Assembly (NCBI RefSeq): GCF_007859075.1
Contig: NZ_VOAK01000003.1
Span: forward strand, 1-56,711
Length of the DNA: 56,711 bases
Reading direction: 5' to 3'
Origin: Gemmobacter aquaticus
Lineage (GTDB): Bacteria > Pseudomonadota > Alphaproteobacteria > Rhodobacterales > Rhodobacteraceae
Part shown: one piece after another, positions 1 through 56,711 of the stretch
How positions within the stretch are numbered: the stretch's first letter is position 1
How the letters are laid out: every line of letters begins with the position of its first letter
The notes under the pieces: generated by a model
What the model saw: the letters and a program-made list of their open reading frames with translations, nothing else
Databases searched by the model: none
Told to the model about the DNA's origin: nothing
Made by a program: the position numbers and the translations under genes

Positions 1-33
1 GTTCGGCGGGGTCCTTTAGGCGCTCGCGAAGCG

Positions 34-129
34 CTACTGCCGTTTCTCGTCCACGAGCCCTTCGATCGAACCGGATTTCCTCGTGTTCGCGGCTGCGATC
101 AGCTTGGCAGAACGGGGCGGACGGCCCAT
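34..129 (-). CDS. small ORF of 31 codons, unrecognised
   Basis: A short open frame starting ATG-GGC-CGT on the minus strand gives a basic peptide beginning MGRPPRSAKLIAA. I do not recognise it. It may be the tail or head of a decayed gene rather than a live gene, since no clear ribosome-binding site precedes it. The rest of positions 1-172 shows nothing I can name. Confidence 0.15.
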   Translation of the reverse strand: MGRPPRSAKLIAAANTRKSGSIEGLVDEKRQ

Positions 130-172
130 AGCGGACGATCGTTCCCCTTGAGGTAAGTGGATACTCAGCCCA

Positions 173-1693
173 CTATTTCACTATCGTGATCTCGCCCGGG
201 CGCCAGCTCTTGTCGAACCAAGGCTCCAGCGGACCGTAGAGCCTCAACAACGTGAACCAGCCCTTGCCGGGGATCGTCTGGACCCAGTTGCTTTCCTTGC
301 CCTCGGGTGCTGTGGGGCCGAAGTAGATGTCGACCGAGCCGTCGGCATTCACCTGCAGGTCCGTGTCCTGGCTCGACACGCTTGGTCGCACTTGGTCGGT
401 CTGCAGCATCGAGCGGGTCTGCACATCATAGACGATCACGGACCAGAAGTCCTTGACCGGCACATCCTTGGGCAGGGTCAGCCGATAGGTCTTGCCTCCG
501 TCAAACGGATTGCCGTCCGCATCAAGCGCAGTCCAAGGATACTGCGATCCTTGGCCGACCATCTTCGCTTCCATCGCGGGTGTGACGCCAGTGGCGAACA
601 TGTAGTAGAAGACCGCGCCGTCGAGGTTGGACACGCCGGGCTGCGACTGGAAGCTGTAGCCGCCGAAGAACGGCAGTCTCCAGCTGCTCTTGCTGTCCGG
701 GTAGAAGAACGGGTCCCGCCCCCGGATGTCCAGTGCCAGAGCGCGTGCGGTCACCGCACCGATGTTCGCCGCATCCGTCAGGATCGCCTCCATGCGTTCA
801 TCCGGCGCGAAGGGCTTTCCCTTCTCGATCCCGATCGAGGCGAAGAGGCCGAGCGTGGTCGGGTCCGACCCCTCGGGCGGCTCTTCCTGGATCACCGTGT
901 TCAGGAGTTCCCAGAACGAGTAATCCGTCGGCATCACGAAGTTCGACGGGATGCCCGAGGCATTGACCAGCGTGGCCGGCGTCGGGTTGTCCTTTTCGGC
1001 AAGCGGATAGATCTTGAGATGGTCCTTGACACCTTGCACGCCCGGTTCGGTCTTGCCGTCCACAAGGAAGGCCCGGAAGAAGGTCCAGAGCCCATAGGTG
1101 GCCGGCCGCACCACGGTGTAGCCGTCAGGCACATCGCCAGTGTAGCCCGGAGGCAGGATAAGGTACTTTCCGCCTGCGCCCTTGTCGGCCCCCGTGATGC
1201 CTACATCAGCCACCCACCTGTACCAGAAATCGTTGAACGATCCCAGCACCTTGGGCGGAATCTCGATGACCATCGGGCCGTTCTTGGTATCCAGCCAGAT
1301 GAAGTTGTAGATCGTGTTGTCGTTCGCGGTCAGCTCGACCGTGCGCGCATCGACAAGGTTTTCCCAGATCACGTTGGTCTTGTTGACCGGGCCGAACCTC
1401 AGCAGGCTGTCGCGCATTCCGGCCTGGTTCACGATCGGGATTGCCAGAAGGTAGGCCTGCAGGGCGCGCGAACGGTCAAGGTTGTCCCATACCGTCGCCT
1501 GGGTTTCTTCGGTCGGGAAGCCGTCGTTCAGCTTCAGGGTCCCGATGGACGTCTCGAGCGTGTCGGGCGTGGCAACGCCAGGCGCGATCTCGGTCGTCAT
1601 CTTGTAGGTGTCGGCCTGCGCGGCCATCGCTGCAGCGGCCATTGCCACACCCAGCATCAATCTTGCCACAACGGCCAGTGTCGAAGTTTTCAT
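173..1693 (-). CDS. exported DUF1254/DUF1214 domain protein
   Basis: The 506-residue product begins with a Sec signal peptide (MKTSTLAVVARLMLGVAMAA, cleavage near AAQA-D). It then has the two-part architecture of the DUF1254 (about residues 55-190) plus DUF1214 (about 370-490) family, with aromatic-rich motifs such as FNDFWYRWVADVG, GGKYLILPPGY and the C-terminal NWVQTIPGKGWFTLLRLYGP. These proteins are periplasmic and their biochemical role is unknown. The start was set at the second possible start (1693) because a GGGGGA ribosome-binding site lies 6 bases upstream; an in-frame GTG lies 15 bases earlier. It is divergent from the AraC-type gene at 1776, which may regulate it. Family assignment is firm, function is not. 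Confidence 0.85.
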   Translation of the reverse strand: MKTSTLAVVARLMLGVAMAAAAMAAQADTYKMTTEIAPGVATPDTLETSIGTLKLNDGFPTEETQATVWDNLDRSRALQAYLLAIPIVNQAGMRDSLLRFGPVNKTNVIWENLVDARTVELTANDNTIYNFIWLDTKNGPMVIEIPPKVLGSFNDFWYRWVADVGITGADKGAGGKYLILPPGYTGDVPDGYTVVRPATYGLWTFFRAFLVDGKTEPGVQGVKDHLKIYPLAEKDNPTPATLVNASGIPSNFVMPTDYSFWELLNTVIQEEPPEGSDPTTLGLFASIGIEKGKPFAPDERMEAILTDAANIGAVTARALALDIRGRDPFFYPDSKSSWRLPFFGGYSFQSQPGVSNLDGAVFYYMFATGVTPAMEAKMVGQGSQYPWTALDADGNPFDGGKTYRLTLPKDVPVKDFWSVIVYDVQTRSMLQTDQVRPSVSSQDTDLQVNADGSVDIYFGPTAPEGKESNWVQTIPGKGWFTLLRLYGPLEPWFDKSWRPGEITIVK

Positions 1694-1775
1694 TTTGCGG
1701 TCCCCCACGCTCGACTCACTGTCACCCGAACGTTAGTCGGTGTCAGGGAAGCGTCGTTGTGATTTGAGGACAGAC

Positions 1776-2801
1776 ATGACCAATGCGAACCTGCCGGCGG
1801 CCCGTCAGCGCGCTGCTTCGCTCTTGCTTTTGCCGGACCTGCTAGACGACTTCGGCACCAACCTCGCAGCGGTGCTTGACGGGACCGGGATAAAGGCAGA
1901 CGACATCAGGCCGGATACCTTTGTTCCCTACTCAGCTTTTCTTTCGGTCCTCGACAATGCCAGTCGACTGACCGGGCGGGAAGACTTCGGTATTCTTTTG
2001 GGAAAGTGCCAGACACTGGCAGCGCTCGGCCCCCTTGGCGTGGTCCTGCGACGCGCCTCTACCTTGGGTGATGCGATCGGCGATTTTGCGGCCTTCCAGA
2101 GCCGCAACTCGACCGGAGGCGCCGTCTACCTGATGCGGTCGGATCGCGACGTCATTCTTGGCTATGGCGTCTATGACCACTCGGCCCGGGTTTCGCCTCA
2201 GATCTATGATCTTGTCCTTGCAGTCGGTAGCAATCTTGTCGCGGAACTGACAGGTGGGGCGGTGAAGCCCGAAGAAATTTTCGTGACGCGGTCCGCCCCG
2301 GTTGATCCGACGCCCTACCACCGGCTTGGACGCTGCCCGGTCCGTTTCGGCCAGATTCAGACGGGGCTAGTGTTGCGTTCGGCCTCTCTTGACCTTCCCC
2401 TGCCGGAGGCCGATCCGATCTTGCATGACCTTGCCCTGACACGGCTGCTTGAAGCGGCCGAAGGCCATCCGCTGTCGCTTGCCGACCATGTCCGGCACAT
2501 GCTGCGCCCGGCGATGCTGATGGGTCGCGCCGGGATGACGACCGTTGCCGACCGTCTGGGATTACACCCACGCACCTTGCGCCGCCGTCTTCGGGACGAA
2601 GGGACCACGTTCGAAGTGATCAAGGATGATGTCCGCAAGGCGGCAGCGAAAGACCTTCTGAGGTTGGGCGACCTGAGCATTGCCGATATCGCTGCAACCC
2701 TTGACTACGCGACCGCCAGCGCTTTTGTGAACGCTTTCAGAAGGTGGCTAGGAACAACACCAGGGCTTTGGCGAGCGGCAGTTCGACTGAACGAGGCCTA
2801 A
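1776..2801 (+). CDS. AraC-family transcriptional regulator
   Basis: The 341-residue protein has an N-terminal effector-binding region of the type found in OruR/ArgR-like AraC proteins (about residues 15-200: LLLPDLLDDFGTN, LGPLGVVLRRASTLGDAIG). Its C-terminal AraC double helix-turn-helix spans about 235-335, with the signature GMTTVADRLGLHPRTLRRRL followed by SIADIAATLDYATASAFVNAF and FRRWLGTTPGLWR. The start at 1776 follows GAGGA by 5 bases; an upstream in-frame GTG at 1740 lacks such a site. It is transcribed away from the DUF1254 gene across an 82-base gap, so control of that neighbour, of itself, or of both is likely. The ligand is unknown. Confidence 0.88.
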   Translation: MTNANLPAARQRAASLLLLPDLLDDFGTNLAAVLDGTGIKADDIRPDTFVPYSAFLSVLDNASRLTGREDFGILLGKCQTLAALGPLGVVLRRASTLGDAIGDFAAFQSRNSTGGAVYLMRSDRDVILGYGVYDHSARVSPQIYDLVLAVGSNLVAELTGGAVKPEEIFVTRSAPVDPTPYHRLGRCPVRFGQIQTGLVLRSASLDLPLPEADPILHDLALTRLLEAAEGHPLSLADHVRHMLRPAMLMGRAGMTTVADRLGLHPRTLRRRLRDEGTTFEVIKDDVRKAAAKDLLRLGDLSIADIAATLDYATASAFVNAFRRWLGTTPGLWRAAVRLNEA

Positions 2802-2946
2802 CTTAGCGGCTGTCTAGCACGGGAACGAGTCTTGCACGAAGGGGCTGCTTTCCGCCCGGTGCCCCCACTCCTGGCCCGAAACGTGGTATCCTGTGGTCGT
2901 CGGCATGACTGAAGAAGGGTGGGCCCTGTGGACAGGAGGTATACTC

Positions 2947-3579
2947 ATGCCCGCCGATTTTCTCCCCGCCCTTCGTCCTGCTCGCGTTGCCTGGAACAAG
3001 GGCCGCATCATCGGTCAGAAACGCCCGCTCCTGCCGCGGCACGTCTGGTCTATCCGGGTCCGCCTCGAGATGGCGGGCAACCCGCGCGACCTCGCGCTGT
3101 TCAACATGGCCGTGGACAGCAAGCTTCGCGGCTGCGACCTCGTCGCCCTGCGGGTCCGGGACGTGTTCGCCGCCGGACGGGTCAAGGAACGCGCCTCGAT
3201 GATCCAGAGCAAGACGGGCAAGCCGGTCCGCTTCGAGATCACCGAAACCACCCGACTGTCGCTCGAAAGTTGGATCCGCGACCCCGAAATGATCGGGCTC
3301 GATTTCCTGTGGCCCAGCCGGATCCATGGCAGCCCGCATCTGTCCACGCGACAGTATGCGCGGATCGTCCGGGGTTGGGTGATGTCGCTGGGCCTCGAAA
3401 CGAGCGCCTACGGCACGCATTCGATGCGGCGCACCAAGGTCGCGCAGATCTACAAGAAGACCGGCAACCTGCGCGCCGTCCAGTTGCTGCTGGGCCACAC
3501 GAAGATGGACAGCACGGTGCGCTACCTCGGCGTCGACATCGAGGATGCGTTGGCCCTGTCGGAGGGGATCGACCTGTAA
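2947..3579 (+). CDS. minimal tyrosine recombinase/integrase
   Basis: The 210-residue protein consists almost entirely of the catalytic domain of the phage-integrase (tyrosine recombinase) family. The full active-site set is visible: Arg61 (KLRGCD), Lys near 89 (QSKTGK), His158-x-x-Arg161 (THSMRR), His184 (LLGHTKMDST) and nucleophile Tyr193 (VRYLG). The start at 2947 follows AGGAGG by 6 bases; a longer frame from 2893 has no such site. There is no large SAM-like arm-binding domain, so this short type may act as a resolvase or a cassette-style recombinase. It sits beside an IS fragment and a nuclease fragment, consistent with mobile or plasmid DNA. Catalytic competence looks intact. Confidence 0.9.
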   Translation: MPADFLPALRPARVAWNKGRIIGQKRPLLPRHVWSIRVRLEMAGNPRDLALFNMAVDSKLRGCDLVALRVRDVFAAGRVKERASMIQSKTGKPVRFEITETTRLSLESWIRDPEMIGLDFLWPSRIHGSPHLSTRQYARIVRGWVMSLGLETSAYGTHSMRRTKVAQIYKKTGNLRAVQLLLGHTKMDSTVRYLGVDIEDALALSEGIDL

Positions 3580-3713
3580 CTGCCCCGCCGACCGTCGTGC
3601 CATGCGCGGGTCGGCCCAGAGCTGCCGTTCGTCAGCCAAGACTTTCTGCAAGGCAGCACGCTGCGAAACGGTCGTTCGCTTGATGCCGCAGGACAAACCA
3701 TTGGCCTAGGTGT

Positions 3714-4314
3714 TCAGGTTCCGATGATGGATCTGACAAAGAGATCGAGAGTCCGTCCTGCCGGACGATGCGAGATCGACGCGCATCGATGGGCCAGATG
3801 CTGAACGATGTTCGCATCTTCATAGAGTTCGGTCTCGAACACTTCCAGGACCCCTATGGCCCGGCCGATGTCGTTGCCGTAGGCAGCTAGATCAACCTTC
3901 TGGTTCTGGAAGCCGGCAACCTTGGTCGCGAAAGGATAAGCGATATTCAATTCGAAAATTCGGTCATTCGCGCTGCGGACCAGGAAGGCCTGCCCGTAAT
4001 GGGTATCGTTGCCGAAATTCGAGTCCGGGTTCTTGGCGCCGAGATCGATATAGGCATAACGGTAAGGATCGCTGATCGGCAGCAGGACCGTGCGCCCGCG
4101 AGGGAAGCTCTCGAGAAGCATGGGCTGGATGAGCTTGCCGTGCTCGACGACACGCCCGGACTTCGTGACGCCGATCACGAGAGGCGGCGTGCCGCGTACA
4201 TTCGAGCGAACCTTGTTGATCATTTTCATGATCGGTCGATGGAGGCTTGCCGGCTCCCCAAAGATTCCCAGCGGCCCATCGACGAGAAACACCGTGTCCT
4301 CAAGGATCGCCCGG
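3714..4314 (-). pseudogene. truncated NurA-domain nuclease (C-terminal part)
   Basis: About 195 residues of a NurA-type domain remain open. An LVDGP block (TVFLVDGPLGIFG) is followed by LVIGVTKSGRVVEH, then SNFGNDTHYGQAFLVRSA, and ends with an AHR-type C-terminal helix (VQHLAHRCASISH). I recognise this as resembling the NurA nucleases paired with HerA helicases in repair and phage-defence loci, from family memory and not from a search. The N-terminal part is missing: upstream of about 4314 the frame runs straight into the truncated IS3 transposase. No HerA-like partner is present. No start codon with a ribosome-binding site is visible, so it is probably dead. Confidence 0.5.
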
Positions 4315-4785
4315 GTAGGCGTCGATGACGAATGCTACATAGACGAAGCCTCTCCATGTCGCGCCATAGGTGAAGTCTGACACCCAAAGCATGTTGGGCG
4401 CAGGCACGCGAAACTGACGGTTCACTTTGTCCAGCGGACACGGCGCCTTCTTGTCCGGGACCGTCGTGCGATGCGGCTTGCCCCGGATAATGCCTTGAAT
4501 GCCTAGGTCATTCATCAATCTCGCGACGGTGCAGCGCGCGACATCGAAGCCCTCGCGGCCAAGCTGCCGCCAGATCTTCCGGACGCCGTAGACCCGCCAG
4601 TTCTCTTCGAAGACCCGAAGGATCTCGGGGCGCAGAGCCTCATCCCGGCGCACACGGTCCGACAGCCGCGCCGGGTCGGCCCGCTTGGCCAGATGTTTAT
4701 AATAGGTTGACGGGGCAATCGGCAGCACACTGCAAATCGGCTCGACCCCGTGCGCATCCCGGAGCGCGTCGATGAAACCCACCAT
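4300..4785 (-). pseudogene. IS3-family transposase OrfB, truncated
   Basis: The frame starts at an ATG overlapping the OrfA stop (TGATG) and encodes the IS3 OrfB N-terminal region ([21 protein letters not shown]). It continues through the HTH_21-like segment into the integrase core: VSDFTYGATWRGFVYVAFVID carries the first Asp of the DDE triad. It then breaks off right after the VIDAY motif and runs into unrelated sequence (PGDP-stop). The remaining Asp and Glu of the triad and the 3-prime inverted repeat are absent, so the enzyme is inactive. The breakpoint near 4314 is the joint with the NurA-like fragment. Confidence 0.85.
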
Positions 4786-5197
4786 CACTTCGACCGGCGG
4801 TCGAGCATCTCTGGCAGCGCTCGAAGCGATGCCGCACTGCCTTCGATCATCGCAAAATACGCACTGGCCTTGCGCAGGATCTCGTTCGCCTGGCGCAGCT
4901 CGCGGTTCTCGCGTTCCAGCGCCTTCAACTTCACGGCCACCTCGGTCGGGATGCCCGCCCGTTTGCCGCTGTCCACCTCGGCCTTCTTCATCCATTTGTT
5001 CAGGGTATGGGCAGAACAGCCGATCTTCGCGGAAATCGACACGATCGCCTTCCAGCGCGAACCATGCTGACCCTCGTTGTCGAAGACCAGACGCACCGCG
5101 CGTTCACCCACTTCAGGGGAAAGCTTGTTCGTCGTCTTGCTCATGATGCTCCATCCTACTCAGGAGTTGGAGCCTCCGGCATAACCGGCGCGGTTCA
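4315..5197 (-). mobile_element. truncated IS3-family element
   Basis: The element's left end is preserved. Reading the minus strand from 5197, it starts TGAACCGCGCCGG, which resembles IS3-family terminal inverted repeats, 53 bases before the OrfA start. The right end is lost at about 4314 inside OrfB. No target-site duplication can therefore be assessed. Confidence 0.65.
4785..5144 (-). CDS. IS3-family transposase OrfA
   Basis: The intact 119-residue OrfA has a helix-turn-helix ([27 protein letters not shown], about residues 30-57). A leucine-zipper coiled coil follows ([26 protein letters not shown], about 72-98), the standard OrfA layout that lets the OrfA and OrfAB proteins oligomerise. 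It ends in TGA overlapping the OrfB start. Because OrfB is truncated, the element cannot move by itself; at most OrfA could still bind related IS ends. Confidence 0.88.
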
Positions 5198-5347
5198 CCT
5201 TTCACACGCTCTTGCACACACTGCAATCCTGAACCGGCGCCGCACGGGCGATTTCCTTGCACAGCGAAGGAGGCGCGACGGAATCGCGGGCAAGCAACGT
5301 CTAAGTCGACATTGAACCTGCACCATCACCATCACAAGGAAGTCTCA

Positions 5348-6622
5348 ATGCTGCGCATATCCGCCCTTGCCCTGTTCCTTATGGCATCTTCAGCCATTGC
5401 CCAGACGGCGCCACCGGATGCAGGGCCGAAGATGAACTCGACAGTTTTCTACGATGCATCGATCACATCGGTCACGGCCGTCACCGAAGTCTTTGGTGAC
5501 AGCCAGAATGTCACGGCTGCGATCGTAGAACTGGCAGCACCTGTCAAGGCTGGAAGCCTGCCGGCAACAAGTTTCATCGTTGACGACCGTACTGTCACGG
5601 CGGTCAAGGTCGCAGCTCGCGCCGATGTTTCCGCGCCGGAAGCGGATGGACGATTTGTCATACTTGCGCTTGATCCCGCCGATGAGGCTTCGGTCGTCTT
5701 CGGCGCAAATATAGATAGAAGCGTGGCGGTTGCCGTCCATATGACCGGGCCGATCTCGGCCGAGGGCGTGACACTGGAACCGGGCGCCAAAGGTGTTCTG
5801 TCGACGCGGGTGCAGAACCTAATCGTTGACGACTTCCAGACTTTCCGCTTCACCGATCCGGAAAGCGGACTTCAGCTCGACTACAACCTTTATATCCCCG
5901 AAGGTTACGATCCGGCAAAAAGCTATCCGCTGGTCATGTTCCTGCATGACGCCGGGGTGACCGGATCAAATCCGCGTCGGACCCTGCAACAAGGGCTTGG
6001 TGCCGTGTCCTTTGCAAGCCCCGAAGACCAGGCCCGGCATCCTTCCTTCGTCCTTGCCCCGCAGATTCCTGCGGCGCTGGTCAATGATGCGGCGCAGGTT
6101 TCGCCCTATGTCGAGATGTTGCCGAGACTGCTGACAGCCTTGCAGCAAGAGTATTCCATCGACGCAAACCGCCTCTATACGACCGGTCAGTCGGGTGGCT
6201 GCATGACATCGCTTGCCCTCGGGATCAGGCATCCCGATCTCTTTGCCGCGACACTCTGTGTGGCCGGGCAGTGGGACCCAGCCATCGAAGCCCCGCCGAC
6301 GGGCGCGTTCTGGGGCGTCGTGTCTGAGGATGATGCCAAGGCATTCCCCGGCATGGGCGCGATCATGGACGCTGTTGAGGCAAGCGGCAAGCGGGTCGTT
6401 CGCGGCACGCTGGACGCCAAGGCTGACCCGTCGGAAATGGCTGCGGCGGTTGCTGAAATCCGTGCAGGAGCAGGCGAGGCTGAGGTCTATTTTACGCCAT
6501 TTGTGGCGGGTTCGGTCCTGTTGAATGGTCAAGGCGGCGGTGGAGCGGGTCATGTCCGCACTTGGATCTACGCCTATGACATCCCGGCGATCAGAGACTG
6601 GTTGTTCGAACAAAGCCGTTGA
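5348..6622 (+). CDS. exported alpha/beta-hydrolase esterase
   Basis: The 424-residue protein has a signal peptide (MLRISALALFLMASSAIAQ), an N-terminal beta-sandwich-like region to about residue 160, and a C-terminal alpha/beta-hydrolase domain of the CE1/PHB-depolymerase-like type. YPLVMFLHDAG is the oxyanion-hole strand, GQSGG carries nucleophile Ser282, SEDD (about 327-330) could supply the acid, and His402 (AGHVRTW) the base. Such enzymes cleave esters of plant or polymer origin in the periplasm or outside the cell; the substrate is not predictable. The start follows AAGGAAG. It stands alone between the IS fragment and the aromatic block, and a hairpin lies about 80 bases after the stop. 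Confidence 0.8.
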   Translation: MLRISALALFLMASSAIAQTAPPDAGPKMNSTVFYDASITSVTAVTEVFGDSQNVTAAIVELAAPVKAGSLPATSFIVDDRTVTAVKVAARADVSAPEADGRFVILALDPADEASVVFGANIDRSVAVAVHMTGPISAEGVTLEPGAKGVLSTRVQNLIVDDFQTFRFTDPESGLQLDYNLYIPEGYDPAKSYPLVMFLHDAGVTGSNPRRTLQQGLGAVSFASPEDQARHPSFVLAPQIPAALVNDAAQVSPYVEMLPRLLTALQQEYSIDANRLYTTGQSGGCMTSLALGIRHPDLFAATLCVAGQWDPAIEAPPTGAFWGVVSEDDAKAFPGMGAIMDAVEASGKRVVRGTLDAKADPSEMAAAVAEIRAGAGEAEVYFTPFVAGSVLLNGQGGGGAGHVRTWIYAYDIPAIRDWLFEQSR

Positions 6623-6700
6623 TTGGCCTTTCACCAGTCCTGCAGATGTTGCCATTCAAGCCTGTCGCGGGGCACGAGCGGCGATACTGACCAAAAACAT

Positions 6701-6731
6701 ACGGCGGCCCGGAGCGATAACCGGCCGCCGT
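6701..6731. terminator. hairpin, possible terminator after the esterase
   Basis: The arms ACGGCGGCC and GGCCGCCGT pair perfectly around a 13-base loop. No T-tract follows on the plus strand, while a run of A precedes it, so the best terminator geometry is for minus-strand transcription. It may act in both directions. Confidence 0.4.
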
Positions 6732-6981
6732 ACTGTCGTTCATCAAGGCAGGCATTATCGCGTCGGTGCCCAGGATCTGATGTCCGCAATGTGATGCTGC
6801 ATCAACCGAGGCGGCTGGTTTGGTGGGGTCGCGTGGAATGTCGACGAGATGGGCATGATCGCGGTACCCATCAAGTCGAAGGTGTTTACCCTCAATACGG
6901 CGCCACGCGATGCCTCTGGGTTCGATCTGGCCCTTGCGATTACCCTTGGCTCTTACGCTGCCGCCCTGCCTTGCCGCCCCC

Positions 6982-6996
6982 TTCCGCAATATGAAC
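6982..6996. promoter_or_regulatory. 15-bp regulon palindrome, site 1
   Basis: TTCCGC-AAT-ATGAAC, 131 bases before the flavin monooxygenase start. It fits the shared half-site [GT]T[TC]C[AG][CT] in inverted orientation with a 3-base spacer that recurs across this block. A regulatory role is inferred. Confidence 0.5.
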
Positions 6997-7126
6997 ATTC
7001 ACGGGAAATGTCGTGGCGCAGCGACGGATGTTGCGGTCAGTGTCGTTCCCATGGATCAGGCCGCGCCTTGCCGCGGCGACAGGATGGCCAAAGGCGTGGG
7101 CCGCGGTCAGCACGGAGGAATGAGAA

Positions 7127-8434
7127 ATGCTCGATATCGCCATCATCGGCGCTGGCCCCGGCGGGCTGGCTACGGCGCTGAGGCTGCATCAGAAGGGCTT
7201 TCGCCCCAAGATCTATGAAGCCGTGCCCGACCTGAAGCCACTGGGTGTCGGCATCGACATCAAGGTATATGGCACAAAGGAAGTGACCGAACTTGGCCTG
7301 CTGGACGAATTCCGCAAGATCTCGGTCGAGGCGAAAACGTCAATCTTCTATACGGGTTACGGGCAAGAGATCTTTTCTGAAAAGTGCGGAAAGCACATCG
7401 GCTATGATCACGAGCAGCGCTTTGTGCATCGCGGGACATTCCAGTTCATGCTGCTGGATGCGGTGAACGAACGACTGGGCACTGATGCCATCACCTATGG
7501 CGCGCGGTTGTCACGGTTCGAGCAGGACGAGACCGGCGTGACGCTCTATTTCGAGGATGCAGAGGGCGTGCCCGCAACCGTGCGCCACGATATCGTCATC
7601 GGGGTCGATGGCGTTCACTCGGCCGTCCGCAAGCAACTTGTTCCGACCAGCACGCGTACACATTACTCGGGCGTTGCGATGTGGCGCGGCGTGACCGTCA
7701 TGCCGCCCTTCCGCGACGGCGGGTCGATCCTGCATATCGGCGATCCGGGCCGTCAGGGCAGCCTCATCGTCTATCCGATTGCCAATGACGTTGATGGTCA
7801 GGGTAATCAGCTGATCAACTGGGTTTGCGAACAATACGGTAAGCCCAAGGGCCTTGAGGACTGGAATGTGCGCATCCAACCCGACGAAATCGCGCATGTT
7901 TTCGACGATGTGAAGCTCGATTTCCTCGATGTGGGCGAGATGATCCGCTCTGCGCGTGAGGTCTATATCTATCCGCTGATCGACAATGATCCGCTTGAGC
8001 AATGGTCGTTCGGGCGTGTGACCCTGCTGGGTGATGCAGCCCATGCGATGTATCCGCGGGGCGGCAATGGCGTCTGTCAGGCTCTGGTCGACTCTCGCGT
8101 CATCGCAGAAAAACTAGCCGAGATTGCGGATCCGGTCGAGGCGCTGGAAGCCTATGAGGCCGCGCGGCGCGAGAGCGTCAACCGGCTGGTCATCGCCAAT
8201 CGGGGCGAGGGCCCCGAGGTGATCCGCCGCCTTGTCGAGGAACGCTCGGGCGGCAAGCCCTTCGACAATATCGACGACGTCATTCCGCGCGCCGAGGTCG
8301 AGGCGCTGTTCATGGAATATCACCGCATGGCCGGCATGAAGCGGCCCGACGACCAGAAAGAGCCGGGTGCCTTCAAGCCCGTGTTCACCGAGGAAACGAT
8401 GCAGCGCGTGGCGGCAAAGGCCGACATCCGCTAA
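7127..8434 (+). CDS. class A flavoprotein aromatic monooxygenase
   Basis: The 435-residue protein has all three flavin-hydroxylase signatures: the FAD-binding GAGPGG (residues 8-13) with Glu31 at the end of strand 2, the DG motif (GVDGVHSAVR, 160-168) and the GD motif (LLGDAAHAMYP, 300-310). It is a soluble single-component NAD(P)H-dependent hydroxylase of the PHBH/salicylate-hydroxylase class. The exact substrate cannot be read from sequence. Its position, directly upstream of an ACMSD-like decarboxylase homologue and in the same palindrome regulon as the homoprotocatechuate genes, suggests that it prepares an aromatic acid for ring cleavage. The start follows GGAGGAA by 6 bases. The next gene begins 27 bases after the stop. 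Confidence 0.85.
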   Translation: MLDIAIIGAGPGGLATALRLHQKGFRPKIYEAVPDLKPLGVGIDIKVYGTKEVTELGLLDEFRKISVEAKTSIFYTGYGQEIFSEKCGKHIGYDHEQRFVHRGTFQFMLLDAVNERLGTDAITYGARLSRFEQDETGVTLYFEDAEGVPATVRHDIVIGVDGVHSAVRKQLVPTSTRTHYSGVAMWRGVTVMPPFRDGGSILHIGDPGRQGSLIVYPIANDVDGQGNQLINWVCEQYGKPKGLEDWNVRIQPDEIAHVFDDVKLDFLDVGEMIRSAREVYIYPLIDNDPLEQWSFGRVTLLGDAAHAMYPRGGNGVCQALVDSRVIAEKLAEIADPVEALEAYEAARRESVNRLVIANRGEGPEVIRRLVEERSGGKPFDNIDDVIPRAEVEALFMEYHRMAGMKRPDDQKEPGAFKPVFTEETMQRVAAKADIR

Positions 8435-8461
8435 CCATTTGAAGTCGAGGAAAACAAAGCA

Positions 8462-9523
8462 ATGGCGACCCAACCCAAACGACGCGTGATCGACGCCAAC
8501 ATGCACTGGCTGCCCGATACGCTGTTCACCGATGACGACCTGCGTGAAAAGATGATGCGCTGCATTCCGCGGCAGAACAATATCCACGTCAGCATGACGC
8601 CGATCGAAGGCAAGAACCTTCGTCAGATCATCATCGAAGAGCCGAAGGGCTACGTGAACATCAACTACGCCGAGGGCCAGTACTCGATCGAGAGCCAGCT
8701 TGAGGATATGGACAAGGCTGGCATCGACCATGCTGTGTTCCGTATCCCCGTCTGGCAGGAATGGCTGGATCTCGAGGCGTCCAAGCGCATCAATGATGGT
8801 CTGGCCGACTACGTCGCGCGCAGCAACGGACGGTTTACCGCACTGGCCGTTTGCCCGCCGTGGGGCGACAAGACGATGATCGCCGAGGTCGAGCGCTGCA
8901 TCGACCAACTGGGCTTCAAGGGTGTCCAGATGGCGTGCAAATACGGCGACATCTTCCTCGATGACGAGGCGTTCTACCCGTATTTCGAGTTCATCAACGA
9001 CCGCAAGGTCCCGGTTGTGGTTCACCATACCCCGCTTCCGGTGGACTATGGCTCGATCCTCAGCTTCAACAACCAGCGCCGCCAGTATGGCCGATGCATC
9101 GCGCAGGGCACCGCTGTCGGGCGCGAACTGTTCTCGGGCATGTTCGACCGGTTCCCGAACCTGCGTCTCAGCCATTCGATGCTGGGGGGCGGCTTCTTCG
9201 CCTTTGTCGACATGCTGGTTCCCAAGCCGCGCCATGCCTATGGCGATGCGGTGGACCGGTTTGACACCGCCAATTCCAACCTGCGCGACAAACTGAAGAA
9301 CAACCTGTTCTTCGATATTTCGGGGCCGCCGCAATGGGGCAAGAAGCAGCTTGAGTGCGCGGTAGAGGTGCTGGGCGAGGATAACATCCTCTACGGCGCG
9401 TCCTATCCGATCCGGAAGGACTGGTTCTTCGACGGCGTGCCCACGGTCGAGGCGCTGGATATCAGCGAAACCGCCAAGGAAAAGATTTTCCACGGCAATG
9501 CCGAGAAGTTTTTCGGGATCTGA
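8462..9523 (+). CDS. ACMSD-like amidohydrolase with altered metal site
   Basis: The 353-residue TIM-barrel protein belongs to the amidohydrolase-2 family (ACMSD, gamma-resorcylate and 5-carboxyvanillate decarboxylases). Recognisable blocks are the N-terminal DANMHWLP, VPVVVHHT (His188/His189), LRLSHSMLGGG (His238) and the C-terminal LYGASYP. Two usual metal ligands are changed. The first strand has D11-x-N13-x-H15 instead of the HxH pair, and the conserved Asp of GSDYP-type motifs is Ser314. It could be a decarboxylase, hydrolase or hydratase with a weakened or different metal site. It is probably co-transcribed with the monooxygenase upstream. The family call is firm, the reaction is not. 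Confidence 0.75.
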   Translation: MATQPKRRVIDANMHWLPDTLFTDDDLREKMMRCIPRQNNIHVSMTPIEGKNLRQIIIEEPKGYVNINYAEGQYSIESQLEDMDKAGIDHAVFRIPVWQEWLDLEASKRINDGLADYVARSNGRFTALAVCPPWGDKTMIAEVERCIDQLGFKGVQMACKYGDIFLDDEAFYPYFEFINDRKVPVVVHHTPLPVDYGSILSFNNQRRQYGRCIAQGTAVGRELFSGMFDRFPNLRLSHSMLGGGFFAFVDMLVPKPRHAYGDAVDRFDTANSNLRDKLKNNLFFDISGPPQWGKKQLECAVEVLGEDNILYGASYPIRKDWFFDGVPTVEALDISETAKEKIFHGNAEKFFGI

Positions 9524-9547
9524 TTGCAGAAGAGCGCGCATGCACGA

Positions 9548-9584
9548 GGCCGGCCCCCCCCAGGGCCGGCCTTCGCCGTTCTTA
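9548..9584 (+). terminator. hairpin after the amidohydrolase gene
   Basis: The arms GGCCGGCCC (9548-9556) and GGGCCGGCC (9563-9571) pair perfectly around a 6-base loop and are followed by a T-rich TTCGCCGTTCTT. This is a plausible intrinsic terminator separating the monooxygenase pair from the TRAP operon. Confidence 0.7.
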
Positions 9585-9611
9585 TGGGCAAGCGGTGTGG
9601 CCTTTCTTGCA

Positions 9612-9626
9612 TTCCGCATTGTGAAA
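9612..9626. promoter_or_regulatory. 15-bp regulon palindrome, site 2
   Basis: TTCCGC-ATT-GTGAAA, 95 bases upstream of the dctP start and just after the preceding hairpin. It is the same inverted half-site as site 1, and marks the TRAP operon as part of the putative regulon. Confidence 0.55.
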
Positions 9627-9720
9627 GTTATCGTCGCCCGTCCTTGGAGTGCCGGGCCAAAGCGACCAGCATGACAGGCGGAGAGCGGCCTTGCCCTGGG
9701 TCGCAAATAGGGAGGTCTCC

Positions 9721-10749
9721 ATGAACACATTCGGCAAACTGATTGCCACATCGGTCCTCGCCCTCGCACCTTCCGTGCTGACGGCCGAAACCAACCTGAT
9801 CTTCAACGCGTTCCTGCCGCCGCATGACGAGCTCCGCCAGAATGCGATCGAGAACTTCGCCAAGGCGATCGAGAAGGAAACCAACGGGTCGGTAACCGTG
9901 ACCATACCGGACACCACGCTGGCTCCCTCGGACCGCCAGTATGAAATGGTGCGTGACGGCATCGCCGACATGGCGCTGGCCTCTTCCGGCACGGTGCGCC
10001 AGATGGTTGCGCTGAACCAGATCGCGGACCTTCCGCTGAACTCGCCCTCGTCGCGCGCGGCATCGATCGCATTGTGGGAAACGTACCAGAAGTATTTCGC
10101 CCCGATTGGCGAGTTCAAGGGCGTTCACGTGCTGGCCACCACGGTGCTGCCGGGCCGACAGGTGCTCTCTGTGTCTGACAAGACAGTGGACAGTGTCGAT
10201 GCGTTTGCGGGCGTCAAGCTCTGGTCGCCGCCCGGACGTCTGACAGGGGTCGCAAAGGCCCTGGGTGCCGTGCCAGTCAACTCCGAGTTCACCGACCTGT
10301 TCGAATACGTCTCGAAAGGCACGGTCGATGCCGTGATCATGACGCCTGGCTCGGCCGATGGCGCGCGCATCCTCGACAATGTGAAAAGCATCACCAATGT
10401 GCCGGGTGGCCTTGGCTCTCTCTCCTTCTCGGTTTTCATCGCGCAGGAACGCTGGGATAGCCTGACGGATGAGGAGCGCGCCGCCATCACCCGCGCCGCG
10501 CAGGCAATCCCGGCCGCTGCCGGTGCTGCCGCCGATCATGAGGAGGCCGAGCTCGCCCCCAAAATCGCAAGCATCCCCACCCATGTCTTCGAGGGCGACG
10601 AACTGGCAAAGCTGAACGATCGCCTTGCCCGCAGCATCGAGGATTGGAAAGCCTCGGCGAAAGAGCGCGGTATCGAGAACCCGGACGAGGTTCTGGCCTT
10701 CTACCGTTCTGTGCTGGAGCGCGAGCTTGCCGCGCAACCGGCGAACTGA
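9721..10749 (+). CDS. dctP: TRAP transporter substrate-binding protein (DctP family)
   Basis: This 342-residue periplasmic binding protein has a signal peptide (MNTFGKLIATSVLALAPSVLTA) and typical DctP/TAXI-like features: YEMVRDGIADMALAS, GVKLWSPPGRL and WDSLTDEERAAI. It would capture an organic acid, plausibly the aromatic acid consumed by this cluster, and deliver it to the membrane subunits encoded next. The start at 9721 follows GGGAGGT by 4 bases; earlier in-frame codons lack a signal sequence. It heads a dctPQM operon, with dctQ starting 60 bases after the stop. The ligand is inferred from context only. Confidence 0.9.
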   Translation: MNTFGKLIATSVLALAPSVLTAETNLIFNAFLPPHDELRQNAIENFAKAIEKETNGSVTVTIPDTTLAPSDRQYEMVRDGIADMALASSGTVRQMVALNQIADLPLNSPSSRAASIALWETYQKYFAPIGEFKGVHVLATTVLPGRQVLSVSDKTVDSVDAFAGVKLWSPPGRLTGVAKALGAVPVNSEFTDLFEYVSKGTVDAVIMTPGSADGARILDNVKSITNVPGGLGSLSFSVFIAQERWDSLTDEERAAITRAAQAIPAAAGAAADHEEAELAPKIASIPTHVFEGDELAKLNDRLARSIEDWKASAKERGIENPDEVLAFYRSVLERELAAQPAN

Positions 10750-10809
10750 GATCCCCGATCCCTCGGCCCCGCGTCGATGCGGGGCCGGTCACGAACAGGT
10801 GGAACCTGA

Positions 10810-11325
10810 ATGATCAAGAAACTGAACCGCACGCTCGAGATCGCGTGCATGACCGTGGCGGGCCTTGCTATTTGCCTGATGGCGCTGGTCGCCTTTCTGG
10901 ACAGCATCGGGCGCAAGCTCGGTCTTCCCCTTCCCGGCGGAAACGAGATCGTCTCTCATTTGCTGATGCTGTTCTTCTTTGCCTCGATTCCGCTGGTGAT
11001 CAAGGCGGATGCACATATCCGGGTGGGATTGTTTACCGACTTCTACAGCCCCCTGCTTCAGCGTATCGAGCGCTTTGTGACCCAGATCATCGAGATCGTC
11101 GCGATGCTGGTGTTTTCCTGGATGATCTACGATCAGGCCGGGCGGCTTTTCCGCTTTGAAACCACCACCGTTTACTTCGAGATGGCGGTTGCACCTTGGG
11201 TCTATGCAGCCTTCGGCTTCACGCTGATCGCCTGCTGGTTTGCCGTCCAGACGCTGTTTGGGCCCCAATCGCAAGAACCATTGGCCCAGGAAGCGCCGGG
11301 TGCTCTTGCTGCGAAGGATAAATGA
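10810..11325 (+). CDS. dctQ: TRAP transporter small permease (DctQ)
   Basis: The 171-residue integral membrane protein has four predicted hydrophobic helices (ACMTVAGLAICLMALVAF, VSHLLMLFFFASIPLVI, QIIEIVAMLVFSWMIY and PWVYAAFGFTLIACWFA), the DctQ pattern. It joins the periplasmic binding protein to the large DctM permease. Its ribosome-binding site AGGTGG lies before the ATG, and its stop overlaps the dctM start (ATGA), implying translational coupling. Confidence 0.9.
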   Translation: MIKKLNRTLEIACMTVAGLAICLMALVAFLDSIGRKLGLPLPGGNEIVSHLLMLFFFASIPLVIKADAHIRVGLFTDFYSPLLQRIERFVTQIIEIVAMLVFSWMIYDQAGRLFRFETTTVYFEMAVAPWVYAAFGFTLIACWFAVQTLFGPQSQEPLAQEAPGALAAKDK

Positions 11326-12623
11326 TGCTCAGCCTCGTGATCTTTGGAACACTGATCTTCCTGATCGGCTTTACCCGGTTTCCGCTTGGGCTAGCCATGT
11401 TGGTAACCGGCGCGGCAGGTATCTCGGTGCTGCACCCGCGCGGTATTTCGGCGGCACTGGCCGTTTCGGAACAGCAGGTGATGAACCTGGCCTTCAACTA
11501 TCAGTTCTCGGTCCTTCCGCTGTTCATCCTGATGGGCGTGTTCATCGTGCGTGCGGGCATGGCAAATGACCTGTTCACGATGGCAAAGCGCTGGATGGGG
11601 CATCTGCCTGGTGGTGTGGGTGTTGCGACGATCGTGGCGTGCGGCGGTTTTGCCGCCATGTGTGCCTCGTCGGCCGCGGCTGCAGCAACGATGGCCAAGA
11701 TCGCCATTCCTGAGCTGGAAAAGGCCAAGTACAATCCGGGCTTTGCGGCGGGTTCGGTCGCGGCGGGCGGCACGATGGGTATTCTGATCCCGCCGTCCGG
11801 CGCGCTGATCATCTATGGCCTTCTCACCGAGACGAGTGTGGGCGAGCTGTTCGTCGCGGGCATCATCCCTGGCCTGTTACAGGTGCTGGTCTATGTGGTC
11901 GTGATGATCCTTGTTGCCCGTTTCCTGCCACACTGGGCACCCAAGGGACCGAGCTACACCATGGCCGAGCGCGTGCAGTCCATCGGACCGATCTGGGGTG
12001 TGGTGGTGCTGTTTCTGCTGATCATGGTTGGCCTCTCGCGTGGTTGGTTCACGGCAACCGAGGCTGGCGGCATCGGTGCCGGCGGTGCCTTCCTCTTCGT
12101 CGTCATCCGCCGCAAGCTGACCTGGGAGGTGTTCACAAGCAGCCTGATCGAGACCGCACGCATCTCGACCATGATCTTCATCGTCGCGGCAGGGGCGATG
12201 GTGCTGAACCAGTTCATCAACCTGTCGGGCATCTCCGGCCGTGCGATCGAGTTCATCCAGTCGCTCAACATGGCGCCGATGATGGTCGTGCTGATGCTTG
12301 TGCTGTTCTACCTGATGCTCGGCTGCCTGATGGACGGTTTCGCGATGATCTTCCTGACGGTGCCGATCATCGCACCGATCATCGCGGGATTGGGATACGA
12401 TCTGGTCTGGTGGGCGATCGTCACCGTTGTCGTTGTCGAGATCAGCATGATCACGCCTCCAGTCGGGCTGAACGTGTTCGTTTTGCGCGCGATGCTCCCC
12501 AAGGTGCCGGTGATGCAGATCTTCAAAGGTGTGACCCCCTTTATCATCTCGGACTTTCTGCGCGTGGCGCTGATCCTCACCTTTCCGGCCCTTGCGCTTT
12601 GGCTGCCGGCCTTCGTGAAGTAA
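11322..12623 (+). CDS. dctM: TRAP transporter large permease (DctM)
   Basis: The 433-residue, highly hydrophobic protein has the DctM family blocks AACGGFAAMCASS-like (VACGGFAAMCASSAAAAATMA), GTMGILIPPSGALIIYG and EISMITPPVGLNVFVLR. It forms the ion-coupled translocation channel of the high-affinity TRAP importer with about a dozen transmembrane helices. It starts within the dctQ stop and is followed at once by an intrinsic terminator, so it ends the operon. Confidence 0.93.
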   Translation: MMLSLVIFGTLIFLIGFTRFPLGLAMLVTGAAGISVLHPRGISAALAVSEQQVMNLAFNYQFSVLPLFILMGVFIVRAGMANDLFTMAKRWMGHLPGGVGVATIVACGGFAAMCASSAAAAATMAKIAIPELEKAKYNPGFAAGSVAAGGTMGILIPPSGALIIYGLLTETSVGELFVAGIIPGLLQVLVYVVVMILVARFLPHWAPKGPSYTMAERVQSIGPIWGVVVLFLLIMVGLSRGWFTATEAGGIGAGGAFLFVVIRRKLTWEVFTSSLIETARISTMIFIVAAGAMVLNQFINLSGISGRAIEFIQSLNMAPMMVVLMLVLFYLMLGCLMDGFAMIFLTVPIIAPIIAGLGYDLVWWAIVTVVVVEISMITPPVGLNVFVLRAMLPKVPVMQIFKGVTPFIISDFLRVALILTFPALALWLPAFVK

Positions 12624-12643
12624 CGCATTCATTCAGTAAAGGA

Positions 12644-12666
12644 TGCCCGGCCTTGGTGGCCGGGCA
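12644..12666 (+). terminator. terminator hairpin after dctM
   Basis: TGCCCGGCC (12644-12652) and GGCCGGGCA (12658-12666) pair perfectly around a 5-base loop, 20 bases after the dctM stop. The downstream tract is only moderately T-rich. Confidence 0.65.
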
Positions 12667-12725
12667 TTCGTCATTCGTGGAGGTCGTCCGAGTTTCGCTC
12701 AAGGGCTGCCCCGGATGAAAACGCA

Positions 12726-12757
12726 GACGCCCGCCCGAATTGAACCGGGCGGGCGTC
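12726..12757 (-). terminator. terminator of the hpaI operon (minus strand)
   Basis: A perfect 12-bp stem, GACGCCCGCCCG with CGGGCGGGCGTC, encloses an 8-base loop. On the minus strand it lies 24 bases past the hpaI stop and is followed by TGCGTTTTC, fitting intrinsic termination of the convergent minus-strand operon. Confidence 0.75.
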
Positions 12758-12781
12758 ATGGGGTGCAAAAGGGGGTGTGTG

Positions 12782-13564
12782 TCAGATGGTTGGCTTCTTG
12801 GTCGCGACTTCCGCCGCAAGTCTGCGCATCGCCCCAGCAAAGATCGTTACATCGATGCCGACGCCGAGGAAGTTCGCCCCTGCCGTGCGGCAGTCGTCGA
12901 TATACGCCGGATCGGTGACGAGAACGCCTGCGGCCTTGCCGGCCTCCCGGATACGGCGCAGGCCGCCCAAGACCGCAGTCTTCACCGCGTGATGCGCGGC
13001 CTGACCCAGATGCCCCATGTCAGCCGCAAGGTCCGAGGGGCCGATGAAAACGCCGTCTACGCCCTCAACCCCAAGGATGTCATCCAGTGCAGCCATGCCC
13101 GCCACGGTCTCGACCTGAACGATAAGGCAGATCTGTTCATTGGCGGTCGTCAGATAATCGGGGATCGCGGCAAAACGCGACGCCCGCGCAAGTGCGGAGC
13201 CAACGCCACGGAACCCCTGGGGGGCGTAGCGGGTGGCACGCACCAGCTCGCGGGCTTGTTCGGCGGATTCGACCATCGGAACAAGGATTGTCTGCGCGCC
13301 GATATCAAGCACCTGCTTGATCTTTGCTGCATCGCCATCGGGCAGCCGCACGACCGCAGCCGAGGGGCTGGGCTCGACCACAGCCAGTTGTGCCATGATC
13401 GAGCGGATGTCGTTGGGCGCATGTTCGCCGTCAATGAGCAGCCAGTCAAAGCCCGCAGTCGCCGCGATCTGCGCCATGTAGGGGTCGGCCATGCCCAGCC
13501 AGCAGCCGTGCAGGACCTCGCCCTTTGCGAGCCGTGATTTCAGATGGTTGTGCGGTGCGGGCAT
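12782..13564 (-). CDS. hpaI: HpcH/HpaI aldolase (4-hydroxy-2-oxoheptanedioate aldolase)
   Basis: The 260-residue class II pyruvate aldolase has family motifs GFDWLLIDGEHAPND (catalytic His in GEH), AAVVRLPDGD (pyruvate-binding Arg), LIVQVETVAG (metal Glu) and VFIGPSDLAADMG (metal Asp). It splits 4-hydroxy-2-oxoheptane-1,7-dioate into pyruvate and succinic semialdehyde, the last step of homoprotocatechuate meta-cleavage. The start at 13564 is preferred because GAGGA lies 5 bases upstream and the family normally begins there; an ATG 15 bases earlier overlaps the hydratase gene. It is the last gene of the minus-strand operon. Confidence 0.9.
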   Translation of the reverse strand: MPAPHNHLKSRLAKGEVLHGCWLGMADPYMAQIAATAGFDWLLIDGEHAPNDIRSIMAQLAVVEPSPSAAVVRLPDGDAAKIKQVLDIGAQTILVPMVESAEQARELVRATRYAPQGFRGVGSALARASRFAAIPDYLTTANEQICLIVQVETVAGMAALDDILGVEGVDGVFIGPSDLAADMGHLGQAAHHAVKTAVLGGLRRIREAGKAAGVLVTDPAYIDDCRTAGANFLGVGIDVTIFAGAMRRLAAEVATKKPTI

Positions 13565-13571
13565 CAGTTCC

Positions 13572-14372
13572 TCATGCAAATGTTGTCGTCACTGTTCCAA
13601 ATGGCCCGAAGTCAGCGACGAACCGGCTGCCGGACGGGGCTTCGACCGGTCGTATGAACGATCCCGACAATACCACGTCCCCGGCCGACAGACCCTGCCC
13701 GAACTGGGCAAGCCGATGGACCAGCCACAGGATGCCCGTGACAGGGTCATCCAGCACTCCCGCACCAAGGCCGGTCTCCTCGACAATGCCATCGCGTTTG
13801 ACGATGGCGCCGACCCATCGCAGGTCATGCTCGCCAATGGCATGGCGCGCCTGTCCCAGCACAAGCCCCGCGTTGGCGGCATTGTCCGAAATGGTGTCGG
13901 TGACCTTGCGCAGCGCCTTTGTCACAGGGTCTCCCCGCAGGATGCGGGTGTCGAGGATCTCAAGGCTGGGCGCGACCCAATCTGTTGCGGCAATGACATC
14001 CTCGCGGGTGACGTTGACCCCGGCCAGATCGGCGCCCATGTGAAAGGCGATCTCCGCCTCGATCCTCGGCTGGATGAAGCGCCCGGCGGGAACCGTACCA
14101 CCATCTTCAAACAGCATGTCGTCGAAGATCACGCCCGAATCCGGTGTTTCGATCTGAAGGGCCTCCTGCATCGCGCGCGAGGTCAGACCGATCTTCCAGC
14201 CGACGATCCGTGCCCCTGCCGCGCGCTTCAGCTCCACAAGTGCAGCCTGCACGGCATAGGCATCGTCAAGTGTTATACCCGGATGGGCAAGGCTCAGCAG
14301 CCCGATCTGGCGGCGGGTCCGTTCGGCTTCGAAAAGGGCACGCGCTGCGGTGTCAATGTCAAGCGGGGTCAT
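13572..14372 (-). CDS. hpaH: 2-oxo-hept-4-ene-1,7-dioate hydratase (HpaH)
   Basis: The 266-residue protein is a 2-keto-4-pentenoate hydratase of the HpaH/HpcG branch: RIVGWKIGLTSRAMQ, DSGVIFDDMLFEDG, the metal-binding RIEAEIAFHMG (E-x-E) and the C-terminal SGSFIRPVEAPSG. It adds water to 2-oxohept-4-ene-1,7-dioate to give the HpaI substrate. Its ATG overlaps the stop of the preceding FAH gene (ATGA), and its own end is followed closely by hpaI, consistent with one transcript and coupled translation. Confidence 0.9.
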   Translation of the reverse strand: MTPLDIDTAARALFEAERTRRQIGLLSLAHPGITLDDAYAVQAALVELKRAAGARIVGWKIGLTSRAMQEALQIETPDSGVIFDDMLFEDGGTVPAGRFIQPRIEAEIAFHMGADLAGVNVTREDVIAATDWVAPSLEILDTRILRGDPVTKALRKVTDTISDNAANAGLVLGQARHAIGEHDLRWVGAIVKRDGIVEETGLGAGVLDDPVTGILWLVHRLAQFGQGLSAGDVVLSGSFIRPVEAPSGSRFVADFGPFGTVTTTFA

Positions 14373-15223
14373 TCGTCGCACACTCCGTTCTGCAAGGTGC
14401 CTATTCCTTCGACGGTGATCTCAACCTCGTCGCCCGGGCGTAGCCAGATCGGTGGATCAAATCTGGCGCCGGCGCCGGTCGGGGTGCCAGTCACGATGAT
14501 ATCGCCGGGCTCCAGCCGGCAGAAGGTTGAGATATAGGCGATCTGGCGGGCCACCGGATGCAGCATCCGCCCCGTCCGGTCTGACTGGCGCAACTCGCCG
14601 TTCACACGCGTTTCAATCCGTACATCGAGGATCTGCGCGGGGTCGGTAAAGGGCACCATCCAGGGGCCCATCGCACCCGAGCGGTCCCAGTTCTTGCCCT
14701 GTGTCACGTTGAACTTGCCATGTCGCAGCCAGTCGCGGATCGTACCTTCATTGCAGATCGTGAGCCCAGCGATATGGTCAAGCGCCTCGGCCTCGGTGAT
14801 GCGGCGTCCGGGGCGACCAATGATCACCGCGATCTCGCCTTCGTAATCCAGTTGCTCGCTTTCGGGCGGGCGCACCAGCGGGGCGCCATGGCCGACGAAC
14901 CCCTGGGCAAAGCGGGGAAACAGGCTCATGTAGCCAGCGTTTTGCGCGCCGTCGCGGTATTCTTCGTTCCGGTCAGGGAAGTTCACGCCCACGCACAGGA
15001 TCTTGCCGGGATTGGGCACGGGTGGGTCCAGGCGGTATTGACCATCCGGATGCGTCACGGGCAGGTCGGCGCCCGCCTCTCCGACCTCGGCCAGATGCCC
15101 CGCGGCGATCACGTCACGCAGGGATGCGTAGTCAGGGAACAGTGCTGACAGCGCCACCACGCCTCCGCTTTTGGCAAGGCCCCACATCTGTCCCTGTTCG
15201 GTCGTAAAGGTCACGAAATTCAT
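14369..15223 (-). CDS. FAH-family isomerase/decarboxylase, HpaG-like
   Basis: The 284-residue fumarylacetoacetate-hydrolase-fold protein carries ILCVGVNFPDRNEEY, the metal-binding LDYEGEIAVIIG (Glu128, Glu130) and GDIIVTGTPTGAG. In this pathway the role would be decarboxylation of 5-oxopent-3-ene-1,2,5-tricarboxylate and/or isomerisation of the product (HpaG activity). The usual NDVSARD motif is CNEGTIRDW here, so the third metal-ligand region differs from the second FAH protein of the window (23518). It overlaps both neighbours by 4 bases, placing it firmly in the operon. The exact step is inferred. Confidence 0.82.
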   Translation of the reverse strand: MNFVTFTTEQGQMWGLAKSGGVVALSALFPDYASLRDVIAAGHLAEVGEAGADLPVTHPDGQYRLDPPVPNPGKILCVGVNFPDRNEEYRDGAQNAGYMSLFPRFAQGFVGHGAPLVRPPESEQLDYEGEIAVIIGRPGRRITEAEALDHIAGLTICNEGTIRDWLRHGKFNVTQGKNWDRSGAMGPWMVPFTDPAQILDVRIETRVNGELRQSDRTGRMLHPVARQIAYISTFCRLEPGDIIVTGTPTGAGARFDPPIWLRPGDEVEITVEGIGTLQNGVCDE

Positions 15224-16695
15224 GCGATGCCCCCAAGGCAGAGGTATTTGAGTTCGAGATAGTCGTCGAGCCCGTGGCGAGAGCCCTCTCGGCCCAGACC
15301 CGAGAGCTTGACCCCGCCAAAGGGCGCTTCGGCCGTGCTGACAAGCCCGGTATTCACGCCGACGATGCCGTATTCCAGCGCCTCGGACACACGCCAGACG
15401 CGCGAGAGGTCGCGCGAGAAAAGGTATGAGGCGAGTCCAAATTCTGTGTCATTGGCCGCGGCGACCACCTCGCCCTCTGTTTCAAACCGAAAGAGCGGCG
15501 CGACCGGGCCAAAGGTTTCTTCGCGGGCGATGGCCATATCGGCGGTAACGCCGGTCAGGACCGTGGGCTGAAAGAAGGTGCCGCCCAGTTTGTGCGGGTA
15601 ACCACCCAAGGCCAGACGCGCGCCACGATCCGTTGCGTCCGTGATATGGGCGGAAACCTTGTCCACGGCCGCGCGGTCAATGAGCGGTCCGAAGGCGACG
15701 CCCGGGGAGAACCCGTCGCCCGTCTGCATTCCGGCAAGACGGTCGCAAAGGCGCGCGGCAAAGGCGTCGTGGATGCCGGCCTGAACATAGATGCGGTTGG
15801 CGCAGACGCAGGTCTGCCCGTTGTTGCGGAACTTGGCAATGATGCAACCCTCGACCGCTGCATCGAGATCGGCGTCATCAAAGACGATGAAGGGCGCATT
15901 GCCGCCCAGCTCCAGGCCCAGTTTCTTGATGGTAGGGGCGCATTGGGCATACAGCTCGGCCCCCACCTCGGTCGACCCAGTGAAGCTCAGTTTGCGGATC
16001 TGCGGGCTCTGCGTCAGCACGGCGCCAAGGCGTCGGGCCGAGCCGGTCAGCACCGAGAGCAGTCCCGCAGGCAAGCCCGCCCGTTCGGCGAGAACCGCCA
16101 GCGCGATGGCCGAGAACGGGGTTTGGGAGGCGGGTTTCAGGACGATGGCGCAACCTGCGGCCAGCGCCGGGCCCACCTTGCGCGTTACCATCGCATTGGG
16201 AAAATTCCAGGGCGTGATCGCGGCGACAACGCCGATGGGCTGCTTCATGACGAGGATGCGCTTGTCCGGTGCATGGCCCGGAACGATGTCCCCATAGGCG
16301 CGGCGCGCCTCTTCGGCGAACCATTCGATGAAGCTGGCACCGTAGGTGATTTCCCCGCGCGCCTCTGGCAGGGGTTTGCCCTGTTCGGCGGTCAGGATGG
16401 CGGCAAGGTCCTCCTGATGTTGCAGGATCAGGTCGTACCAGCGCCGCAGGATCGTGGCTCGGTCGCGTGCTGTGCGGCCCGCCCATACCTTTTGGGCCGC
16501 CGACGCCGCAGCGATTGCCGCCTCGGCATCGGCTTCGGTCAGCGCGGGGACATGGCCGATGACCTCGCCATTCGCAGGGTTGGTTACGGCCAGGTCGTCG
16601 GATGTGGCTGCAAGCCAGCGGGGGCCGACAAGGGCCGCCTGCCGCAGGAGTGAGGGGTCATCCAGCCGCGCAGCGAGGGATGGGGGAGTGGTCAT
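15220..16695 (-). CDS. gabD: GabD-like NAD(P)-dependent aldehyde dehydrogenase
   Basis: The 491-residue aldehyde dehydrogenase has ITPWNFPNAM (cofactor site), general base Glu262 (LELGG) and nucleophile Cys296 (NNGQTCVCANR). The segment VPGHAPDKRILVMKQPIGVV is typical of succinate-semialdehyde dehydrogenase (GabD), which would oxidise the succinic semialdehyde released by HpaI to succinate. No second, HpaE-like dehydrogenase is present in the window, so it might also oxidise the ring-cleavage semialdehyde. Start choice is between 16695 and 16701, two ATGs six bases apart; ribosome-binding sites are weak for both. It overlaps the FAH gene by 4 bases. Confidence 0.88.
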   Translation of the reverse strand: MTTPPSLAARLDDPSLLRQAALVGPRWLAATSDDLAVTNPANGEVIGHVPALTEADAEAAIAAASAAQKVWAGRTARDRATILRRWYDLILQHQEDLAAILTAEQGKPLPEARGEITYGASFIEWFAEEARRAYGDIVPGHAPDKRILVMKQPIGVVAAITPWNFPNAMVTRKVGPALAAGCAIVLKPASQTPFSAIALAVLAERAGLPAGLLSVLTGSARRLGAVLTQSPQIRKLSFTGSTEVGAELYAQCAPTIKKLGLELGGNAPFIVFDDADLDAAVEGCIIAKFRNNGQTCVCANRIYVQAGIHDAFAARLCDRLAGMQTGDGFSPGVAFGPLIDRAAVDKVSAHITDATDRGARLALGGYPHKLGGTFFQPTVLTGVTADMAIAREETFGPVAPLFRFETEGEVVAAANDTEFGLASYLFSRDLSRVWRVSEALEYGIVGVNTGLVSTAEAPFGGVKLSGLGREGSRHGLDDYLELKYLCLGGIA

Positions 16696-16748
16696 CGGCA
16701 TCCGTATTGTGTTCCGCAACTGGAGTGGAGAGGGCGCAAGCGGGCCTC

Positions 16749-17987
16749 TTATCCCGCCTGACTCGCGCGCCATTGGGCCAGCAGTGCCTTGCCGTAGTCA
16801 TTGCCATTGGGCAGGCGCGAGATGACATGGATATGGAACTTTGCCGGCTCCGTATTGCCAAGCCACATGCCAGAGTGGTGGTCGAACTCCAGCATCACGA
16901 CCGGGCTGTGGATGTGGAAATAGAAGGGGTCGTTGTCGCCGTGCCCCCCGATCCAGCTGAACCAGGTCCGGTCGAGATGGGCGGCAATTTGCGCCATGCG
17001 CGCCGCGCGTGGGCCATCGGGCCAGTGTTCGTAGAAGGTCTCGCACAGATCCAGCAGCGCCGCGCGTTGGCTGGCGTCCAACTCGGCCACGCAGACCCCT
17101 TCGACCGGCACAATACGATTGTCCTGGAACGCCCCGCCCAGATGGCGCTGATCGGCAAAGTTGAAGCGCCATTCCGGCATGGCCGGGTCTTCCATCAGCT
17201 TGAAGATCGTGGCCCGCGCCTGCAGTTTAGGCGGCAGTGACTGCATCAGCGCCAGCCCCTTGCGTTCTTCGGCCTTGAACATCGCAAAGCACTCGCCGCT
17301 TTTCAGGGCGATGTCATTCGGCTCGGTCCCCATGAAGGTGGGCGAAATCACCATCTGGCGCCCGATGATCAGGCAATTGAACCCGATGTGATGGCCATAG
17401 AAGTTGAAGCCCCAGGGCGTAGAGGTGGAGGGCGCGCCATAGATCAGAACATGGTAGGACCATTCGTTCATGACGTTGGTCAGATCATAAAGCTCACCCA
17501 GAAACAGGTTCGCCTTCATCAGCTGCCGGATCTTCTCATACCCCCGCGATGACGTGCAGGCAGCGATCAGTTGCATGAAGGCATCACGGGCGGCATCCGT
17601 CATCGTTTCCAGCCGGACACCTTCGGTATTGAAGACCAATTCAGGATTGTACCATCCGCGCCATTGTGGGGCATCGATATCGTGGCACACACGCGCGCGC
17701 TGATCGTCGTCAAGGCAGGCAAGAAATGCCAGTGCTGCGTCAACGGCTGGCGACGGGTCGAAGCCCTCGTCGGCAAGCTGGTATAGCCCTTCCTCTACCT
17801 GCCCGTCATGCGTGACGCCGACATAGGGCGCATCCTGCAGGGCTTTCCAGGCAGCCTTCAGCGCAATTGCACGCTCTGTCGCCAGGACCGGCGCCGAATA
17901 GGTGACAGGATCGAGACCATGCGAGTTCGCAATACGCGGTGTGCTCATCGGCAGGATGAACTGTCGGTAGTCGGCGCTGGTCATCAT
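16749..17987 (-). CDS. DUF3500 protein heading the catabolic operon
   Basis: The 412-residue protein matches my memory of the DUF3500 family: a GWYNPELVF block, LGELYDLTNVMNEWSYHVLIYG, WGFNFYGHHIGFNCLIIG and the C-terminal FSWIGGHGDNDPFYFHIHSPVVMLEFDHH. The last blocks are rich in His and Asp that could bind a metal. No signal peptide is seen, so it is probably cytoplasmic. The reaction is unknown. Being the first gene of a tight operon with the aldehyde dehydrogenase, FAH protein, hydratase and aldolase argues for a dedicated step in this pathway. The start follows GAGGAGG; two adjacent ATGs (17987 and 17984) are both possible. Confidence 0.75.
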   Translation of the reverse strand: MMTSADYRQFILPMSTPRIANSHGLDPVTYSAPVLATERAIALKAAWKALQDAPYVGVTHDGQVEEGLYQLADEGFDPSPAVDAALAFLACLDDDQRARVCHDIDAPQWRGWYNPELVFNTEGVRLETMTDAARDAFMQLIAACTSSRGYEKIRQLMKANLFLGELYDLTNVMNEWSYHVLIYGAPSTSTPWGFNFYGHHIGFNCLIIGRQMVISPTFMGTEPNDIALKSGECFAMFKAEERKGLALMQSLPPKLQARATIFKLMEDPAMPEWRFNFADQRHLGGAFQDNRIVPVEGVCVAELDASQRAALLDLCETFYEHWPDGPRAARMAQIAAHLDRTWFSWIGGHGDNDPFYFHIHSPVVMLEFDHHSGMWLGNTEPAKFHIHVISRLPNGNDYGKALLAQWRASQAG

Positions 17988-18057
17988 TGATCCTCCTCTG
18001 TCGGTGGCACGGTTTCATGATGGAGCCCGCGTCTGCAAGGATGGCCCGGCCGGATTG

Positions 18058-18072
18058 TTCACATCGCGGAAA
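18058..18072. promoter_or_regulatory. 15-bp regulon palindrome, site 3
   Basis: TTCCAC-ATC-GCGGAA lies in the 204-base divergent region between the DUF3500-led operon (starting 17987, minus strand) and the GntR gene (18192, plus strand), 71 bases from the former. It has the same half-site pattern as the other sites. Confidence 0.55.
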
Positions 18073-18113
18073 GCGGTATTCGGACCGATCACCTGATCTG
18101 ACATTGTGATAAA

Positions 18114-18125
18114 AAATATATTTTG
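18114..18125. promoter_or_regulatory. AT-rich palindrome in the divergent promoter region
   Basis: AAAATATATTTT is a perfect 12-bp palindrome within an unusually AT-rich stretch (18107-18147) of this GC-rich DNA, 67 bases before the GntR start. It may be a -10 region or an operator for the GntR protein. This is inferred from position only. Confidence 0.35.
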
Positions 18126-18191
18126 CAAAGAAAATACTTTTTATTTAGAGATGACGGCGGAGGAACCTGCGGCACGAATCGGAGGAGCTTG

Positions 18192-18902
18192 ATGGCAGCC
18201 GCCAGTCGGACCGCACAGGTCTATGAATCGCTCAAGGAAGAGCTATTGAACGGGCGTCATGCGCCGCGATCAAAGCTGGCAATTGATGCGCTGGCCATGC
18301 GCTTTTCGGTCTCGGTTGGCGCGGTGCGCGAGGCCCTGTCGCGGCTGACCTCGGACCGCCTGGTCGAGGCAGTTCCGCAGCGCGGCTTCGTGGTGGCGGC
18401 GGTGTCACGGGCAGATCTCATCGATCTGACGGGGGTGCGGATCGAAATCGAGACACGGTGCCTGCGCCAGTCGATCGAGCGCGGTTCGGTCGCCTGGGAG
18501 GGGCGGCTGATCTCGACCTGGCATCAGTTGTCACATGTCGCGGCCTCGCCCCTTGGGCGAATGCATCCGGACTGGGCACGCCTGCACGCACAGTTCCACG
18601 ATGATCTGGTCTCGGCCTGCGAAAGCCCCTGGTGGCTGCGCCTGCGCGAGTCTCTTTACATGCAGGCCGAGCGGTATCGGCGGATGATCCTGCCCGGTGC
18701 GCAGGCCAGGCGCGATATTCATGCCGAACACCGGCAGATCGTGGAAAGCACACTTGCACGCGACGCCGACCGGGCCGTGGCGGCGCTGGCGGAACACATG
18801 CAGAAGACCACTGATGATCTGTTGGAGGCGGGTCTGGGTGGTCTGGAACAACAAGAGGCGCGCACGACCGCGCGGGAGGAACATCATGGCAAGAACGGCT
18901 GA
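18192..18902 (+). CDS. GntR-family (FadR/FCD) regulator
   Basis: The 236-residue protein has an N-terminal GntR winged helix (about residues 5-70; LAMRFSVSVGAVREALSRLTSDRLVE). A C-terminal all-helical FCD ligand domain follows (about 78-220) with conserved acidic and His positions (HAQFHDDLVSAC, HAEHRQIVE) that usually bind a metal and a carboxylate ligand. The start at 18192 follows GGAGGAGC by 4 bases. Its 3-prime end overlaps the IclR gene by 17 bases. The two regulators are therefore co-expressed and probably sense different intermediates of the aromatic pathway. Confidence 0.88.
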   Translation: MAAASRTAQVYESLKEELLNGRHAPRSKLAIDALAMRFSVSVGAVREALSRLTSDRLVEAVPQRGFVVAAVSRADLIDLTGVRIEIETRCLRQSIERGSVAWEGRLISTWHQLSHVAASPLGRMHPDWARLHAQFHDDLVSACESPWWLRLRESLYMQAERYRRMILPGAQARRDIHAEHRQIVESTLARDADRAVAALAEHMQKTTDDLLEAGLGGLEQQEARTTAREEHHGKNG

Positions 18903-19692
18903 AGGCGGTAGCATCCGCAGCGAAACCTCGGGAACGCAGTGTATCCATCGGTCATTCGCAGTGGTGCGGATGCTGGCAAGCGGATCTGCCGAGGGTGAAA
19001 AACTGGTGGATATTGCCGCGACACTCAACCTGTCGCATCCGACGGCGCATCGGATCCTCAAGGCGCTTGAAACCGAGGGGATCGTGGAACGCGCCCGCGG
19101 CTCGCGACGCTACCAATTGGGCAGCGAGGCGGCCTGGCTCGGGCTTGCGGCCTTCAACCGCTTTCCAATCACGCGTCTGGCAAGCCCCGTGCTTGACCGG
19201 TTGGTTGAGACCGTCGGGGATTCAGTATTCCTGTCGGTCCCCTCCCACAATGACTCAGTCTACGCTGATCGCCGCTTTGGCGCCTATCCGGTTCAGGCGC
19301 GTCGCGTTGCGGTGGGTGCGCGCCGTCCGCTTGGCGTATCTGTCGCCGGGCGCACGATCATGGCTTACATGAAGCCCGAACGGCTGGAAGCGGTTCTGCG
19401 CGAGAACGCCGACCGCTATGGCGACTGGCGCTGCACGGAATCCCAGATCCTCTGCGGGGCAGAGGGCGCCCGCGAGCAGGGCTTTCTCTGTTCCGACAGT
19501 GTGGTGAACAGCGAACGGCGGGTGCTGGCGGTGCCTGTGCGCGACATCGTGGGCCATCCCGTCGCCGCGATCAGCGTGATCGCTGCGCGGCCACGGCTTG
19601 GTGGAGAGCGCATCTCGCGCCTTGTGCCGCTCCTGCGCGAGGCCGCGCGCGACATCAGCACCGCATTGCATCGGCAAGCCATCCCGGGCTGA
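18886..19692 (+). CDS. IclR-family regulator
   Basis: The 268-residue protein has the IclR layout: a winged HTH at about residues 20-80 (LVDIAATLNLSHPTAHRILKALETEGIVER), then the GAF-like effector domain to the end (ARRVAVGARRPLGVSVAGRTIMAY, VLAVPVRDIVGHPVAAISV). IclR proteins of aromatic pathways (PcaR, PobR, HmgR types) bind about 15-bp imperfect palindromes. This regulator is therefore a good candidate for binding the seven 15-bp sites of this block. The ATG at 18886 follows GGGAGGAAC and lies inside the end of the GntR gene. Confidence 0.88.
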   Translation: MARTAEGGSIRSETSGTQCIHRSFAVVRMLASGSAEGEKLVDIAATLNLSHPTAHRILKALETEGIVERARGSRRYQLGSEAAWLGLAAFNRFPITRLASPVLDRLVETVGDSVFLSVPSHNDSVYADRRFGAYPVQARRVAVGARRPLGVSVAGRTIMAYMKPERLEAVLRENADRYGDWRCTESQILCGAEGAREQGFLCSDSVVNSERRVLAVPVRDIVGHPVAAISVIAARPRLGGERISRLVPLLREAARDISTALHRQAIPG

Positions 19693-19717
19693 CGCCAAAT
19701 GGCCCCGGTGGGTGCCT

Positions 19718-19732
19718 GTCCGCGATATGAAC
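19718..19732. promoter_or_regulatory. 15-bp regulon palindrome, site 4
   Basis: GTCCGC-GAT-ATGAAC lies 25 bases after the IclR stop and 114 bases before the hpaD start. Both half-sites fit [GT]T[TC]C[AG][CT]. Confidence 0.5.
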
Positions 19733-19845
19733 AAAAGCCGCCTCCCGCGTTGTCCGCGACACTCCAAGGCGCAAAGCTTGATCAGGCGAAGCAAGGGGCC
19801 GCAGCCCCGGGGCGGCAAGGAGGCCGCCCGCCATTGGAGGACCGA

Positions 19846-20847
19846 ATGAAACTTCCCGCACCCATCCTGACACCCCCGTTCAACATCACGCGGGCAAGCC
19901 ATGTCGTGTTGACCGTCGCTGATCTTGACGCATCGAAGGCCTTCTACACCGATCTTGTGGGTCTGGTGGTCACAGCCGAAGACAGCGAGGCCGTCTATCT
20001 GCGTGGCCGTGAAGAAAGCTGCCATCACAGTCTGGTTCTGCGCAAGGGTGCGACCCCAGAATGCCAGCGCATCGGCCTGCGCGTGCTGACCGATGATGAC
20101 ATCCTGAAGGCCAAGGATTATTTCGACAGCATCGGCACCGAGGCCCGGATCGTGGATGTGCCCTATCAGGGCAAGACGCTGCATTTCAACGATGCCATCG
20201 GTATGCCGGTAGAGTTGACCGCATCCATGCCGGCCCAGCCGCGGCTGTTCATGTCCTACGACCGTTATCACGGCGCCTCGGCGCAGCGGCTGGATCACTG
20301 GCAGATCCAGGCCCAGGACGTACGGCGCGCCTTCAACTTCTGGCATCCGCTGGGGTTCCGTGCCTCGGAATACACCTATTCGATCGACGACGGGGGCGAG
20401 AACCTCTGGGGTGTCTGGCTTCAGCGCAAGGGCAACCCGCATGACCTGGTGTTTACCAATGGTCCGGGGCCGCGGCTGCACCATTTCGCCTATCTGCTGC
20501 GCGACGCCCACGACCTCGTCCATGCCTGTGACGTTGCGGGCGCGATGGGGCTGGGCCGCCGGCTTGAGCGTGGTCCGGGCCGTCACGGCATCTCGGGTGC
20601 GATGTTCATCTACTTCCGCGACCCTGACGGGCACCGGATCGAGCTGTTCAACACCCATTACCAGACAATCGACCTTGAAGACCCGATCGGTTGGGACCTG
20701 CAGGACCCGCGCCGCGCCGACCAATGGGGTCTGCCCGCGCAGGCCAAGTGGTTCAACGAGGCGACCACTTTCGCCGGCTCGCCGCCCGCTCTGCCGGATC
20801 TGAAGTCGGAACTGCCAACGCTGGAGCGGTTCCTCGGCATGGTCTGA
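19846..20847 (+). CDS. hpaD: homoprotocatechuate 2,3-dioxygenase (VOC type)
   Basis: The 333-residue type I extradiol dioxygenase closely follows the HPCD of Brevibacterium as I recall it. Two VOC modules each half the protein are present. The metal ligands are His151 (RLDHW), His213 (PRLHHFAY) and Glu266 (HRIELF), with the second-sphere acid-base His199 (NPHD) and the RGPGRHGIS loop. It opens 3,4-dihydroxyphenylacetate next to its hydroxyls to give 5-carboxymethyl-2-hydroxymuconic semialdehyde. The start follows GGAGG by 5 bases. A strong terminator follows, so it is the last gene of its unit. Confidence 0.92.
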   Translation: MKLPAPILTPPFNITRASHVVLTVADLDASKAFYTDLVGLVVTAEDSEAVYLRGREESCHHSLVLRKGATPECQRIGLRVLTDDDILKAKDYFDSIGTEARIVDVPYQGKTLHFNDAIGMPVELTASMPAQPRLFMSYDRYHGASAQRLDHWQIQAQDVRRAFNFWHPLGFRASEYTYSIDDGGENLWGVWLQRKGNPHDLVFTNGPGPRLHHFAYLLRDAHDLVHACDVAGAMGLGRRLERGPGRHGISGAMFIYFRDPDGHRIELFNTHYQTIDLEDPIGWDLQDPRRADQWGLPAQAKWFNEATTFAGSPPALPDLKSELPTLERFLGMV

Positions 20848-20874
20848 GCGGCCCAGTCCAGGCAGAGGAGAGAA

Positions 20875-20904
20875 AGGCCCCCGGAGCGTTCCGGGGGCCT
20901 TTTT
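20875..20904 (+). terminator. intrinsic terminator after hpaD
   Basis: GGCCCCCGGA (20876-20885) pairs with TCCGGGGGCC (20890-20899) around a 4-base loop and is followed by TTTTT. This is a strong, classical terminator between hpaD and the convergent hpaF. Confidence 0.92.
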
Positions 20905-20939
20905 CTCTGGTCGGGCGGCCGGTGAAGATCATGATCGCA

Positions 20940-21329
20940 TCATCCCTTCTTCATATGTGCGTGGATGGAGTTGGTCTTCCACGACCCCTCCGGGTCTGCC
21001 TCATCGACATAGAAGGTTATGCCAAGCCCGCGCTGCGCGCTGATCGCGGCGAAATGTGCGACCACCAGTTCATAGGTTGCGCCAAAAAATGCGCGACGCA
21101 CGTCGAGCGGCCGTCCCGCACCGATGCGGCACACCACATTGACGAAGGCATGATCCGGATTTCCGTCAGCAATGACATAGTCATGGACGGGCAGCGCACG
21201 GATGCGCACCCCGCCAAGCGGGAACACATCCGGCGCGCTGCGAAACTGGGCCGCGATCTTGTCCAACAATTCGCGGATTCGGCCATCGGGCTCGAGATTG
21301 TCGGAATACTCGACGATGCAATGGGGCAC
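20940..21329 (-). CDS. hpaF: 5-carboxymethyl-2-hydroxymuconate isomerase (HpaF)
   Basis: The 129-residue protein belongs to the CHMI branch of the tautomerase superfamily: PHCIVEYSDN at the N-terminus, DHAFVNVVCRIGAGR and the C-terminal NSIHAHMKKG. It ketonises 5-carboxymethyl-2-hydroxymuconate to 5-oxopent-3-ene-1,2,5-tricarboxylate. In this superfamily the catalytic base is the N-terminal proline exposed by removal of the initiator Met. That fixes the start at the GTG at 21329, directly before the Pro codon, although the open frame continues upstream. It is convergent with hpaD and divergent from the dienelactone hydrolase operon. Confidence 0.9.
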   Translation of the reverse strand: MPHCIVEYSDNLEPDGRIRELLDKIAAQFRSAPDVFPLGGVRIRALPVHDYVIADGNPDHAFVNVVCRIGAGRPLDVRRAFFGATYELVVAHFAAISAQRGLGITFYVDEADPEGSWKTNSIHAHMKKG

Positions 21330-21420
21330 GGGAAGTCCTTGTTCTGGCAGTTGGGGGCAGGGTGGCCCGATTTGATCAGGGCCACCCGCCGCCCACATCG
21401 CAAGTGCATCGCGCCGGGTT

Positions 21421-21435
21421 GTTCACCATGTGAAA
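21421..21435. promoter_or_regulatory. 15-bp regulon palindrome, site 5
   Basis: GTTCAC-CAT-GTGAAA, the most symmetrical copy (TTCAC/GTGAA arms perfect), lies 92 bases upstream of hpaF on the minus strand in the hpaF/dienelactone hydrolase divergent region. Confidence 0.6.
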
Positions 21436-21469
21436 TGCGCGACGCTCCGTGGCCGATCCACGAGGCAGT

Positions 21470-21484
21470 TTTCGCTATGTGAAC
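21470..21484. promoter_or_regulatory. 15-bp regulon palindrome, site 6
   Basis: TTTCGC-TAT-GTGAAC lies 49 bases from site 5 (start to start) and 77 bases before the dienelactone hydrolase start. The pair presumably serves the two divergent promoters or cooperates. Confidence 0.55.
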
Positions 21485-21560
21485 AAATGCATCGCCTCGC
21501 CTTGCCGGGGGAGGCGCTTGCCGGAACAGTCGGATCCATGGGTCTTGCACCCGACTTGAT

Positions 21561-22292
21561 ATGGAGCTGACGGCAGGAATGGTAACGGTACGCGATCTGG
21601 CCTACAGCCACGACGGATGCGAGATGCGGGGGCTGTTCCATGTGCCCCACGGTGCCAGCAATCTTCCGGGAGTGCTGGTCGTGCATGGCGCGCACGGGCT
21701 TGGCGATTTCATTCGCGCATCCTCGGAACGCCTTGCGCGCGAAGGCTATGCCGTACTGGCGGTGGACATGTGGGGCGGACGCAAACTTCTGACCGATCCC
21801 GCCCTGATCGGCCCGCAGCTTGGGGCCTTTGTGCAGGACCGCGGGATGTGGATGGGCCGACTTGCGGCCGCGCAGGCCGCCCTTGCCACACAGCCGGAGA
21901 CCGACGCCGCGCGCATCGGGGCGATCGGCTACTGTTTCGGCGGCGCCTCGGTTCTGGAGATGCTGCGCACGGGGGCGGCGCTCGCGGGGGTCGTCAGCCT
22001 GCATGGCGGTCTGGATGTCGTCGGCGACGACTGGGCGGGCGCGCAGCCCGGCGAGGCCCTGATCTGCACCGGCGCCGACGATCCGCTGGCCAGCCCGACC
22101 GATCTTGCCCGGATCACCGCCGGTATGGGCCGCGCCGCCCTTGACTGGCAGGCCGATGTCTATGGCGGCACCCTGCACGGCTTTACCGAACCCGACGCAC
22201 CGGGCCGACCACCCTTTGCCCGCTACAACGCCCGGGCGGATCGGCGGTCCTGGGCGGCCACAGTGGGCTTTCTGGCCGAAGTACTTTGCTGA
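21561..22292 (+). CDS. dienelactone hydrolase family protein
   Basis: The 243-residue alpha/beta hydrolase has the dienelactone-hydrolase nucleophile motif GYCFGG (Cys125), an acid near Asp173/174 (TGADDP) and His206 (LHGFT). The Cys nucleophile separates it from ordinary serine esterases. It would open a lactone, or hydrolyse an activated ring-fission product, in the cytoplasm. The early HGAHGLGDF block replaces the usual HEIFG-type motif, so the substrate may differ from classical dienelactone. The start at 21561 lacks a good ribosome-binding site, and the ATG at 21579 is an alternative. It opens a four-gene operon with an SDR, an NTF2-like protein and an FAH protein. Confidence 0.82.
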   Translation: MELTAGMVTVRDLAYSHDGCEMRGLFHVPHGASNLPGVLVVHGAHGLGDFIRASSERLAREGYAVLAVDMWGGRKLLTDPALIGPQLGAFVQDRGMWMGRLAAAQAALATQPETDAARIGAIGYCFGGASVLEMLRTGAALAGVVSLHGGLDVVGDDWAGAQPGEALICTGADDPLASPTDLARITAGMGRAALDWQADVYGGTLHGFTEPDAPGRPPFARYNARADRRSWAATVGFLAEVLC

Positions 22293-22308
22293 ACTGAAGG
22301 AATCGAAC

Positions 22309-23091
22309 ATGGATCTGGGTATCAAGGGTCGTCGCGCGCTGGTCTGCGCCTCGTCGCAGGGTTTGGGTCTGGCCTGCGCGACTGCCCTGGCAAGAGAGGG
22401 CGTGGCCGTCTGGCTGAACGGCCGCGACGCGGCCAGGCTGGCCGCTGCCGCCGATGCCGTGCGGGCCGAGGCGCCGGGTGCCGAGGTGGGCATCATCCCG
22501 GCAGACCTGAACTCTGCCGAGGGTCGGGCAGCCATCCTCGCCGAACTGCCCGACGTCGATATCCTTGTGACGAACAACGCGGGCCCGCCGCCTGGCGGGG
22601 TAGAGAACTGGGACGAAGCCGCGCTGATCGGTGCCATGGGGGCCAACATGATCCCGGCGGTGCAACTGATCCGCGCCTACCTGCCCGCGATGCGCGCACG
22701 CCGCTTTGGGCGTATCGTCAATATCACCTCTGCGATGGTAAAGGCGCCGCATTACATCATGGGTCTGTCCACCTCGGCTCGCGCGGCGCTGACGGCGATT
22801 TCCAAGGCGATCTCGCGCGAGGTGGTGGCAGAAAACGTCACCATCAACAACCTTCTGCCAGAGCGGATCGACACCCCCCGGCAGGAATTCATGGCCCAAC
22901 GCCTGATGAAGCTTGAGGGTATCACGCGCGACGAGGCGCGTGCGCGGGCATCATCGACCATCGCCGCGAAGCGCTTTGGCCGGCCCGAAGAATTCGGCGC
23001 CGCCTGCGCCTTCCTCTGCTCTGACCTTGCGGGTTACATCTCGGGCCAGAACCTGCAACTCGACGGCGGCAGCTATGAGGGGGTCGTATGA
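22309..23091 (+). CDS. SDR-family protein lacking the catalytic Tyr/Lys
   Basis: The 260-residue Rossmann protein has SDR hallmarks: an atypical cofactor loop ASSQGLG, TNNAGPP (NNAG motif), the active-site Ser141 in NITSAM, and LQLDGG at the end. The catalytic YxxxK is replaced by Ser154-x-x-x-Arg158 (GLSTSARAALT). A known SDR subgroup (BKR-like, without the canonical Tyr) shares this change, so the protein may use a different mechanism or act without redox. It lies 16 bases after the hydrolase gene and its stop overlaps the next start (ATGA), so all are co-translated. Confidence 0.82.
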   Translation: MDLGIKGRRALVCASSQGLGLACATALAREGVAVWLNGRDAARLAAAADAVRAEAPGAEVGIIPADLNSAEGRAAILAELPDVDILVTNNAGPPPGGVENWDEAALIGAMGANMIPAVQLIRAYLPAMRARRFGRIVNITSAMVKAPHYIMGLSTSARAALTAISKAISREVVAENVTINNLLPERIDTPRQEFMAQRLMKLEGITRDEARARASSTIAAKRFGRPEEFGAACAFLCSDLAGYISGQNLQLDGGSYEGVV

Positions 23092-23498
23092 CCGGGGCGC
23101 TGCTCCCTGTCGATCCGGCCTCGGCCATGGCGGCCGAACTGCTCGGGTTCGAGGCAGAGCGCCAGCGTGCCCTGGTGGAGCCCGATCTGGTTTCGCTGGA
23201 GCGGCTGCTGGCCCCGGATCTGATCCATGTCCACAGCTCGGGTCTGGTCCATGACAAGCCCGCCTTCATCGCCCATGTCGCCCGCATGGGAGGGTTCGTA
23301 TCGATCGAACGTGGCGTGCTCGATGTTCGGTCAGGCCATGGAGTTGCTCTGATCACGGGGCCTACGGTCAACACCGTCCGCCGGATCGAGAGTGGCGAGC
23401 TGGCACGGCTGGAGGGGTTCGGCACCGTGCTGGCCCGGCACACCGCCGACGGCTGGCAGGTCGTTCTGTCGCAGATAACCATCACCAAACACGGCTAA
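23088..23498 (+). CDS. NTF2-like/DUF4440 small protein
   Basis: The 136-residue protein has the cone-shaped NTF2-like fold signature: LERLLAPDLIHVHSSGLVHDKPAFIAHV and a C-terminal WQVVLSQITITKH strand. Such proteins are enzymes (isomerases, hydratases, decarboxylases) or dimeric binding proteins; the His pair in HVHSSG is a common active-site position. It overlaps the SDR gene by 4 bases (ATGA) and precedes the FAH gene by 19 bases, so it is an integral operon member. Its step is unknown. Confidence 0.75.
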   Translation: MTGALLPVDPASAMAAELLGFEAERQRALVEPDLVSLERLLAPDLIHVHSSGLVHDKPAFIAHVARMGGFVSIERGVLDVRSGHGVALITGPTVNTVRRIESGELARLEGFGTVLARHTADGWQVVLSQITITKHG

Positions 23499-23517
23499 AG
23501 GCAAGGAACGTGAATTT

Positions 23518-24369
23518 ATGAAGCTGCTGCGATTCACTGAAAGCGGAACCACCCGCATCGGCAAGCTGGACGGGGGCCGGGTTATCGACCTTTCGGCGGT
23601 GGAGGGCGTGGGTCATTCGATGCGTGACCTGATCGAACGTCTTCCGTTGTTGCGTGCGACGCTGGAAGCGGCCAAGGGGCCGGGGTTCACGCTGGAGGAC
23701 GTCAGGCTTGAGGCACCCTTGCCCGATCCGCGCAAGTTCATGGGCATCGGGATGAACTATGCCAAGCACGCCGAGGAGGCGCGGCAGGCGGGTATTCCAA
23801 TTCCCACCTCGCAGCTCTGGTTCAACAAGCAGGTCAGCTGCATCATCGGGCCCTATGATCCGGCGGTCAAATGGCAGGCGACCGATGCGATGGATTATGA
23901 GGTGGAGCTGGGTGTGGTAATCGGCAAACGCTGCCGCAACGTGCCGGCAGCCGAGGCGCGCGGGGTGATTGCCGGCTACATGATCGTCAACGATGTTTCC
24001 GCGCGCGACTGGCTGAAGCGGTCGCCCACCTTCACGCTGGGCAAGAGCTTTGACACCTTTGGCCCCACTGGCCCCTGGATCACCACCGATGACGAGATCG
24101 CCGATCCGCTGGCACTGGAGATGAAGCTATGGGTCAACGGCGAATTGCGTCAGGACCATCCGACGGATGACATGATCCACGACATCTGGGCGCAGATCGA
24201 GTACCTGAGCCAGGTCATGACGCTGGAGCCCGGCGACATTCTGGCGACCGGTACGCCGTCGGGTATCGGGGCGCCGACCGGGCGCTTTCTCAAGCCCGGC
24301 GATGTGATGCGCGCCGAGATATCGGGGCTTGGAGCGATCGAGAATCCCGTTATTGCCGAAGCGGATTGA
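23518..24369 (+). CDS. fumarylacetoacetate hydrolase family protein
   Basis: The 283-residue FAH-fold protein has canonical metal motifs DYEVELGVVIG (E-x-E) and VNDVSARDW, plus GDILATGTPSGIG. It probably hydrolyses or decarboxylates a 2-keto acid ring-fission product. It differs from the FAH protein at 14369, which has a changed third motif. The pair might together provide the two HpaG activities, or this one may serve a side branch with the Cys hydrolase. A very strong terminator follows the stop, closing the operon. Confidence 0.85.
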   Translation: MKLLRFTESGTTRIGKLDGGRVIDLSAVEGVGHSMRDLIERLPLLRATLEAAKGPGFTLEDVRLEAPLPDPRKFMGIGMNYAKHAEEARQAGIPIPTSQLWFNKQVSCIIGPYDPAVKWQATDAMDYEVELGVVIGKRCRNVPAAEARGVIAGYMIVNDVSARDWLKRSPTFTLGKSFDTFGPTGPWITTDDEIADPLALEMKLWVNGELRQDHPTDDMIHDIWAQIEYLSQVMTLEPGDILATGTPSGIGAPTGRFLKPGDVMRAEISGLGAIENPVIAEAD

Positions 24370-24388
24370 TCCGTTGAAATGCGGCAAT

Positions 24389-24417
24389 GGGGGCGGCCTT
24401 AGGCCGCCCCCTTTTTT
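24389..24417 (+). terminator. intrinsic terminator after the FAH gene
   Basis: GGGGGCGGCC and GGCCGCCCCC pair perfectly around a TTA loop and are followed by six T. This is a textbook intrinsic terminator. Confidence 0.95.
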
Positions 24418-24474
24418 ATGCGGTCTGGCTCGATCGGCAACGCAGCAACAGCCTGCGCCAAGCCTTGGCTCCCT

Positions 24475-24489
24475 TTCCATATAGTGAAC
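24475..24489. promoter_or_regulatory. 15-bp regulon palindrome, site 7
   Basis: TTCCAT-ATA-GTGAAC lies 100 bases before the outer-membrane protein start. Position 6 is T instead of C; otherwise it fits the shared pattern. Confidence 0.45.
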
Positions 24490-24588
24490 AGATCACGGGG
24501 CCTTCCTTGTCGCAAAACGCCTGTTTTCCCACGATCGGGGACGCATTCCCGCAGATGGTTCTGCGGATCACGAGGGAGGACAACCAAC

Positions 24589-25683
24589 TTGAACAGGAAA
24601 CTCGCATTGCCCGCCGCAGCCATTCTGGCGGTGCTGGCATCAACCCCCGTCATGGCCCAAGACGGCAAGCCGTCCGGCCCGCCCAAAGCCTGGGACAAGT
24701 TCGCCCGGACCTTCGGCTCCACCGGCCTGTGGTCGGAACTGGGGCAGGATGAAAGCTATGGCACGGTCCAGACCCGTCAGGCCATGTCGCGCTCTCAGAT
24801 CGCCGCTGCCTTTGCCGATGGTGACTTTGAGGGTTACGAGGATTCGGCCGAGAAACTGACCGTGCCGGTGACGCTTGCCTTCAGCCTTCCGGATGGCAAC
24901 TCGGCCGTAAGGCTGAAGGGGACCTGGACCAATACCTGGGCCGACGAGAACAAGACCTACGCCGACAGCCAGGGCCCGTCGGGGCTGCTGCAGTACCTGA
25001 TGATGCCGTCTGACAACACGCTGCTCGGCTTTGGTCTTGTGCTGGGCGCGACCGATGTCGACATCCGTCACAACGGTGGCACGATCCGCACAGACGCGCG
25101 CGGTCTGCGGTTTGACTGGCTGCAGAAGTTCAACGAACAGTGGGGCCTCGCGACCCGCGCGCTTTATACTTGGAACGATTCCAGCACCTCGATCCCGCTG
25201 GGTTTTGCCGATCTGGATACCGATCAGGAGAATGAGCAGTTCTACCTCGAGACGACCTTGGTGGGTAACTTCGAGCACGATCACTGGTCCGCGATCCCCG
25301 AGGGATGGGTCGTCCGGCCCAAGTTCCGCGCGCTGTATCAAAAGACCTCGTTCGAGACCGTCACCAACAGCCTTGGGGGCGTGAATGAGGGCACGGTCGG
25401 GCCTGATGACGAATATGCGACGCTGTCGGCCCGTGTGCGGATCTTGAAGTCGGCGTATAAACCGGGCGACTTTGGCCCCTATCTCGAAGTGGGCTATGAG
25501 CGCGAGGTGATCAATGACCTCGATCTCGTTGTCGATGATCCCGATATCCTTGTGACCAAGTTCGGTGCGGTGGCCATCCTGAAGAACGGCGACTATCTGG
25601 ATGTGTCCTACGGCCGGTTCGACGGGCTTGGCGGTGACCGCAGTGTCGGAACACTGAACATCGCCTATACTCATTCGTTCTGA
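24589..25683 (+). CDS. outer-membrane beta-barrel protein, probable aromatic-acid channel
   Basis: The 364-residue protein has a signal peptide (NRKLALPAAAILAVLASTPVMA) and alternating amphipathic strands. It ends in a terminal Phe (TLNIAYTHSF), the outer-membrane insertion signal. I do not recognise a named family. It starts with TTG at 24589: GGGAGGA lies 8 bases upstream and the signal peptide begins exactly there, while no ATG fits. Having its own promoter region with a copy of the regulon palindrome and its own terminator suggests a substrate-specific channel feeding the TRAP transporter. That is inferred from context. Confidence 0.7.
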   Translation: MNRKLALPAAAILAVLASTPVMAQDGKPSGPPKAWDKFARTFGSTGLWSELGQDESYGTVQTRQAMSRSQIAAAFADGDFEGYEDSAEKLTVPVTLAFSLPDGNSAVRLKGTWTNTWADENKTYADSQGPSGLLQYLMMPSDNTLLGFGLVLGATDVDIRHNGGTIRTDARGLRFDWLQKFNEQWGLATRALYTWNDSSTSIPLGFADLDTDQENEQFYLETTLVGNFEHDHWSAIPEGWVVRPKFRALYQKTSFETVTNSLGGVNEGTVGPDDEYATLSARVRILKSAYKPGDFGPYLEVGYEREVINDLDLVVDDPDILVTKFGAVAILKNGDYLDVSYGRFDGLGGDRSVGTLNIAYTHSF

Positions 25684-25700
25684 GCGTAGGGCTGAAACTG

Positions 25701-25734
25701 ATACGGCCGGGACATTGCGTCCCGGCCGTATTTT
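25701..25734 (+). terminator. intrinsic terminator after the barrel protein
   Basis: A perfect 13-bp stem, ATACGGCCGGGAC with GTCCCGGCCGTAT, encloses a 5-base loop and is followed by TTTTCC. It separates the gene from the convergent TRAP operon. Confidence 0.92.
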
Positions 25735-25773
25735 CCTTCCAAGGGCGTGACGACTGCCGTCAGGCCCCGCGCA

Positions 25774-27078
25774 TCAACCGAACATGGTATTCGGCAGGAA
25801 CAGTGCGATCTGCGGGAAGATCACGATCAGAAGCAGGCAGATCAACATGGCGAACAGAAAGGGCAGTACCCCTCTGAAGATCGTCGCCATTGGCACATCC
25901 GGGGCGATGCCCTTGACGACAAAGACGTTCAGTCCCACAGGCGGCGTGATCATCCCCATCTCGACCACGATCACCGCGACGACACCGAACCAGATCGGAT
26001 CGAAGCCGTTCTGCATCATGATCGGAAACACGATAGGGATGGTCACCACCAGCATCGACAGCCCGTCGAGGAACATGCCGAGTATCACATAGGCGACCAC
26101 GATTACGGCCAGCGCGCCATAGGGGCCGAGGCCAAGCCCCGCAAGACCCTCGCCAAGCGTGGTCGGGATATGGGTCATCGCAAGAAAGGGGTTCAGCACG
26201 TTGGCCCCGATCACAACCATATAGAGCATGGCCGAGGTCTTGACCGTGTCGAATATCGCCTGCCGGAACTTGGGCGCGGTCAGGCTGCGAGAGACCAGCG
26301 CCAGCAGGATCACCAGTGCCGCGCCGATACCCGAAGCTTCAACCGGCGTGAAGACACCCACATAAATCCCGCCGATCGACAGTAAGATCACTGCGACCAG
26401 TGGCGCCGCCCCAAGGGCCAGACGGAACTTCTCGGCCATGGGAACTGCAGGGCCACGCGGCCCGGCCGCCGGGTCGATCACCGACATGATCCAGACTGTC
26501 GCGATGAACAGGCACATCAGCAGCAGTCCGGGGATCACCCCCGCCATGAACAGCCGCCCGATCGATTCCTCGGTCAGGATGGCATAGATCACGAAGCCGG
26601 TCGAAGGCGGGATCAGAAAGCCCAGCGTGCCGCCGGCGGCAACCGCACCAGTCGAGAGAGCCGGGCCATAGCCAAGCCGCTTCATTTCCGGCAGGGCAAC
26701 CTTGCCGATGGTGACTGCGGTGGCAACCGACGAGCCCGACACCGCCGAGAACATCGCACAGCCGATGACCGAGGCCGATGCCAGTCCGCCGCGGAACCGA
26801 CCGACCCAGGCAAAGGCCGCGTCATAAAGGCCGCGCGAAAAGCCCGCTGCCGATGCGACATTTCCCAGCAGGATGAACATCGGCACCACGATCAGGGAAT
26901 AGCCCGATACCGCGGCATAGCTTTCTGTCAGCAGAACACCCCCGGCCGATTTGAAGCCGCTCAGCACCCAGGTGCCAAAGAAGCCGACCAGAAGCATGGC
27001 GAATGCCACCGGTGTGCGCAGGATCATCAGGGCAAACAGCCCGCCGATCCCGACAAGTCCCACAATCGTCTCATTCAT
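25774..27078 (-). CDS. dctM: second TRAP large permease (DctM)
   Basis: The 434-residue polytopic protein has DctM signatures VIGCAMFSAVSGSSVATAVTIG, GGTLGFLIPPSTGFVIYAI and MGMITPPVGLNVFVVKG. It differs clearly from the DctM at 11322, so the two TRAP systems are not a recent duplication. It is the last gene of a minus-strand dctP-dctQ-dctM operon and its start overlaps the dctQ end by 8 bases. Its likely cargo is the aromatic acid of the gallate-type cluster upstream (see the shared LysR box). Confidence 0.92.
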   Translation of the reverse strand: MNETIVGLVGIGGLFALMILRTPVAFAMLLVGFFGTWVLSGFKSAGGVLLTESYAAVSGYSLIVVPMFILLGNVASAAGFSRGLYDAAFAWVGRFRGGLASASVIGCAMFSAVSGSSVATAVTIGKVALPEMKRLGYGPALSTGAVAAGGTLGFLIPPSTGFVIYAILTEESIGRLFMAGVIPGLLLMCLFIATVWIMSVIDPAAGPRGPAVPMAEKFRLALGAAPLVAVILLSIGGIYVGVFTPVEASGIGAALVILLALVSRSLTAPKFRQAIFDTVKTSAMLYMVVIGANVLNPFLAMTHIPTTLGEGLAGLGLGPYGALAVIVVAYVILGMFLDGLSMLVVTIPIVFPIMMQNGFDPIWFGVVAVIVVEMGMITPPVGLNVFVVKGIAPDVPMATIFRGVLPFLFAMLICLLLIVIFPQIALFLPNTMFG

Positions 27079-27577
27079 CGCTTGGTCCCGCCTTCAGGAT
27101 CAGCACGACCTGCAGCGCCAGCACGACGACGCACAGCGCCATGCCCAATGCGAGGATCGCGTAAAAGGGCCAGATCGGCAGACCCAGCATGTTGGTTGCA
27201 TCGCCATACTTCGCCGCGTCGATGGCCTTGAGCGCCGAGCGCCAGACGAGCACCGCCAGCGCAAAGCCCGACAGCAGACGCGACATCAGATCGCCGACAA
27301 AGCGCCACCGCGCGCCGATTGCGGCGTCCAGAACGTCAACTCGCACATGGGCGCCTTCAGCCGTGGCCCAGGGCAGGGCCAGCATCACCACGGCGACCGA
27401 ATTCAGCTGAACAATCTCGTTGATGCCCAGGATCGGTGTGGCGAAGGCAAAGCGCAGCACAACGCCGATTGCCACGAGCACGACCATGAACAGAAGGCTC
27501 ACCCCGGCGGCCATGGCGAGGATGAGGTTGGCCCGGTCGAACCATGTCGACCGGGCCTCGGATACCTGCGCCGCCAC
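27071..27577 (-). CDS. dctQ: second TRAP small permease (DctQ)
   Basis: The 168-residue protein has four hydrophobic helices (LILAMAAGVSLLFMVVLVAIG, LNSVAVVMLALPWA, LLSGFALAVLVW and FYAILALGMALCVVVLAL) and the DctQ-type TAEGAHVRVDVL motif between helices. It begins with GTG directly after the dctP stop codon with no gap, so translation depends on coupling. It bridges the binding protein and DctM. Confidence 0.88.
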   Translation of the reverse strand: MAAQVSEARSTWFDRANLILAMAAGVSLLFMVVLVAIGVVLRFAFATPILGINEIVQLNSVAVVMLALPWATAEGAHVRVDVLDAAIGARWRFVGDLMSRLLSGFALAVLVWRSALKAIDAAKYGDATNMLGLPIWPFYAILALGMALCVVVLALQVVLILKAGPSDE

Positions 27578-28558
27578 TTACTTGGCCCGCAGAGCGTCGA
27601 TGATCGCCTGGGCGTCACCACCCGTTTCGGCCACAACTGTATCCACCACCGGCGCGGAGAGCGTATTGAAGGCTGCGGCTTCTTCGGGCGTCAGCTTGAT
27701 CAGCTCCTTGCCCTCGGTTGCGCCAAACTTCTCGATGCCTTTTGCGGCCTCGCTCAGCTGCACCTGATTGCCCAGAACCGAAACCTCGCGGCCCACCGCG
27801 TCAACGGCGGCCTGATGCTCGGCCGACAGGCCATCAAACGCATCCCGGTTCATCAGGATGAAGAACGGCGAGATGGCCGTGTCCATGCCCACGGTCAGAT
27901 AGTTGGCCACTTCGCCCAGCTTGAAGGCCATGGTGGCGGTGCCGTCGATCATGGCGGCGTCGATCACGCCGGTCTGCATGGCGTTGTAGATCTCTGACAC
28001 CGGCATCGACACGGGAGAGCCGCCCCAGGCCTCCACGATCAGTCCCGCATTGCGCGAGGGGACGCGGATCTTCATGCCCTTGACGTCGTCGGGCGTGCGC
28101 ACCGGCTTGTCGCGGGTGTAAAGAATGTTCTGGGCATTGGACCACAGCGACACCAGTTTCACCCGCTCGTATTCCGGGCCAAGCAGGTCGATGTTTTTCC
28201 ACAGGGTCGCGGTGCCATCGGCCTCGGTCAGCACGCCCGGCAGTTCGGTGAGCAAGGTCAGCGGAAAGTTCGCAGCCGTATAGCCCGGCAGCCCAACGGC
28301 AAGCTCGGCCACACCATCGACGACGCGCGAATACTGATCTGCCGGGCCTGCGCCCAACTCGCCACCGTTGTAGACCTTGACGGTGACGGCGCCGCCCGTC
28401 GCCTCGGCGATCTTTGCGGCAAGCGGGTCGAAGGCGCCCGCGACATAGGGATGGGTCGGCGCCATGTAGTTGGCAAACTTCAGCTCTTGTGCCCCGGCGG
28501 CGCCAAGGCCCAGGCCGCAGGCCAGAACGGCACTGGTCAGCAGTTTCATCATCGACAT
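27578..28558 (-). CDS. dctP: second TRAP substrate-binding protein (DctP)
   Basis: The 326-residue periplasmic protein has a signal peptide (MSMMKLLTSAVLACGLGLGAAGAQ) and a DctP core: YNGGELGAGPADQYSRVVDG, DVKGMKIRVPSRNAG (conserved carboxylate-binding Arg) and MPVSEIYNAMQTGVIDAAM. The start at 28558 follows AAGGAGGAG by 5 bases. It heads the operon. A LysR-type box 133 bases upstream resembles the one in front of galB, linking this transporter to the gallate-type genes. Confidence 0.92.
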   Translation of the reverse strand: MSMMKLLTSAVLACGLGLGAAGAQELKFANYMAPTHPYVAGAFDPLAAKIAEATGGAVTVKVYNGGELGAGPADQYSRVVDGVAELAVGLPGYTAANFPLTLLTELPGVLTEADGTATLWKNIDLLGPEYERVKLVSLWSNAQNILYTRDKPVRTPDDVKGMKIRVPSRNAGLIVEAWGGSPVSMPVSEIYNAMQTGVIDAAMIDGTATMAFKLGEVANYLTVGMDTAISPFFILMNRDAFDGLSAEHQAAVDAVGREVSVLGNQVQLSEAAKGIEKFGATEGKELIKLTPEEAAAFNTLSAPVVDTVVAETGGDAQAIIDALRAK

Positions 28559-28690
28559 CTTGGCTCCTCCTTGAGTGTCCGGCGCGTGGGTCGCTGCCGT
28601 TTCTGTGTGATGTGACGGGGCTCCCCTCCCGCTAAGTCGCTTGTCGTCCGAAAGGGGGGCGTCGGACCATTCAGAAGCGGAAGGTGCGGT

Positions 28691-28706
28691 ATAAGTTCTT
28701 GCTAGA
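28691..28706 (-). promoter_or_regulatory. LysR-type box upstream of dctP2
   Basis: Read on the minus strand, TCTAGCAAGAACTTAT carries the T-N11-A LysR core and matches 12 of 16 bases of the box before galB (30820-30835) in the same orientation relative to the downstream gene. It overlaps the last codon and stop of the lysR gene. Confidence 0.5.
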
Positions 28707-29883
28707 GCGATATGGTGGGGCTCTCGAACGCGACTGTTCGCAAATCCTCCAGAAACTCGCCCTGCGCGCGGGTAGGCAACCAGTCGGCGCGATGCGTAAG
28801 CCCGATGGGGCGCGTCGTGTCGGCAAGATCGACCGGCACAGGTTCCAGAGCCCCAAGGCGGACCTCGGCTGCAATCTGGGTCTGCGAGATGCATCCCAGG
28901 TGGTCAGAGATCTGCAGAAGCTCTCTCATCAGGACCATTGATCCGGTCTCGACCAGGCTGGGCGGGTGACCCGCACGGCCGGTTATCCGGTCGAATGCGG
29001 TGCGGGCGGGGGCGCCTTCGGGGCTGACGACAAAAGGATAGGCCATCAGATCGGTCAGTGTGGGGTTGGGCAGATCCAGCGCGGGATGGCCTGATCGGGC
29101 GACGATCTGCAAGCGGTCGTCAAACAGCGGCACCTGTACGATATCGCCGATGGGGGCGGGATCGCGCAGGGCGCCGATCAGAAAGTCCACCTCACCGCGT
29201 CTCAGGCCAGCGATCATGTCGGCATAGGGGCCATCGAGGGCGCGCACCGGCAGGGTCGGGCGACGCTTTCTGAACCGGGCAATCGCCTGCGGCAACAACG
29301 ACGACCGCGACAGCGGCATCGCCCCGATCACGATGCGCCCGACCTCGCGGCCCAGCAACTCGGCCAGGTCTGCCTCTGCCTGATCCAGTTCGGCGAAGGC
29401 AAGCCGGGCCGCCTGCGCCAATGCCTGTGCGGGGCGGGTGGCGACAAGGCCATGCGCGGTCCGCTCGAAAAGCGCCCGGCCAGCTTCTTGTTCCAGCTGG
29501 CTGACGGCGCGATGAACGGTGGGCTGAGCAAGCCCCATGCGACGTGCGGCGAGTGTAAAGTTCTCGGCCTCGCGCGTGGCGATCAGCGCCTGCAGCTGCG
29601 CCGAACTCGCGGTCAACGTCAGACGTGGCGCGAGATCAGAGAGCACCGGGTCCAGCAGTGCGAAGGACCGTGCGACACGGGCGGCCAGCACTTCGCCCGC
29701 GTGGGTCAGGAACAGCGCCTGTGGTCGGCGCAGAAACAGGGGCTGTCCTGCAAGCCGCTCCAGCTTGGCCAGCGCCTGGGTGACTGCGGGCTGTGAGACA
29801 TGCGCAGTCTCGGCTGCGCGGGTGACCGATCCCGATTGTGCGACGGACTGGAATACCCGCAAATGGCGAAGGTTCGATTTCAT
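28702..29883 (-). CDS. LysR-family regulator with two tandem HTH domains
   Basis: The 393-residue protein is longer than a typical LysR (about 300). It carries two winged HTH units: residues about 4-62 (TRAAETAHVSQPAVTQALAK) and about 97-155 (LAARRMGLAQPTVHRAVSQL). The periplasmic-binding-like effector domain follows (about 183-390; GRIVIGAMPLSRSSLLPQAI). Both HTHs keep the recognition-helix pattern. It starts in an ATGA overlap with the dehydrogenase gene upstream and would control the divergent gal genes and the TRAP operon downstream through T-N11-A boxes. Confidence 0.88.
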   Translation of the reverse strand: MKSNLRHLRVFQSVAQSGSVTRAAETAHVSQPAVTQALAKLERLAGQPLFLRRPQALFLTHAGEVLAARVARSFALLDPVLSDLAPRLTLTASSAQLQALIATREAENFTLAARRMGLAQPTVHRAVSQLEQEAGRALFERTAHGLVATRPAQALAQAARLAFAELDQAEADLAELLGREVGRIVIGAMPLSRSSLLPQAIARFRKRRPTLPVRALDGPYADMIAGLRRGEVDFLIGALRDPAPIGDIVQVPLFDDRLQIVARSGHPALDLPNPTLTDLMAYPFVVSPEGAPARTAFDRITGRAGHPPSLVETGSMVLMRELLQISDHLGCISQTQIAAEVRLGALEPVPVDLADTTRPIGLTHRADWLPTRAQGEFLEDLRTVAFESPTISL

Positions 29884-30764
29884 TGCGTTGCCTCGGGTGC
29901 CAGCGATGCGAGGATCCGGTCGGCGCGGTCGACCAGATCACCATCCCCACCGGTCAAATGCAGTCCGGCGATGCGGTCCTGCCAGCCGGCGGTTGCCTGC
30001 GCCATGGCATCGGGCAGGCCCAGCTCGCGCAGAGTTGCCGCCACCTCGCGCATCTCCGCAGCCCGACGCGCGCCATGAACGATCATGCGTTCCAGATTGT
30101 AGGTGCCACGTGCGCGCCAGTTCCAGCCGGGGTCCGAAGCCTGCAACGATGCCAGGACCTCTGTCTCGACCCCTGCGCGGCGGGCGGCGAGCAGACACTC
30201 TGCGCTCAGCGCCTCTAACCCCTTGATCATCACCGACCGGAGCATCTTGATCGCAGAAGCATCTCCGATACGTTCGCCCACAACTTGCCAGTCCATGCCA
30301 AGCGCCTGACCGAGGGCAAAGGCCGCCGCGGCGTTGGGGCCAGCCAGCAGGCCGGGCGTCCGGTGCAGGCGGGGATACACCGGCGCCATGATCGCCAGAT
30401 CGACATAGCGTCCGCCAGCACGCTCTATGACCTCCGCCGCGGCGCGCTTGGTGCCCGGCGCACAGGAATTGCCATCAAGCCAGAAAGCCCCTTCGGGCAA
30501 ATGCGGCGCACAGGCGATCGCGGCCGCCAGGGCCTGATCTGCGGTGACCAGACAGAAGGCGGCCCCGGCATCGGCCAGAGCGGTGGCTGGATCGGTCCCG
30601 CATTCCACACCATGCGAGGCGGCCGCATCCTGCATCGCGGGATCGCCCGCGCGCAGGTCGCAGGCGCGGGTCCGTCCGCGTGCCGCATCGCCCCACCCAG
30701 TGACGAAAGCCTGCCCGGCCTCGCCAAACCCCACCATTGCCACTCGCGGAAAATCCTTGGTCAT
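29880..30764 (-). CDS. NAD(P)-dependent dehydrogenase, DUF1932 type
   Basis: The 294-residue protein belongs to the beta-hydroxyacid dehydrogenase superfamily. It has an N-terminal Rossmann domain (VAMVGFGEAGQAF), WLDGNSCAPGTK, and the catalytic Lys in SAIKMLRSVMIKGLEAL, followed by the DUF1932 C-terminal domain. Paralogues oxidise or reduce small hydroxy acids. In this setting it might act on a hydroxy-keto acid of the gallate or protocatechuate 4,5-type route, such as the lactol or hydroxy-oxoadipate intermediates; the sequence does not settle this. GGAGGA precedes the ATG, and it is the first gene of a two-gene unit with lysR. Confidence 0.8.
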   Translation of the reverse strand: MTKDFPRVAMVGFGEAGQAFVTGWGDAARGRTRACDLRAGDPAMQDAAASHGVECGTDPATALADAGAAFCLVTADQALAAAIACAPHLPEGAFWLDGNSCAPGTKRAAAEVIERAGGRYVDLAIMAPVYPRLHRTPGLLAGPNAAAAFALGQALGMDWQVVGERIGDASAIKMLRSVMIKGLEALSAECLLAARRAGVETEVLASLQASDPGWNWRARGTYNLERMIVHGARRAAEMREVAATLRELGLPDAMAQATAGWQDRIAGLHLTGGDGDLVDRADRILASLAPEATQ

Positions 30765-30819
30765 CGCTCGTCCTCCTCGGTCGGCAGCTTGCCGCGATCC
30801 GCTGCGCTGATCCAGTGGC

Positions 30820-30835
30820 TATAGCCCAAACTTAT
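30820..30835 (+). promoter_or_regulatory. LysR-type box between the dehydrogenase gene and galB
   Basis: TATAGCCCAAACTTAT contains an ATA-N9-TAT dyad that satisfies T-N11-A. It sits near the middle of the 148-base divergent region, 77 bases before galB and 55 from the dehydrogenase start, the classic place for a LysR activator site. Confidence 0.55.
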
Positions 30836-30839
30836 CGCC

Positions 30840-30869
30840 GCGGCCGGGCTTCTGAATTGGCCCGGCCGC
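30840..30869 (+). other. GC-rich hairpin in the galB leader
   Basis: GCGGCCGGGC (30840-30849) pairs perfectly with GCCCGGCCGC (30860-30869) around a 10-base loop, immediately downstream of the LysR box and 43 bases before the galB start. With no T-tract it is not a normal terminator. It could be an mRNA-stabilising or attenuating element. Confidence 0.4.
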
Positions 30870-30912
30870 CGGCTTGCGCCACAACCTGCACAGAGAATTG
30901 CAGGAGGAAATC

Positions 30913-31650
30913 ATGACCACCAAGGACAAGACCGCGCTTGTCATCTCGGCGCATGCCGCCGACTTTGTCTGGCGCTGCGGGGGTGCGATTGCGCTTCATG
31001 CCGAGCAGGGGGTCAAGGTCACCGTCGTCTGCCTGTCCTATGGCGAGCGCGGTGAAAGCGCGAAGCTGTGGAAGCAGCCCGGCATTACGCTGGACCGCGT
31101 GAAAGAGGTGCGGCGTGCCGAAGCGCAAAAGGCTGCCATGGCCCTTGGTGTGCATGAGTTGATTGAGTTTGACATGGGCGACTACCCGCTGGAATTCACC
31201 CGCGCCCACAAGGACCGTCTGGTCGACGTGATGCGCGCGGTCGATCCCGCCTTCATGCTGTCGCACAGCCAATTCGACCCCTATAACACCGACCACATGC
31301 TGACCACGCAAGTCGTGCTTGAATGTCGCTCGACCGCGCAGGCATGGGGGCACAATCCGGGCCAGAAGGTTCTGGGCGCGCCGCAGCTTTACCTGTTCGA
31401 GCCGCACCAGACCGAGCAGATGGGCTGGAAGCCCGATACCTTCCTCGACATCACCCCTGTCTGGGAAAAGAAATGGGCCGCGATCCAGTGCATGGAGGGG
31501 CAGGAGCACCTTTGGCACTTTTACAAGAACGTGGCCGAGAACCGTGCCAATCACTTTACCCGCAATTCCGGCGGTCAGTCTGGCGGGCGAAACTGCAAAT
31601 ACGCAGAAGGCTTCCAGTCGATCTTCCCACGCACGGTCGACAGTCTCTGA
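30913..31650 (+). CDS. galB: 4-oxalomesaconate hydratase, PIG-L fold (GalB)
   Basis: The 245-residue protein has the PIG-L/GlcNAc-deacetylase-like zinc fold of Pseudomonas putida GalB, as I recall that sequence. The metal motif AHAADF gives His14 and Asp17, and His128 lies in DPYNTDH. Closely similar blocks include VCLSYGERGESAKLW, YLFEPHQTEQMGWKPDTFLDIT and AIQCMEGQEHLWHF. It hydrates 4-oxalomesaconate to 4-carboxy-4-hydroxy-2-oxoadipate. The start follows AGGAGGAA. It is the first gene of the gal-type operon, divergent from the dehydrogenase/lysR unit. Confidence 0.9.
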   Translation: MTTKDKTALVISAHAADFVWRCGGAIALHAEQGVKVTVVCLSYGERGESAKLWKQPGITLDRVKEVRRAEAQKAAMALGVHELIEFDMGDYPLEFTRAHKDRLVDVMRAVDPAFMLSHSQFDPYNTDHMLTTQVVLECRSTAQAWGHNPGQKVLGAPQLYLFEPHQTEQMGWKPDTFLDITPVWEKKWAAIQCMEGQEHLWHFYKNVAENRANHFTRNSGGQSGGRNCKYAEGFQSIFPRTVDSL

Positions 31651-31770
31651 TCTTTCCGGTTGCCGCAGGCGGAGGACCTGCGGCAGCCTTTCCCCTACAG
31701 GGACATGGCGCAAGTCTCGTTACCGCACCCGCGCTAACGGTGGGGCGGGGCGCGTGCCACAGGAGGAACC

Positions 31771-32733
31771 ATGACTATCCCCACGAATCCGTCCTTCGAT
31801 CTGGCCCATCTGGCCCATGTCGAGATGTTCACCGACAAGTTTGACGAAAGTCTTGACTTCTTCACCCGTGTCTACGGGCTGAAGCTGTCGGGGCAGGACG
31901 CAGACAGTGCCTATCTGCGGGCCTGGGACGATTACGAATACTGCTCGCTGAAGTTGACGCGGTCTGACACGACGGGCGTGGGGCATATCGCCTATCGCGC
32001 CGCCAGCCCCGAAGCGCTGGAGCGCCGCGTGAAGGCGATCGAGGCGTCTGGCTACAAGGTCCACGGCTGGAACGACGGCGACCCAAGCCATGGCCGCGCC
32101 TTCCGGTTCGAGGATCCCTTCGGCCATGTCTTCGAGATCTACTATGACACCGTCTGGTATCAGCCGCAGGACGAGGCCGAGCGCGCCGCGCTGAAGAACA
32201 CGGCCAGTGCCTTCAGCGGTGCCGCACCCCGCAGGCTCGACCACCTCAATCTGTTGTCCGCGGACGTGACCGAATTCCGCCGCTTTATGGAGACCTGCCT
32301 TGGCAGCCGTGTGACGGAGTACATCGAACTCGATAATGGCCGGCTGGGTGGTTGCTGGTTCACCATCAACAACAAGACCTATGACCTTGCCTGCACCGAG
32401 GAACATGGTGGCGGTGTGGGGCGTCTGCACCACGTCACCTATGCCACCGACCAGCGCGAGGATATCCTGCGCGCGGCAGACATTTTTCTGCAGAACGGCG
32501 TTCACATCGAAACCGGACCGCACAAGCACGCGGTGCAGGGCACCTTCTTCCTCTATGTCTGGGAGCCCGCAGGCAACCGGGTCGAACTTGCCAATTCCGG
32601 AGCCCGGCTGATCCTCGCACCGGACTGGCAGCCCGTGAAATGGACGCAGGCCGACCGCATGAAGGGACAGGCCTGGGGTCTCAAGACCATCGAGAGCTTC
32701 CACACCCACGGTACGCCGCCGGTGAAGAAGTAA
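31771..32733 (+). CDS. VOC-fold extradiol dioxygenase in the gal operon
   Basis: The 320-residue type I extradiol dioxygenase has two VOC modules. Probable iron ligands are His158 (RRLDHLNLL), His221 ([10 protein letters not shown]) and Glu272 (NRVELAN). It resembles catechol 2,3-dioxygenase-like enzymes and is quite different from HpaD at 19846. Gallate and protocatechuate 4,5-cleavage are normally done by LigB-type enzymes (GalA, LigAB), which are absent here. Its place between galB and galC suggests that it supplies the galB/galC/galD branch by ring cleavage, perhaps of gallate. The start follows AGGAGG. A different catecholic substrate remains possible. Confidence 0.82.
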
Positions 32734-32785
32734 TGCGTTGTGGCGGGGCGAAGGTGCCCCGCCCGTTTTCAGATTGGAGAGCATC

Positions 32786-33457
32786 ATGGGTGTCGTCATC
32801 CAGAATATTGCCCGTGCCGACGCTGCGGTGATCGACGGACTTGCGAAAGCAGGTGTGGCAACCGTGCATGAAGCGCAGGGCCGCAAAGGGTGTCTGCACA
32901 GCTACATGCGCCCGATCTTTGGCGGGGCCCAGGTGGCAGGCTCGGCCGTCACTATCAGCGCGCCGCCCGGCGACAACTGGATGGTGCATGTTGCCATCGA
33001 GCAACTGCAGCCCGGCGATCTCTTGGTCCTTGCGCCGACCTCGCCATGCGACAACGGCTATTTCGGCGATCTGCTGGCCACCAGTGCAATGGCGCGCGGC
33101 TGCCGTGGACTGATCATCGATGCAGGCGTGCGCGACGTGCGTGACCTCACCGCCATGGGCTTTCCGGTCTGGTCGCGCGCAATCAGCGCCCAAGGCACCG
33201 TCAAGGAGACGCTCGGCTCGGTCAATGTGCCGATCGTCTGTGCAGGTCAAGCCATTGATGCCGGTGACATCATCGTGGCCGATGACGACGGAGTTGTCGT
33301 GGTGAAGCGTTCAGAGGCTGAGGCTGTTCTTGCCGCAGCCGAAAAGCGTCTTGCCGCCGAAGAGGCCAAACGCCAGCGCCTTGCCGCCGGGGATCTTGGT
33401 CTCGATATCTACAACATGCGCCCGACGCTGGAAGCAAAGGGCCTGAAATACATCTGA
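32786..33457 (+). CDS. galC: 4-carboxy-4-hydroxy-2-oxoadipate aldolase (RraA/LigK fold)
   Basis: The 223-residue protein matches the LigK/GalC class II aldolase built on the RraA fold: [41 protein letters not shown] (Arg116, Asp117) and [13 protein letters not shown]. It cleaves 4-carboxy-4-hydroxy-2-oxoadipate to pyruvate and oxaloacetate and decarboxylates oxaloacetate. It is the step after GalB, so it completes the gallate-type lower pathway. The ATG at 32786 follows GGAGA; the open frame begins earlier without a ribosome-binding site. The tannase gene starts 9 bases after its stop. Confidence 0.9.
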
Positions 33458-33466
33458 GAGGTTGCC

Positions 33467-35152
33467 GTGCGCCTGATCCCTCTTGTCGCCGTCCTGCTGA
33501 TCGCCGGCCTTGGATCCAGCTGTCCCGCGCGTGCCGCGGAGGATCTGGCCCCGATGGCCGCCGCCACGCCCTGCGCCGGGCTGGCTGCGGTCGATCTGGC
33601 CACCATCGGGGGGGCGGGCAGTTCTGTCAGCTCCGCCGAGGAAACGACAAGCGACGGGATCGCGGTCTGCTCGGTCACAGGGACGCTGGCGCCCGAGATC
33701 AACTTTCAGGTGCTGCTGCCGGTGCAGACGTGGACGCAGCGCTATCTGCAGGTCGGCTGTGGCGGGCTGTGCGGCACTATCACGCTGCGCTCGGGTGCGT
33801 CGAGCGGCTGTCAGGTCCTGAACGATGGCGGCTTTGTCATGGCGGCCACCGACATGGGCCATTCGGGGCAGGGGGCGGCATGGGGGCTCGATCCGCAGCG
33901 CTACGCTGATTTCTCGCATCGCGCGCAGCATGTCACGGCGCTTGCGGCCAAGGCCTTGATCCAAGCGTATTATGGTCAGCCTGCCCGCTACAGCTATTTC
34001 AACGGCTGCTCGGATGGTGGACGTGAAGCCTTGATGGCTGCCTTGCGCTATCCCGACGATTTCGACGGGATCATTGCCGGTGCGCCCGCCATGCTCTTCC
34101 AGGTGCAGAACACGTTGCACCACGGCTGGCTCGCGCGGTCTAACATGGATGCCGAGGGTCGGCCGATCCTGCTATCGCACAAGCTGCCTGCGCTGCATGC
34201 GGCAGTAATTGCGGCCTGCGACGCAACAGATGGTCTGGCCGATGGGCTGATCTCGCAGCCGGCGCTCTGCCAGTTCGACGCGGCCACCATTGCCTGTGCG
34301 GATGGGCGTGATGATGCCACCTGCCTGACGCCAGCCGAGATCACCGCAGTCCGCAAGATCTACGACGGTCCGCGCGATGCGGCGGGCCTGCCACTGACGC
34401 AGGGGCAGTCAACCTTTGGCTCGGAACTGAACTGGCAAGGCGTGTTCGTGCCAGACGAGGTCGATCAGCAGCCCTTCAGCAAGATGATTGCCGAACCCGT
34501 GCTGCAGAACCTCGCCTTCGATCCGCCGCGCCCGGAGATGACGCTGCAGGATCTTGAGTTCTCGACCGCCACGCTTGATGCGCTGCGCGCGCGCCATCCG
34601 ATGATTGACGCGACCAGCCCAGAGCTTTCGGCCTTTGCCGGAATGGGGGGCAAGCTCATCCTCTGGCATGGCCTCGCCGATCCCCATATCGCACCCGCCA
34701 ACACGCTTGCGCTGCACAAGGCGATGATCGCCACCATGGGGACTGACAAGGTACAGGCGTTCTCTAGGCTCTATCTGTTGCCGGGCATGGGCCATTGCGG
34801 CGGCGGGCAGGGTCCGTCGCAACTTGATCTGCTGACCCCGATTCTGGATTGGGTGGAGACCGGCATTGCCCCCGACGCAATCGCCACCGCAACGACCGCC
34901 GAAACATCCACCTTCGGCCAACCTGACGGAGTGGAAGGCGGGGGCGGCCATCCACCCGCACGGGATCTGGGCGTGGCGCCGCTGCCCGACATGACCCGCC
35001 CTGTGTTCCCATGGCCTGCAACCGCTGTCTTTTCCGGATCGGGCAACCCGCATGACGCCGCAAACTGGACACGCGGCCCTGACGCCGAGATCGTCGCCTT
35101 GCGTGACTGGCCCGGTGCCGACCTCTTCACACCGTTTACTCGGAAAGACTGA
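33467..35152 (+). CDS. exported tannase/feruloyl-esterase family enzyme
   Basis: The 561-residue secreted esterase begins with GTG at 33467 (GAGAGG 5 bases upstream) and a signal peptide (MRLIPLVAVLLIAGLG to ARA). The tannase family hallmark is complete: Cys181-Ser182 in NGCSDGG, Asp405 in HGLADPHIAP, and His443-Cys444 in PGMGHCGGG, the disulfide-linked CS-D-HC triad. A calcium-loop-like DATDGLADG is also present. It would release an aromatic acid (gallate, ferulate or a phthalate-type monoester) from esters in the periplasm or outside. It lies between galC and galD with almost no gaps, which favours gallate esters. Confidence 0.88.
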   Translation: MRLIPLVAVLLIAGLGSSCPARAAEDLAPMAAATPCAGLAAVDLATIGGAGSSVSSAEETTSDGIAVCSVTGTLAPEINFQVLLPVQTWTQRYLQVGCGGLCGTITLRSGASSGCQVLNDGGFVMAATDMGHSGQGAAWGLDPQRYADFSHRAQHVTALAAKALIQAYYGQPARYSYFNGCSDGGREALMAALRYPDDFDGIIAGAPAMLFQVQNTLHHGWLARSNMDAEGRPILLSHKLPALHAAVIAACDATDGLADGLISQPALCQFDAATIACADGRDDATCLTPAEITAVRKIYDGPRDAAGLPLTQGQSTFGSELNWQGVFVPDEVDQQPFSKMIAEPVLQNLAFDPPRPEMTLQDLEFSTATLDALRARHPMIDATSPELSAFAGMGGKLILWHGLADPHIAPANTLALHKAMIATMGTDKVQAFSRLYLLPGMGHCGGGQGPSQLDLLTPILDWVETGIAPDAIATATTAETSTFGQPDGVEGGGGHPPARDLGVAPLPDMTRPVFPWPATAVFSGSGNPHDAANWTRGPDAEIVALRDWPGADLFTPFTRKD

Positions 35153-35157
35153 CGACC

Positions 35158-36216
35158 ATGACTGACGGCATCCCTTGCCTCTGGATGCGGGGCGGCACCT
35201 CGAAGGGTGCTTACTTCCTTGCCAGCGATCTGCCCGCCGATCCGGCGACTCGCGACGCGGTGCTGCTCCGGATCATGGGCAGCCCCGATCCACGCCAGAT
35301 TGACGGCATCGGCGGGGCTGATCCGTTGACCTCGAAGGTCGCGATCCTGTCGCCTGCGACGCGGCCTGACGCGGATGTGGACTATCTGTTCCTGCAGGTC
35401 TTCGTCGATCAGGCGCTGGTGTCGGATGCACAAGGCTGCGGCAACATCCTCGCGGGCGTCGGTCCCGCCGCGATCGAGCGGGGGCTTATGCCCGCGAAAG
35501 ATGGCGAAACGCCGGTGCGCATCCACATGCGCAACACCGGTGAGGTGGCGGTGGCCCGTGTGCAGACGCCGGGCGGCCGTGTGAGCTATGCCGGGGACAC
35601 CTCTATCGACGGTGTTCCGGGCACGGCTGCTGCGATCCCGCTGATGTTCCAGAGCATCGCAGGCTCCATGTGCGGCGCCCTGCTGCCTACGGGGCGTGCG
35701 GTGGATGTGATTGACGATGTGGCCTGCACATTGATCGACAACGGCATGCCCATCGTCGTGATGCGGGCCGGGGATTTCGGTCTGACCGGGCAGGAATGCC
35801 GCGACGAGATCGAAGCGATGGCCGAGGTCAAGGCGCGCATCGAGGCAATCCGCCTGAAGGCCGGTCCGATGATGAATCTGGGCGATGTCAGCGCTGCTTC
35901 GGTCCCGAAGATGACACTGGTCTCCGGGCCGATCCGCGGCGGAGCGATCAGTACCCGCAGCTTCATCCCTCACCGCGTCCATGCCTCGGTCGGGGTCTTT
36001 GCGGCTGTCAGTGTTGCGACCGCCTGTCTTTTGCCTGAGAGCCCGGCTGCGGGGTTGGCGGTGGTCCCCCCCGACGGACGCTTCGCCGTGGAGCATCCCA
36101 CCGGCAGCGCCGAAGTGTTTCTCGACATCGCGCCCGACGGAACGGTGCGCGGCGCAGGAACCATCCGAACAGCCCGGAAACTGATGGATGGGCAGGTCTT
36201 TCCGGTATCGGCCTGA
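35158..36216 (+). CDS. galD: 4-oxalomesaconate tautomerase (GalD, PrpF family)
   Basis: The 352-residue PrpF-type isomerase with twin diaminopimelate-epimerase-like domains has the conserved blocks CLWMRGGTSKGAYF and DAQGCGNILAGVGP (catalytic Cys in CGN). GalD converts the keto form of 4-oxalomesaconate produced by ring opening to the enol form used by GalB. It starts 5 bases after the tannase stop, so the order galB, dioxygenase, galC, tannase, galD forms one tight operon. Confidence 0.88.
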   Translation: MTDGIPCLWMRGGTSKGAYFLASDLPADPATRDAVLLRIMGSPDPRQIDGIGGADPLTSKVAILSPATRPDADVDYLFLQVFVDQALVSDAQGCGNILAGVGPAAIERGLMPAKDGETPVRIHMRNTGEVAVARVQTPGGRVSYAGDTSIDGVPGTAAAIPLMFQSIAGSMCGALLPTGRAVDVIDDVACTLIDNGMPIVVMRAGDFGLTGQECRDEIEAMAEVKARIEAIRLKAGPMMNLGDVSAASVPKMTLVSGPIRGGAISTRSFIPHRVHASVGVFAAVSVATACLLPESPAAGLAVVPPDGRFAVEHPTGSAEVFLDIAPDGTVRGAGTIRTARKLMDGQVFPVSA

Positions 36217-36370
36217 TGCGTGGTGATCCCTCAGGTATCGGATTGAGTATCTCAACGCCGGCAGGCTTCAGCGGGCTGGGGATCCGATCGGTGAGTGACT
36301 TCTTCCTCCTGCATAGGTTCGCGCCATTCGGCCTGACCCGCCCCAGGTTCGCCATCTTGAGCAAGCGAGA

Positions 36371-36765
36371 TCATGTTGGCAAATGGCTGATACAGAGGCG
36401 GATCGACCTTAAATCGATGATGCCCGGGAAGTTCTGGGCAGTCTTGTCGTCGCGGTTTTCGACGCGACGGGCGTTCTCCAGCTTTTTTGAAGCAGCAATC
36501 GACGCGGTGGCGCAGTCGGTAGAGTTTGCGGTCAGGTGCGACCCGGAGCCTGCGGGACTTGCACATCGGGATGACGATGCACGACGGTGCGCGCCTGCAT
36601 GGTTTTACGAACCCTGTCAGAGTCATTGCCGCGATGGGCCAGCAGGACGCAAGGCTCTGGCAGGTTGTCGCCCTTGACCAGATTGAAGCCCAGATCGTCA
36701 GATGTCTGCTGCGGTGTGATGCCGGGCCTCCTGGCGTGATCCCTCCGCCAACTCGACGCCGACAC
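36371..36765 (-). pseudogene. decayed IS5-family transposase
   Basis: On the minus strand, pieces of an IS5-type transposase C-terminus are visible across several frames: LLAHRGNDSDRVRKTMQART, LYRLRHRVDCCFKKLENARRV, and DDKTAQNFPGIIDLRSIRL before a stop at 36371. The normal motif order is kept but frameshifts break it, so it is inactive. The surrounding gap 36217-36780 holds nothing else that I can see. A tRNA-like string near 36511 is part of this relic. Confidence 0.7.
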
Positions 36766-36780
36766 TACCCTAGGAACGAT

Positions 36781-37638
36781 TCAGCTTGAAACATGCCTCG
36801 CGGCAGCAGTTGAGGCCCGCTTGCAGGCGGTCGCCAGATCCTGTCCCTCGGCCAGGGCTGCGCCCAGTGTGCCGGTGAAGCAATCGCCTGCACCATGGGT
36901 GCTGACCACAGTTACCTTCTCGGCGGCCAATTGGCCGAACCCATCTTTGCCCGCCCATGCGAGTCCGGCACCGCCAGCGGTTACGACCACGGCTGTGAAG
37001 CGTGATGCGAGGGTGGTCGCTGCTTTTGACGCAGTTTCAAGATCGATGACTGGTGCTGCGCCGAACATTTCTGCCTCGACGGCGTTCACCACCAGGACAT
37101 CGACCAGTGTTGCGAACTCGGTGGAAAGCGGACGTGCCGGGGCTGCGTTCAGAATGACCGGAATGGCCTGGGCACGCGCCAACGCCGCGGCAGCAAGGTT
37201 TACGGCCTCTGGCACTTCACTCTGCAGGATCAACGCCCTGAAATCACGCCACGGCAGGTCGGGCATCGTATCTGGGTCAATCATGAGATTGGCGCCCGAG
37301 ACGATGGTTGCCGCATAGTCGCCCGATGCGTCAGAGATCGCGACACTCATCCCCGAGCCCGCAGGAACAGTGCGTACATGAGAGTCGTCCACGCCCGCAG
37401 CCTGCAACGCATCGCGAAGAAAGCGGCCGAAGTCGTCATCCCCCACCGCGCCCGCCAAGGCGACCCTTGCGCCAGCCCTGGCTGCTGCGACGGCCTGATT
37501 GCCGCCCTTGCCGCCGAACTTCGGGTACCACCGGCTGCCCACCGCAGTCTCATCGCGGCGGGGCAGGTGGTCGGCCTCGACCATGATGTCATAGTGAAGC
37601 GAGCCGACGACGAGGACGGCGGGGGCATCGGTTTGCAT
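36781..37638 (-). CDS. ribokinase-like PfkB carbohydrate kinase
   Basis: The 285-residue kinase of the PfkB family has FGGKGGNQAVAAARAGA (substrate-binding signature 1) and THGAGDCFTGTLGAAL (signature 2 with catalytic Asp in GAGD). It phosphorylates a sugar or deoxysugar brought in by the ABC transporter of the same operon. It is the last gene of the minus-strand sugar operon, 6 bases after the rpiR-type gene. The similarity is closest to ribokinase, but the sugar is not known. Confidence 0.87.
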   Translation of the reverse strand: MQTDAPAVLVVGSLHYDIMVEADHLPRRDETAVGSRWYPKFGGKGGNQAVAAARAGARVALAGAVGDDDFGRFLRDALQAAGVDDSHVRTVPAGSGMSVAISDASGDYAATIVSGANLMIDPDTMPDLPWRDFRALILQSEVPEAVNLAAAALARAQAIPVILNAAPARPLSTEFATLVDVLVVNAVEAEMFGAAPVIDLETASKAATTLASRFTAVVVTAGGAGLAWAGKDGFGQLAAEKVTVVSTHGAGDCFTGTLGAALAEGQDLATACKRASTAAARHVSS

Positions 37639-37644
37639 CTGAGC

Positions 37645-38499
37645 CTACTGCTTTCGTTTGAACTGGACGGCCCGCATCGTGCGGGCGAGGTTGGCATCGG
37701 CCGTGGCACGATCCTTCTGCGCGACGGCCACGAAGAGCGCATCAAGCAGGTTCAATTGCGCGATGCGTGCCGTCGCATTTTCCCCCAGGAGGGGAGAGTT
37801 TTCGGCCGTCGAACACAGCACGACGTCAACCGAATGTGCCAGCGTGCTTTCCGAGTAATTGGTCACTGCGATGGTGCGTGCGCCGTTCTTGCGCGCGAGC
37901 TCGACCGCGTCGAGAACAGCAGCGGTCTCGCCCGAATGCGAAAAGGCAATCGCCACGTCGTCCGGCCCAAGAAGGGCCGCTGACATCATCATCATGTGGC
38001 TGTCATCAAAGACTGACGACCGGATGCCGATGCGCAAGAATTTGTGACTGACATCGCGTGCGATCTGGGCTGACCCTCCGACACCGTAGAAGTCGCGATG
38101 CCGTGCCCGATGCAGATAGTCTGCGGCCCGATCAAATGCCTCAAGGTCTAGGATTGCGAAGGTTTCCTCAAGCGCCTGCATCGCCGTACGGAACACTTTT
38201 TGTACGATCACGCCGGGGGTGTCGTCTGGGGTGATTTCGGTGTGCAGCGATGCGCTCTCGGACTGGTAGTATTCGATCAGGCCTTGCCGGAAGTCGCGGA
38301 AGCCATCAAAGCCAAGCTTCTTGGCGACTTTCACGACCATGGGCTCCGATACACCCGCGGCCTCGGCGATTTCCCTAAGCGGCGTTGTATCCGTAATATC
38401 CTTGCGGGCAAGAATGGCAGCGGCGACCTTACCTTCCAGCGGTGTCAGACTGGGTAGCCTGACCCGGATCTGCGCGCCAACTGCCCTTGCGTCGTTCAT
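37645..38499 (-). CDS. MurR/RpiR-family regulator
   Basis: The 284-residue protein has an N-terminal HTH_6 domain (about residues 10-85; LREIAEAAGVSEPMVVKVAKKLGFDGFRDF). A C-terminal SIS sugar-phosphate-binding domain follows (about 120-260; FYGVGGSAQIARDVSHKF, IAFSHSGETAAVLDAV). It should sense a phosphorylated sugar made by the adjacent kinase and control the operon, probably at the palindrome at 43142-43177. It lies 4 bases after the permease gene stop. Confidence 0.9.
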   Translation of the reverse strand: MNDARAVGAQIRVRLPSLTPLEGKVAAAILARKDITDTTPLREIAEAAGVSEPMVVKVAKKLGFDGFRDFRQGLIEYYQSESASLHTEITPDDTPGVIVQKVFRTAMQALEETFAILDLEAFDRAADYLHRARHRDFYGVGGSAQIARDVSHKFLRIGIRSSVFDDSHMMMMSAALLGPDDVAIAFSHSGETAAVLDAVELARKNGARTIAVTNYSESTLAHSVDVVLCSTAENSPLLGENATARIAQLNLLDALFVAVAQKDRATADANLARTMRAVQFKRKQ

Positions 38500-38503
38500 C
38501 GTG

Positions 38504-39472
38504 TCACCCCTGCTTGCCGCTGGTCGCCCGGTCGATCAGCATGGCCACGATGATGATGATCCCGGTGGCCAGCAACTGGTAGAAAGCCTGCACATTCATC
38601 AGCGTCAACCCGTTGCGCAGCGCGCCAAGGATGATGCAACCGATCAATGTGCCAAAGATCGACCCACGGCCCCCCATGAGCGAGGCCCCGCCGATCGCGG
38701 CGGCGGCGATCGCATCAAGCTCCCACAGGGTGCCGAGCGTCGGCTCGGCTGCCCCAAGCCGGCCGATCAGGATCAGTGCAGCCACCGAGGCCATCGCCCC
38801 CGAGATCATGTAGGCAGAGAGTTTCGTCAGTGTGACGGGAACGCCGGCGACGCGGGCTGCTTCAGGGTTGCCCCCCACCGCCATGAAGTACTCGCCCAGA
38901 GGGGTCTTGTTCAGCACCACCCATGCAGAGACGGCGAGGACTGCGACGATCAGGACGGGGTTGGGGATCCCCATCATGTTGCCGTTGGTGAAGGCGCGGA
39001 ACTCGGCGGGCAGACCGAAGATGGGTGTGCCTCCGGTATAGATCAGCGCAAGTGCCCGATAGAGCGACAGCCCGCCAAGCGTGACGATGAAGGGTTGCAG
39101 GCCGCCCCATGCGATCAGCGCGCCGTTCAGAAATCCGCAGGCCACCCCGATCGCTATGGCGGCCAGAATGGCCAGCGGCACGGGGACACCGGCGACCATC
39201 ATCGCGGCCCCGAGCACGGCCGAAAGCGCAGCGACCGGACCAACCGACAGGTCAATACCGCCCGAGATGATGACAAGGGTCATACCAAGCGCGATGCAGG
39301 CATTGATCGAGGATTGCTGCAGGATGTTCAGCAGATTAGGCACGGTCAGAAAAGTCGGCGTCAAGACGGCAAAGATGGCACAGATCAGGATCAGGCCCAG
39401 AACCGTGCCCGCATCGCGGAATCTGATACGGCTCAAGAGTGGCGGGGCGGCGTTGCGCGCGGTGGTGTTCAT
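38504..39472 (-). CDS. ribose-type ABC transporter permease
   Basis: The 322-residue membrane protein of the RbsC/BPD_transp_2 family has the family blocks SINACIALGMTLVIISGGIDLSVG, GGLQPFIVTLGGLSLYRALAL and AIAAAAIGGASLMGGRGSIFGT. It forms the homodimeric channel of a CUT2-type sugar importer. It lies between the ATPase gene upstream and the rpiR gene downstream in one unit. Confidence 0.92.
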   Translation of the reverse strand: MNTTARNAAPPLLSRIRFRDAGTVLGLILICAIFAVLTPTFLTVPNLLNILQQSSINACIALGMTLVIISGGIDLSVGPVAALSAVLGAAMMVAGVPVPLAILAAIAIGVACGFLNGALIAWGGLQPFIVTLGGLSLYRALALIYTGGTPIFGLPAEFRAFTNGNMMGIPNPVLIVAVLAVSAWVVLNKTPLGEYFMAVGGNPEAARVAGVPVTLTKLSAYMISGAMASVAALILIGRLGAAEPTLGTLWELDAIAAAAIGGASLMGGRGSIFGTLIGCIILGALRNGLTLMNVQAFYQLLATGIIIIVAMLIDRATSGKQG

Positions 39473-39490
39473 GGGTTTCTCCCGGGAAAG

Positions 39491-40978
39491 TCAGGTGGCC
39501 GGAATGGCGGCGCGGGCGATGGCTGCCTCGCTGATCTCGCCAGGGCCAAGGTCGGCAGAGATGCGGCCTTCGCGCATGACAAGCACGCGGTCCGACAGGC
39601 GGATCACCTCGGTCAGTTCGGATGAGACGACGATGGCCGCACAGCCCTCGCTCGCCAGCTTCTCGATCAGATCATAGATTTCGGCCTTGGCGCCGACATC
39701 GATGCCGCGCGTCGGCTCGTCAAAGAGGAAGATCCGGGTGTTTGCAGCCAACCAGCGGCCAATGATCGCCTTTTGCTGGTTGCCGCCGGAAAAGCTGCCG
39801 ATTGGACGCGTCACGTCGAAGGGGCGCAGGCCCACCTCCTGCATCAGTTCTTCCGTTCTGCGGCGCAGGGCGGTCTTCTGGATCAACCCGAAGCGGCTGA
39901 AGTGGTGCATTGCCGCCAGGCCCACATTACTTGTGATCGGGCGGTGTCGGATGATCCCGTCACGTTTGCGTTCTTCGGGCACAAGGCCAAGTCCCGCGCG
40001 GATGCGTGTCAGCGGAGAGTGTCCGGGGATTGGCTTGCCCTCAACCTCGACCGTCCCGGCCTCGGCGGCATCCACGCCTGCGATCAGGCGCAACAACTCG
40101 GTCCGCCCCGAGCCGACCAGCCCCGCAATGCCCAGAACTTCTCCGGCATGCAGCGTCAGGCTGGCATCACGCACGGCGTTGCTGCGTGTCAATCCTTTGA
40201 CGCGCATCACGACCCGGTTCGTCGCAAAACTGCGGTGGGCGGCATGGGCAAGCTCCCTGCCCACCATCATCTCGATAACCTTTTCGACCGGGGTCTTGGG
40301 CAACTCCACGCGATCGACAAGGCGTCCATCACGCATGATCGTGGCCGAGGTGCAAAGTCGAAACACCTCATCCATCTTGTGAGACACATAGATGATCGAC
40401 ACGCCACGGGCGGTCAGGCCACGGATCACCTCGGTCAGCCGCTCGAATTCGGCCGGGGTCAGGCTCGAAGTTGGCTCGTCCATGGCAATCAGCCGGGCGT
40501 TGGCCCGCAGGGCCTTGGCGATCTCGACGATCTGGCGCTGCGCCACACGCAGGGTTTTCACCTTGGCTGTCACGTCGATGCCGGGGTCCAGATCCGCCAG
40601 CAGGCGACGCGCCTCGATCTCTTGCGCGCGGGCATCGGTGAACAGGGGCCCCATGCGACGCAGTGAGGCACCCAGAAAAATGTTCTGAGCCACGGTCAAC
40701 TCAGGCACCTGTTGCAGCTCCTGATGGATCATGGCGATGCCGGCGGCGCTAGCGTCGCGCGGCGAATGGATGCTGGCGGTTTTCCCGTCGATCTCGATCG
40801 AGCCGGCGGTCGGATGCAGGACGCCCGACAGTATGTTTAGCAAGGTCGACTTCCCGGCCCCGTTTTCACCCAGAAGTCCATGGACCTCTCCGGGCGCAAC
40901 GGTCAGCGAGACACCGTGCAGAACGGTAATCGGGCCAAAGGATTTCACGATGCCGTTGAGCGATAGGCGCGGGGTCAT
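39491..40978 (-). CDS. ribose-type ABC transporter ATPase (tandem domains)
   Basis: The 495-residue CUT2 ATPase has two nucleotide-binding domains. The first has Walker A GENGAGKST, a diverged signature and Walker B LIAMDEPTSSL. The second has a degenerate Walker A, GLVGSGRTEL, with the signature FSGGNQQKAIIGRWLA and Walker B IFLFDEPTRGIDVG, as usual for RbsA. The start at 40978 follows GGTGGA; an upstream frame back to 41047 lacks similarity and a good ribosome-binding site. Confidence 0.92.
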   Translation of the reverse strand: MTPRLSLNGIVKSFGPITVLHGVSLTVAPGEVHGLLGENGAGKSTLLNILSGVLHPTAGSIEIDGKTASIHSPRDASAAGIAMIHQELQQVPELTVAQNIFLGASLRRMGPLFTDARAQEIEARRLLADLDPGIDVTAKVKTLRVAQRQIVEIAKALRANARLIAMDEPTSSLTPAEFERLTEVIRGLTARGVSIIYVSHKMDEVFRLCTSATIMRDGRLVDRVELPKTPVEKVIEMMVGRELAHAAHRSFATNRVVMRVKGLTRSNAVRDASLTLHAGEVLGIAGLVGSGRTELLRLIAGVDAAEAGTVEVEGKPIPGHSPLTRIRAGLGLVPEERKRDGIIRHRPITSNVGLAAMHHFSRFGLIQKTALRRRTEELMQEVGLRPFDVTRPIGSFSGGNQQKAIIGRWLAANTRIFLFDEPTRGIDVGAKAEIYDLIEKLASEGCAAIVVSSELTEVIRLSDRVLVMREGRISADLGPGEISEAAIARAAIPAT

Positions 40979-41043
40979 GAGAGGGTCCACCTTCGGAAGC
41001 TGGGCCTGCCACATCGAGAGCATGGCGGCAGGCCCGAACCTTG

Positions 41044-42093
41044 TCACTTCGCCAGCAGCGCGGCGCGCAGGGCCTTAAGGTCAGTCGTGGCGTAGGTTTC
41101 CACGTTATCCTTGGTGATCAGCGCCTGCGGCGTGGCTACGACACGGGGTAGATCCTGGCCGGCCAGCAGGCGCAGGGCAACTTCCATCGCCACTTCGCCC
41201 GTCAGCACCGGGAAGCTGTCCACCGTGCCGGTCAGATCGCCCGCGCGGATCGCGGCATAGGCGTCGGAAACGCCGTCCGTCCCGAAGACCGCAACCTGTT
41301 CGGCCTTGCCCGCAGCCTTCACCGCCTCAACCACACCAAGGGCCATGCCGTCATTGTTGGCATAGAAGCCGATCAGATCGGGATGCTGTTGCAGGATCGT
41401 CGAGGCGGTGTTGAAGGCCAACTCGCGGCTCCAGTCGGCAGGAACTGACGCAACCACCTCAAATTTGCCTGATGCGTTGATGGTCTCGGTGAAGCCTGCG
41501 GTCCGCTGACCCGCGGCGAAAACGCCTGCCTGGCCTTCGATGATGGCGACCTTACCGCCTTCGGGGCGGTTCTCGATGAACCAGTTGGCAACGCGCACAC
41601 CGTTGTCCTTCTGGACGTTGCCGACGTAATGGGCCACCTGCGGGATGACTGCGTCATTGACGTTGACCACCGGAATACCAGCCGCCGTGGCACTTTCCAG
41701 CGCGGGCACAAGGTTTGCGTCGGTCTGGGGGGAGAACAGCAGTGCGTTGAAGCCCTGGCTGATCAGGTTCTCGGCGATCGACAACTGGCCCAGCTGATCG
41801 CCCTCGGATTGCGCGGCCTGATACACCACCTCAACCCCATGTGCCGCCGCAAAGCTGGCATAGCCTTCGCCCAACGAGCGCCAGTATTCATTGGTCAGCG
41901 TCTTGGATACGCCGCCGACCTTGGTGCCTGCGGCGGGCGCGGCGAAGGCACCGAACTTCGCCTCAAGCTCGGACCAATCCATGCGGTCGGGCTCTGAGTC
42001 CGAATTCAGTGGGGGCAGCTCTTGCGCCTGCGCCATGCCCATGCTCAGGGCAAACACGCTGGCGGCCAGCGTGGTTTTAAGGATGTGTTGCAT
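41044..42093 (-). CDS. sugar ABC transporter substrate-binding protein
   Basis: The 349-residue periplasmic protein has a signal peptide (MQHILKTTLAASVFALSMGMAQA) and the peripla_BP_4 fold: GGVSKTLTNEYWRSLGEGY, NALLFSPQTDANLVPAL and GFYANNDGMALGVVEAVKAAG. It is a bit longer than RbsB at its N-terminus, and the ligand is unknown. The start follows AGGGAGGAACC. It is the second gene of the operon, after the TIM-barrel isomerase. Confidence 0.9.
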   Translation of the reverse strand: MQHILKTTLAASVFALSMGMAQAQELPPLNSDSEPDRMDWSELEAKFGAFAAPAAGTKVGGVSKTLTNEYWRSLGEGYASFAAAHGVEVVYQAAQSEGDQLGQLSIAENLISQGFNALLFSPQTDANLVPALESATAAGIPVVNVNDAVIPQVAHYVGNVQKDNGVRVANWFIENRPEGGKVAIIEGQAGVFAAGQRTAGFTETINASGKFEVVASVPADWSRELAFNTASTILQQHPDLIGFYANNDGMALGVVEAVKAAGKAEQVAVFGTDGVSDAYAAIRAGDLTGTVDSFPVLTGEVAMEVALRLLAGQDLPRVVATPQALITKDNVETYATTDLKALRAALLAK

Positions 42094-42133
42094 CTGGTTC
42101 CTCCCTTGGGTCAACACGATATTAGGTATCGGC

Positions 42134-43129
42134 TCAGGCTGGATGGCTGCGTCCGTGCAGCGCGAGCTGAGCGATCTCGACGGCGACGACCGCATCCTGT
42201 GCGGATTGGGCGTCGGAAAGGCGGTTGTCCTGTCCAAGCCGGTCGATGGCGTCCAGCATCCGCTTGACGCAGCGGATATTGGCGGCGCATTCCGCAACCG
42301 GATCGAGCCCCGAGGCATCGGGGAAAGTGTCGAAATAGATCGCGCCGCCAAAACCTGCCTGCTTGCATTCGCGCAGCAGCTCCATGGTTTCCAGCGCATG
42401 AACCGCGCCCACCATCAGCCCGTCGTCACGCTTGGAATAGCCGTCGTTCAGGTGCAGGCCCAAAAGCTGCGAGCGTCGAAGGATGTGCGACGCAGCCAGC
42501 GCGGGCTGTTCATTGGCATACAGGGAGTGGGCAAAGTCGATGGTCACGCCAAGGTTCGGAGATCCGGCCTCTGAAATCGCCATCAGGGTGGTTGCTGCAT
42601 CCGGCAGCAAACTGAACGAGCGCGGCTCGTTCGGCTTGTACTCGATAGAGATCAGACAGTCCGGATCATGGTCAGCGACTTCTGCGATCCCCGAAACCTC
42701 GTCCGCCCACAGCCGCGCATAGTCGCATTGGAACGAATAGTCCCAGCCGTCCTGCCCCAGCCAAAGGGTCATCATCGGCGCACCCATGGCGCGTGCCGTG
42801 TCGATGCCGCGCTTGGTCAGATCAATCGCCTCTCTGCGCACCGCCGGGTCCGGGTTGGTGAAGGCGCCGCGCTTGAACGCCGGGTTGCTATAGTAGCGCA
42901 TCGCGAGACCGCTGACCTCCAGCCCGGTGTCGCGCACCATCGCGCCAATGGCCCGTGCATCGCCTGCTGCGTGGTCAGGGTAGTTCAGGTCGAGCTCCGT
43001 CAGTCCCTCGACCGTGGCGGCCCGGGCGACCATCTGCGCCAGGGTCGGCTTTCCCGCCAGGTCGGGCCAGTAGCTATGCGCGGCCGAGGCAAACGAGTTG
43101 ATGCGGGTGGCGAAGCGATGTCCGAGCAT
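42134..43129 (-). CDS. xylose-isomerase-like TIM-barrel sugar isomerase/epimerase
   Basis: The 331-residue protein belongs to the AP_endonuc_2/xylose-isomerase-like family. Likely metal-binding acidic and His residues lie in SIEYKPNEPRSF, VTIDFAHSLYANEQPA, LLGLHLNDGYSKRDDG and IYFDTFPDASGLDP. It probably interconverts the imported ketose or aldose before the PfkB kinase acts. It is the first gene of the operon, following AGGAGA. The promoter-proximal palindrome begins 13 bases upstream of its start. The exact sugar is not predictable. Confidence 0.82.
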   Translation of the reverse strand: MLGHRFATRINSFASAAHSYWPDLAGKPTLAQMVARAATVEGLTELDLNYPDHAAGDARAIGAMVRDTGLEVSGLAMRYYSNPAFKRGAFTNPDPAVRREAIDLTKRGIDTARAMGAPMMTLWLGQDGWDYSFQCDYARLWADEVSGIAEVADHDPDCLISIEYKPNEPRSFSLLPDAATTLMAISEAGSPNLGVTIDFAHSLYANEQPALAASHILRRSQLLGLHLNDGYSKRDDGLMVGAVHALETMELLRECKQAGFGGAIYFDTFPDASGLDPVAECAANIRCVKRMLDAIDRLGQDNRLSDAQSAQDAVVAVEIAQLALHGRSHPA

Positions 43130-43141
43130 GTGATTCTCCTA

Positions 43142-43177
43142 GTTACTTTATGATTTAACATAAAGTTGTGAAGTAAC
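43142..43177. promoter_or_regulatory. nested palindrome, probable RpiR operator
   Basis: An inner palindrome CTTTATG-N6-CATAAAG (43146-43165) sits within outer arms GTTACTT (43142-43148) and AAGTAAC (43171-43177). It lies just before the first gene of the sugar operon. It is AT-rich and suits an operator overlapping the promoter. Confidence 0.55.
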
Positions 43178-43459
43178 CAAGAGATAACCAGAAGGGCCTT
43201 GTTGCAGAACTCTGCACATCAAGGATTCACGTCGTGAATCCTTGCGGTTACATGGGTGCCATGACGAAGCCTGCGCGCGCTAGCGCGCAGCGAACTGTTG
43301 CACTCGCGACATGGCACTTCAGAAGCGTGGGTCGCTGCTGATCTGACTGTGCTCGGCCATGACGTCCAGTTGAGCCCGCCAATTCATGTGAAGCCGTTTG
43401 CTTAGCCAAAAGATGGGATGGGTAATCCACACCGCTTTAACGGGGCGTGACCGTAGAAC
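43178..43459. other. gap with IS-end-like sequence and small remnant
   Basis: The sequence from about 43194 (GGGCCTTGTTGCAGAACTCTGC) looks like an IS5-family end. On the minus strand a short frame ending near 43318 (ITHPIFWLSKRLHMNW and onward) looks like a decayed C-terminus that I cannot name. No live gene is visible here. Confidence 0.35.
43222..43246. repeat. 25-bp near-perfect palindrome
   Basis: CAAGGATTCACG and CGTGAATCCTTG are perfect 12-base arms around one T. It lies next to the IS5-like end and is probably part of that mobile element or its insertion hot spot. Confidence 0.6.
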
Positions 43460-44413
43460 TTATGCGGCCATTGTCGGTTTGATGGCGAAGTTGAGCCCGC
43501 CCATGCCCACGTCGGAACGTTCGTTGTTGCAGGCCCATAGACATTCAGTGGCGATCTGATGCACATCGATGATCTGGTTCAGTGACCGGACGACCCGCTC
43601 GGCAGGCACTAAGAGATCGACCTCGATGCCCAAGCCTTCCCGGTTGACATCGTCCAGCAGGCTCAGCAGCCGGAACTGTCGCCAGTCTGCCTGGCGATCA
43701 GCCATGAAGCTTATCGACCAAGCCAGGTTCGGCGGCCTCCGGAGCGTCCAGTTCCTCGGGCTTCTCGCGCTTCAGCCGTCGCCGCGGCGTTCGCGATTGG
43801 ACCTGAACCAATGGCGTCTCAATAGCTTGCTCCGCAGGTTCAGGTTCCGTTCGCAGTCGATCCGGTGGACCTGCTTCTGGTTCCAGACATGCCCTTTCAC
43901 CTTCCGAAGGTGCAGGAAACACAGGCCAAAACCACGACTTGTGAACATTGCCCAGCCCGGCCAAAAGATCCGCGATGATCTCGTCCTGGCCATCGCGCTT
44001 CGGGCTGTAGCGGAAACAGGTCTCGCTGACACCAAGCGCCCGGCAGGACAGCGCGATGCTGCCCCCTTGGTCGCCACCGCCTTCTCGGCCAGATCGCGGC
44101 GCTGATCTGGCCGCGTCACTCTTTCCAATTGCCTCTCGGAGGGGGTCAGCCTGCATGCTGAGATCGGCAAGCATGCGCTTCAGCTGCCGGTTCTCATCCT
44201 GGACAATCGTTCGCGGTTCACTTGGACCGGTGGCGTTCGCCGGTCACTCTGGCGCGTCATGGACGCACCATGCCGCGATACTTCGTCCGCGACTCGCAGA
44301 AGGTCACACTGCTGAATCCCATGCTCGTGGCAAAGCTGGGGCATGGCCAACCCGCCCTCCGCCTGACGCAGCAGCCCGTGATCTGGGCTTTAGGTAAAAC
44401 GGCTCTTCTTCAT
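43460..44413 (-). pseudogene. decayed IS3-family element (OrfA and OrfB)
   Basis: Reading the minus strand from 44413, an OrfA start (MKKSRFT) is frameshifted and continues as KAQITGLLRQAEGGLAMPQL. OrfB follows in pieces: LKRMLADLSMQADPLREA, ALGVSETCFRYSPK, then MADRQADWRQFRLLSLLDDV and AERVVRSLNQIIDV. The catalytic middle is deleted, and the frame resumes at CNNERSDVGMGGLNFAIK with a stop at 43460. The last part matches the end of the IS3 transposase at 56624-56711. The element is non-functional. Confidence 0.8.
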
Positions 44414-44526
44414 CGGTATGTCCTCGTCGTTCTTGCCGAGGAAATTCGACGTTCGTATCCCCTTGACCATCGGCAGGATTACCGCGACATCCTCGACCCG
44501 ATCCACCGGATGTCGGGCCTGATCAC

Positions 44527-46455
44527 CTAGAAAACGTCCTGTTCGCTGTCCTTCTGCGGTGAAGAAAAGGCCGGTTTGAATACCGTCAGCATGAACTCTG
44601 CCACGCAGGCCGGGCCGTGCTCCGTCCCACCGGCGTGGCCGTGGTCAGCGAGATACGCCTGATCCTGCAAGAAGTCTGTCAGGGGGTCTTTGCCGTCATG
44701 TTGGGGCAGATAGTTGAGCAGGCCCTGCTTTTCGGCGGCAACGTAGATGCTTTCCCCCTCCTTCACCGTCTCGGTAACCTTGAGTTGATCGAGCGTTTCC
44801 GGGTCCACCGCCGTCGGGTCGGCCGAGAGAATGACAAGATCCGCCAATTTGCCGACCTCAACTGATCCCTTGGTCTTGTCTTCGAAGTGATGATAAGCGG
44901 GCCAAATTGTCATGGCCTTGAGCGCGGTCATCACGTCAACACGCTGATCGGGGCCGAGGATATCGCCTGTGCGACTGCGTCTTGTCACCGTCGCATCCAG
45001 CACACGCATCGAGTCTGGAAATGCCACAGGCGCGTCGGTATGGCTGGAAAAGATCATCCCACGCTCCACGAGCCAGCCCGTCGGAGAGATGTTGTCCGCA
45101 AGGTCGGGACCCACCGTATGATCGCGGTGCCAGTCGCCCCAGTAGAACGTGTGCATGGGAAAGAGTGAGGGGATGACGTGCAGGCGGTTGTAGGCATCCA
45201 CCTGATCCTCGCGCAGGAACTGGCCATGGATCAGCACCGGGCGCCGGTTCGCGTCATCGCCATGCTTTTGGGTCGCCGCGTCGATGGCTGCAATCAGTAT
45301 GTCAGACGCCCCCTCACCATTTGCATGGGTGATGATCTGCACATCGTTATCGAAGGCCCAGTCAACCGCGTCGACCACCTGTTCATCTGTGGCGGATGTG
45401 TATCCACGGTATCCGGGTGGGTAGTCTCCGACAGGATTGTGATAGGGTCGGTCCCGAAAGGAGGTAAACCCTTGGGGTGAGCCATCGATGGTAAGCTTTG
45501 CTCCCGCAAGGCGGAAGCGGCTCTTGTAGTCCGGGCTGGCCTTGGCCTTTATGTAGTCGCGGTCGACCAGCACATCAGCATAGGTCACCACGTCGACCTT
45601 GAAGCCTCCCTCCGCTGCGACCTCCTCCATGACCTCGACCTGTGGCTGGATAGACCGGCCCTCCTCTGCAGTGGTATACCCGAAGGAGGCCCAGAGTTCA
45701 GATCCCGCCCGCGCGATTGCCTTCATGCCATCCCGGTCGACTGCGGACATCATCTTGATCCAGCCGGCACCGTGAGCGTTTTCTTCCAGAACCCCGGTCG
45801 GTTCACCGCTCGCGTCCTTGACGATCACACCGCCGGGAGGGTTCGGGCTGTCACGCGTGATGCCGATGATCTCCAGCGCCTTGGAATTGGCGGCCCCCAT
45901 GTGCCCTGACTGGTGGATCAGGTAGATGGGATACTCGGTTGAAACGGCATCGAGATCGGCCCGGGTCGGGTCACGCAGTTCCGCAATTGTGGACTTGTCA
46001 TAGCCAAAGCCCATGACGATCCCGGTCTTCTCCACGGTCCCTTTGTTTTCGGCAATCCAGTCACGCAGGACCTGCTGCAGCGAAGCGATATCTGTGACGT
46101 TGCCATCGGGCGGGGCCAGCAGGTTGGCGGTCATAGCCTGAATCCCGCCGATAAAGACGTGTCCATGGGCGTCAAAGAACCCCGGAACCAGCGCGCGGCC
46201 GTCAAGTTCGGTGACTTCGGTGCCCTCGGTCTTGAACTTCATGACTTCATCCCGGCTGCCGACGGCGATGATCTTGCCATCTTTCACCGCAACAGCTTCG
46301 GCCCGAGGCTGGGCGTCGTTCATGGTCAGAACCGGGCCGCCGACGAAAATCCGATCCGCCGAATCCTGCGCAAAGACGGGCCAAGCCAGAGCCGTGCCCA
46401 TCATCATTCCGATCGCCATTGCAAGTCGAGGTGTGCGTTGCTTGGACGGGGTCAT
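44527..46455 (-). CDS. exported family-3 amidohydrolase (YtcJ-like)
   Basis: The 642-residue protein has a signal peptide (about residues 1-30, ending PVFAQ), an N-terminal composite domain strand (GPVLTMNDAQPRAEAVAVKDG) and the metal motif PGFFDAHGHVF (HxH-type). It also has later catalytic blocks IITHANGEGASD, VLIHGQF, FSSHTDAPVAFP and SVEVGKLADLVIL. These are marks of amidohydrolase family 3. Its substrate would be an amide or cyclic amide met in the periplasm. AGGAG precedes the ATG at 46455. It is divergent from the barrel protein gene. A paralogue of the same family lies at 50522. Confidence 0.87.
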   Translation of the reverse strand: MTPSKQRTPRLAMAIGMMMGTALAWPVFAQDSADRIFVGGPVLTMNDAQPRAEAVAVKDGKIIAVGSRDEVMKFKTEGTEVTELDGRALVPGFFDAHGHVFIGGIQAMTANLLAPPDGNVTDIASLQQVLRDWIAENKGTVEKTGIVMGFGYDKSTIAELRDPTRADLDAVSTEYPIYLIHQSGHMGAANSKALEIIGITRDSPNPPGGVIVKDASGEPTGVLEENAHGAGWIKMMSAVDRDGMKAIARAGSELWASFGYTTAEEGRSIQPQVEVMEEVAAEGGFKVDVVTYADVLVDRDYIKAKASPDYKSRFRLAGAKLTIDGSPQGFTSFRDRPYHNPVGDYPPGYRGYTSATDEQVVDAVDWAFDNDVQIITHANGEGASDILIAAIDAATQKHGDDANRRPVLIHGQFLREDQVDAYNRLHVIPSLFPMHTFYWGDWHRDHTVGPDLADNISPTGWLVERGMIFSSHTDAPVAFPDSMRVLDATVTRRSRTGDILGPDQRVDVMTALKAMTIWPAYHHFEDKTKGSVEVGKLADLVILSADPTAVDPETLDQLKVTETVKEGESIYVAAEKQGLLNYLPQHDGKDPLTDFLQDQAYLADHGHAGGTEHGPACVAEFMLTVFKPAFSSPQKDSEQDVF

Positions 46456-46846
46456 ATCGTCGCTCCTGCGAAAGGTGTCGTGAACTAAATGGCTCAAATG
46501 GTGGTATCGATAATCGCCACGGTTTTGGGCACCGCCCCGCCTTCGCACCCATTTGGCACATCAGGCAGGGCGGCGGCTTGCTGCACAACGAGGGTTCCAG
46601 CAGCAAGATCGGAACCAAAGCACCCCGCGCCCCCGCGCGAGTGCGTATTCGTGAAAGACAAACTGGCACCACCAACCATTTGAATAGGCGACAGAAAGTT
46701 CCAACTGCGACCGATTCATTGACCAATTTCAGAACCGATCCGGATTGATCCTATCAGGCTCCGGCAGGGAAATTGTCGTGATGGCAACAGTCTTGCGAAA
46801 ATTTTGTTTGTAATCTGCCTCGGGAACCGACCGGGAGCCTGCCGCA
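46456..46846. other. 391-base divergent intergenic region
   Basis: This region separates the amidohydrolase (minus) from the barrel protein (plus). I see no gene in it. A dyad TTGAT-CCT-ATCAG (46745-46757) loosely resembles half of an Fnr/Crp-type site but has the wrong spacing. Promoters for both genes should be here. Confidence 0.4.
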
Positions 46847-48313
46847 ATGCCTGAACATATACCTGGAATTGCCTGTCGATTTGCATTTCAGTGGCATCTG
46901 GTTGCACCTTTGGTCTTGGTTGCAGCAATTGGAACTGGCGAGGCATTCGGGGAGACCGCAGATCGCCTTCCTTGCGCGAGTTACGGTGGGCTGGCGTTTC
47001 TCGGGGCGGATCAGGCCAGAGGGCGCGCATTCTTTCTGACGGTCATCGCCCCACCACCTTACGGCTTTGGCGCGGACCTCAGTCTTCGTCACAGCGCAGT
47101 TGGAACCGAAATCGATGCCTTCTCGGTTGCGACCACGCCGGGATTGCACCTGTCGACATCACCCGTTCTGGCGCCGGGCGAAGCCGGTCGGCATACGTTG
47201 TACGAGCAAACTCAGGGCGATTGCGCGATTGCGTCGGCAACGCAGGACAACGCCTTGATCGAACTTCCGGACGTCGGCGAAGGGGGCAGCGGAGGGGGCG
47301 GAGGAAATGGCGGTGGCGGATCGGGCGGTGGTAGCGGCGGCGGCGGGACGGGCGGCGGCGGATCGGGCGGCGGCGGATCGGGCGGCGGCGGGACGGGGAC
47401 AACGCATCCAAAGGGCAGCGAGCAGGCGCTGCTCGGGACGACGTCCAGCCCCGCGTTCCAGACGCCCTATCAGATCAGCGAACGTTTGACGGACTGGGGC
47501 TTTCTGGATGCAGCAGAGCCGGACCTGCAGAGCCGAACCTGGGTCCAGTTTGACGGTGTGACATTCGACGATGATCGCGCATCGCGTGATGGAGACGGGC
47601 ATTGGTCGATGACGACACTTGGCTTCGACATGATTGCCGAGACCGACAGCAGGGCCGGCATCGCAATCGGATATGAGGCAGGGCAAGCCCGTGCCTATGG
47701 CGGGGCGACCCAGGCGGAATTTACCGGGATTGCAGTCGGCCCCTACGTCGCGCATCGCGCGTCGCCGGATCTGGTGCTGGACCTTTGGCTTGGCTATGCA
47801 CAGCGCGATGTTGACACCCAGATCCTTGATCTTGCCGCCAACTACGACGTATCGCGGCTTTTCCTTTCAGCAAACGCCACCCATCGGTGGCGCGGAAATG
47901 GATTTGAAGGGTTAGGGAAGCTGACATTTTTCGCAGCCCACGATGATCGCGATCGCCACAGCTACCATAGCCCCGGCACGGCGCTGGAGGTTGCCGGTGC
48001 CACGGACACATCTGCATTGATTGGTCTTGCTGCCGAAATTCGTAGACCGCTGTCCTCAGGACGCCATGGGACGATCATCACGCCGTCTGCGCGACTTGGC
48101 GTGAACGCATGGCTTCAACGCCCGGAGGACGGGGCGGTCTACAACGTGAAGCTGCAACTTGACGAGACAGATGATATCCTTCTCGATGCCGGTGTCGGGC
48201 TCTCCATTGCCATGGCAAAGGGTGGTAGGTTCGACCTGACAGTTGACTATTCCGGCTCGGGAGATGGCCTTGATGCGATCTCGGGCCAATTGGCCTATAG
48301 GGTGAATTTCTGA
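46847..48313 (+). CDS. outer-membrane autotransporter-type barrel with glycine linker
   Basis: The 488-residue protein has three parts. An N-terminal hydrophobic segment (WHLVAPLVLVAAIGTGEAFG) and a small exported domain with two Cys (PCASYGG, GDCAIA) run to about residue 142. A long Gly/Ser linker of repeating GGGGS units spans about 145-183. A C-terminal beta-barrel of autotransporter type (about 215-488) ends in the outer-membrane signature LAYRVNF. The barrel strands show alternating aromatic residues (ARAYGG, LDLWLGYAQRDVDTQ). The role of the exported domain is unknown. The Crp-type regulator starts 6 bases after the stop. Confidence 0.72.
   Translation: MPEHIPGIACRFAFQWHLVAPLVLVAAIGTGEAFGETADRLPCASYGGLAFLGADQARGRAFFLTVIAPPPYGFGADLSLRHSAVGTEIDAFSVATTPGLHLSTSPVLAPGEAGRHTLYEQTQGDCAIASATQDNALIELPDVGEGGSGGGGGNGGGGSGGGSGGGGTGGGGSGGGGSGGGGTGTTHPKGSEQALLGTTSSPAFQTPYQISERLTDWGFLDAAEPDLQSRTWVQFDGVTFDDDRASRDGDGHWSMTTLGFDMIAETDSRAGIAIGYEAGQARAYGGATQAEFTGIAVGPYVAHRASPDLVLDLWLGYAQRDVDTQILDLAANYDVSRLFLSANATHRWRGNGFEGLGKLTFFAAHDDRDRHSYHSPGTALEVAGATDTSALIGLAAEIRRPLSSGRHGTIITPSARLGVNAWLQRPEDGAVYNVKLQLDETDDILLDAGVGLSIAMAKGGRFDLTVDYSGSGDGLDAISGQLAYRVNF
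47282..47399 (+). repeat. GGC-GGC-GGA-TCG type repeat coding a Gly/Ser linker
   Basis: A simple in-frame repeat of glycine codons with regular TCG/AGC serine or ACG threonine codons encodes (GGGGS)-like units. Its low complexity makes the length liable to slippage, so the exact number of units may vary between strains or assemblies. Confidence 0.85.
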
Positions 48314-48319
48314 ACCGCC

Positions 48320-49090
48320 ATGGACAGAGCCGCATCTGAGCGCAAGATCTTGCAGACTGGCTGGCTTGCGGCACAGTCGCCGTCGTTTCAGGCGGCGATC
48401 TTCAGGCAGGCGCGGCTGACCTCCTTCCCCATTGGTAGTTTTGTCTATCACCTTGGCGATGATGTCGGCGGCATCTATGGGGTCGTCGACGGGGGAATTG
48501 GAATCCACGTTCCGCAGAACGACGGTTCGGCGATGCTTGCGCATATTGCGCGGTGCGGCGTCTGGTTCGGTTATGGGCCGCTGCTGACGCGGCGCAGGCG
48601 GGTGCTGGAGTTCTCGGTGCTCGAGCCGTCGCTTCTGTTCCATGTTCCGCTCGCGCAGCTTGAGGCCATCGGCGCAGCATCCGCCGAGAACAAGCGCGCA
48701 CTCTTCACCATCAGCGAATACGGAATGGACGTGGCCTTTCACACGGTCGCCACACTTCAGATCCGCAATGTCGAACGACGGATTGCGGCAACGCTCTTGC
48801 GTGTGGCGCCCTTGATGAATGGCTCTGGTTCCCAGCCCATAGTGGTCGCAGTGACGCAGTCCCAACTTGGCGAGATGGCGAACGCGGCGCGTGATGTGGT
48901 GAACCGCAGCCTTGCGCGGCTGGAGGCCCGGGGGTGGGTGTCGGTCGCATATCGTACCGTCACGCTGCTCGACCCGGCGGCGCTTCAGCGATTTGCCGAA
49001 GGCAATACAGGCAAGAATTCCTTGGCTGAGGACGCATCCTCCAACGCCGCTGCGCGGTTGAAGACACGGTCAATGCCACCCACGGCATAA
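48320..49090 (+). CDS. Crp/Fnr-family transcriptional regulator
   Basis: The 256-residue protein has an N-terminal cyclic-nucleotide-type beta-roll (about residues 30-120; GSFVYHLGDDVGGIYGVVDG) and a dimer helix. A C-terminal HTH_Crp domain follows (about 155-220; VTQSQLGEMANAARDVVNRSLARLEARGWV). No N-terminal Cys cluster for an Fe-S centre is seen, so it is not a true Fnr. It starts 6 bases after the barrel gene and may be co-transcribed with it. The ligand is unknown. Confidence 0.85.
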   Translation: MDRAASERKILQTGWLAAQSPSFQAAIFRQARLTSFPIGSFVYHLGDDVGGIYGVVDGGIGIHVPQNDGSAMLAHIARCGVWFGYGPLLTRRRRVLEFSVLEPSLLFHVPLAQLEAIGAASAENKRALFTISEYGMDVAFHTVATLQIRNVERRIAATLLRVAPLMNGSGSQPIVVAVTQSQLGEMANAARDVVNRSLARLEARGWVSVAYRTVTLLDPAALQRFAEGNTGKNSLAEDASSNAAARLKTRSMPPTA

Positions 49091-49154
49091 CAAAGCGCTG
49101 GACCGGCCGCTGTCTTCCAACCTATCAATCTTGAAGGACGTCCTTCGTCGCAGC

Positions 49155-50381
49155 ATGGGATCGCAGCGCATAGTGCAGAACCTCCGGATCGTCATGTGCG
49201 GAACAGGGTGGCGAGATCTTCTGGTGGCATCTTCTGGCGCCTTGGTTTGCACGGCGACAAACGCCTTTCTCACGGGGGGCATCGGGCCATTCGGGCGCAT
49301 GGTGGGCCTCGATGAAACTGCTGCGGGCCTGATCCTCGGCGCGGGCTCGCTGGCGGCGGTCGTAGCGGCCCCTACCTTTGGCTACGCGTCCGAACGTTGG
49401 GGGCGACGCAAGATGATGCTGCTTGCGATGCTGCCCCTGATTGCCGGGGCATTCATCATGGCGGCCCTGTTTGCAAAGCCGGAAATGGCTGCCGGACCCA
49501 CGCTTCTGGTTTCGCTTGTCCTGGCCCGAGCGCTGCAAACCGGCGGAGGCACAGGTATGATCCCGCTGACGCAGGCCCTCGCTGCTGACAAAACGACGCA
49601 AGACCAGCGGGCCCGAGGGATGGCGATCGTCGGCGCGGCGTTGAGCGCCGGGACCGTAGCGGGGTCGCTGCTGCTTTGGGCGACGGGCCGTCTGGGGGCT
49701 GAGATCGGCCTTGCCGCCTTGAGCGCAGGTGGCCTTGTCAGTCTGATCGGCATCGCAACATGCCTGAGTGATCCCCCTCGGTCTGCGCCACTCCAGATCC
49801 CGGCACCGACGCTCCGTTGCCTGCGCCGCACGTGGCCCTACCTCGGGGTCACCTTTCTGGGGCTGACCGCCTATCTGACGGTCGTACCGGTGATCGGGCT
49901 GCGACTGATTGATGCGTTGGGATTTGAGCCCGGTGACGCGGCATCGACAGCCGGGATCGTCATGACGCTATCATCTGCTGCGATGGTCCTGTCGCAGGCC
50001 CAAGTCGCGCTGTTCGGCGCGCGCCGCTTTGGCATGATCCTGACTTTGGGATGCGTGGCGGGGGGCGTTGCGCTTGGCAGTTTAGCACTCGCCGGCAGTC
50101 TTCCCGCACTCGTCCTTGCCATGGGCTGTACCGGCGTTTTCCTTGGTCAGGTCGCGCCCGTCAATCACGCAGCGCTAAGCCTTGCCGCCCCGCCGGACTC
50201 GCAAGGCAGGGTCGCGGGACTGAATTCATTTCTGCGCAGTCTTGCCATGGTCATCGGTCCATTGCTTGGTTTCTCGCTCTATCAGGCCGGCCCACATCTT
50301 CCTTTCGTGGTGGCGATGCTGTGCCTGTTCATTGCGGCGCTGCTACCGCTTGCACGTTATCCCTTGCACGCTTTGACCTGA
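49155..50381 (+). CDS. MFS transporter
   Basis: The protein of about 408 residues has twelve hydrophobic segments and MFS signatures, including the motif A-like FGYASERWGRRKMMLLAM after helix 2 and the helix 5 GAALSAGTVAGSLLLW region. It could export or import a small molecule linked to the adjacent amidohydrolases. The start is uncertain: the ATG at 49155 is used here, but the open frame reaches back to a TTG at 49131, and neither has a strong ribosome-binding site. Confidence 0.82.
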   Translation: MGSQRIVQNLRIVMCGTGWRDLLVASSGALVCTATNAFLTGGIGPFGRMVGLDETAAGLILGAGSLAAVVAAPTFGYASERWGRRKMMLLAMLPLIAGAFIMAALFAKPEMAAGPTLLVSLVLARALQTGGGTGMIPLTQALAADKTTQDQRARGMAIVGAALSAGTVAGSLLLWATGRLGAEIGLAALSAGGLVSLIGIATCLSDPPRSAPLQIPAPTLRCLRRTWPYLGVTFLGLTAYLTVVPVIGLRLIDALGFEPGDAASTAGIVMTLSSAAMVLSQAQVALFGARRFGMILTLGCVAGGVALGSLALAGSLPALVLAMGCTGVFLGQVAPVNHAALSLAAPPDSQGRVAGLNSFLRSLAMVIGPLLGFSLYQAGPHLPFVVAMLCLFIAALLPLARYPLHALT

Positions 50382-50521
50382 GCGCGCCTGTCCGCAAGGT
50401 AGCGCTCCTCGCCACCGTTCGCGTCACGGGTTCATGAGACGTTGGTGGGACTGTAGCGATCACGACAGACAGCCTTGCCCGACTCTGCAATTCTTTCAGC
50501 ATCCACTGCGGAGGACCATAG

Positions 50522-52567
50522 ATGCTGATGCGCAAGACCCAATACGCCGCGATCGGGCGGCGGTCGTTTCTGAGGTTGCTTGCCTACCTGAGTGCGAGCG
50601 CGGCGCCGGGGGCGTTGTTTGCCGATAGTGGCACCTTGCAGCAAATGGGTTCTACGCTTGTCAGCACGCCGGAAGTCACGATCTTCAAGGCGAAACGCAT
50701 CTTAACCATGGCAGGGGACAGTGCCAAAGCTGAAGCGGTTGCCGTTGTCGGAGCCCGCATCCTTGCCATCGGCAAGCTGGACGACCTGATCAAGGCAGCC
50801 GGAACGCAGTCCTATCGTATCGACAGCCAGTTCGAAGACGATGTCATGATCGCGGGCCTTATCGACCAGCATGTTCACCCCGTGCTTGCAGCACTGACCC
50901 TTACGGTCGAGATCATCGCAATCGAGGATTGGGTCTTGCCGGGCGGAACCGCGAAGGCGGCCCTTGATCCGGAAAGCTACCTGCAACGCTTGACGGATGC
51001 CGTGGCGGCTGCGCCGGGCGATGCGCCCTTTGTGACCTGGGGGTATCACCACTATTGGCACGGACAGGTGCGCCGACCCGAGCTTGACGCCATAAGCGCG
51101 ACGCGCCCGATCATCATCTGGCACCGCTCGGCGCATGAGTTCATCCTGAATACCGCCGCGCTTGAGACGTTGGGGATCACGCCTGAGTTCATTTCCACCT
51201 TCTCGGATGCCGCAAAGGAGCAGTCGAGCTTTGAGGCTGGGCATTTCTATGAACAGGGCGGCTTTGCTGTCATGCCCAAGCTGGCCGCCGTACTTGCCAC
51301 GAAGGATCGGCTCGTCGCCGGCCTGAACTTGACCCGCGAGTATCTGCACAGTGCCGGTGTCACATTGGCCTGCGAGCCAGGCGGAATCGTCTCGAAACCC
51401 CTGCAGGACGCGCAGAACGTGATCCTCGGCGCGGCGGACAATCCCTTCCGCATGTACTACATGCCCGACGGCAAAACGATGGCCCAGTTGCACATCGATG
51501 GCGACATGATTGGCGAGACGAAGGCGGTGCTGGACTGGGGATCGGGACGAACCGCCTATCTGCCCGGTCAGGTCAAGCTGTTTGCCGATGGTGCGATCTA
51601 CAGCCAGTTGATGCAGGTGACAGAGCCCTACACCGACGGCCACAAGGGCGAATGGATCATGGAGCCCGAGTTGTTCGACAGGGCTTTTGACGCCTACTGG
51701 GACGCGGGCTATCATATCCACATTCACCAGAATGGCGACGGCGGGCTGGATCTGGTTCTGGACGCACTGGAACGCAGCATGCGTCGAAACCCGCGGGCGA
51801 ACCATCGTACAACGATCGTCCACTTCGGGTTTGCGCGTGAGGATCAGGTTCAGCGCATTCAGGCCCTCGGCGCGATCGTCAGCGCGAATCCCTACTATGT
51901 GACCGCGCTTTCGGATCGCTACGCAGAAATTGGCCTCGGCCCTGACCGTGCCAATCGGCTTGTGCCGGTTGGTGATGCGGCGAAGCGGGGTATTTCGATC
52001 TCGTTCCATTCCGACATGCCCATGGCACCGGGCCAGCCGCTGTTTCTTGTCTGGGCCGCGGTAAACCGAACGACGTCATCGGGGCGCGTTGCCGGTCCGG
52101 ATCAGCGGCTGAGCGTTGAACAGGCGCTGCGCGCCGTCACCATCGACGCGGCCTACTCCATCGAAATGGAGACCGATGTCGGCAGCATAGAGCCGGGGAA
52201 GCTCGCGAATTTCACCATCCTTGATGCCGACCCGTTTGAGGTTGCGCCGGAAGCCATCAAGGACATCAAGGTACTGGCGACCGTGTCGGAAGGCGTGGCT
52301 TTCCCGGTCCTGCCGCCCGCGCTGAAGAAGGCATCTCTAGACACGTCTTTCCGCATCGCAGGAATTCCACCTCTCGGTGAACTGCTTGCCGCCAAAGGGA
52401 TCGCCGAGCGCGGGTTGAGACAGGGATGCAGCTGCTGCCAGCCAGCCCAGACCTCGTCCTGCCAACCCGGCGCATTGACCGCCTCATCAGCCGGATGCTG
52501 TTCGACAAACGCCCTCGGATGGTCCGTAGCGGCCCTGTGGTCGACGCGACTGTCGCAGGCGACCTGA
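50522..52567 (+). CDS. Tat-exported family-3 amidohydrolase with Cys-rich tail
   Basis: The 681-residue paralogue of the enzyme at 44527 has a twin-arginine signal (GRRSFLRLLAYLSASAAPGA). Metal motifs are AGLIDQHVHPVLAA (HxH), HIHIHQNGDGG, TIVHFGFA and FHSDMPMAPG, with SIEPGKLANFTIL near the end. Unlike the other enzyme it ends in a Cys-rich tail of about 49 residues carrying C636, C638, C639, C647, C659 and C660. That tail might bind metal or form disulfides, or could be a frameshift artefact. Tat export suggests a folded, cofactor-loaded enzyme. GGAGGA lies 5 bases before the ATG. Confidence 0.85.
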   Translation: MLMRKTQYAAIGRRSFLRLLAYLSASAAPGALFADSGTLQQMGSTLVSTPEVTIFKAKRILTMAGDSAKAEAVAVVGARILAIGKLDDLIKAAGTQSYRIDSQFEDDVMIAGLIDQHVHPVLAALTLTVEIIAIEDWVLPGGTAKAALDPESYLQRLTDAVAAAPGDAPFVTWGYHHYWHGQVRRPELDAISATRPIIIWHRSAHEFILNTAALETLGITPEFISTFSDAAKEQSSFEAGHFYEQGGFAVMPKLAAVLATKDRLVAGLNLTREYLHSAGVTLACEPGGIVSKPLQDAQNVILGAADNPFRMYYMPDGKTMAQLHIDGDMIGETKAVLDWGSGRTAYLPGQVKLFADGAIYSQLMQVTEPYTDGHKGEWIMEPELFDRAFDAYWDAGYHIHIHQNGDGGLDLVLDALERSMRRNPRANHRTTIVHFGFAREDQVQRIQALGAIVSANPYYVTALSDRYAEIGLGPDRANRLVPVGDAAKRGISISFHSDMPMAPGQPLFLVWAAVNRTTSSGRVAGPDQRLSVEQALRAVTIDAAYSIEMETDVGSIEPGKLANFTILDADPFEVAPEAIKDIKVLATVSEGVAFPVLPPALKKASLDTSFRIAGIPPLGELLAAKGIAERGLRQGCSCCQPAQTSSCQPGALTASSAGCCSTNALGWSVAALWSTRLSQAT

Positions 52568-52658
52568 CCGCGCTGACGGTACAGGACGGCCCGCCGCAGA
52601 TCTGGATATGGTCGCGCGCGATAAGGCGCAACCGCGAGGGTCATTCGGAGGATTACCC

Positions 52659-53069
52659 GTGGAAAACCAGTACGACGAAGCCTCGGCATCAGGATATAGC
52701 AGGGCAGCGCGGATCCTGCTGGTTGGATGGGGGGTCCTGTGCTGTGCTTGGAACGCCTATGGTGCCGCACAGATTGCGAGCGGAAGACCGGCGCTTGGCC
52801 CGACCGCCACGTTTGCCGGCGCCGGGGTTGCACTGGTGTTGGCGATCCTGTTTGTCGTGACATTCAACAGATGGCCGCGGGTCTACAAGACCCTCGCCAT
52901 TCTTGCAGCACTTCTCGCAGTTGTCACAATCTGGAATGCCTTCATGCTTGATCCATCGCTGTGGATTTCCGAGGCTTGGCGATGGGCAGGCGTGCTGTTG
53001 AATGCGATCGGCGCAATCGCCGCGACGACCGCCGTAGTCGCGTCAAGTCACGAGACCAAAGTCACCTGA
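52659..53069 (+). CDS. small four-helix membrane protein
   Basis: The 136-residue protein has four hydrophobic helices (RILLVGWGVLCCAWNAYG, ATFAGAGVALVLAILFVVTF, TLAILAALLAVVTIW and WAGVLLNAIGAIAATTAVVA). I do not recognise the family. The GTG start at 52659 follows GGAGGA by 6 bases; a longer frame from an ATG at 52608 has no such site. It lies 91 bases after the amidohydrolase gene and may be its operon partner. Confidence 0.65.
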   Translation: MENQYDEASASGYSRAARILLVGWGVLCCAWNAYGAAQIASGRPALGPTATFAGAGVALVLAILFVVTFNRWPRVYKTLAILAALLAVVTIWNAFMLDPSLWISEAWRWAGVLLNAIGAIAATTAVVASSHETKVT

Positions 53070-53335
53070 AGTCAGGAGTCGTTCTGGCATCATAGCCAGC
53101 ACACGACAGTTGCGGCGCGCGACGGCCGAGAGGCAGATCCTTGGGCACCTGTCGTGCAGCAAGCTGCCGGGCAGATCGGCGGCACCTGTGTAATCGCTGA
53201 GCTTGCTTGCCGTCATGCAGAACCGGATTGGGCGAGCATCGAGCACCGACGCGCGGCTTACCTTGGCTTTTGGGATAACAACGGTTTCAGCCGCGCCCTT
53301 TGCGCGTCCTTCAGCCAGTAAAGGCTGCTCGTCGG
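53070..53335. other. unassigned sequence in a rearranged stretch
   Basis: An open minus-strand frame continues through this stretch from the broken UxaA-type gene, but its predicted residues (LLAEGRAKGAAETVVIPKAK and onward) show no family that I recognise. I judge it non-coding or remnant. Confidence 0.3.
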
Positions 53336-53574
53336 TCAGTCTCCTTGCGGCCCTGCATCCCGGCGGTGCTTCCGAAGGCGGTGCAAGTGATAGAGTGTGG
53401 GCGCAAGGACATGGTCGTAGGCGGCTGAGGCGACCTGCCGCATGCCTCGGGCCCCCACAATCCGCGCGAGCCAGCGATAGCGAGGCATCTGTGCCCAGTG
53501 CACCAGAAAGGCCGTCACCCCCGTCACCAGATGACCCTGATGCAGGACATGAAGTCGCCGCTGCAGGCCTGACC
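53336..53574 (-). pseudogene. fragment of a DCC-type (DUF393) oxidoreductase
   Basis: The C-terminal part of a DUF393/DCC thiol-disulfide oxidoreductase-like protein reads in one frame: HLVTGVTAFLVHWAQMPRYR, WLARIVGARGMRQVASAAYD and a C-terminal Tyr-rich helix. The N-terminal CxxC part is absent. Its upstream edge is joined to the broken UxaA-type gene, which uses a different frame. The family call comes from memory. Confidence 0.45.
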
Positions 53575-54122
53575 TCGCAGCCTAGCCCCACAATCAGCAC
53601 GCCGCCGAAATTGGGGTGGTCGCGGTAACCCTTGAGCACCCTCACCAGCGCAGCAATCCCTTCGCGTGAACTCGCCATGCCGCAGCCCTGATCGTGGACG
53701 ATGGGGGCGAAGCCGTCGATGTTCGGAAAGCGCGGCAACAGCATGCGGCTCGCCTTGTCGGCAATCGCGTTGCAGATGGTGGAGGAACAGTTGACCGAAG
53801 CCATGATGCCGATGAAGTTGTGGGTGCCGACCCGGCCGTCGGGGCGAAGATAACCCTGAAAGCTGGTCTTGGCGGGCGGGGCATGGATGACGCCTGCATT
53901 GCTGGCCTGATCGGAATGGCTGTCGGCCACAGCAGCGTTATGGCTCTGAACGTGGTCGCCCGTGCCATATCCACGGTGGCCACCGCTATTACCTGCCTAT
54001 ACTTCACCACCGGCGCGCAGAGTGACTCCCGGCACCAGTTCCCCTGCAGCCAGCGGGCGCAGTACGATGTCCACCGTATCTTAAGGGCTCAGATGCATGA
54101 AGGATGGGCGGCTTGCGGTCAT
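53575..54122 (-). pseudogene. broken UxaA-type (altronate/galactarate) dehydratase
   Basis: The ATG overlaps the stop of the upstream reductase gene (ATGA). The frame begins MTASRPSFMHLSP, meets a TAA, continues DTVDIVLRPLAAGELVPGVT (the N-terminal SAF domain), meets a TAG, and resumes with GDHVQSHN. The UxaA core follows, TSFQGYLRPDGRVGTHNFIG and HPNFGGVLIVGLGCE. It is then cut off and joined to an unrelated fragment. With two nonsense codons and most of the catalytic domain missing, it is inactive. In an intact operon it would dehydrate altronate or a related aldonate. Confidence 0.75.
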
Positions 54123-55219
54123 GCGCGGGCTCTTTTCAATATGGCATGCAGTTCGGGCAGGGCAGGGCCTTCCGGCCCGACCCAATCGAGAAAGGCCGCG
54201 ATACGGCGTTCTGCCTTCTGGCCGTGGTTCTGGGCGATATCGCTGATGCGGTGATCAAGGAACGGGTTTGCAAACCTGTCCACCGTGGTGGCGAGATAGG
54301 CTTGCGCCTCGGCGCCACGACCCTTGTGGGCGAACCCGGGTAACACCTCGGCCTGATAGAGCGCCAGAAGGGCTACGCCCTCTGGTCCGGCCATCAGCTC
54401 GCGCACCAATGCGCCATCGCGCGCGCCGGTTCCGCGCCAGAAATCCACCAGTGCGGTATGGCCAAGGTTCAGGATATGCAGCTTCAGCCGTTCGATCTCC
54501 TCAAGATCTTGCACGATCTGCACGGCGGGATGATCGCAGGGCGCCACCACGCCCGGCGCCGCCTCGATCGCCCAGAGCGCATAGGGTTCGGCCACAGCCC
54601 CAGCGGGTTCCAGAGGTTCCGATACGATGCGATCCACCAGGCTGTTGGCAAAGGGCAGGGCGGTGATCCAGGCCAGAAGCGCCGGATCGGCGCCATTGCC
54701 TGCGCCGATCTCCAGCAGCCGGGCCTTCAGCACCTTGCCGTTTTCCGGCACCAGTTCCATCGGCATCACCAGCAGCGGTTCAGCCCCCGCCGCAAAGCGG
54801 GCTGCAAGCAAATGGAACAGCTTGGCCGGAAAACTCATGCCCTGGGAAGGGCTGGCGTCCAGATCGGCGGGGCGCGGCAGATAGCCCGCATCGCCAGTGT
54901 TCGAGATGACCACCTCTGCCTCGGTGCAAAAGATCCGGGCCAGATCAGCCCAGTCCGTCGCTGTGGACAGCGTGCGCTTGACGGATGTCACGCGGGTTTC
55001 CGCATCCATCTGCTTCCCGTCCTGCAAGCCGCGCACCCGCACGGGATAGCCTTCGGGCAGCGCGAGCGCCGCCAGCCGCCCCGCCCGCGCCGCATCGCCC
55101 GAGCTTTGCGCCACGGTGACAGCACGGGGGATAGCCGCTTCGGAAAAGAACAGGTCTGCATGGGCCTGCAAAAAGCGCGAGGTTCCAAATTGCACAATAG
55201 GGGTGCGGATCTCAGACAC
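54119..55219 (-). CDS. mannitol-dehydrogenase-family reductase (UxaB-like)
   Basis: The 366-residue protein has the N-terminal Rossmann part (IVQFGTSRFLQAHADLFF) and the C-terminal mannitol dehydrogenase domain with the catalytic Lys-Asn-His pattern in KLHILNLGHT. It is shorter than mannitol dehydrogenase and closest in layout to tagaturonate/fructuronate reductases. It would reduce tagaturonate to altronate with NADH. Its 5-prime end overlaps the alcohol dehydrogenase gene by 8 bases and its stop overlaps the broken dehydratase start, so the three formed one tight operon. Confidence 0.82.
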   Translation of the reverse strand: MSEIRTPIVQFGTSRFLQAHADLFFSEAAIPRAVTVAQSSGDAARAGRLAALALPEGYPVRVRGLQDGKQMDAETRVTSVKRTLSTATDWADLARIFCTEAEVVISNTGDAGYLPRPADLDASPSQGMSFPAKLFHLLAARFAAGAEPLLVMPMELVPENGKVLKARLLEIGAGNGADPALLAWITALPFANSLVDRIVSEPLEPAGAVAEPYALWAIEAAPGVVAPCDHPAVQIVQDLEEIERLKLHILNLGHTALVDFWRGTGARDGALVRELMAGPEGVALLALYQAEVLPGFAHKGRGAEAQAYLATTVDRFANPFLDHRISDIAQNHGQKAERRIAAFLDWVGPEGPALPELHAILKRARA

Positions 55220-56204
55220 GGATGATCGCCTTGATCAGCGTGCCACGATCTTCGGCCCAGAGCGGCAGGTTGGTCACCGCATCTTCAAAGCTCGTGCCGT
55301 GGGTTGCCAGCGCATCGACCGGCACGCGACCCGCGCGCATCATCGCGATGACATGTTCGAAATCGGCTCTCAGCGCGTTGCGGCTGGCGATCAGCGTGCA
55401 TTCGCGCTTGTGGAATTCCGGGTCGGCAAAGACAAGATCGCCCTTCACCACCGAAAGCAGCACGTAGGCGCCGCCATGCGCCACCCATTGCAGGCCCCCA
55501 TTCATGGCGTGGATGTTGCCCGTGGCATCGAACACCGTTTCGTAGGCGCCGGGTGCCGCTTCGCCCACCAGTTCGAACCGCGCCTCGGGCAGCACCTTGC
55601 GCGCAAGCTCCAGCCGCGAGGCCGATGTGTCGCGCAGTGTCACCTCGGCCCCGTCGATGGTGGCGAACAGCGCGGCACCGATGCCGATCGGGCCCGCGCC
55701 CACGATCAGCGCCCGCGATCCTGGCTGCATCTGGGCGCGCCGCACGCCATGCGCGCCGATGGCCAGAAACTCCACCATCGCGGCGGCTTGTTCGCTCAGC
55801 CCCTGGGCGGGATAGATGTTGGCCTCGGGCACAACGATTTCCTGGCACATCCCGCCATCGGTATGCACGCCGAGCACCGCGATGTTTTCACAGCAATTGG
55901 GCTTGCCGATCTGGCAGGCATGACACCTGCCGCAGGTCAGGTAGGGGTTGATCACCACCAGATCGCCTGCCGCAATCCGGCCATCGGCCAAGGCATCGAC
56001 CGCGCGGCCGGAAAGCTCGTGCCCCATGACGCGGGGATAGGCGAGGAAGGGCTGATGCCCGCCATAGATGTGATAATCGGTGCCGCAGATACCGATATGG
56101 CCGATGCGCACCCTGACATGCCCCGGCTTGGCTTCGGGGCGCGGGCGTTCCGTCAGCTCAAAACGGCCGGGTTCGACACAGACGAGGGTTTTCATCAGGC
56201 TCAT
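55212..56204 (-). CDS. zinc alcohol dehydrogenase (L-galactonate/L-gulonate 5-dehydrogenase-like)
   Basis: The 330-residue medium-chain dehydrogenase has catalytic zinc ligands Cys40 (GICGTDYH), His62-Glu63 (VMGHE) and the structural-zinc cysteines C91, C94, C97 and C105. The cofactor loop is IVGAGPIGIG. Start candidates are 56225, 56204 and 56195; 56204 is used for its family-like MSLMKTL start. With the UxaB-like and UxaA-type neighbours it fits oxidation of L-galactonate to tagaturonate (LgoD/YjjN role). L-gulonate or another polyol acid is equally possible from sequence. Confidence 0.82.
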   Translation of the reverse strand: MSLMKTLVCVEPGRFELTERPRPEAKPGHVRVRIGHIGICGTDYHIYGGHQPFLAYPRVMGHELSGRAVDALADGRIAAGDLVVINPYLTCGRCHACQIGKPNCCENIAVLGVHTDGGMCQEIVVPEANIYPAQGLSEQAAAMVEFLAIGAHGVRRAQMQPGSRALIVGAGPIGIGAALFATIDGAEVTLRDTSASRLELARKVLPEARFELVGEAAPGAYETVFDATGNIHAMNGGLQWVAHGGAYVLLSVVKGDLVFADPEFHKRECTLIASRNALRADFEHVIAMMRAGRVPVDALATHGTSFEDAVTNLPLWAEDRGTLIKAIIRV

Positions 56205-56285
56205 GGAATAACTTTCGCTTGGCATCTGTCGTTGCGGAATGCCCGCTAGTGTTGTTTTTTATTTAATAAGTACCGTCGTCGTCAA

Positions 56286-56590
56286 ATGAATTCCTGCGTG
56301 TCGCCAGAACTGGAGACCAACCGCACCACGGCCCGTGCGGTGCTGGCGAATCTGATAGAGGCGGGCATTCTGTCTTGGGACAGGCAGCAGAAGCTGTTGC
56401 TGCGCACCACGCGCCCCGAGGCAACGCTTCGATGCCGAAGGATCCCGGCCGCGGCAGGAGCACGTGGACGGCCCGTTCCTCGACTGGCCGGGCACTGGCC
56501 TAACTGCGCGCGAACTTCGCCCCGCGGTGCCTGCACTGCGCGACGAACACTTGGCGCTGAAGCAGGGGCCTGATGCCGAGCCCGGGTAAT
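56286..56590 (+). pseudogene. decayed GntR-family regulator fragment
   Basis: On the plus strand, a frame beginning MNSCVSPELETNRTTARAVL continues LANLIEAGILSWDRQQKLLL, which resembles a GntR winged helix. After a frameshift near 56430, a second frame reads FDAEGSRPRQEHVDGPFLDW. The combination recalls the FCD-type GntR regulators found next to UxaA-type genes. No complete domain remains. It lies divergent from the dehydrogenase operon, where its regulator would sit. Region 56226-56285 should hold the old promoter. Confidence 0.4.
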
Positions 56591-56623
56591 CCTCCCCATT
56601 TTAGCGGGGCACGACCGTAGAAC

Positions 56624-56711
56624 TCACGCGGCCATTTTCAGTTTCATGGCGGGTGTAACGCCGCCGATGCCCATGTTGGGGCGTTCGTTGTTGTAGGTCC
56701 ACAGCCATTCG
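56624..56711 (-). CDS. IS3-family OrfB, C-terminal end (runs off the window)
   Basis: The last 29 codons of an IS3-type OrfB read EWLWTYNNERPNMGIGGVTP and onward to a stop at 56624. The same motif order, more degraded, ends the relic at 43460, in the same orientation, so both belong to the same IS group. Whether this copy is intact lies outside the window. Confidence 0.8.
   Translation of the reverse strand, partial: EWLWTYNNERPNMGIGGVTPAMKLKMAA

Follow-up and report, generated by a model that had tools for sequence, protein, structure and literature searches.

A gallate-type operon of Gemmobacter aquaticus with a VOC-fold dioxygenase as the probable replacement for a LigB-type gallate dioxygenase

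Gallate is an acid derived from plant tannins. Which enzyme opens the aromatic ring in an operon that encodes the lower pathway of gallate catabolism, but in which the ring-cleavage gene has a VOC fold? The window (the whole stretch of Gemmobacter aquaticus DNA that was analyzed, 56,711 nucleotides) holds five same-strand open reading frames at 30913–36216, separated by gaps of 120, 52, 9, and 5 bases, in the order galB, VOC dioxygenase, galC, tannase-family esterase, and galD. The galB gene (30913..31650, + strand) encodes a 4-oxalomesaconate (enol) hydratase of the PIG-L/LmbE family (PF02585, 86.2 bits), whose nearest PDB sequence by phmmer is 5cgz, "4-oxalmesaconate hydratase" (E 5e-88). 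The product of galC (32786..33457, +) is a LigK/RraA-like 4-carboxy-4-hydroxy-2-oxoadipate aldolase (TIGR02798, 375.7 bits, cut-off 304.5; NF006731, 386.5 bits, cut-off 179), and that of galD (35158..36216, +) is a 4-oxalomesaconate tautomerase of the PrpF family (NF033377, 507.6 bits, cut-off 440). With all three homologues present together, the profiles and the 5cgz match agree with the preliminary description, according to which these genes define the lower pathway from 4-oxalomesaconate.

Upstream of galB lies a divergent intergenic region (30765..30912), by its position a putative LysR-controlled promoter, followed by a set of genes on the minus strand. These encode a DUF1932/NAD-binding_2 oxidoreductase (29880..30764; PF09130, 71.9 bits), an accessory protein to which no role is assigned, and a LysR-type regulator (28702..29883; PF00126 (HTH_1) in two stretches, and PF03466), which scores 210.4 bits against TIGR02424 (PcaQ), under the cut-off of 303.8, and for which a GalR-like role is proposed. 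Beyond these are the TRAP transporter genes dctP (27578..28894; PF03480, 153.7 bits; the 5′ end of this open reading frame is probably over-long), a DctQ-like small permease gene (27071..27577), assigned by position and likeness and annotated as a TRAP small permease in a related locus (L168), and dctM (25774..27078; PF06808, 325.6 bits).

The gal cluster of Pseudomonas putida KT2440 is described as comprising galA, galB, galC, galD, and the gene for the LysR regulator GalR (PMC9942251). The Gemmobacter locus shares with it the GalB, GalC, and GalD homologues of the lower pathway and a divergent LysR gene in the vicinity, but differs in its VOC-fold ring-cleavage gene and in the presence of the tannase-family gene, the DUF1932 gene, and the TRAP transporter. 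Gallate dioxygenases such as GalA are assigned to the LigB superfamily (PMC4250580), and DesB, LigAB, and DesZ of Sphingobium SYK-6, with which the enzyme proposed here would share the conversion of gallate to 4-oxalomesaconate, are described as type II extradiol dioxygenases, a different fold class (PMC3962378).

The VOC (type I) extradiol dioxygenase (31771..32733, +), which we propose to be a gallate dioxygenase, has two Pfam Glyoxalase stretches, and the profile search of this protein returned no match to PF02900 (LigB). Its best-matching family is TIGR03211 (catechol 2,3-dioxygenase), at 293 bits and under the equivalog cut-off of 320.2. An initial AlphaFold2 model, built from over-similar alignment rows, had a pLDDT of 57.8 and was set aside; the second (pLDDT 87.0) predicts a two-module VOC fold, with Foldseek query TM-scores of 0.90 to 3lm4 (RHA1), 0.87 to XylE (1mpy), and 0.82 to homoprotocatechuate 2,3-dioxygenase (HPCD; 1f1x), the range for HPCD being 0.82–0.84 when 4ghg is included. 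Residues H158, H221, and E272 align with the HPCD iron ligands H155, H214, and E267, are invariant in 42 of 42 alignment rows, and form the 2-His-1-Glu set in module 2. The fold model and this mapping sustain the earlier reading that the sole ring-cleavage gene of the operon encodes a two-module VOC extradiol dioxygenase with complete His-His-Glu ligands.

Similarity to HPCD extends to the conserved residues N157, W192, H248, and Y257 (HPCD numbering), but identity is 26–28%, and HPCD His200, Arg243, and Arg293 are replaced by Tyr204, Thr248, and Gly299. The first of these bears on chemistry, as HPCD His200 is the second-sphere catalytic histidine, or base. Tyrosine occupies this position in 37 of 37 rows of the clade and in all 80 of the related loci described below, while histidine is retained in the sister group and in 11 of the 12 outgroup rows, the remaining one (L127) having leucine; the Tyr204 sequences form a single branch with support of 98/100. 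Catechol 2,3-dioxygenases (AphC 7q2a, RHA1 3lm4, XylE 1mpy) belong to the same family by profile and fold, from which the Gemmobacter enzyme is set apart by its score below the equivalog cut-off, its tyrosine for the second-sphere histidine, and its location in a gal operon instead of a meta-cleavage operon. The closest solved sequence (E 3e-102) is that of PDB entry 9wgj, whose deposited name is "Catechol 1,2-dioxygenase"; in the sequence alignment it likewise has tyrosine at the His200 position, and it was not among the 50 Foldseek matches listed. This exchange of the second-sphere base, from histidine to tyrosine, may suit a substrate that bears a hydroxyl group on the attacked carbon. Conservation within the clade alone makes H251, Q256, R279, K298, and Q300 candidates for binding the carboxylate and the third hydroxyl of gallate.

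To what extent the gene order recurs was assessed in the best 80 of 560 relatives of the VOC enzyme, that is, in the nearest ones, of which 59 had at least 9 kb of sequence on both sides and the others less. In 70 of the 80, galB, galC, and galD all lie within 3 kb of the VOC gene, so the gene order does recur and is more than a chance arrangement; these relatives represent numerous genera of the Rhodobacterales and Rhizobiales, together with some others. Relatives of DctM are found in 35 of the 80 loci and the protein family at the DctQ position in 33. LigC is absent from all 80 loci, and LigI is present in the fetched stretches of three loci at a threshold of at least 200 bits and of four at a threshold of at least 100 bits. 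The hydratase LigJ accompanies the VOC gene in the related loci L047, L071, L173, and L176, the last of which, from a rose Agrobacterium, also carries LigI. Because the unrelated hydratases GalB and LigJ both accompany the VOC enzyme, 4-oxalomesaconate is indicated as its product, and hence gallate as its substrate. In some close relatives (L024, L033, L066, and L068) the gene occurs by itself, and in Pantoea (L171) and Chimaeribacter (L177), at 78–79% identity, it lies in plasmid contexts with no annotated gal genes. A LigB gene occurred in a single locus of the 80 (L020), about 6 kb away and 29–35% identical, and a linkage to phage was dismissed, as no relative of the VOC enzyme was found in viral contigs.

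A conventional ring-cleavage enzyme was also sought elsewhere in the genome. The profile search found no enzyme of the GalA/LigAB type; the only LigB-Pfam match in the genome, on contig C27 and not on the gal contig, is partial (102 bits, model positions 38–246) and belongs to a protein that we take, from its sequence, to be DODA/YgiD-like. No hidden rival of the GalA type is therefore seen. Neither an intradiol dioxygenase (PF00775) nor LigC (best match, 35.5 bits) was found in the genome. LigI is not in the operon and is represented in the genome by one remote relative on a different contig, C2 (31% identity, 102 bits), as compared with 46–83% identity for linked LigI copies in other genomes. 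A second GalD, on contig C26, was rejected as a member of the pathway; it has no galB or galC beside it, and its neighbors resemble the genes of a tripartite tricarboxylate transporter.

The two kinds of cluster were compared in a separate sample of 64 Pseudomonadota GalD loci over the cut-off, of which 38 were closely examined and 26 lacked galB/galC (three of the latter, L103, L108, and L110, being 4-kb stretches only). With neighbor thresholds of at least 145 bits for LigB and at least 49% identity for VOC, LigB was nearby in 25 loci, VOC in seven, both in one (G012), and neither in 31. LigI together with LigC occurred in 20 of the 25 LigB-type clusters and in none of the eight clusters with VOC (Fisher p = 9e-5, uncorrected for kinship), and relatives of the DUF1932 protein in 17 of 25 and eight of eight, respectively. 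Two genomes (G313 and G238) have galBCD and neither LigB nor a VOC relative anywhere in the genome, so linkage alone cannot name their ring-cleaving enzyme.

From the gene content, VOC fold, iron ligands, recurrence, failure to find GalA-type enzymes or LigC, and Tyr204 clade, all of which are established from sequence, we infer the function, including the substrate, the product, the ester hydrolyzed by the esterase, and the role of the transporter. As a genomic inference, the non-orthologous replacement put forward in the preliminary description gains support from the lack of a GalA-type enzyme, the recurring gene order, and the absence of LigC, and we consider it likely that this is a gallate/tannin catabolic operon in which the VOC enzyme takes the place of a LigB-type gallate dioxygenase. 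The main competing substrate is protocatechuate, which the enzyme would cleave at the 4,5 position, with unlinked or unrecognized enzymes (possibly the DUF1932 protein for LigC, and the remote LigI relative as hydrolase) converting the semialdehyde to pyrone-dicarboxylate and then to 4-oxalomesaconate. The protocatechuate route requires LigC and LigI. Consistent with it are the LigI-family protein of the same genome, the lack of an intradiol dioxygenase, the LigI or LigI-like proteins in Roseomonas and rose Agrobacterium loci, and the neighborhood of a Thermus oshimai relative (58% identity), where 4-hydroxybenzoate 3-monooxygenase, PIG-L, LigK, a 3-hydroxyisobutyrate-dehydrogenase-like gene, and DUF6282 suggest that part of the clade uses protocatechuate. 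However, LigC is missing from the genome and from the relatives' loci, where LigI is also rare, and DUF1932 adjoins LigC in many LigB-type clusters; since the two co-occur there, DUF1932 is no substitute for LigC in those clusters. Protocatechuate is thus an improbable substrate, and with LigC lacking and LigI represented by nothing closer than the 31% relative, gallate is left as the ring substrate that would be cleaved directly to 4-oxalomesaconate.

Another reading makes the VOC enzyme a conventional catechol-type 2,3-dioxygenase that hitch-hikes in the operon, with another enzyme cleaving gallate. In favor of this reading are the best-matching family, a sister-group member (L188, 44%) whose cluster resembles an operon for catechol meta-cleavage, and the two genomes with galBCD and neither enzyme type; set against the sub-threshold family score, the gal neighbors retained in 70 loci, the active-site tyrosine, and the lack of a LigB-type candidate elsewhere in the genome, it appears quite unlikely. 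If the substrate were 3-O-methylgallate or a different ether or ester of gallate, cleavage would yield a methyl ester or pyrone, and opening of this product would give 4-oxalomesaconate. Such a substrate would suit the esterase in the operon, the LigI that shares a locus with VOC in L176, and the reported use of 3-O-methylgallate by sphingomonad LigAB and DesZ (PMC8091115). The esterase looks exported, though, its family is present in only five of the 80 loci and LigI in three, and we regard this as very unlikely. Slighter still is the chance that the substrate is pyrogallol, made by decarboxylation of gallate: catechol-type VOC enzymes attack pyrogallol, and the Pantoea and Chimaeribacter copies lie away from annotated gal genes, but the product would miss the additional carboxylate on which GalB, GalC, and GalD act.

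Under the gallate reading, the tannase/feruloyl-esterase family protein (33467..35152, +; PF07519, 434.7 bits, over the cut-off), whose substrate is a prediction, would release gallate from gallate esters. It is probably exported, having a hydrophobic N-terminus that, read by eye, resembles a signal peptide; the motifs CSxGG, HGxxD, and GMxHC are at positions 181, 401, and 440, and its PDB relatives are MHETase and feruloyl esterases. The preliminary description did not mention this gene; besides the five loci of the 80, the one walnut-derived Agrobacterium plasmid examined also carries a tannase-family gene. The TRAP transporter could then import gallate, and the Fe(II) of the VOC enzyme would bind it via two adjacent hydroxyls, the ring being cut beside C4, between two hydroxyl-bearing carbons, to give 4-oxalomesaconate. 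GalD would tautomerize this compound, GalB would hydrate it, and GalC would split the resulting 4-carboxy-4-hydroxy-2-oxoadipate into pyruvate and oxaloacetate. No VOC-type gallate dioxygenase was found described in the open-access literature searched. To say that VOC enzymes never act on gallate is nevertheless slightly too strong, because a catechol 2,3-dioxygenase of Bacillus ligniniphilus is reported to have reduced the phenolic signal of gallic acid by 14% within 6 h (PMC9925492).

Gallate is mirror-symmetric, and the same 4-oxalomesaconate therefore results from a C3–C4 ("intradiol") or a C4–C5 ("extradiol") break. A more tentative idea, to which we give a small chance, is that cleavage is intradiol-like or regiochemically indifferent on an extradiol scaffold, with the otherwise widely conserved second-sphere histidine lost and tyrosine fixed after specialization on gallate had freed the enzyme from enforcing extradiol regiochemistry. 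Such an enzyme would be the natural counterpart of the HPCD that Groce and Lipscomb reportedly converted, in 2003, into an intradiol enzyme by a change at His200. The deposited name of the tyrosine-bearing 9wgj is compatible with this idea, though it may be a name only.

If the gallate reading is true, gallate ring cleavage has evolved more than once, on folds unrelated to each other, and the Tyr-for-His swap would provide a natural test of the determinants of intradiol versus extradiol cleavage. Copies in the plasmid rows listed are named "VOC family protein," "bphC," or "catechol 2,3-dioxygenase," or are unannotated, and because of these generic or missing names a flow of carbon from gallate and tannins would be missed. 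The count of gallate or tannin degraders could then take in many Alphaproteobacteria, marine and plant-associated, that lack galA.

The operon comprises five same-strand genes (30913-36216), encoding GalB, a VOC-type (type I) extradiol dioxygenase (31771-32733, +), GalC, a tannase-family esterase, and GalD, with intergenic gaps of 120, 52, 9, and 5 bases, in that order. Its preliminary description as a gal-type operon with a VOC ring-cleavage gene was confirmed. GalC and GalD pass curated profile cut-offs, and the PDB entry nearest to GalB is 5cgz, '4-oxalmesaconate hydratase'. The tannase-family gene, absent from that description, was recognized by profile search (PF07519, 434.7 bits); the solved relatives of its product include MHETase and feruloyl esterases, and its presence in the operon lends separate support to gallate as the predicted substrate of the pathway. 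Divergently oriented upstream are a DUF1932 oxidoreductase (29880-30764), a LysR-type regulator (28702-29883) with two HTH_1 stretches (one N-terminal, the second ∼90 residues further), and a TRAP transporter. The DUF1932 oxidoreductase is present in 17/25 LigB-type clusters and 8/8 clusters with VOC, and accompanies the lower pathway regardless of the ring-cleaving enzyme. A second aromatic-acid-like cluster in the window (about 12782-20745, read from translations) includes an HpaD-like VOC dioxygenase (about 19846-20745; 27-29% identity to the main VOC enzyme), and genes read as aldolase, hydratase, and aldehyde dehydrogenase.

In profile searches, the VOC dioxygenase stays below the thresholds of both the catechol 2,3-dioxygenase equivalog (293 bits; cut-off 320.2) and HpaD (200 bits; cut-off 321.4), and its AlphaFold2 model (pLDDT 87.0) superposes on type I extradiol enzymes. 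Active-site residues were mapped via a phmmer alignment to homoprotocatechuate 2,3-dioxygenase (HPCD), which predicts H158, H221, and E272 as iron ligands, in agreement with the complete His-His-Glu set described previously. The enzyme also keeps HPCD N157, W192, H248, and Y257, but differs in having Tyr204 for His200, Thr248 for Arg243, and Gly299 for Arg293. In HPCD, Arg243 and Arg293 bind the carboxylate of homoprotocatechuate. The nearest solved sequence, PDB 9wgj, shares the Tyr in place of HPCD His200; its deposited name is 'Catechol 1,2-dioxygenase', although its alignment is to VOC enzymes.

Tyr204 is found in 37/37 rows at ≥59% identity and in 80/80 loci, whereas all five relatives at 42-48% identity have His at this position, as do six of seven distant enzymes (27-30%), the other having Leu. 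In a maximum-likelihood tree of 49 rows, in which several outgroup branches are long, a single branch separates the Tyr rows (support 98/100). The Tyr-for-His switch in the active site marks one VOC clade. The Leu-bearing enzyme (L127, 1501-2382), a VOC relative of HpaD-like type, has Phe where HPCD has Trp192, and the neighbors of a His-bearing member of the sister group (L188) read as a catechol meta-cleavage operon, named from translations.

The gene order recurs, as the preliminary description had proposed to check: among the best 80 of 560 relatives of the VOC gene, galB, galC, and galD all lie ≤3 kb from it in 70/80 loci. Within the fetched stretches, LigB occurs in 1/80 loci, LigI in 3/80 (4/80 at a lower threshold), LigC in 0/80, LigJ in 2/80, and a tannase-family gene in 5/80. 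The full set is incomplete in ten loci (L054, L063, and L024, L033, L046, L047, L050, L066, L068, L071), the last eight of which were searched across their whole genomes. GalD exceeds its cut-off in 7/8 of these, and galB, galC, or a LigJ-like gene adjoins it in six of the seven; near GalD in the L066 genome no galB or galC was found, and the whole-genome search for L050 returned only fragments, with no GalD over cut-off. LigI also lies beside GalD in the L024 and L046 genomes, which therefore contain a protocatechuate-type cluster in addition. A walnut-derived Agrobacterium pAt plasmid (L169, 8240-13611) carries galB-VOC-galC-galD-tannase beside a branched-chain-type ABC transporter. At L021 (NF006144, 1030.6 bits), L035, L038, L042, L044, and L074, a phenol 2-monooxygenase-family flavoprotein, possibly a hydroxybenzoate feeder, is encoded roughly 6-9 kb away from VOC.

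Closing the chain of 4-oxalomesaconate into a ring gives 3,4,5-trihydroxybenzoate; protocatechuate requires LigC and LigI to arrive at 4-oxalomesaconate, and from methylgallates a methyl ester or pyrone remains. This argument uses established pathway chemistry, with the pathway described in PMC8091115. In the Gemmobacter genome, the best LigC match reaches only 35.5 bits, and the best LigI match among six Amidohydro_2 proteins (one of them in the window) has 31% identity over 277 residues (102 bits), compared with 46-83% where LigI is linked to a related cluster. This LigI-family amidohydrolase (L179, G000:C2:1300-4300) is followed by a DctP-like gene. No intradiol dioxygenase was found in the genome, and the search for LigB-type genes elsewhere, also proposed previously, returned a single partial LigB-Pfam match, outside the gal cluster. 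In most loci, the VOC clade is accompanied by GalB, and in L047, L071, L173, and L176 by LigJ, an unrelated hydratase, which argues for 4-oxalomesaconate as the shared node. Gene context thus points to gallate as the predicted substrate of the VOC enzyme.

Among 398 Pseudomonadota genomes, GalD exceeds its cut-off in 58 (64 loci), with LigB within 12 kb at 25 loci, VOC at 7, both at 1 (G012), and neither at 31. At 26/64 loci, including the second GalD of the Gemmobacter genome, galB and galC were not seen; GalD there most likely represents other tautomerases, so the name '4-oxalomesaconate tautomerase' (NF033377) is probably over-applied. The neighbors of that second copy (L130, G000:C26, 7331-8401) read as a tripartite tricarboxylate transporter. 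In the remaining 38 loci, LigI and LigC occur together in 20/25 LigB clusters versus 0/8 clusters with VOC (Fisher p = 9e-5, with kinship uncorrected). Five of the 38 have neither LigB nor VOC nearby: in G307, VOC is located on a different contig; in G191 and G196, LigB is encoded at another site; and for G313 and G238, neither LigB nor a VOC relative was found in the genome, where a third kind of enzyme, or an unlinked one, possibly cleaves the ring. The galB-galC-galD operons of G313 (L141, 4771-8807) and G238 (L147) have a LysR gene of the window's own family.

Not all members of the clade share this setting. On plasmids of Pantoea and Chimaeribacter, close relatives are found at a distance from annotated gal genes, and L159, L186, and L187 hold VOC members in varied settings. 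VOC occurs together with LigA, LigB, and a LigI-like protein on a Roseomonas plasmid, and a 58% relative in Thermus oshimai is near PIG-L, LigK, and 4-hydroxybenzoate 3-monooxygenase; these two settings suggest that protocatechuate, or more than one acid, may be the substrate for some clade members. The Thermus plasmid locus (L175, 7965-14364) comprises the VOC relative, GntR, DUF6282, PIG-L, LigK, and a HIBADH-like gene beside that monooxygenase, and is possibly a VOC-based protocatechuate 4,5-pathway with an unrecognized pyrone hydrolase.

The earlier statement that known gallate enzymes are LigB-fold agrees with publications that assign gallate dioxygenases to the LigB superfamily (PMC4250580) or call them type II (PMC3962378), and with gallate pathways described as using GalA or LigAB-type enzymes (PMC8091115, PMC9942251). 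A Bacillus VOC enzyme caused a slight loss of the gallic-acid phenolic signal (PMC9925492). In the open-access literature searched, no description of a VOC-type gallate dioxygenase was found. According to PMC13383722, a protic histidine is located close to the peroxide in extradiol enzymes, and mutants without it are slower; a 2003 study in its reference list reportedly turned HPCD into an intradiol enzyme. Since the C3-C4 and C4-C5 bonds of gallate are equivalent, its product is the same whether cleavage is intradiol or extradiol, which may explain why the clade could lose its second-sphere His. The proposed non-orthologous replacement is supported by genomic logic, and the VOC enzyme is probably a non-orthologous ring-cleavage enzyme in an otherwise known pathway.
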